27,006 nucleotides of DNA from Fragilaria crotonensis (taxonomy: Eukaryota; Bacillariophyta; Fragilariophyceae; Fragilariales; Fragilariaceae): assembly GCA_022925895.1 (NCBI GenBank), contig JAKSYS010000763.1, positions 1-27,006 on the forward strand. The letters are read 5' to 3'. The notes beneath the pieces were generated by a model. It was given only the letters and a program-made list of their open reading frames with translations, was not told where the DNA came from and searched no databases. Both the position numbers and the translations under genes were made by a program. This document shows, piece after piece, positions 1 through 27,006 of this stretch. Every line of letters starts with the position of its first letter. Within the stretch, counting starts at the first letter, position 1.

Positions 1-38
1 TTCCGCCGATAGGTAAGACTCGCCACACAAATTTTATC

Positions 39-890
39 ATGAAGCAAAACAAACCCCAAATTATTATGCGCCGACCAGCGTTGCAGGCCATAGTGCTCCT
101 CTCATTGTCGAGATGGACGGAAGTCTTTGCTCAAAATTCAACGCTATGTTGTGATGTTGTTTCTTTTGAAGCAGAAGCGAACTCAGGGGCATGGGATTTC
201 TCCGCTTCCATGTCGTCCATATATGAAAGGCAAACAGGCTTATCGAAGTATTGCGATTTCTTCGAGGTGAGAACCGTGCCGGCAGATGGTAGTAACTATA
301 CGGTCTTGGGAACAAGAGTTTTTGGTCACGACCATCCCTACGAACAACCTTTTACACGAGCTATTCGAGACGCGGTTCTGCCTGACGGAATCACTTCCGT
401 TATCGCCATTGCTCACGACTCAGTGGACGGCTACTGTGGTAGAACGCTCGAGCTGACGCTTTCGGCGAACACCCCAACATCAATCACAGCCACTCCAACA
501 ATACAGCCACCTTCGTCACCACCAATTCAAGTCGTTGGGAGTCAAGTCCCAATCGCACCAACTGTGACTTCGGCGCCTGTGCTTCCAACCTTTCCAAGCC
601 TTAATCCAAATGCTGGGGCTCCAACTACCATTTCTTCGGCGCCAGTGACTCCACCTCCAATATCGATCAATGCAACGCCTGAGCCAGCCAGTCAAGCTCC
701 AATTGCTGTCTCTGCCCCTAACTCAATACTACCATCATACATCCCGTCAGCCCTCCCATCATACGTTCCCTCGAGTATTCCGTCGGATGTCCCATCGCCT
801 TTGCGCAGGGGTCCTACTGCCTCGAGCGCACCTGCGTTAGGCTTGTTCGTTGCCACTGTTGTGGCAGTTGTCGCAACTGCCGTCGTGTGA
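39..890 (+). CDS. Secreted surface protein: bacterial-type small domain, Pro/Ser/Thr stalk, hydrophobic C-terminus
   Basis: Encodes 283 residues. A hydrophobic stretch at about 12-25 ending in FAQ (30-32) looks like a signal peptide; the ATG at 66 (Met10) would give a more typical one than the ATG at 39. Residues 36-142 form a compact domain with Cys37, Cys38, Cys72 and Cys133 and the conserved-looking strings LGTRVFGHDHPYEQPFTR (90-107) and HDSVDGYCGRTLEL (126-139). I recall the same pattern (LGxRxLxHPHxxEQPFTR, then DSVxGWxG) in small periplasmic proteins of unknown function from alphaproteobacteria. Residues 143-262 are rich in Pro, Ser, Thr and Ala, including PSYIPSALPSYVPSS, typical of diatom extracellular stalks. 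The last 18 residues are hydrophobic with no charged tail, as in GPI-anchored proteins. Inferred role: cell-surface or wall protein; the biochemical function is unknown. It is the first gene in the window and has no close neighbour. Confidence 0.8.
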   Translation: MKQNKPQIIMRRPALQAIVLLSLSRWTEVFAQNSTLCCDVVSFEAEANSGAWDFSASMSSIYERQTGLSKYCDFFEVRTVPADGSNYTVLGTRVFGHDHPYEQPFTRAIRDAVLPDGITSVIAIAHDSVDGYCGRTLELTLSANTPTSITATPTIQPPSSPPIQVVGSQVPIAPTVTSAPVLPTFPSLNPNAGAPTTISSAPVTPPPISINATPEPASQAPIAVSAPNSILPSYIPSALPSYVPSSIPSDVPSPLRRGPTASSAPALGLFVATVVAVVATAVV

Positions 891-2496
891 TATGCTATTT
901 GAACTGCGTTCGGACTCGTTCTTAATAAGACTGATTCGGCGATAATGGACAGCTTGGGATACAATCATTTTCTGAAATTGAAAGATGACAGGCATGGTCA
1001 GTTTTTGGTATGGCATCCGTTGCAATGTGACGTACAGTATTCTAAGTTAAAGTAATTCTGGCATTGTCATGGTTACGTTTTGTTGACTTGCAGACTGAAA
1101 TCGCATGGGGAAAGAAACTCCTCTCAGAGAAAGCAAATAGTTGAGGACCTAGCTGGAGCACCTGATACAGTTTATCCGTGTCGATGACTGCAATGGGCAT
1201 AATCACAAAAATAAATTTCACACGTCATTTTAATGGAGATGTTTTGGGGAAGCAATTGAATTGCTTATTACTAACCTGGTGCTTGGTATGCGATGATTCT
1301 GCACCGTGGCGGCGGTGACCCCACTTTTTGCCCTCATGCATATCGGAGCAAACCTGATTCCTTTTAAGTTGTTATTGCTGGAAGAGTATTTCCCATTTCC
1401 CATTGCCCGTCGAGCATACTACCGTAGAGAAACTAGAAACGGAGTCACTCAATACTCTCTGTTTTCTCTATGTATGCATAAGCTTTATGTAAGCCATGAT
1501 ATAAGCATCGGGCATCGTAGATTCCTACCAGTACTGAAGTACTACTTTAATGTGAAGCTATACTGTAGTACCGTGCTCTACTCCGAACTCCGAAGTCCGA
1601 TGTACGCTAGTACTTAATAAACTACGGGGAAGTACTGGTACTCATATAGGGTATGCATACGATCACTCCGCGCATAGTGCATAGTGCATAGTGCCTAGTA
1701 CTGTCTACGGTAGTATCCTACTCCCTTTTTAAATTTGGTTTGTGCGTGTGTGTGTGTGTGTGTCTGTTACGGAGTATGACCACTCTGGGGTACTGTTGTA
1801 CTGTTACGTGGATTACATGTACTACAGGTCTACAGTACATAAATCGACGGTAATTTATGTTGAAACGACAGTGTCTTACATTACTGTAGTACCGTACTGT
1901 AGGAATTCAAAGCTACTGGACGGAATAGTCATCGAATTTGCTGTAAACAATGCTACTGTAAACACCAGTATGTATCATACGCCTCCGATCAGTTGTGAGG
2001 AACCCACTAGTATTACTAAAGAACACTTTTACAAGTCACGAAGCTGACCACAAAGTGAACATTTATGACCTCCGTACTCCATATGAAACCACAAGTCATG
2101 CACTCGATTATCATTCAACACAGCCATCGTTCCTTGGGAAGGGTGCTACAGGGTAAAACAAACGATTCGTTTTGGCATTGACGTCATAAGTGTCTGCCCG
2201 GCATCACGACCGAGACCAAGGGAGGGTCGCGTGTTCCTGCGAATTGTCCTTTGCGAGATCATTGTGGCTCGATGAAAACTATAATGTCAGCCTCTAGTAG
2301 ACGTGAACTCCCACCATGCGATGCACATGATACCTTCTCTGTCCCATTATGGGGAGGAAAGCGACTGCGAGCTCGACGAAAGCTCAAGCCCCAGGGTATC
2401 CTCGGTCTTGCCGCAATTTTGTTTCTAGCGCTCAGGTCCGTGATATGGCGGGACAGACGACGGGGACGAAAGACTAATCCAACAACTATCTCTTAA
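891..2496. other. Non-coding spacer with GTAC-rich and simple repeats
   Basis: No convincing gene. The short open frames (for example 1306-1617 and 1742-2047) have low-complexity, spacer-like composition and no recognisable domain. The stretch holds three tandem copies of GCATAGT near 1671-1695, a (TG)n microsatellite at about 1741-1763, and many GTAC words between 1540 and 1900. An open frame at 2251-2496 encodes a basic peptide with one hydrophobic segment (GILGLAAILFLALRSVIW). It lies directly in frame upstream of the nucleoredoxin-like remnant, separated only by a TAA, so it could be a lost N-terminal part, but I cannot show that. Confidence 0.6.
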
Positions 2497-3004
2497 TCAC
2501 TTCCCGACCATGGCACATATCCGCTCGCTCATGCGAAACTTGTACTCCTTTATTTTGGAGCTTCCTATTTCGATGAAAATCGATTTTTACGTGATTGCTT
2601 CTTCCGAGACGAACGTCTCTTGCCTCAAGAAGGACTTCCCATATCGGGACCGTATGATATGGCGATTGTGTATGTTAGTTCCGACGAGGAGGAGGGATCC
2701 AGCGAATGGATTCACGTTTTGGACACTGCCGAAAGGAATGCCTTGAGACGAAAGTTCCAAGTCGGCAGTACACTCCAAGAAGCCAAATTCACAGTCCCGT
2801 CCTTATTCGTGATTGATTCCGCCTCACACGGCGTCATGACGCCCATGGGCTTGATCGATTTGAAAGAAAAGGGTTCCGAGGCGTTGGAGGGGGTGGTTGC
2901 AATTCCAGAATTCGATACAAGATTTGGATCCCAAGGTATGGGCAGACTCGGAACTGATCAATAACGAGGAAGACACTATCCTGTTAAGGAGAGGAGGTCA
3001 CTAA
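2497..3004 (+). pseudogene. Nucleoredoxin / thioredoxin-fold protein, broken and lacking the catalytic cysteines
   Basis: Reading from 2497 gives KLVLLYFGASYFDENRFL, then YDMAIVYVSSDEEEG, RNALRRKFQV and VPSLFVIDS. These correspond in order to the first strand and active-site loop, the IVYVSSD strand, the helix before the cis-proline, and the cis-proline strand of nucleoredoxin-like proteins. Known members carry WCPPC after the first strand; here that place reads SYFDENR, so no redox cysteine pair exists. No ATG lies in this frame before 2620, and a TAA closes the frame at 2494. No AG acceptor dinucleotide occurs between 2497 and 2540, so an ordinary intron cannot remove the stop. The frame then breaks at a run of five G (2889-2893). 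The next frame continues convincingly (QDLDPKVWADSELINNEED) to a stop at 3002-3004. A decayed gene or a gene with sequence errors is the best reading. Confidence 0.65.
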
Positions 3005-3771
3005 GCATTTGTTGTGGATGCACTTCGATTTTGACATTGTGGAGTGTTTTTAGCCTCTGTCGGCGATCATGCAAAGAAATTGGACCAATTGATTCTATTC
3101 GGTCTCGACATGTCTATTCAAATGGCATCATCGTCGACATTGTCCACTGCAATGGTTCTTGCCTTCGCTAGAGTACTTAATGAGAAGTATGCGCACACCA
3201 TGCTGCGGAATAGTCAGCACAATAGGTTGGCGACAGACGGCAGGCGCAGGAGGTTTTGATTACAGGACTTACAATGTTCAGGAAAAGACTCAATGCGGAG
3301 AGAGCACGCAACATGCAACCAATGTATTGGTAGGATCTAAACGTCTCACTGCGTATTCTCCGCCCACGTTCTACGGGGTACTCCGAGCCTGAGCCTCCAT
3401 GACACCATGATGATGAACATTGGACGTAGGAAGTCGTATAATAGTGGAGCGGCGTTGGTGAAGCTGTCGCAATTGTAGGTAGGGCACAGGAGTACAATTT
3501 ACTTGTACCAGTTTATTGTCGTATGATACGAAGATTGCGCGAAACGAAAACTGTACAGTTGTGCATGCATGATACTACAGTGACGTTGCGGATACTGTAA
3601 CGTTTTGGTGAGACTAATCACGACCGCGCTGTTCTGCGCTTGTCATTCGAAGGAAAGAACAACTTGTTGAAATGTCATTGATGACACTGGCACGATCAAC
3701 GGTTTCTGTTGACCTCATGGGATACATAGCACTTGCACAGAGTTGACGTCTTCCTCCATATCTGAAAGCAC
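3005..3771. other. Spacer without recognisable gene
   Basis: Open frames at 3044-3259, 3159-3392 and the minus-strand 3177-3497 overlap one another and show no domain or coding-like composition. I see no RNA gene. The last part should contain the promoter and 5' leader of the acyl-CoA dehydrogenase, but no clear box is visible. Confidence 0.5.
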
Positions 3772-5186
3772 ATGCTGCGTATTTTGCCGTCATCGTTTCG
3801 AGCATGGGCTCATCATCCTAAAGCGCATCAATCGGCTCTCCGTCAGAAAATGTCAAAGGATAAACGGCAGGCTACATCTGTGTCATCATTCTCATCCTCT
3901 TCTGGAATGCATCTTCCCATCACCCAATTCAACGAAGACGAGCAAATGACGCGGAATGCAGCTCGACAATGGGCACGTGAGGAGTTGAAACCAATCGTTC
4001 GAGACATGGACAACGAGGAAAAGCTCCGCCCGGATATCATTCGATCACTATTTGACAACGGATTCATGGGAATGGTAAGTTTGTACGTGTGTTACACTAC
4101 GAGAGCTCAGTCTAATCACTATCTTTACTCCATATTTCTCACGAGCATGTACCAACTTTTCTCATTCTCATTTCGCATATTGTCAACAGGAAATCCCCGA
4201 AGCCCACGGCGGATCGGAGCTGAGTTTCACATCTGCCTGTCTCGTGGTGGAAGAGATTTCTAGAGTGGACCCATCCGTAGCAATTCTGGTGGACATTCAC
4301 AACACGCTCGAACAATGCTGTTCGATTTTGGGGATCGGAAGCCCTCCAACAAAAGTGGTTGCCCCGCCTCGCCCGCGATTCAGTCTCATCGTTTGCCCTG
4401 TCGGAAGCCGGGTCAGGGTCTGACGCATTCAGCATGAAAACTACCGCAACTCAGATTCAGGATGGATCATCATCCTATCTTCTCAATGGGAGCAAGTTGT
4501 GGATCTCTAATGCTCCTGAAGCCGGAGTATTTCTAGTGTTTGCCAATGCTGCGCCAGAGAAGGGGTACAAGGGGATCACAGCTTTCGTGGTTGACGCCAA
4601 GACCGAAGGGATTACTGTGGGGAAACCTGAAAAGAAACTTGGACTGAAAGCCTCATCTACTTGCCCTGTCATGTTTGACAACGTTCGAGTGGATGTCGAT
4701 GACGTCCTGGGGGAAGTTGGCCAGGGTTACAAATACTGTATCAACATTCTCAATGAAGGTCGGATTGGGATTGCCGCCCAACAGATCGGGATCGCCAAGG
4801 CCTGCGTCTATGACATTGCCATGCCGTATTTGTTGGAGAGAAAGCAATTCGGTAGTGCCATTGGAGATTTTCAGGGCATGCAGCATCAATACTCTCAGAT
4901 AGCTACCGAGATTTATGCAGCAGAAACCATGACGTACAATGCTTGCAGACTGAAGGAAGCAGGGTATCCATTCATCATGGAGGCCAGCATGGTCAAGCTG
5001 TATTCAAGCCAGGTAGCTGAGAAGGCTGCAAGCAAGACAATTGAGTGGCTGGGTGGCATTGGTTTCACGCAGGATTTGCTGGCAGAGAAGTTTTATCGGG
5101 ACTGCAAAGTTGGCAGCATTTATGAGGGTACCTCCAACATTCAACTTCAAACCATTGCCAAGCTTATCCAGGCCGAGTATAAATGA
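3772..5186 (+). CDS. Short/branched-chain acyl-CoA dehydrogenase, mitochondrial (one intron, one frame break)
   Basis: FAD-dependent acyl-CoA dehydrogenase, closest in remembered sequence to the short/branched-chain enzyme ACADSB, which oxidises acyl-CoA to 2-enoyl-CoA in mitochondrial branched-chain amino acid or fatty acid breakdown. Exon 1 (3772-4074, 101 codons) begins with a basic, Ser/Ala-rich, acid-free leader (MLRILPSSFRAWAHH) typical of mitochondrial import. After the intron, exon 2 begins EIPEAHGGSELSF and runs through VDPSVAILVDIHNTL. At 4310 the frame changes: family alignment predicts one residue between NTL and NNAVRFWGS, so two bases appear missing. From there the frame used at 4359 onward is intact: SEAGSGSDAFSMKTT (flavin site), LNEGRIGIAAQ, and GSIYEGTSNIQ, whose Glu is the catalytic base in this family. 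It ends in QAEYK, as the family does. The break is either a sequence error or a lesion that makes this copy null. Confidence 0.88.
4075..4189 (+). other. Spliceosomal intron in the acyl-CoA dehydrogenase gene
   Basis: The donor is ATG|GTAAGT at 4074/4075 and the acceptor TCAACAG|GAA at 4189/4190. The tract before the acceptor is pyrimidine-rich. Length is 115 nt, phase 0. Splicing joins GFMGM to EIPEAHGG, exactly where the family has a continuous GxxxIPExxGG segment. Confidence 0.85.
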
Positions 5187-6522
5187 TACCAAGTTTCAAG
5201 ACTGAACCGTCAATGTATAGGCGGCTCAAATGAGTCTGACGAGACATGAACGGGATCATCGCCTTCCGAATGCCGGGAGGCGAACGATGCTGAAGGACAA
5301 GACTTTAAATCACCGTGTCGCACCTTACCTAGGTTGTACGACACATGCTCATCAGATCTTTGCTCTAGTAGTAGTCGAGCATTGACATGGATGTTCCCCC
5401 TAAGCGAATACTCCAGTATCCCATTATGATTTTACAGTAAATCAGTAGTGGAGTCAGTAATTGTCCTGGTACTCCAGTACGGTACTCCTTGCGCGTTTTA
5501 CCAGAGAGTACTGTAGCATGCATATACGGTGCATCGGAGTTAGATGTTCGCAACAAGTTCAATTCTCGCCTGCTGCACCGACTATCGACGTCGAACTCTG
5601 GAGGTTCCGGAATTCCTGCTAAATAGTGCATCGTACTCCGTAAAGGATTGGTAGAATTTGTCAGTGCATATTGAAAATGTCTCAACCACGAAATTCTGTT
5701 ATTTACGATCAGATCTCATGTCAAAACGTGACGCACCTTTGAGACTTCTATGTATAAATCCTGAATGATTATGTATAATATGTTTGTCTATTAACTATTT
5801 GTGTCATACCAATATCACCTTCACCTTCCTACACACGAGCTTGTTCTACAATACGGTAAATTCATTTTGTCCTCGTTGGCAGACTATCGTTCGGACAAAT
5901 TGTTTTCGAACAAGAGTTACAGATAGGAATCTTGCGTTAAGTAAAGTTGAGAAAGAATGAGAAAGTTTAAGAAAATATGAGAAACTTCTTTTTTCTCACG
6001 TCCGATTGAGAAAGTTTGAGATTATTTAAGAAAATTTAAGAAGGTGCGATTTTATTACCAGGTTCACGTAGATTATTTGAGATTTTATAAGCAACTCAAA
6101 TCTTCTTAAAGTTTCTTAAGAAAGTTTGAGAAAACTTAAGAAAATTTAAGAAACAGCTCGAAAACATATGTATCTTGACGATTCCTAATGAGAAGATTCC
6201 ATTCGAATGCGACGGAGAATCAAACGTGAAGAATTCATTCCCATCGGATTGTCATACCAGTCGATACCAGTGCATTTTTCCAAGCCTTCTTTCATTTTTT
6301 TCTAGGCGAATTTGTCGTACGTACATTTCTACTATTCCATGCTTACTGCGAATTTAGATAGGTTTACCATATTGAATAAAAATATTTAGTTTGTATGTCA
6401 AATGCGAAATTCCGTAGGAAATCACTAAAGTCGTCGTAACCGTTTTCACTTAATTTCATGTCGGTCGACATAAGCGTCGAAAAGAAGATATTCCGGAACC
6501 TCCTGGAATCCAATACGTTACG
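5187..6522. other. Spacer between acyl-CoA dehydrogenase and GST genes
   Basis: No gene seen. The first half contains GTAC-rich words (5455-5520) of the kind found in all long spacers here. The second half holds a purine-rich, A-tract repeat (separate entry, 5947-6154). Short open frames at 5365-5685 (-) and 6175-6357 (+) have no coding features. Confidence 0.5.
5947..6154. repeat. Degenerate A-tract repeat (TTTAAGAAAA / GAGAAAGTTT)
   Basis: About 200 bp built from variants of GAGAAAGTTT and TTTAAGAAAA recurring roughly every 10-11 nt, broken in the middle by a pyrimidine patch (CTTCTTTTTTCTC near 5985). A 12-bp perfect palindrome, TTTCTTAAGAAA, lies at about 6112-6123. Phased A-tracts of this kind are known to bend DNA. 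The function here is unknown. Confidence 0.6.
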
Positions 6523-7362
6523 ATGGCAACAGCAACTGTTCCGAAGTTTCGTTACCTCTCTGCATGGTTCTGCCCCTTCGCTCATAGAGCAACGCTAGCG
6601 TTAGAGCATCACAGTGGTAGAGTTGAGTACGAATGGGTGGAAGCGTTGGGTTGGGAACAACGCAAGGATGAGAAGAATGTGACGGGCACAGGGCAAGAGT
6701 GGTGGTACCATTGGAAAGCCGATGAATTGAAACGCGCGAACCCATCAGCTCTTGTCCCAACTCTGATCCCTGTCGATCGAAATACAAATGTGGCTGACGA
6801 AGGAAGGGCTGTGTACGAATCACTTGTGACTGTCGATTTCGTCGATCAAATCAGTGGTGCTACTGGAAAGGATCGACTGGTACCAGAAGATCCATATGAG
6901 GCCGCACGGTGTCGAGTGTGGGCAGATAAGGTCAACAGGGATTGCTGTTCTCCATACTACGGCGTCTTGGTGCGCAAGGAAGAAGAAGAACGAATGGAAC
7001 ACTTCTCTAACCTCCTTAAAGGATTAAAATCATTTTCCTTGGAGCTAAAGAAGACCAACGGTCCATTGTTCCTTGCGGATTCACAACTCTCAAATGTCGA
7101 CATCTCTCTTCTCCCTTGGGCATTCCGCTTTTATGTCTTCGAACACTACCGAGGTCCAAACTACGCCATTCCGACTGACGATCCCGAGTTGGCTCCCTAC
7201 CACGAATGGCTCGATCACCTTCTGAGCCTAGATTCGGTGCAGCGCACTCTACCAGATAAGCGTGAGTATCTTGTACACATTGGGAAAATATGCAGATTCG
7301 TCGGCGAGATCGAAGGTCGCCAATGCGGTGCGAAGAGGTGTGGCGGCACACGAACTCGATGA
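6523..7362 (+). CDS. Omega-like glutathione S-transferase
   Basis: Probably a cytosolic glutathione-dependent thioltransferase/reductase. The N-terminal thioredoxin-like domain starts YLSAWFCPFAHRATLALEHH. CPFA with Cys17 is the active-site signature of the omega class, where glutathione forms a mixed disulfide with the cysteine, unlike the Tyr or Ser of other classes. ANPSALVPTLIP (about 76-87) supplies the cis-proline and the DEGRAVYESLVTVDFVD segment is the glutathione-binding helix. An all-helical C-terminal domain follows (ADKVNRDCC to LPWAFRFYVFEHYRG). Near the end, after LVHIGK, a run of four A (7285-7288) shifts the frame. With one A fewer the protein would end YADSSARSKVANAVRR and so on, stopping at 7379-7381, which is more family-like than the present tail. 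The change affects only the last 25 or so residues, so the enzyme core is intact. No neighbour suggests a pathway. Confidence 0.88.
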   Translation: MATATVPKFRYLSAWFCPFAHRATLALEHHSGRVEYEWVEALGWEQRKDEKNVTGTGQEWWYHWKADELKRANPSALVPTLIPVDRNTNVADEGRAVYESLVTVDFVDQISGATGKDRLVPEDPYEAARCRVWADKVNRDCCSPYYGVLVRKEEEERMEHFSNLLKGLKSFSLELKKTNGPLFLADSQLSNVDISLLPWAFRFYVFEHYRGPNYAIPTDDPELAPYHEWLDHLLSLDSVQRTLPDKREYLVHIGKICRFVGEIEGRQCGAKRCGGTRTR

Positions 7363-7460
7363 CGAGAAAGATGAGTATTGAGGATGGAGATTAGGACCTA
7401 TCGTCATAAACACGTGCTCAACCTTCGATAATAGTGACGCTCCACTAAAAGTACTGTACT

Positions 7461-7496
7461 GGTACTGGTACCGGTACCGGTACCGGTACCGGTACA
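7461..7496. repeat. GGTACC hexanucleotide microsatellite
   Basis: Tandem GGTACT/GGTACC copies, at least five, each a perfect palindrome, lying 80 bp after the GST stop. This is the extreme case of the GTAC bias of the spacers. Confidence 0.85.
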
Positions 7497-8785
7497 AGTA
7501 GCTATCAAATACTCGGAGTGTTTTCGAGAATATGACATAACGAAGTTCGTTGCCATACTGGAGCAGGGTGGAGCACCGAGTACATAGTACCTGTGTACCA
7601 TGTACTCGAGTACCTGGTACTAGTACTGCGAGTATGTATGCATATTCATATATGTATATGCATAATGCTCTTGGTCGGAACCCTTCGTACTCTGCATACG
7701 TAGGACTCGGAGTACAATACTACTGAACATTCAGCACAGGTACTCGAATAATCCAGTACTGGAGCACTAGCTAGAGTACTACCGGTAGAGAACAAGCCAC
7801 TACAGACCATTCGGGCTGTGAAGAAGTGGACCGATTTTTGGTTATGAGTACAATTTTATATAAAAATGCCGTTTTATTTAACCTTCCTTCACCGCCTGTC
7901 GAGGAATGTACTTCTATGGTGCGTAATAAATGAATAGATTGTTTTGGAAAAGACGTTAAATTCCCCTCCAAATCCGCCACTGGTGCAACAGGTTGACGAT
8001 GTACGCATTCTACGGTGCTTCGATTGATGACAATGAGTCAAGAATTACTTCGTTTCTACATTAACAATGGCGATAGTTACTTGCCCTTCAAGGCGGATGG
8101 AACAATTCAATCCATTAATAGCTACCGGTAGTCATCAGTCGTTTGTAGGGTTGTTGGCAGTCGGAAAATTGAACCAGTAGTTGAGGTTCTGACACCCTCG
8201 TTCGACACGGATTCCAGTATTTCAGAAGTGGAGCACCGCACCAAGATATGGAAAGCACAGATAAACAACAAGCATGCTGGGGAACATGGCGTACCGAAGG
8301 TTGATCATTCAGAGTTGTTCTCTACTCTTGATTGTAGTGAGCTTGTCTTCGGGAAACTGGTGAAATCATCGTTGGCAATCTTGGTGATAACGGAGCGAAT
8401 CGTTCGTTAAAGGGGACAGCATCACAGGCAGTTACTTCTCCTTAGCCCTGGTACTGTTTGCAGCTATTAGCATTAACTTGGGGAATTGCTTGATGTCAAA
8501 TACTAGTGAAAGCCCCATTGAATGTGCATCTGGGTCACCGGCAACAATGAATGCTTCATACTACTACTACAAGTACCACTCTTGTGCTGCTTCGCATCAA
8601 TTATGATTTTGGATTATTCTCCACAGAGAATCTACATAGGAATTGGTACATAAAGAAAGATTCAACGGGCCAATGAGAGTGAGACTTGGACCTTCCGTAG
8701 AGCGTACGCGGGAACTAGTACAACCCTAGTTTTCTTCCCCGTGGAAGGCCAACTCCAAGCCTAACATCGACTTCACCAAAAACCA

Positions 8786-8862
8786 AAACGACGACAAGAG
8801 CGTGCACTATGTGAGACCCCTCAATGCATTGAACACTATTGTGCACGCTTTTATCGTCGTTT
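8786..8862. repeat. Imperfect inverted repeat with 22-nt arms
   Basis: The left arm (8786-8807, ending GAGCGTGCAC) pairs with the right arm (8841-8862, beginning GTGCACGCTT) over 22 positions with two mismatches. The 33-nt loop itself contains the 12-bp palindrome TCAATGCATTGA. It could be a small foldback element, a transcript hairpin or a protein site. No flanking target duplication is evident. Confidence 0.7.
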
Positions 8863-9454
8863 CAAGAATTGATAGAGTTGTCGCACATCGAACATCGGGA
8901 CTGACCGTTAAATACTCTGAAAAATAGTATTTTTATATATGTTGTCAAAGTCCGATAGCAAAAACTGTCAGATAACGGTATGCTGGCTGGATCGGTCCAC
9001 TGCTTCAGAGCCCGAATGGTCTGTAGTGCTACTGTAACGAGCACGCCGAATACACCATGCATACGCAAGTTCGTTCTTGGACACGCCGAGTTTTATGCAT
9101 GGATGACATATGAACAGGCATGTATGAATACAATACGCGAACTTCACATTCAACACATTCAAAGCAATATCGACGAATCTGGGAAAGATCCGACGTCGAA
9201 GTCGGCATTTTGTGTCAATCTTGGTCGTGCACGCGCATGTCACATCTATCGTCGACCATCTACACAACAATATTACAGTGATCTGTACACTCCTTAAGTA
9301 GAGTATTTTTGCTCGATGCGAACTGTCCACTTTAGAAAACACGTAAACGAAAACCATCTTTCCGGCCGTCTCAGCTTTTAAAGTCTTACGTACCCTACAA
9401 TCGCCATCACCAACCTAACTCTTCTTCAACTTCCCATTTGAACATTCACATAAG

Positions 9455-9559
9455 ATGAATCCGGCAGCCCACAGCGACAAAGTAACAACTTACGACGGTA
9501 AAAATACGCAATGGACAAGCTGGGCAATCAGGTCGATCTTTTTCCCTCAGCGTCGTTGA
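9455..9559 (+). promoter_or_regulatory. Upstream open frame overlapping the ankyrin gene start
   Basis: The ATG at 9455 opens a 34-codon frame (MNPAAHSDKVTTYDGK onward) that ends at 9559, past the start of the ankyrin gene at 9511 in another frame. It could lower translation of the main frame. Alternatively it is the true N-terminus, separated by an indel from the ankyrin frame. I cannot decide which. Confidence 0.3.
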
Positions 9560-10395
9560 TTGACCTGATCACACAGGAGATGTGGGACGACGTGATGAAT
9601 CGACTCCAAAAATGCGATGACGACGCTCGATCAATTGGCGTGATCAAGCTCTTCGGCACGCGAACGAAGGGTTATCCATTACATGCTTTATGCAAGAAAA
9701 GGAGTTTTCCTATGCCAGTGCTTACTGCGTTGACAATAGCCATGCCCGCAGCTGTGACAACCACTGTGGGCCCCTCCAAAAGTCTCCCCATTCACATTGC
9801 GTGCACCAGGAATGCGCCACTACTAGCAATCGAGCACCTTGTTTCCCTCCACCCGGAGAGTCTTCATTTCCCTGATTCGGAAGGTAACCTTCCTATTCAC
9901 CTTGCTTGCTCAGTGGGTGAAGAATCTGTGGTGACATTCCTCGCCTCCGTTAGTCCTGAGTCTGTTCGAATGACAAACTCAAAGCTCCAAATGCCTCTAC
10001 ACTTGGCATGCAATCGATACAACATTTCAATTGGTGTGGTCGAGCTGCTCTTGATGCGATATCCCCAGGCAGCAAAACATAAAGATTGGCAACATCAGGT
10101 CCCCCTTCACAAGGCCGTAACGTGGAGGGCGAACGTCGGCGTGCTTGGAGCACTTCTGAATGTCGTCCCGGACGCCACTCGCTTCCGCGACAAGCGATCA
10201 CTGACACCATACAAAATCGGGCGGAAGCTCTTGGGCTTCAACTCTGATGATCCCACCATCAAACTGCTTCGACGTCATCGGTTCAAGCATGGCATGTTCG
10301 CATTTCGAATATTCGATGCTGTTCTTTTCAGCATCGAGAATGTGAGGGATAAGGTGCTACCAACGAAGAGATCAAGAACAGCAAGGGCTTCCTGA
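9511..10395 (+). CDS. Ankyrin-repeat protein
   Basis: Encodes 294 residues without signal peptide or membrane segment, so probably an intracellular protein-binding scaffold. Repeats recur every 34-37 residues, each with the ankyrin TPLHxAC-type turn and the following helix: GYPLHALC (54), SLPIHIAC (91), NLPIHLAC (126), MPLHLAC (161) and VPLHKAV (197). The linking segments have the LLxxxPxAxxxxDxxG pattern. The N-terminal 50 residues (LFPSASLIDLITQEMWDDVMNRL) form the short helical cap seen in the large ankyrin families of diatoms. The basic C-terminus (RRHRFKHG, TKRSRTARAS) is outside the repeats. The ATG at 9511 is the first in frame; an overlapping upstream frame begins at 9455. The partner and pathway are unknown. 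Confidence 0.85.
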   Translation: MDKLGNQVDLFPSASLIDLITQEMWDDVMNRLQKCDDDARSIGVIKLFGTRTKGYPLHALCKKRSFPMPVLTALTIAMPAAVTTTVGPSKSLPIHIACTRNAPLLAIEHLVSLHPESLHFPDSEGNLPIHLACSVGEESVVTFLASVSPESVRMTNSKLQMPLHLACNRYNISIGVVELLLMRYPQAAKHKDWQHQVPLHKAVTWRANVGVLGALLNVVPDATRFRDKRSLTPYKIGRKLLGFNSDDPTIKLLRRHRFKHGMFAFRIFDAVLFSIENVRDKVLPTKRSRTARAS

Positions 10396-11120
10396 GCTGA
10401 CCGCTTACGGTATCACTGCTGTCGATTCCTTGCAAGTTTCATGCACGCACATAGTAGAGAGTCGACGACTGTGAAAGCTAGTGAGGGAAAGGGTCTCGAC
10501 TGATATGGAGGAGGAATGTGCGAGAGTAAGTTAGTCTTACCCCTGGGATGGGCAGTCGCAAACTCTTCTGTAACCGATGGTACTTTTACGGAAATCGCGT
10601 GCTAGGGGTCAGTGTTTAAGCATTGTGACATCCAAGTTGTCCTTCAATCAAGAGTCTTCAGATTCGTGTTCCTCCCAACGTCGCAACCAAAGATCGGATC
10701 ATGGCTTACCTTTTCCATGTGATGCCGCTGACTGGAATTAAAATAATAGACTTAATGTCCTAGATTGCCCGATGCAGGCGAGACTAACCACATGCATAGC
10801 CTATCTCTTGATCCGATAGATAATCGTCGGCGGAAGCGCGATTGCTCCTGTTATGTGCGAGTTGACCTTTTTTTATAGTGCCCTAATACCGATAGTCTTC
10901 GTGTCTTTATACTTCGTATGCACATTCACTACGGGTACGAGTACCGGTACCCTAGTATTTTTTCGACGGTCAAAATCCAGTACAAGTACCGCGACGAGTT
11001 TATACAACACAGTCAAGTACGCCGAGTGATACAGACCCTGGTATTTAAATAATACATACTCCGAGTACAGCTATATCTATGCATATGTCATACAAGTAAA
11101 ACGATGGATTGAAGTGAGTC
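10396..11120. other. Spacer without gene
   Basis: No open frame of note. GTAC words are dense from 10935 to 11070. GTCATACAAGTAAA at 11088 resembles GTCATACAATTAAA at 17117, outside the other end of the accessory block. Confidence 0.5.
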
Positions 11121-11144
11121 CCCGTCTGTGTCCCCATTTCGAGC
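11121..11144 (+). repeat. Left inverted repeat of the candidate element
   Basis: 24 bp, beginning CCCGTCTGTG and ending CATTTCGAGC. Identical on the opposite strand to 17036-17059. A 24-bp match is not expected by chance in 27 kb. Confidence 0.85.
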
Positions 11145-11457
11145 CGTCCATGCATTTCAAAGCGAACTTCATAGTGAAGGGATATATCTTATGATGTGAA
11201 TGGAAAAAATATAGCACATGTATACTTTTATATTAATATATTTTAACGGCTAAATCACAGATCGATCGATGTTGCGACAGCATAGGAATCTTGGTTTCCC
11301 TTTTTTTGAAAAAAAATGTGCTGTTCAAGTTCGAGGATGTTACTAGCATTTTGTGTGTCCTTCACACAAAACACACACAAATTTCAAACCAGCCCCATTA
11401 CCATTCTTGTCCCTCCTACTCTTCTCCTTTGTTCCCCACTTTGCATTTTGTTTCTGT
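11145..11457. other. AT-rich leader of the accessory block with a short hairpin
   Basis: No gene. A perfect 9-bp stem (TTTTGTGTG / CACACAAAA, loop TCCTT) occupies 11349-11371, followed by CA-rich and then C/T-rich sequence. Runs of T and A (CCCTTTTTTTGAAAAAAAA, near 11298) form another weak inverted repeat. Confidence 0.5.
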
Positions 11458-11930
11458 AACGCTCACAGTTCACAGAGGAGTCAGGTAAGTTGGGCAATGA
11501 TGTTTTGCGGTGTTTGTGATGGATGTTTGTTACTGTTTTTTGACGCTTGTTATTTCATTTCATTTTGGCGCGGCTTGTTGTACTGTATGGGACTGCCGCT
11601 TGTTTCTGCAACGCTCACAGTTCACAGAGGAGTCAGGTAAGTTGTGCAATGATGTTGTTGCAGTGTTTGTGATGGATGTTTGTTACTGTTTTGTTGATGC
11701 TTGTTACTTCATTTCATTTTGGCGCGGCTTGTTGTACTGTATGGGACTGCCGCTTGTTTCTGCAACGCTCACAGTTCACAGAGGAGTCAGGTAAGTTGTG
11801 CAATGATGTTTTTGCGGTGTTTGTGATGGATGTTTGTTACTGTTTTGTTGATGCTTGCTGTTACTTCATTTCATTTTGGCGCGGCTTGTTGTACTACTGT
11901 GCTGCTTTTTGTACTGTATGGGACTACCGT
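11458..11930 (+). repeat. 152-154-bp tandem repeat, three units
   Basis: Units begin AACGCTCACAGTTCACAGAG at 11458, 11610 and 11764, giving periods of 152 and 154 bp with few differences. The third unit runs into the 126-bp array. Each unit contains TCAGGTAAGTTG, a perfect 5' splice-site consensus, and ends in TTGTACTGTATGGGACTGCC. That end is the apparent seed of the following array, because the array repeats TTGTACTGTATGGGATCT. An open frame passes through the units, but they are better explained as non-coding. Confidence 0.85.
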
Positions 11931-11940
11931 TTGTTTCTTG

Positions 11941-12715
11941 TACTGTCTGGGATCTCGTACTACTGCTGCGTGGGATCTTGTACTACCGTGCGCTTTCGTA
12001 CTGCACTGTATGGGATCTCGTACTACTGCTGCATTGGATCTCGTACTACCGTGTCATTTGTTGTACTGTATGGGATCTTGTACTACTGCTGCATGGGATC
12101 TTGTACTACCATGCCGTTTCTCGTACTCGTACTGTATGGGATCTCGTACTACTGCTGCATGGGATCTCGTACTACCGTGTCATTTGTTGTACTGTATGGG
12201 ATCTTGTACTACTGCTGCATGGGATCTTGTACTACCGTGCCGTTTCTCGTACTCGTACTGTATGGGATCTCGTACTACTGCTGCATGGGATCTCGTACTA
12301 CCGTGTCATTTCTTGTACTGTATGGGATCTTGTACTACTGCTGCATGGGATCTTGTACTACCGTGCCGTTTCTCGTACTCGTACTGTATGGGATCTCGTA
12401 CTACTGCTGCATGGGATCTCGTACTACCGTGTCATTTCTTGTACTGTATGGGATCTTGTACTACTGCTGCATGGGATCTTGTACTACGTGCCGTTTCCCG
12501 TGCTCGTACTGTATGGGATCTCGTACTACTGCTGCATGGGATCTCGTACTACCGTGTCATTTCTTGTACTGTATGGGATCTTGTACTACCGCGTGGGATC
12601 TCGTACTACCGTGTCATTTCTTGTACTGTGTGGGATCTTGTACTACCGCGTGGGATCTCGTACTACCGTGTCATTTCTTGTACTGTGTGGGATCTCGTAC
12701 CGCGTGGAATCTCGT
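11941..12715 (+). repeat. 126-bp higher-order tandem array of the GGGATCTYGTAC motif
   Basis: I count 25 copies of GATCTYGTAC, starting at 11951, 11974, 12014, 12037, 12074 and so on to 12691. In the regular part the spacings alternate 23, 43, 23 and 37 nt, summing to 126 nt. Four 126-bp steps (12014, 12140, 12266, 12392) are exact and a fifth is 125 because of one lost C near 12487. The last copies shorten to a 57-nt period (20 + 37). Y is T or C in a fixed alternation by pair: the CTCG pair, then the CTTG pair. All three forward frames are open throughout, since 126 is a multiple of 3 and the unit lacks forward stops; the resulting Tyr/Cys/Trp-rich peptides have no credible protein character. 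Confidence 0.9.
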
Positions 12716-12730
12716 TCAAAACCAAACGGC

Positions 12731-12858
12731 CAACGCTCAATGGCGCACTCCAACGCTCGATGGTGCACTCAACCAGCACTCCTAACGTATCATTACTGCG
12801 CCATGTATGATTGTCTGATACGTTATGGGCTGGCGTTGGAGTGCGCCATTGAGCGTTG
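12731..12858. repeat. Nested perfect inverted repeats
   Basis: Outer arms of 26 bp (12731-12756 and 12833-12858, starting CAACGCTCAATGGCGCACTC) are perfect reverse complements. Inside them a second pair, TAACGTATCA (12783-12792) and TGATACGTTA (12816-12825), is also perfect. A degenerate direct copy of the outer arm follows it at 12751-12770 (CAACGCTCGATGGTGCACTC). The structure sits just after the 126-bp array and would form a two-stage stem in DNA or RNA. Confidence 0.85.
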
Positions 12859-12889
12859 CACGGTTCGATGGATGATAGTATCCGACACC

Positions 12890-12931
12890 CGTTGCATACT
12901 CACAAGACCGCGTTGCATACTCACAAGACCG
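12890..12931. repeat. 21-bp direct duplication
   Basis: Two exact, adjacent copies of a 21-bp unit that starts CGTTGCATACTCACAAG, at 12890-12910 and 12911-12931. Confidence 0.85.
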
Positions 12932-13013
12932 CTGCTGGGAAAGGTCCTCCATCCTCACTCAGTGACTTAAAGAGCTTCTCTCATTAATTCAAATAGCTCC
13001 CATTTTTACTCAT

Positions 13014-14474
13014 TGACATTGTATGTGGCAGCAGTAGTGCCGCGACCAATGGTACTTGGACCATGTTGCAAGCTTCATCGTGAAAAAGGTCACTGCTAGC
13101 CCCCAGCACATTGTACCTGGTAGCAGTAGCGCCGAGATCATCGGGAGTGGGAACATGATTCGTAGTTGCGTTGTGAAAAAGGTCACTGCTAGCCATCATG
13201 GTAGCAGTAGCACCGAGATCAACGCGACAACAATCATGAGGCCTGCTACCGGTGTGAAAAAGGCCACTGCTAGCCATGACATTGTACTTGGTGGCAGCAG
13301 TAGCACCGAGATCAATGCAAGTTTCAGCATGATGCCTCGTACTGTTGCAAAAAAGGCCACTGCTAGCCATGACATTGTCATAAGTACTAACAGGAGCACT
13401 GATGACATCGAATCAAAACGTGGCTTCGAATGCAAACGTGGCTTCCAACACCTGTACAAGTCAACAACTACAAACTCGAGCCGCAGAGTGAATGAGGCCT
13501 ACAAGGCTACAGTTAGGAATGGTGCTCCAAAAAGCAAAAATGCCATGAGACGTGACAAAGCAAAAGCAAGAAAGATTGCGTGCCTGACGGAAGTTGTGTC
13601 ATCAAGTGTTCATGCATTGGGAAGGGCATTTCTGAGCACTCGACCAGTGTTTTACAGTGGAACCAAAAATCGAACGCTTCCAAACCCAATTCCGAATGGG
13701 ATTATGTTATCTGCAGTTGAGGATTTGCGTGTGATTGATACAATTTCTGGTGCTCGAATGTTGTCATCGACCGGAGATACCGTTTTTATTTTGATTCCAC
13801 GTCATGACGCAATCAAGGACAATACTTATGTGAAGAGGACATTGATGGCACTGTATGCTCTAGACAAAGGGAAAAGGGTTTCGAAGTGAGAGGGAAATCA
13901 AGAATCACAGTTGCGAAGACAATGGGAAGTACGCAACTGTCGGCTTGAAACCAAGGAGAGGGTCGACAGGCGTATCCGAGTTTTGGCCTGAGAAGTTGGG
14001 TGAGACTGATAGAGAGGTGATTAGAAAAGTAATGAGTAGATGTCAGGAAGTTGCCAAAGGGTATCTACCATCAACTGAAGTCCGAGGACTTCTTTTGCTC
14101 AATTGCTTGGGGGTGGCAGCAAATAAGTGGAGTGACATTGAATCCTCTGGGGTAGCCTTGCATGTGGGAAGAATTACTATTTGAATTCTCATGTGGATGA
14201 AGACTTTTCTATTCCTTGACAACTGTTGCTTCGAACAGGAGTGCAAGACAATGATTGTTACATGATGGAAGCCGCCATTTGCAACTACTTTACGTTTGCC
14301 GAACAAGGAATTGCTGTGGCGCTGAGGCCTGGTGACATGCTGATCTTCAATCCGCTTTATCATCACTGCTTGTCGTCACGAACGGCAAGGTATGAAAACG
14401 ATGATGTCTTCTGCTTGTCTTTGTATTTGAAAACTGCAGTTGTTGGACAGAATGACAATCGTTTACCTATGTAA
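13014..14474 (+). pseudogene. 2-oxoglutarate/Fe(II)-oxygenase-like protein, multiply frameshifted
   Basis: Coding-like sequence continues over 1.4 kb but changes frame several times. N-terminal part (13056-13889): four repeats of KK[VA]TAS...GSSSTEI, then a basic linker (MRRDKAKARK) and a globular part (RPVFYSGTKNRTLPNPIPNG, GDTVFILIPRHDAIKD). After a frame change near 13870-13877 (a run of A) the text reads DNGKYATVGLKPRRGSTG and SEFWPEKLGETDREV. A second change near a GGGG run (14148) gives SLACGKNYYLNSHVDEDF, with the HxD pair of the double-stranded beta-helix oxygenases. After further breaks at 14205-14235 comes EQGIAVALRPGDMLIFNPLY followed by HHCLSSR, carrying the distal His and the Arg expected for 2-oxoglutarate. 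It ends at 14474. I remember a repeated diatom gene family with this C-terminus, and TET/JBP-type oxygenases ride on some transposons, but no substrate can be assigned. The 5' end is uncertain; repeats start at about 13014. Confidence 0.6.
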
Positions 14475-14556
14475 TTTGTTTAATTGTGTTCTTGGTAGCT
14501 TGCGTTTGCTATCATCGTCGTCGCAGTTGTTGTCACTTTGGTTGCAGTCGTCCTGG

Positions 14557-14818
14557 GATCTCGTACCGCGTACCGCGTGGGATCTCGTACTACCGTGCCG
14601 TTTCTCGTACTGTATGTGCGTATGGGATCTCGTACTATCGCGTGGGATCTCATACCGCGTTGGATCTCATACAACACCGTTTCTCGTACTGCGTGGGATC
14701 GTTTGGCGTGGGATCTCGTACTAGCAACCGCGTGGGATCTCGTACTGTGTGGGATCTCGTACAGCGTGGGATCTCGTACAATTGTACAGCGTGGGATCTT
14801 GTACAGCGCGGGATCAAA
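14557..14818 (+). repeat. Second, irregular array of the GGGATCTCGTAC motif
   Basis: About 12-13 copies of GGGATCTCGTAC or close variants, in the same orientation as the array at 11941-12715 but with irregular spacing (15-45 nt) and a GCG-rich linker (ACCGCGTGGGATCTCGTAC). It starts about 80 bp after the stop of the oxygenase-like remnant. Together the two arrays bracket that gene. Confidence 0.85.
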
Positions 14819-14883
14819 ACATGAGTCACTACAAATATGTGACCATGAGGAACTACAACATGAGTTTGTAATTGATGTTTAAG

Positions 14884-14980
14884 TACTTCTACTAACTTTT
14901 TATTCATTTCTTTTCTTTCGGACGACACTAGCGTGAGTACTTCCAACTCTCTTCTTCTTACCTTTCTAGTACTCTTTGTC
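14884..14980 (+). other. Splice-acceptor-like sequences downstream of the second array
   Basis: TACTAAC at about 14886, a T/C-rich tract and ACACTAG near 14931 together resemble a branch point, polypyrimidine tract and 3' splice site. GTGAGT follows at once, and then TTCTTCTTACCTTTCTAG, a second acceptor-like end. They may belong to a plus-strand transcript through the repeats. No plus-strand exon can be shown after them. Confidence 0.3.
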
Positions 14981-15020
14981 ATCTGTTGCGAAGCACCTTC
15001 ACGAAAGTTTGCAACTGCCT

Positions 15021-16607
15021 CTAAGCGGGAGAAACCTCGTCAAAGAAAGGAATCCTCTGCATCCCAACTATCTTCCTTGTTGCTGACAGCAGCTTAGACA
15101 ACCCGTCATTGCTGAAGAAGCGTTGCTCGATCGAAAAGTTTGAGTGACATGTGCAACAGCATTCCTGCCCACCTGCGCACTTCGGGCACAGGTTTCCTTC
15201 ATCACAAGAACCCTTATGGGCAGTTGATGCACCAAAAGCTCCAGTGTGATTGAAAGCACTGTTCTGTGCATCAACATTGATGTTCATGACATGGAACCGA
15301 CGATGCATTTCCAAGCCATAACACTGGCTGCACACGTTGAAATCCTTTTGTAGCAGCTGCTCACATCCCCAACAGTGCATATATGTGTTTGATAACTCAT
15401 GATAGCAAAGACTGCAAGAGTATCCTGTGTTATCATATGGATCAACAGGAAACACAGACAGATTCTGAAGCATCAGTCTCACGTGAGCAATAATGATTGT
15501 GCTCAGAACTGGATCCCCTGTTCCTCCCAGTCCTGATTATAGTGAGAAGCCAGGTGGCTGTATTGTCGTGTACAAGAAGAATGTAATCAAGGCTTTCCTC
15601 ATTGCGCAAGTAGTGCACAAGTCTTTCAGCTGGTGATTGACCTAAGTCCACTGCAGTACCGCCACCAGGACCGACCTGATTTCCTCGTGCCAGCACACCT
15701 CCTCAGCTGGTCAGAGGAAAGAGATGCCAGTTCGCTCCACAATCAGAGCCTGCACAATTGCAGGCTCTGAATTCAGTGAAATGCATTGCCTAGATAACTC
15801 AAGTTCCAATTGCGGCACAGTGTGATACGACAATCGGACATCAGCAGGTTCCTTTTTGGTGACCTTCATGGGATTTACACCCTGTCCCATCCGCACAAAA
15901 GTACCAGCGTCCAGCAACGTTGTTGTTAAGGCCATCATTTGGTTCCCAATATAGTGAGAATGCAAATGGACATATTGACTCCTTGTTTGCTGCTGAGGGG
16001 CGAATGCGTTTGACGAACGACCGGAAGACTTGTACTGGTTGATGTTGTTGTCGTTGTTGTTGTCGTTATTATCATTGTCATTGTCGTTGTCATCAATCTT
16101 GTTCCTCAAAAGATCCTTCTTGTCGTCATGAGCTCGAGAGTGCTGACAAAAGAATCGCAGTTTATTCGATGCCTTCTCCCAACCTTTGGATGCCACTTTG
16201 AAACCTGCCTGGGCACATGCCACTGCAATAAATGGGATCACATGCTCTTTTCGGGATGAGGGACTGTTGGAATTAAAGCGACGAGGCAGATATTGACGAA
16301 GGTGCTTGCAATTGTCATCCCGATTGCTACGCATTCCGGTCCCAATGAAGTCAGCAAGATTAACAGTCCTGATGGACTCATCACCGTCGCCAACTTGAAC
16401 TTCACTGTCACCAACCTGAACTTCACTGTCACCAACCTGAACTTCATCCTCACCAACAACCTGAACTTTGTCCTCACCAACAACCTGAACTTCGTCCTCA
16501 CAAACCTGCCCTTCAACAAGCTGAACTTCTATAGGAAGAAATTCAGTGACCCATTGTTTATTCACCTCAACAAGAGCAGTAATGCGACTGAGGACAAATG
16601 GATCCAT
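15021..16607 (-). pseudogene. Cysteine-rich (zinc-binding-like) protein with EVQV repeats, frameshifted
   Basis: Minus strand, ATG at 16607. The first frame (to 15711) has tandem EVQVVGED / EVQVGDS repeats (about residues 38-72), then a basic region (RSNRDDNCKHLRQYLPRRF, KVASKGWEKASNKLRFFCQ), a low-complexity Asp/Asn run (DNDNDNDNNDNNNDNN), and VPQLELELSRQCISLNSEP. A second frame (15696-15442) reads AERLVHYLRNEESLDYI followed by LLVHDNTATWLLTIIR. A third frame, joined near the C4/C3 runs at 15515-15527, carries a long Cys array. It runs YSCSLCYHEL, MHCWGCEQLL, FNVCSQC, CPKC and CCCTCH, ending at 15021. The spaced CxxC pairs suggest two or more zinc sites and resemble, from memory, the Cys-rich part of some diatom and oomycete JmjC proteins. 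No JmjC core is seen. Convergent with the oxygenase-like remnant. Probably a decayed gene of the same element. Confidence 0.55.
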
Positions 16608-17035
16608 TAGTAGTGAAGTAGCTCGTGTGCCCCTCCTTCACAATGGTTGCCCCGCAGTCGATCAATTGTTGTTGTGTGCTGTGTTGATCGTGATGTGTTG
16701 TTGTGTGTGCGTTGTTGTGTGTGCGTTGTTGTGTGTGCGTTGTGTTGCTTAGTTTGTTTGTTCTCAGTTTTGTGATGAGAGAACCCGCGCCAAAAAACAA
16801 ATGACAACAAGAGCAGAGGATGATAGATCCAAGTCACAAAACTTTTTTGAATATCACATCATGCAAGATTCCATTGAGGCAGTTGTAACACATGTATTAA
16901 ATAACGTCTCACAACCGTAAGTCAAATAGTCAAAAAAATGAAACGGTAAAAAAACGGCAATTGTATGACATAGACCATATAGTACTTTAATAGTATTTAA
17001 TTGTACAGTGTAAAAATAATTAGCTGGCTTGATGC
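16608..17035. other. Right flank of the accessory block, no gene
   Basis: Contains a GT-rich imperfect tandem repeat (GTTGTTGTGTGTGC, about 16680-16745) just upstream of the minus-strand gene, then AT-rich DNA up to the right inverted repeat. Confidence 0.5.
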
Positions 17036-17059
17036 GCTCGAAATGGGGACACAGACGGG
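17036..17059 (-). repeat. Right inverted repeat of the candidate element
   Basis: Exact reverse complement of 11121-11144; begins GCTCGAAATG and ends ACAGACGGG on the plus strand. Confidence 0.85.
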
Positions 17060-19786
17060 CTCTCCTAACCAGGACCTGAGCGGAGTATACACTGCAGTAC
17101 AAGGATTTTCCCGAGAGTCATACAATTAAAGTATACTTTCCGACCTGCCCTAAGGTCCAGTTGTGCGTACGTTCTGGTACAAACGACACGTAGGAACAAG
17201 GGCAAACGTCGAAAATCATACTTCTAGCTGTATGACTTTCCGAGCGGCCCTAATCCAATTCACGTCCGTGTTTTGACGAGCGTTGACAGTTAAAGAATGG
17301 TTATTCCCCTGTACTTACTTCGACATTTTGAATTTCGCGCACTAATCGAGATTTGTACGACAGTACTCGAAGTACAGTACATAAGAAAAATGAACGACAA
17401 TAGAGCAGTACTACAGTAGTACAATACCTATATATCCAGCGTCGTGTCGTTGCAGTTTGTGTTGTACTAAGAACAACTATGCATGCTGAGAAATAGCTAT
17501 TAAATAATAGCAAGTCTATTATACCTGCTACCACTATGCCTAAGATGAAGGTATTTGACTCACATGGATAGGCACAACACTCCTGTGGGATCTGCAATCA
17601 TTTTTCAGTAGGTGACATCATGACAACAATGGCAAATTAAAGTATTGCTTCTCTGATGAGTCGATAACTTTTCCGAAAGATAGACACATGAATCGCGAGC
17701 AATTTTGGTGACTCCTACTAGGGGATGTTGGTCATGATCAGAAACGTCTTGATGTGACAGCTTCTGTACTTTCACCTCGTACTGCATTGTATGAGGACAT
17801 CAGTACTACTACTAGACCTCCGTTAATTGCTGGCGCATTTTGCATTTTGAGGCCTCTGCTTGGGTGTGATTGTAGTGCCTGTGTGTCCCTTGATTCTGAT
17901 GTTTCCAAAGCTTGCACCATTGTTCCCAACATATGAGTTGGATTAAATTTGCCTGCCATGCCAAGCTAGTATATTGATTGAGGTCATCATTGTCATCTCA
18001 TTGAGGAGATGAGTAGTAGTAGCATTGCTGGTGTTGCCCATGCTAAATCTCCTCCAAAATAATGGAGCCCATCCATTCCTGTTTTGTTGTATGATTATGT
18101 GTTGCACTGTGGGGTGATAGTTCTCAATATCAGTTCAGGAGCAGAACCAGCACTGCCTGGCATAACCCATCCAACAATAGAGCAGCAGCACAAAGCAGCA
18201 GGAAGGTGTTTGGCTGAAGAAAGAAATTGCAATTTAAGTCCAGTCAAGAACTGATTGTGCCATTCTATGCAATTGCTAAGCTCAGCACATCATATAGTAG
18301 CTAGTACTAGTACTAGTAGCCTAATGCTGAGGCTAGAAGTGATGATGCTTGTGCATTCTTGAGTGGATGACCTGGACAAAAAGACTCACTTTACTAGAAT
18401 GAGCTTCCCAGTTGATCAATTTAAGGGAAGACAGATTCCATGCATTCTTTTGTCAAATGTTTTGGCAAATGCCCCATGAACAGAAGTTTGTGAATCCACA
18501 GTGATGCTCCAATTGGGAGGAATCAATGGACTCTAGCTAAAGGAAACATGAGAACAATCCCTCAGAGTTGTGAATCGCTGGTAATACTCTGCTGAGAGTG
18601 TATCTGGACTCTGGAGTACAAGTTGTAAGTACTGTACTGCTAGAACCAAAAGCCCTACTGTACTACGGAATGTACTACTGAATTAAATACGGAATGTACT
18701 TAGTACTATGAAATGGAGTACTACTGTACTGAATTTACTACGGAAATCATGTGCGTACCGAGTTACGTATGACATAGTGATGAACGTAATGTATTTGTAC
18801 TGTACCTGGTACTCGGAGTACAATGTATTGCACTACGTAATGGAGTACTCGAGTATTAATACTATGTAACGTCCTACGTAATGCCCTACGTAAAGCGATA
18901 CACACATTCCTGTCCTATTGATACTTCATGGTTCTAGTTTCAATATAACTAACATTGGATAACTCCACTTCCTTATACCATTTACGTACCTTTTCAGAGT
19001 CATACAGTGCAGGACACTTATAAACGACAATTATTATTTTTGTTTCAAATTCTCAACTAGTGTGCACTGTAGTACTGTACAGCAATTGTTGTACTACATC
19101 CACGTTTGAGCTCATAACCTGTCAGCCCGTCTTCACCATTCCAGTACCATTATACTACGGTAGTGATCTAGAAAGTGGTTACAGTGCGTACTAGTACTGT
19201 ACGATACAGTAGGTCTTCCAGTAGTGTTATACTGAGACCTCTGTAGAACCTACACAACGATCGAGTTTGGGTGATTTGTAGGCTTCAGTATTTTCGAAAA
19301 AAATGTGTTTCAAATTCTTGATCCAAATTTTAGATTTCTCTGAATCGTCCAGAAATGTAATAAAAAGTGATCATTGCGAAAAAATGTTGCACCTTCCGAG
19401 CTCAATAAAACTTTCAATTCTCAAAAATTAAAAAAAGTAATCCGAGGAAACACTCAACAATCTGATCAAGAAGCACTTTGTCGGATTAATATTTTTATCT
19501 TCATCCAGGGAAGGGGAGATGTTTCTTAACAAATTTGTGTCGTTTATAAGTGTCCTGCACTGTACCTTAGGTGTATGATTTCCTCCACCGCTTATCAGGT
19601 CCAATATCGGATAAATGACGGTTTTAAGGTCGAGAGCACCAGCCACATTTTTTTTTCAATATATTTTTTCCTATTTTTCCACCATTCAGTACGAGGAGAC
19701 ATCACCAGATTCGTCATCGCCACATGTGACGAACTCACGTGTGTGTTGTTCATCCCTGTGGTCAGCAACGATATTTTGACACGGCT
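17060..19786. other. Long spacer without supported gene
   Basis: About 2.7 kb. A weak direct repeat pairs 17118-17175 with 17216-17275 (shared TCATAC, ACTTTCCGA and GCCCTAA). Minus-strand open frames at 17738-17959 (ATG start, MAGKFNPTHMLGTMVQ) and 17605-17787 adjoin one another but match no family I know. GTAC/TACTAGTA words dominate 18290-18320 and 18600-18900. The last 200 bp are AT-rich with T runs and should include the leader of the SET gene. Confidence 0.5.
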
Positions 19787-20443
19787 ATGAGTACTCGACT
19801 TCAAGACTTCCACCCGTCGTTTCTTGAGAATCTCGCTCGTTTGGAGACGCTCGAACGCTGGCGAGAGCTTGCAATCCGACCGTCGATCGATACCTGCCAT
19901 AAAGAGGACAGACTCCTTCTCAATGATGGCATCGATAACTTACCAGAGCTAGAAAAAAGATCGCTTCACGCAAGGGACTTGATGAACAAATTCCTCCCGA
20001 TATTCAAGACACCGCTCGAAGAATCCTTGGTCATGGCACCGAGTCGGATCCCTGGCGCCGGCAACGGTCTCTTCTACCAGCCCAGTGTACCTGGTGGCAG
20101 AAATAGAGCTATCTCAGCAGGTGAAACAATCTGCTACTATTATGGTCATATTCACAATTTTCAATCCGCCAGGAAACTAAATGACAAGTCGTATCTTATG
20201 TTAGTTTCTGGTACTCTCTTTGTTGATCCGCGACCATGCTTGCACATCAAGGCCCGCTTCATTAATGACCCACTCAATGATGAGCATGTGAACTGCGAAT
20301 ATCTCCCAGACCCAGCAAATTTCCGATGCATTGTGGTTGCAACAAAAGAGATACAGCCCAACTCCGAGTTGTTTGTAACCTACGGTGACTTGTACTGGAA
20401 CCAGCAACAAAGCAAAGGCAGCGTCTTCAAAGGGGCGGGATAA
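19787..20443 (+). CDS. SET-domain protein
   Basis: Encodes 218 residues from the ATG at 19787; the frame is open 48 nt further upstream without an ATG. The first 75 residues are helical and charged. The SET fold follows: SRIPGAGNGLFY (86-97, the first strand with the GxG S-adenosylmethionine loop), ISAGETICYYYGHIH (109-123), KSYLMLVSGTLFVDPRP, then RFINDPLNDEHVNCEY (157-172) in place of the canonical RFINHSCxPN, and SELFVTYGDLYW (193-204) in place of the ELTxDYG motif. Asn160, Asn169-Cys170 and Tyr199 are kept. There are no pre-SET or post-SET cysteine clusters, so a non-histone lysine methyltransferase or a divergent enzyme is as likely as a histone methyltransferase. Its stop lies 4 bp from the end of the convergent SDA1 gene, so the 3' UTRs must overlap. 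Confidence 0.85.
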   Translation: MSTRLQDFHPSFLENLARLETLERWRELAIRPSIDTCHKEDRLLLNDGIDNLPELEKRSLHARDLMNKFLPIFKTPLEESLVMAPSRIPGAGNGLFYQPSVPGGRNRAISAGETICYYYGHIHNFQSARKLNDKSYLMLVSGTLFVDPRPCLHIKARFINDPLNDEHVNCEYLPDPANFRCIVVATKEIQPNSELFVTYGDLYWNQQQSKGSVFKGAG

Positions 20444-20447
20444 TGCG

Positions 20448-22913
20448 TTACGTCTTCCTTCTTCTCTTCTTTTCGTCATATCGCTTCTCCTCGCTTTTGG
20501 CTCGCTTGAGATTGTTCTTACCGCTTCGCTTATGTCGCGTTTCATACGAGTATTTCGACATTTGGAAGTTCTTCTTCCTCTTATTCTCAAGATTAGTGCT
20601 TCCTCCAGCACGAGCCTTGGATTCAAACTTTTGACGACCAGCAAGAATACTTTCCAATCGTTCAGCCTTGGACTGCCGCTTGCGCTTGGCATCGGCAGCA
20701 ATATCCATAGGATTGACTGCTCCAGCAATATGAATCTCGTCGTCATCTGAGTCGACGTCGTCGCTTAGCTCATCGTAGTCTTCCCCACGAGAAATCGCTC
20801 TTTTTCTTCTAGCATTCTCACGTGGATCCCGTTTCGATCGCTCTTCGCGATCGACAAGCTTTTTCATGCGTGCAAAGTCAGCCGCTGAAAAGATGCGAGT
20901 TGCCGAAACTTCTTGCTTGAGTTTGTCACGCTCTTCGGCGGTCATTTTGGTGATATCCAAGACACCGTCAGCTTCTTCATCTTCTTGCTTTCCATCGGCA
21001 CCGAGTACCACCAGCTCGGGCGCTTCGTCTGCCTCTTCGTCGGATTCAATTTCAAAAACGTCGCCATCACCTTCCCCAACGTCCTTCCAGCCATCCTCGT
21101 CTTCCTCCTCCTCCTCCTCCTCCTCCTCCTCATCATCATCTTCCTCCACATCGTCGTCGTCGCCGCCTTCTTCGTCATTCATGGGTTCCACACCCTCGCC
21201 GTCATCCTCCTCATCGCTTGATTCCTCTCCTTCCTCATCGTTCTTCTTTTTTGCGGCTTTTCGAGACTCATAGGCTACCAGTAAATCCGCTCCCTCAACT
21301 CCCGAAGCCACCTTGACTTGACCGAAGCGCAAAGGCGTGACGCCAGCCTTATGTAATGACGTTCCTGCCAAACCGCGATCTTTGCCCTGCAGCAGTCCTG
21401 GATGAACTTGTCGAATGAAATTGGTCCATGCCTTCCCGGCAATCATGACCGATCGATCTCGGTGCTTGGAGTAAGCAGCCAAGTCTCGCGCAAAGGCTTC
21501 CATGTCAAGGGTGACGGAATTCTCCTCATCACTCTCAATGGAGAGCACGGACGGAACTCTTGTACAAATAGCTCTGGCGGCATTGATACCGACTGCCATT
21601 TGTTCGCCTGAACAACGCTCCGTAATGAAATTGTGAGCAATGGTCTTCAAGATTCCGTGAATTTCATTGGGTGGCACTAAATCATGACATGCTTGAACTG
21701 AGTACGCCAGAATGGCAGTCACGTCACGTTGGTGACCTCCCATGTAGCGCTGCAAGAAAGGGTAGAGACCAAGGAGCGACAATCGATGATTTCCAACCAG
21801 GCGTGTGACAAAGTTGATCATGAGCAGTTTGGTTTCGTATTTGAGGGATGCACTGGATCCTTTGAGCCGTTTAAGGAGAACCTCTGACAATCCCTGAGGA
21901 TCTCGTAGCATTTCGATAGCTGGATACAACTTCTTGGCATGTTCCAGTCCACCGCGCTCTTCCAATTCGAGCCAATCTGGGTTTTCCTTCTTCAATTGTG
22001 CCTTGACTCTATTCTTTTCCTGGCGCTCAACATGATTTGCGCGTTTCTTAGTCTTGCGCGAATGTTTGTGAATATTGACTGATTGAGAACCCGCAAACTC
22101 TTCCTCAATCTCTCGTTTTTGATCCAGCGCCATCTTCTCCTCAATATTCAGAAAGAATCGAATCGCACGACACATGACAGTCGAATTCTTACTCGTCGAT
22201 GCCGATGCTAGAATTGCAACTGTTCGTTCGTCTGTCCAGACAGCACGACGGTAGAGTTCGCACACCATGTCTGTGGCACGCTTCTGTGCTGTCTCCGTTC
22301 CTTCCTCCCCATCGCTTTCCATCGACACGATGCGGTGCAAAAAGGCTTGAATGCTGCGGTTGAGTGTTTCATCTCGTTTACCCTTCTTATTGATATTCTT
22401 CACGTCATTGACAATATGACTGTAGAGTAGCTCCCTCAATGCCTTGTCGGGAACGACAGACATGATTCTGAAAAAGAGTTCCAACAATCGCAGGGGTTCA
22501 ATGGCACCCTTGTTTCGCATCAGAATTAGAGCCGACACACAAGCCTTTCGTACATCCCGATGCAACGACAGCGCAGCTGTCGGCAACGACATGGCCAGAG
22601 TTTGTTTCTGGCGCTCTTCCATGTACTCACTTCCCAACAACAGCTGGATCAGCATGCTTCCAACCCGATCCGCTTCTTCTCCCTTATAACTTGATGACGA
22701 GACCGCAGCCGCAAACTGTATCAACTCAACGAGACGGGGTGATGGATTGGAGCTGGGTGACAATGCCAGGATGCCACATTCTGATTCCAACCGACGCACT
22801 TGGGCATTGTAGTCTTCACGGTATCCATCGGGGTCGCGTTTGCAAAAATTTTGCAACTGTGCCAACTTGAGAGTGACATCGACGCGAGTTCCTGCACCTG
22901 TTGTCAACGACAT
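20448..22913 (-). CDS. SDA1: SDA1 family protein, 60S ribosome biogenesis
   Basis: Encodes 821 intact residues; yeast SDA1 and human SDAD1 are roughly 690-770. SDA1 proteins are nuclear/nucleolar factors needed for 60S pre-ribosome maturation and export, and in yeast for actin organisation and passage through G1. The start RVDVTLKLAQLQNFCKRDP, with YREDYNAQVRRLES, is the diagnostic N-terminus. Helical repeats follow up to about 530 (LPTAALSLHRDVRKACVSAL, LLYSHIVNDVKNINKKGK), with a basic HKHSRKTKKRANHVERQEKN block at about 280-300. GVTPLRFGQVKVASGVEGADLL precedes an expanded acidic stretch (about 555-630) encoded partly by a (CTC)n-type run near 21096-21135. The conserved SATRIFSAADFARMKKL (about 670-690) and a Lys/Arg-rich tail, probably a nuclear localisation signal, complete it. 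It is divergent from the DHHC gene and convergent with the SET gene. Confidence 0.95.
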   Translation of the reverse strand: MSLTTGAGTRVDVTLKLAQLQNFCKRDPDGYREDYNAQVRRLESECGILALSPSSNPSPRLVELIQFAAAVSSSSYKGEEADRVGSMLIQLLLGSEYMEERQKQTLAMSLPTAALSLHRDVRKACVSALILMRNKGAIEPLRLLELFFRIMSVVPDKALRELLYSHIVNDVKNINKKGKRDETLNRSIQAFLHRIVSMESDGEEGTETAQKRATDMVCELYRRAVWTDERTVAILASASTSKNSTVMCRAIRFFLNIEEKMALDQKREIEEEFAGSQSVNIHKHSRKTKKRANHVERQEKNRVKAQLKKENPDWLELEERGGLEHAKKLYPAIEMLRDPQGLSEVLLKRLKGSSASLKYETKLLMINFVTRLVGNHRLSLLGLYPFLQRYMGGHQRDVTAILAYSVQACHDLVPPNEIHGILKTIAHNFITERCSGEQMAVGINAARAICTRVPSVLSIESDEENSVTLDMEAFARDLAAYSKHRDRSVMIAGKAWTNFIRQVHPGLLQGKDRGLAGTSLHKAGVTPLRFGQVKVASGVEGADLLVAYESRKAAKKKNDEEGEESSDEEDDGEGVEPMNDEEGGDDDDVEEDDDEEEEEEEEEEDEDGWKDVGEGDGDVFEIESDEEADEAPELVVLGADGKQEDEEADGVLDITKMTAEERDKLKQEVSATRIFSAADFARMKKLVDREERSKRDPRENARRKRAISRGEDYDELSDDVDSDDDEIHIAGAVNPMDIAADAKRKRQSKAERLESILAGRQKFESKARAGGSTNLENKRKKNFQMSKYSYETRHKRSGKNNLKRAKSEEKRYDEKKRRRKT

Positions 22914-23373
22914 GATGATGAAGATGAGTCTATGACGATGCTATAATTCTTTCGGCGAAGTTGAGAAGGGTGTCTATGGTATGGTGGATGAACGAATGGA
23001 CTTGTTTATGGTGTGAAACAGTACTGTACTCCGAGTCCGCTAGAGTGTATCGATACAACCAAGCGACGACGGAAACGATTTTTGGATCGCGCAAGTGTAT
23101 ATGTGGTTACACATTTGCATTTTTGATTGGTTTCGACAGCACATAACAAACGGTTGAAGGATGGGCTATTGATCGTACGAAGTACGGTAGGCCATGCGGA
23201 ATCAGTCGAGTGTCGAATCTCGACACTGCTGTAGTACGATGTAGTATGCCAGTAACGTACGATGAATAAGCACTGCGAAAGCAATGAGACCTCGCTTTGA
23301 GATAGAATTGGTGCTATGATTGTGATGTGCGCAAACACGGTGGCATTGCCCGGCTGAGACATTGATTCTGACG
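22914..23373. promoter_or_regulatory. Shared divergent promoter region of SDA1 and the DHHC gene
   Basis: 460 bp separate the two start codons on opposite strands, so both promoters must lie here or overlap. GATGATGAAGATGAG lies directly upstream of SDA1. No TATA box or other known motif stands out. Confidence 0.45.
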
Positions 23374-24453
23374 ATGTCAACGTCGACCAAGGGACTGGCG
23401 AATTTAGACGATTCAAATCACGGCGATGATGAGGAGTGCCCTCGTCCTACAATGGATCCTTTGGAGGTTGAAAGCAATCAAGGACTTGAAGAGCAATGGG
23501 AAGACGAACGACGTGACGAGTCTTTTACAAAGCCACTGGAATCATCGTGCTGGGTTCTGACGCGATACTTTGCAGCGTCTACTACAGCTGTCCTTCTGAC
23601 GTGTGTCTGCCCTGGAACAACACTAAAGACACCGATTCCACTCCTTGTCATATACGCCTTGATTTGGCTCTCCTTGCTACTGCTTCATAAGTCGAATCCT
23701 GGATATCTTGAACCCGCCGTTGTCGCCCAGGTTTGTGATGAGGATGGCCTTACCTTGCTCGGCTACGAAAAAGATCAAGAGGAAGAAGTCAATCGTCGCT
23801 CCAGCTCTCCTCCATTGCCCCCGTTCTCGCAAGCCCTAAAAGAACCTACGCCTCTGTTCCGAGGTACTCGCCGCAAACTATGCCATACCTGCAACTTTGC
23901 CCCACCCCTCAGAAGCCACCATTGTCGATTTTGCAACAAATGCGTAGCTACCTTTGATCATCACTGTCATTTCGTCGGAGCTTGCATTGGAGAACGCAAC
24001 CATTGCCGATTTTGGGCCTTTTTGACCTTGCAAACGATTGGATTTTTCATGTGTAGCCGCGTCGTGGCGTCCTCCTCACTTGGATTTTGGACTGCACTCT
24101 TTCATAACGCCCTCACGCCGGATTCAGCGCTGTTATTCTTCGCCGAATTGTACCTTTATCCTCTTACAGCGATCTCAGCGTTCATGTGGATCACTCACAC
24201 TGCCTTCGCAATGGCGAACAAGACCACATTTGAATGCGGCAAGGGTCCCGAACACATTGATTATTTACGAGGGACACGCTACACAGATTCACCATTTTCA
24301 CGAGGTTGCCTATTCAATCTGTACCAGTTTTGTTGGCAACGGAATCAGAAATACTGGAAACCAATTGTCTGGCAAACACCTGGAAAGATTGTTCGCGATT
24401 CAGAAGATGTTTGGGAGCATCCTTGTGAAAACAAGTACTGGACCTGTTGTTGA
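23374..24453 (+). CDS. DHHC-type protein S-palmitoyltransferase
   Basis: Encodes 359 residues from the ATG at 23374. The enzyme transfers palmitate from palmitoyl-CoA to protein cysteines at Golgi, ER or plasma membranes. Layout: acidic cytosolic N-terminus (1-55); two membrane spans (about 60-80 and 87-105) followed by NPGYLEP; the cysteine-rich domain 170-211 ([15 protein letters not shown] and [18 protein letters not shown]) with catalytic DHHC at 195-198 and the zinc-binding Cys/His set complete; two more spans (about 213-240 and 252-280); then TTFE (284-287), the TTxE motif of the family, and a PaCCT-like segment [16 protein letters not shown] (304-319). It ends in WTCC, two cysteines that may themselves be acylated. 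No breaks. Substrates cannot be predicted. Confidence 0.95.
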
Positions 24454-25879
24454 GTTAATGATGCTCTTCTGATAAGGTGAGTTGCTAGGAGTTTTTGGTC
24501 TGGCGTTCTGCAAAGTGTATCTCCGGCTCCTCTCGCAAAGCACCAAATTCCCTTCGTTGGTTGAGTTTGGACCTTCGCATCCTGTATGGAGGAATCGGTC
24601 AAATCTTTTTGCTACAATATCGTGGATCGTTATTATAGTTGGACGAGGTGTTTTTATTTCTGTAACTTTCTTGTCCTGGATAACATTCGACATTCCCATC
24701 ATGCTAACATGAATTTCTTGCTTCTGTACTACAGGGACGACGAGCGCAGACGGGATCTTTTTCGACCGCAATGTCGAATCGAATGATGAATTCGACAGGC
24801 AACGTGTCACGAGTACGTTGACAGAAAGGCCCATTGTCAACGTAATGCATGTAGACTGCCGACCGCAGAACAGAGTTGCGACTCCCGAGAATGATTGCAA
24901 GATAGTCCACAGTCCACCCTCGTTTTGGAGGTGTGAGTTCGGCGCAATGTTGCGGCTACAGCATACTCGAGTACAAGTACTCCAGTATGATATACAACAG
25001 CTAGAACGATCGATTTGATATCACGCTACGGTAGCTAGTCTAGAGTGCTACCGGGTGGTAGTAGGTACTGTACGACGACTACCGGTAGGAGTAGTTGAGT
25101 GTATAGTGTTGAGTACTCGTACCAAGACTATGATATAGAGGATATAGGAGTAACATATACTCCAGCTCGAAAAATATGCGGAATACGTATGATCGTATGA
25201 TACATGTGACATGTGCAACACACCAATATGTCCGTACATGCGAATGACATACAGGTATGAAGTATGCATACATCAGGTTTTCGGAAATGGATTCGCCAAT
25301 CCCGTGGGCACGTGTCGGCAACCAGAGATACTCAGAGTGCTACGTAGCATACATACTACATGGACTACTACGGTAGTCGTATTATCAAGTCTTCTCACAG
25401 AAGATGTGCGCAGAGTTATGCCAAACGAGTACTCCGAGTACTCCAGTACAGGGGTTCGATGAATATGATATATCATACACTGTATAAGTGCAATAGCGCT
25501 TGAAGCTTGAAGCCACTGTACTCGTACCATGTACACAGTCCGAGTATGGAATTAAGGAGAATCTTTGTGACGAACTTTCCAGGATATATATATATAGTAT
25601 TGTACTGTATCTTAAATTACATCGTCCATATCTTCAGAGACTCCACTTCATCTCGTGTGGAGAAAACAGTGAACCCAGCCGTATGTACATAAGAGAGATG
25701 GTATTGAATGGAGTACCGGGTACTACGTGTTTATGTATAAACGACAGCAGAAACACGACAAACTTTGACACGATTCCATCACTTCCGCAACTCATGTTTC
25801 TGATGCTCATCTCATTTTTCTGCCGGATTTGCTCATTTTGAGGTTACCACTATCAACGGAACAATACAAGATACAAGTC
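24454..25879. other. GTAC-rich spacer without gene
   Basis: No supported gene. From 24960 to 25720 the sequence is crowded with GTAC, CTACCGGTAG-type palindromes (25078) and GAGTACTCCGAGTACTCC (25427-25444). Open frames here are short and run through these words. Confidence 0.55.
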
Positions 25880-26482
25880 ATGACGACGTGGAGCTTCATT
25901 CGAGTCCTTGTTCTCGCTATTACGGCGCGACTTGTTGGAGCACAGACATGCGCAATCGAGGAAACTCCCGCCGACATGCTGGGACCTTTCTACCTCAAGG
26001 GATCGAAGTTCACCACTCGCTTGGCACCGGCAGCGCAGCTCAACAACGTGGCTCGGCGCATCAAGATCACCGGTAGAGTTTATGGCGACAACTGTGTCCC
26101 CATGAAGAGTGCTCTCGTTGAGGTTTGGCACGCTGGTATTCCTGATGCAAGTGGAAACCAGTACTCTATCGCCGGGTCCGACTTGCGATACCGAGGACAG
26201 TTCCGCACTGGCGCCTGTGGCAGGTACAGCTTCACAACGATCTACCCCACCCTCTACGCATCGCGTCCCATTCGTCATATTCATTATCGCGTTTCTAGTG
26301 GCGGCAAGCTGCTCTTGGTGTCTCAGTTGTACTTCAAAGGGGCGATTACTGCTGGTTTCAACCCCGACACCACTCAAATCGTTCAACTCAAGAGGATTAG
26401 TGATGGCTCTCGCACAGGAACATTTAACATTTACGTTGGAACCACTGGAACCGGAAATGCCACGGCTTGCGTGCTCAATTGA
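25880..26482 (+). CDS. Secreted intradiol ring-cleavage dioxygenase-like protein
   Basis: Encodes 200 residues from the ATG at 25880. Residues 1-22 form a clear signal peptide (FIRVLVLAITARLVGAQ). The mature part has the intradiol dioxygenase order: ETPADMLGPFYLKGS (28-42), ITGRVYGDNCVPMKSALVEVWHA (63-85, the first beta strands with the xVxVWHA motif), GSDLRYRGQFRTGACGRYSFTT (99-120), YPTLYASRPIRHIHYRVS (122-139), and LLLVSQLYFKG. In protocatechuate and catechol 1,2-dioxygenases the non-haem Fe(III) is held by two Tyr and two His; here Tyr104, Tyr126, His133 and His135 occupy those places. Intradiol enzymes cleave catechols between the hydroxyls, and secreted versions are known from fungi. 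The substrate may be an extracellular phenolic; this is inference. The reading frame is intact. Confidence 0.88.
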   Translation: MTTWSFIRVLVLAITARLVGAQTCAIEETPADMLGPFYLKGSKFTTRLAPAAQLNNVARRIKITGRVYGDNCVPMKSALVEVWHAGIPDASGNQYSIAGSDLRYRGQFRTGACGRYSFTTIYPTLYASRPIRHIHYRVSSGGKLLLVSQLYFKGAITAGFNPDTTQIVQLKRISDGSRTGTFNIYVGTTGTGNATACVLN

Positions 26483-27006
26483 ATATGGACTCGGCACACT
26501 TGAGTCGTGCACAATACTAAGTCAGTACGACCTATTTGTTTTAACCCAGACTTTAGTCAAATCTTTCAATCCAGCGACTTATGTGAACGCAGGAACCTTT
26601 GATCACTGCATCTGAGTCACAACAACTGACAAGGCCGCATAATGTGTTGCGACCACCGCCGGTTTTTGTTTCTCTAATGCAGGCAAGGTCGATATAATAT
26701 CTCGTGGAGACCAGAGTTCGGCAGACTTTCTACCAGGGTTGAGGTGTTTGAAGATACCCATGATCCCGCTTGTGGTTTCTGACACTGTCATTAGTTGCGA
26801 CAGTTGAATACTTGAAGTTCCTTAAACTGATCACACAGACAACCATTGGACATTCCAAAGACCCATTATCTGATTCAAAGGGGGGCGGAGAATTTTTGCG
26901 CCCTTGATCAATGTTGGCAAATGGCTGAAGTATTTTTGGGACAGTAAAACAGTGGAGCACCGCGGAGTGTTCGCTCCATTCGCGGCGAACAGGATATTTT
27001 GCTGTC
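26483..27006. other. 3' spacer, no gene, small hairpin near the end
   Basis: Nothing coding is supported. A 7-bp perfect stem (TGTTCGC at 26968, GCGAACA at 26985) lies near the window end, just after GTGGAGCACCG (26952-26962), an 11-mer also present at 7568 and 8228. Confidence 0.45.

Follow-up and report, generated by a model that had tools for sequence, protein, structure and literature searches.

A MULE-type transposon family of the diatom Fragilaria crotonensis with an oxygenase-like gene bracketed by short-motif arrays

A block within a 27,006-nucleotide stretch of contig JAKSYS010000763.1 of the diatom Fragilaria crotonensis (the whole stretch is termed the window herein) belongs to a DNA transposon family with at least eight copies in this genome, a diatom-type genome that encodes a silicon transporter, and we regard the identity of the block as a transposable element as almost certain. 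The best overall explanation, which we consider probable, is a MULE-type transposon with an oxygenase-like gene, for which we propose an anti-silencing role with cognate motif arrays. The window copy is an internally deleted, non-autonomous element of 5949 bp (positions 11116 to 17064), delimited by ends that are shared and flanks that differ among the genome copies.

The element is bounded by terminal inverted repeats that match exactly over 24 bp (11121 to 11144 and 17036 to 17059) and at 93% over 29 nt (left repeat at 11116 to 11144 on the + strand, right repeat at 17036 to 17064 on the − strand); the chance expectation of an exact inverted 24-mer pair is ∼1.3e-6 for a random sequence of 27 kb with equal base frequencies. 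The original prediction had taken the 24-bp match to be beyond chance and to mark the ends of a mobile element without a clear target duplication, all of which was borne out, except that the limits of the block moved outward to 11116 and 17064. A comparison with the rest of the genome, which it had proposed, revealed several loci that share both ends, with flanks changing there. Seven copies have both ends, and in all seven the flanks differ and homology stops no more than 2 bases from the 29-nt repeats, so that the block is not tied to a single fixed location. Nor is the end sequence scattered on its own, as all 14 exact genome matches of a 20-nt core of the terminal repeat are ends of element copies. 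No target site duplication was found in any of the seven two-ended copies (8 to 11 bp are expected for the MULE superfamily); three of them have shared words of just 4 to 5 bases, off the junction. At the C12 insertion, four paralogous empty sites have 3 to 11 bases where C12 has the element. As to the related pair C388 and C54, the C54 element has terminal inverted repeats of 143 bp and no target duplication visible by eye, and no terminal inverted repeats were found within the 8.5 kb examined at C388. A segmental duplication or subtelomeric repeat instead of a transposon, which the location of some relatives of the oxygenase-like gene near contig ends might suggest, is very improbable given seven copies that end at the same inverted repeat in different flanks, the empty sites of C12, and the transposase encoded by other copies. 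Two words, GTCATACAA[G/T]TAAA at 11087 and 17117, had been proposed to mark a wider boundary; this was rejected because they are placed asymmetrically about the element ends and the right-hand one sits within an unrelated repeat starting near 17069.

Among copies free of foreign inserts, the longest (10.6 kb) contains, between 29-nt inverted ends, an oxygenase-like gene on the + strand and, on the − strand, frames with helicase-associated (HA) domains and a Cys-rich product as well as a MULE transposase gene with a SWIM finger. Pfam scans of the C12 transposase matched PF10551 (E = 2.2e-6; 28.4 bits versus a cut-off of 27.6), PF21056 (E = 8.5e-7, above the cut-off), and, just above its cut-off, the SWIM finger family PF04434 (19.9 versus 19.6 bits), and the transposases of C388 and C54 matched PF10551 more strongly (E = 1.5e-11 and 45.1 bits; E = 5.6e-12 and 46.4 bits). 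No KDZ family was matched, and a KDZ identity, with which the block had earlier been compared, was rejected. The DDE domain, SWIM finger, and terminal inverted repeats of the MULE superfamily are present and the 8- to 11-bp duplication is absent; because of this absence, we term the family, by its predicted transposase, MULE-type rather than a typical MULE.

In longer copies, an open reading frame (ORF) with two HA domains lies upstream of the Cys-rich ORF on the same strand, and we infer that the two may constitute one gene. Copy comparison identified the Cys-rich ORF of the window (15021 to 15466, − strand; zinc-ribbon/ZZ matches weak and below the cut-off) as the 3′ part of a − strand gene. 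It abuts a deletion junction (15466/15467) that joins positions 4298 and 8986 of the C497 element, beyond which ORFs, copy comparison, and Pfam revealed the 5′ part of the MULE transposase gene (15467 to 16607, − strand), whose product starts with MDPFVLSR. The window copy retains 12% of the transposase core stretch and is non-autonomous, as predicted, because the deletion removed most of the catalytic core; it would therefore be mobile only with enzyme from other copies. Two broken convergent genes had been predicted, and the oxygenase-like (+) and Cys-rich (−) remnants are indeed there, but the count of two did not hold: at least three reading frames have left remnants, and on the − side the deletion has fused the 5′ part of the transposase to the 3′ portion of a different frame.

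Repeat, motif, and inverted-repeat scans located a tandem array with a period of 154 bp and 2.9 copies (11448 to 11895), an upstream array of 24 copies of GGGATCTYGTAC in a 126-bp higher-order unit (11923 to 12715, + strand), an inner inverted repeat (12724 to 12865; 33-nt arms at 12724 to 12756 and 12833 to 12865), and a downstream array of 8 copies of GGGATCTYGTAC (14551 to 14815, + strand). The nested inverted repeat and both arrays of the original prediction are thus real, and its 126-bp period was correct (measured over 11923 to 12700), with 154 bp measured in place of 152 bp. Genome-wide, GGGATCTYGTAC occurs at 195 sites, versus 5 for the reversed pattern, and 185 of the 195 lie within the eight element copies. 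At C388 and C54, a second motif flanks the oxygenase-like gene in opposite orientations. Short-motif arrays hence bracket the oxygenase-like gene in the MULE-type elements examined, and in the window's case the motif is nearly confined to the family.

Tandem arrays form easily, and the number of GGGATCTYGTAC varies from 0 to 33 per strand among copies, as would suit neutral, non-binding repeats carried along by the element; however, arrays stand on either side of the gene in the window family as well as at C388 and C54, and within one element both sides carry one motif, making neutrality rather doubtful. Slightly less doubtful, but still unlikely, is that the arrays are transposase binding sites (internal transposition enhancers), with the oxygenase-like protein acting elsewhere, e.g., on proteins or histones. 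SWIM-finger MULE transposases are DNA-binding proteins, and C497 and C12 have six inverted copies of GGGATCTYGTAC between the third gene and the transposase gene. The main arrays, however, bracket the oxygenase-like gene and not the element ends, and the oxygenase-like protein has tandem peptide repeats, like VANC proteins. We favor arrays cognate to the oxygenase-like protein.

In the window, the oxygenase-like gene (13056 to 14474, + strand) was recognized from its ORFs and from relatives with long open frames; it is frameshifted, with open pieces starting at 13056, 13864, and 14220, and ∼93-bp repeats (13025 to 13384) span its 5′ part. All six window-family copies holding the gene have it interrupted. 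Residues H106, D108, H166, and R171 are invariant in five of five aligned domains, and no protein-family match accompanies this motif; we read HxD...H as a candidate iron triad, with the Arg that follows it, of the kind seen in Fe(II)/2-oxoglutarate oxygenases. Searches of Pfam, NCBIfam, and PHROGs did not place the protein in any family, and NCBIfam and PHROGs returned nothing beyond weak hits on unrelated or unknown families. Profile searches of the PDB returned WelO5 (5iqs and 5iqu) and “Oxidoreductase” chains (8aut, 8acv, and 6gem), which share a GDML.FN...H stretch with the protein at nonsignificant E values of 0.96 to 1.8 over 25 to 33 residues, and the top match of each search was unrelated (a DNA polymerase delta subunit and an RNA ligase). 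WelO5 belongs to the Fe(II)/2-oxoglutarate halogenases, and the His of the shared stretch presumably binds iron. From the HxD...H motifs alone, Fe(II)/2-oxoglutarate oxygenase chemistry appears reasonably likely. Membership in the TET/JBP oxygenases, to which the gene had earlier been likened, found no support, as the proteins scanned gave no PF12851 match at any E value up to 10; a genome-wide PF12851 search likewise gave 0 matches, with its control also matching nowhere. Relatives were absent from the viral and genome contigs searched, and the one phage match (residues 2 to 159, the N-terminal repeat region; E = 6e-5) we judge to be repeat-driven.

For the genome-wide distribution, 53 oxygenase-like loci were hand-picked from 99 matches, dropping further fragments of the same loci, alongside 52 transposase loci from 69 matches and 39 helicase places from 73; these counts are lower bounds because the search scores best candidates only. 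More than half of the oxygenase-like loci listed (28 of 53) have one of the 52 transposase loci within 8 kb, where random placement would give ∼0.7 pairs, and 26 of the 28 are convergent; related copies are not independent, and the window family supplies 5 of the 28. Fifteen of the 53 listed adjoin a helicase gene without a listed MULE match, all in convergent orientation, which brings the loci convergent with either a MULE or a helicase gene to 41 of 53. The oxygenase-like gene is thus a recurrent, mostly convergent neighbor of MULE transposases in this genome, in keeping with the original suggestion that it travels with the element. The helicase protein had no match in the PDB, and a tandem-repeat scan of three helicase-type loci found no array bracketing the gene in any of them.

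The oxygenase-like core looks constrained, with dN/dS values of 0.195 between C388 and C54, the one close MULE-type pair (0.128 for the C-terminal part of their transposase), and 0.053 between the helicase-type C121 and C411. The one window-family pair compared, C12 and C197, gave 0.529 over 166 codons, including out-of-frame residues at the ends of the pieces. The gene is probably a working part of the element lineage; we put it no higher because just one close MULE-type pair supports the constraint. MULEs tend to acquire host gene fragments (passages of PMC6446971), the gene also adjoins helicase genes, and it is broken in the window family, which together could indicate captured host cargo hitchhiking without benefit to the element. 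The pairing with MULE transposases at 28 of the 53 loci listed, the convergence at 41 of 53, and the dN/dS of 0.195 argue against such cargo, which we consider improbable.

The CpG observed/expected ratio is 0.685 for the element outside its arrays versus 0.986 in the remaining window, and CpG transitions among copies are in excess (12 of 296 sites versus 7 of 1639 other C/G sites; p = 2.5e-6); because CpG transversions are raised too (5 of 296 versus 7 of 1639; p = 0.025), the excess need not be all deamination. C388 and C54 are barely CpG-poor (0.88 and 0.93). The DNA C5-methyltransferase family has 13 matches in the genome, which is no proof of genome methylation because 10 of 14 prokaryote controls match as well.

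We propose that the oxygenase-like gene would encode an Fe(II)/2-oxoglutarate oxygenase that recognizes the flanking motif arrays and erases or alters a silencing mark, be it 5-methylcytosine, a different base mark, or a histone modification, whereupon the element would be expressed and mobile. By analogy, the oxygenase might act as an anti-silencing factor on the element's own DNA, to which we give somewhat less than an even chance. More tentative still is a self-contained, sequence-directed demodification system in a diatom MULE lineage, in which an oxygenase family outside the libraries searched would read the arrays with its repeat-bearing N-terminus and oxidize methylated bases, oxygenase and arrays would coevolve by family, and the module would have been swapped onto a helicase-bearing element type.

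Fungal transposons encoding TET/JBP were reportedly described by Iyer et al. in 2014. Like the diatom elements with their oxygenase-like gene, they are DNA transposons carrying an oxygenase gene that occurs across different element types; they differ in that PF12851 was unmatched in the proteins scanned here. The abstract of Kojima 2025 (PMC12730594) names ten lineages, MULE/MuDR not among them, and its section 4.2 states that these elements are without experimental validation. The MULE-Diatoms (group 37 of Dupeyron et al. 2019, PMC6446971; entry “No TSD and not indicated”) share with the window family a MULE transposase with a SWIM finger, a stramenopile host, and no target site duplication, but their entry gives one ORF and inverted repeats of 123 to 124 bp, whereas the window family carries additional genes and motif arrays and has ends of 29 nt. 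VANC/VANDAL systems, in passages of PMC5735166, combine family-specific motif arrays in noncoding DNA with tandem peptide repeats. In excerpts of PMC5735166 and PMC10398659, VANDAL/Hiun MULEs with VANC have in common with the window family a second gene, such arrays (here the 185 of 195 sites in eight copies), and peptide repeats of the accessory protein; VANDALs have degenerate ends, in contrast to the 29-nt inverted ends and the accessory protein with oxygenase-like HxD...H here. The likeness is one of layout. In the open-licence literature, we found no account joining a Mutator-like/MuDR transposon, a diatom host, and an oxygenase or dioxygenase.

Sequence-specific resistance of transposons to silencing has been worked out in plant VANDAL elements. 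If the proposed explanation is true, this diatom MULE lineage would be an independent case uniting VANDAL-type arrays with the idea of a TET/JBP-type oxygenase, and it would be testable, as the predicted target DNA lies within the element itself and elements with other motifs would serve as internal controls.

At the block ends, the inverted match is perfect over 24 bp and reaches 29 nt at 93%, and its non-chance origin, claimed in the original prediction, is borne out by the ∼1.3e-6 such pairs expected in 27 kb of random sequence with even composition. A search of the same genome (62.1 Mb, 881 contigs) with window positions 11000 to 17200 revealed long matches of 92 to 98% on seven other contigs (C497, C108, C197, C31, C12, C39, and C355). 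In the read-out, copies start ≤1 base from window position 11116 and stop ≤2 bases from 17064; the C197 copy has a left end altered in its first bases, and the C355 match is confined to the right part. Seven copies, the window included, have both ends, and all seven differ in their flanks, the pattern of several loci with flanks changing at shared ends that had been proposed to mark an element. The terminal sequence is not scattered alone: all 14 exact genome sites of its 20-nt core lie at element-copy ends. The identity of the block as a transposon is firm.

None of the seven two-ended copies has a target duplication, in agreement with the original prediction, which saw no clear one; shared words of 4 to 5 bases occur near the ends of three, off the junction. 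The joined flanks of the C12 copy match across the junction at four related empty places (C659 twice, C477, and C60), which upon alignment exceed C12 by 6, 9, 11, and 3 bases at the element position; because of these extra bases, this insertion made no duplication and likely involved a short sequence loss. An unrelated repeat (beginning CAGGACCTGAGC; 17069 to 17224 and beyond) starts near 17069, 4 bp after the right end of the element, with 13 further matches (91 to 100%) in the same genome search; since the three upstream flanks read differ, this start is the repeat's own end. With ≤3 mismatches, the 20-nt core has 47 genome sites, versus 1 for the reversed control; they include ten further inverted pairs, eight of which are spaced 181 to 187 bp start to start and look like MITE relatives. 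In this search, short inverted pairs (∼200 bp) of the terminal sequence with 1 to 3 mismatches, likely MITE relatives, were seen on C152, C173, C626, C704, C764, C42, C230, and C605.

The copies vary through internal deletions. The 10.6-kb C497 copy carries the oxygenase-like gene (+), the transposase (−), and minus-strand frames with two HA domains (PF03457, E value of 1.2e-28) and a Cys-rich end, and the C12 copy has a 697-amino-acid open frame matching PF21056, PF10551, and SWIM PF04434, each over its own cutoff. The catalytic-core stretch is complete in C31, C12, C355, and C497 (with in-frame stops in C31 and C497) and kept to 54% in C39, 23% in C108, 22% in C197, and 12% in the window, where C497 positions 4298 and 8986 meet at the deletion junction, 15466. 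The C39 copy is enlarged, and its several very long open frames (805 to 1,076 amino acids; element positions ∼2242 to 13524) read by eye like an inserted non-LTR retroelement. Dupeyron et al. give their "MULE-Diatoms" a SWIM finger and "No TSD and not indicated" (PMC6446971).

The oxygenase-like family has at least 53 genome loci, counted after merging fragments by hand. A MULE transposase match lies within 8 kb at 28 of the 53 listed (∼0.7 expected at random), in convergent orientation at 26. A further 15 have a DEAD/Helicase_C gene 102 to 675 bp away, always convergent, and 10 have neither neighbor, among them the window copy, which has lost most of its transposase core by deletion. Convergence with a large DEAD/Helicase_C gene was also noted in read-outs L020, L022, L024, L031, and L032, and Cys/His-rich frames lie 5′ of the helicase gene at some such loci. 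Because several helicase-type loci are close to contig ends, these loci may represent subtelomeric sequence or a second type of mobile element. The two MULE-type loci read outside the window family, C388 and C54, share the layout array, gene, inverted array, and convergent MULE transposase; C54 has inverted ends of 143 bp, and the stretch of C388 that was read showed none. An additional divergent gene lies upstream of the oxygenase-like gene at MULE-type C388 and helicase-type C592, C258, and C84 (L040:1-1008 [−], L024:111-539 [−], L031:535-1429 [−], and L032:6054-6964 [+]), with 44% identity over its first part and no Pfam match over the cutoff, as if a two-gene module had moved between element types.

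NYYLN-[ST]-H-x-D and GDM-L-x-FNP...H...R recur in each of the five domains aligned, a pattern that we take to be that of Fe(II)/2-oxoglutarate enzymes. Pfam, NCBIfam, and PHROGs gave no confirming family (best, Cupin_2, E value of 0.23, in two of the five), and PDB profile searches returned WelO5 and chains named "Oxidoreductase" at E values of 0.96 to 1.8, below an unrelated chain in both searches. The product is a putative oxygenase, and "oxygenase-like" should remain its name until the fold is known. The C388/C54 pair has a dN/dS of 0.195 in the core and 0.293 over the whole frame (0.128 for the C-terminal part of the transposase), and the helicase-type pair C121/C411 has 0.053 in the core; deeper pairs have dS near or past saturation, and C12/C197, the only window-family pair compared, gave 0.529 from 166 codons, the piece ends of which include off-frame residues. 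There is good support for the gene as a recurrent component of this MULE lineage that is probably maintained.

Of the two arrays predicted in the block, the period of 126 bp stood, and the period given as 152 bp measured 154 bp. The motif GGGATCTYGTAC has 32 window sites, all at 11949 to 14793 (24 upstream and 8 downstream of the oxygenase-like gene), and 195 genome-wide, versus 5 for the reversed pattern, with 185 inside the eight element copies. C388 and C54 carry a different motif on both gene sides in opposite orientations, the shared core of which has 134 genome sites, versus 0 for the control. In the listed 100 of these 134 places, its arrays adjoin oxygenase-like loci on C54, C57 (two), C169, C270, and C388; those on C274, C328, C428, and C394, contigs for which neither an oxygenase-like nor a transposase match was listed, are possible non-autonomous derivatives. 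Repeats cover the 5′ coding part of the gene in the window, C388, C54, C592, and C84, and no bracketing tandem repeats were found at the three helicase-type loci scanned. VANC proteins of VANDAL MULEs, which contain tandem peptide motifs, are reported to bind short arrayed motifs in non-coding regions and induce methylation loss (PMC5735166, PMC10398659). TET/JBP genes are described in fungal DNA transposons of ten lineages, the list in the abstract lacking MuDR/MULE (PMC12730594), and the accessory genes described in giant DNA transposons of Ectocarpus include one that contains a DNA methyltransferase domain (PMC12477816). In the open-licence literature searched, we found no earlier description of this combination.

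The DNA C5-methyltransferase family has 13 genome matches and also matches in 10 of 14 prokaryote controls; the silicon transporter family has 19, 18 over the cutoff. CpG o/e is 0.685 in the non-array part of the element versus 0.986 in the rest of the window; C388 (0.878) and C54 (0.928) are less CpG poor. Across 6 to 8 copies per segment, transitions affect 12 of 296 CpG sites versus 7 of 1,639 other C/G sites (P = 2.5e-6), with transversions also raised at CpG (5 of 296 versus 7 of 1,639; P = 0.025). This pattern suggests, rather than proves, past CpG methylation of the window family, and we infer that the oxygenase-like gene may have an anti-silencing role.
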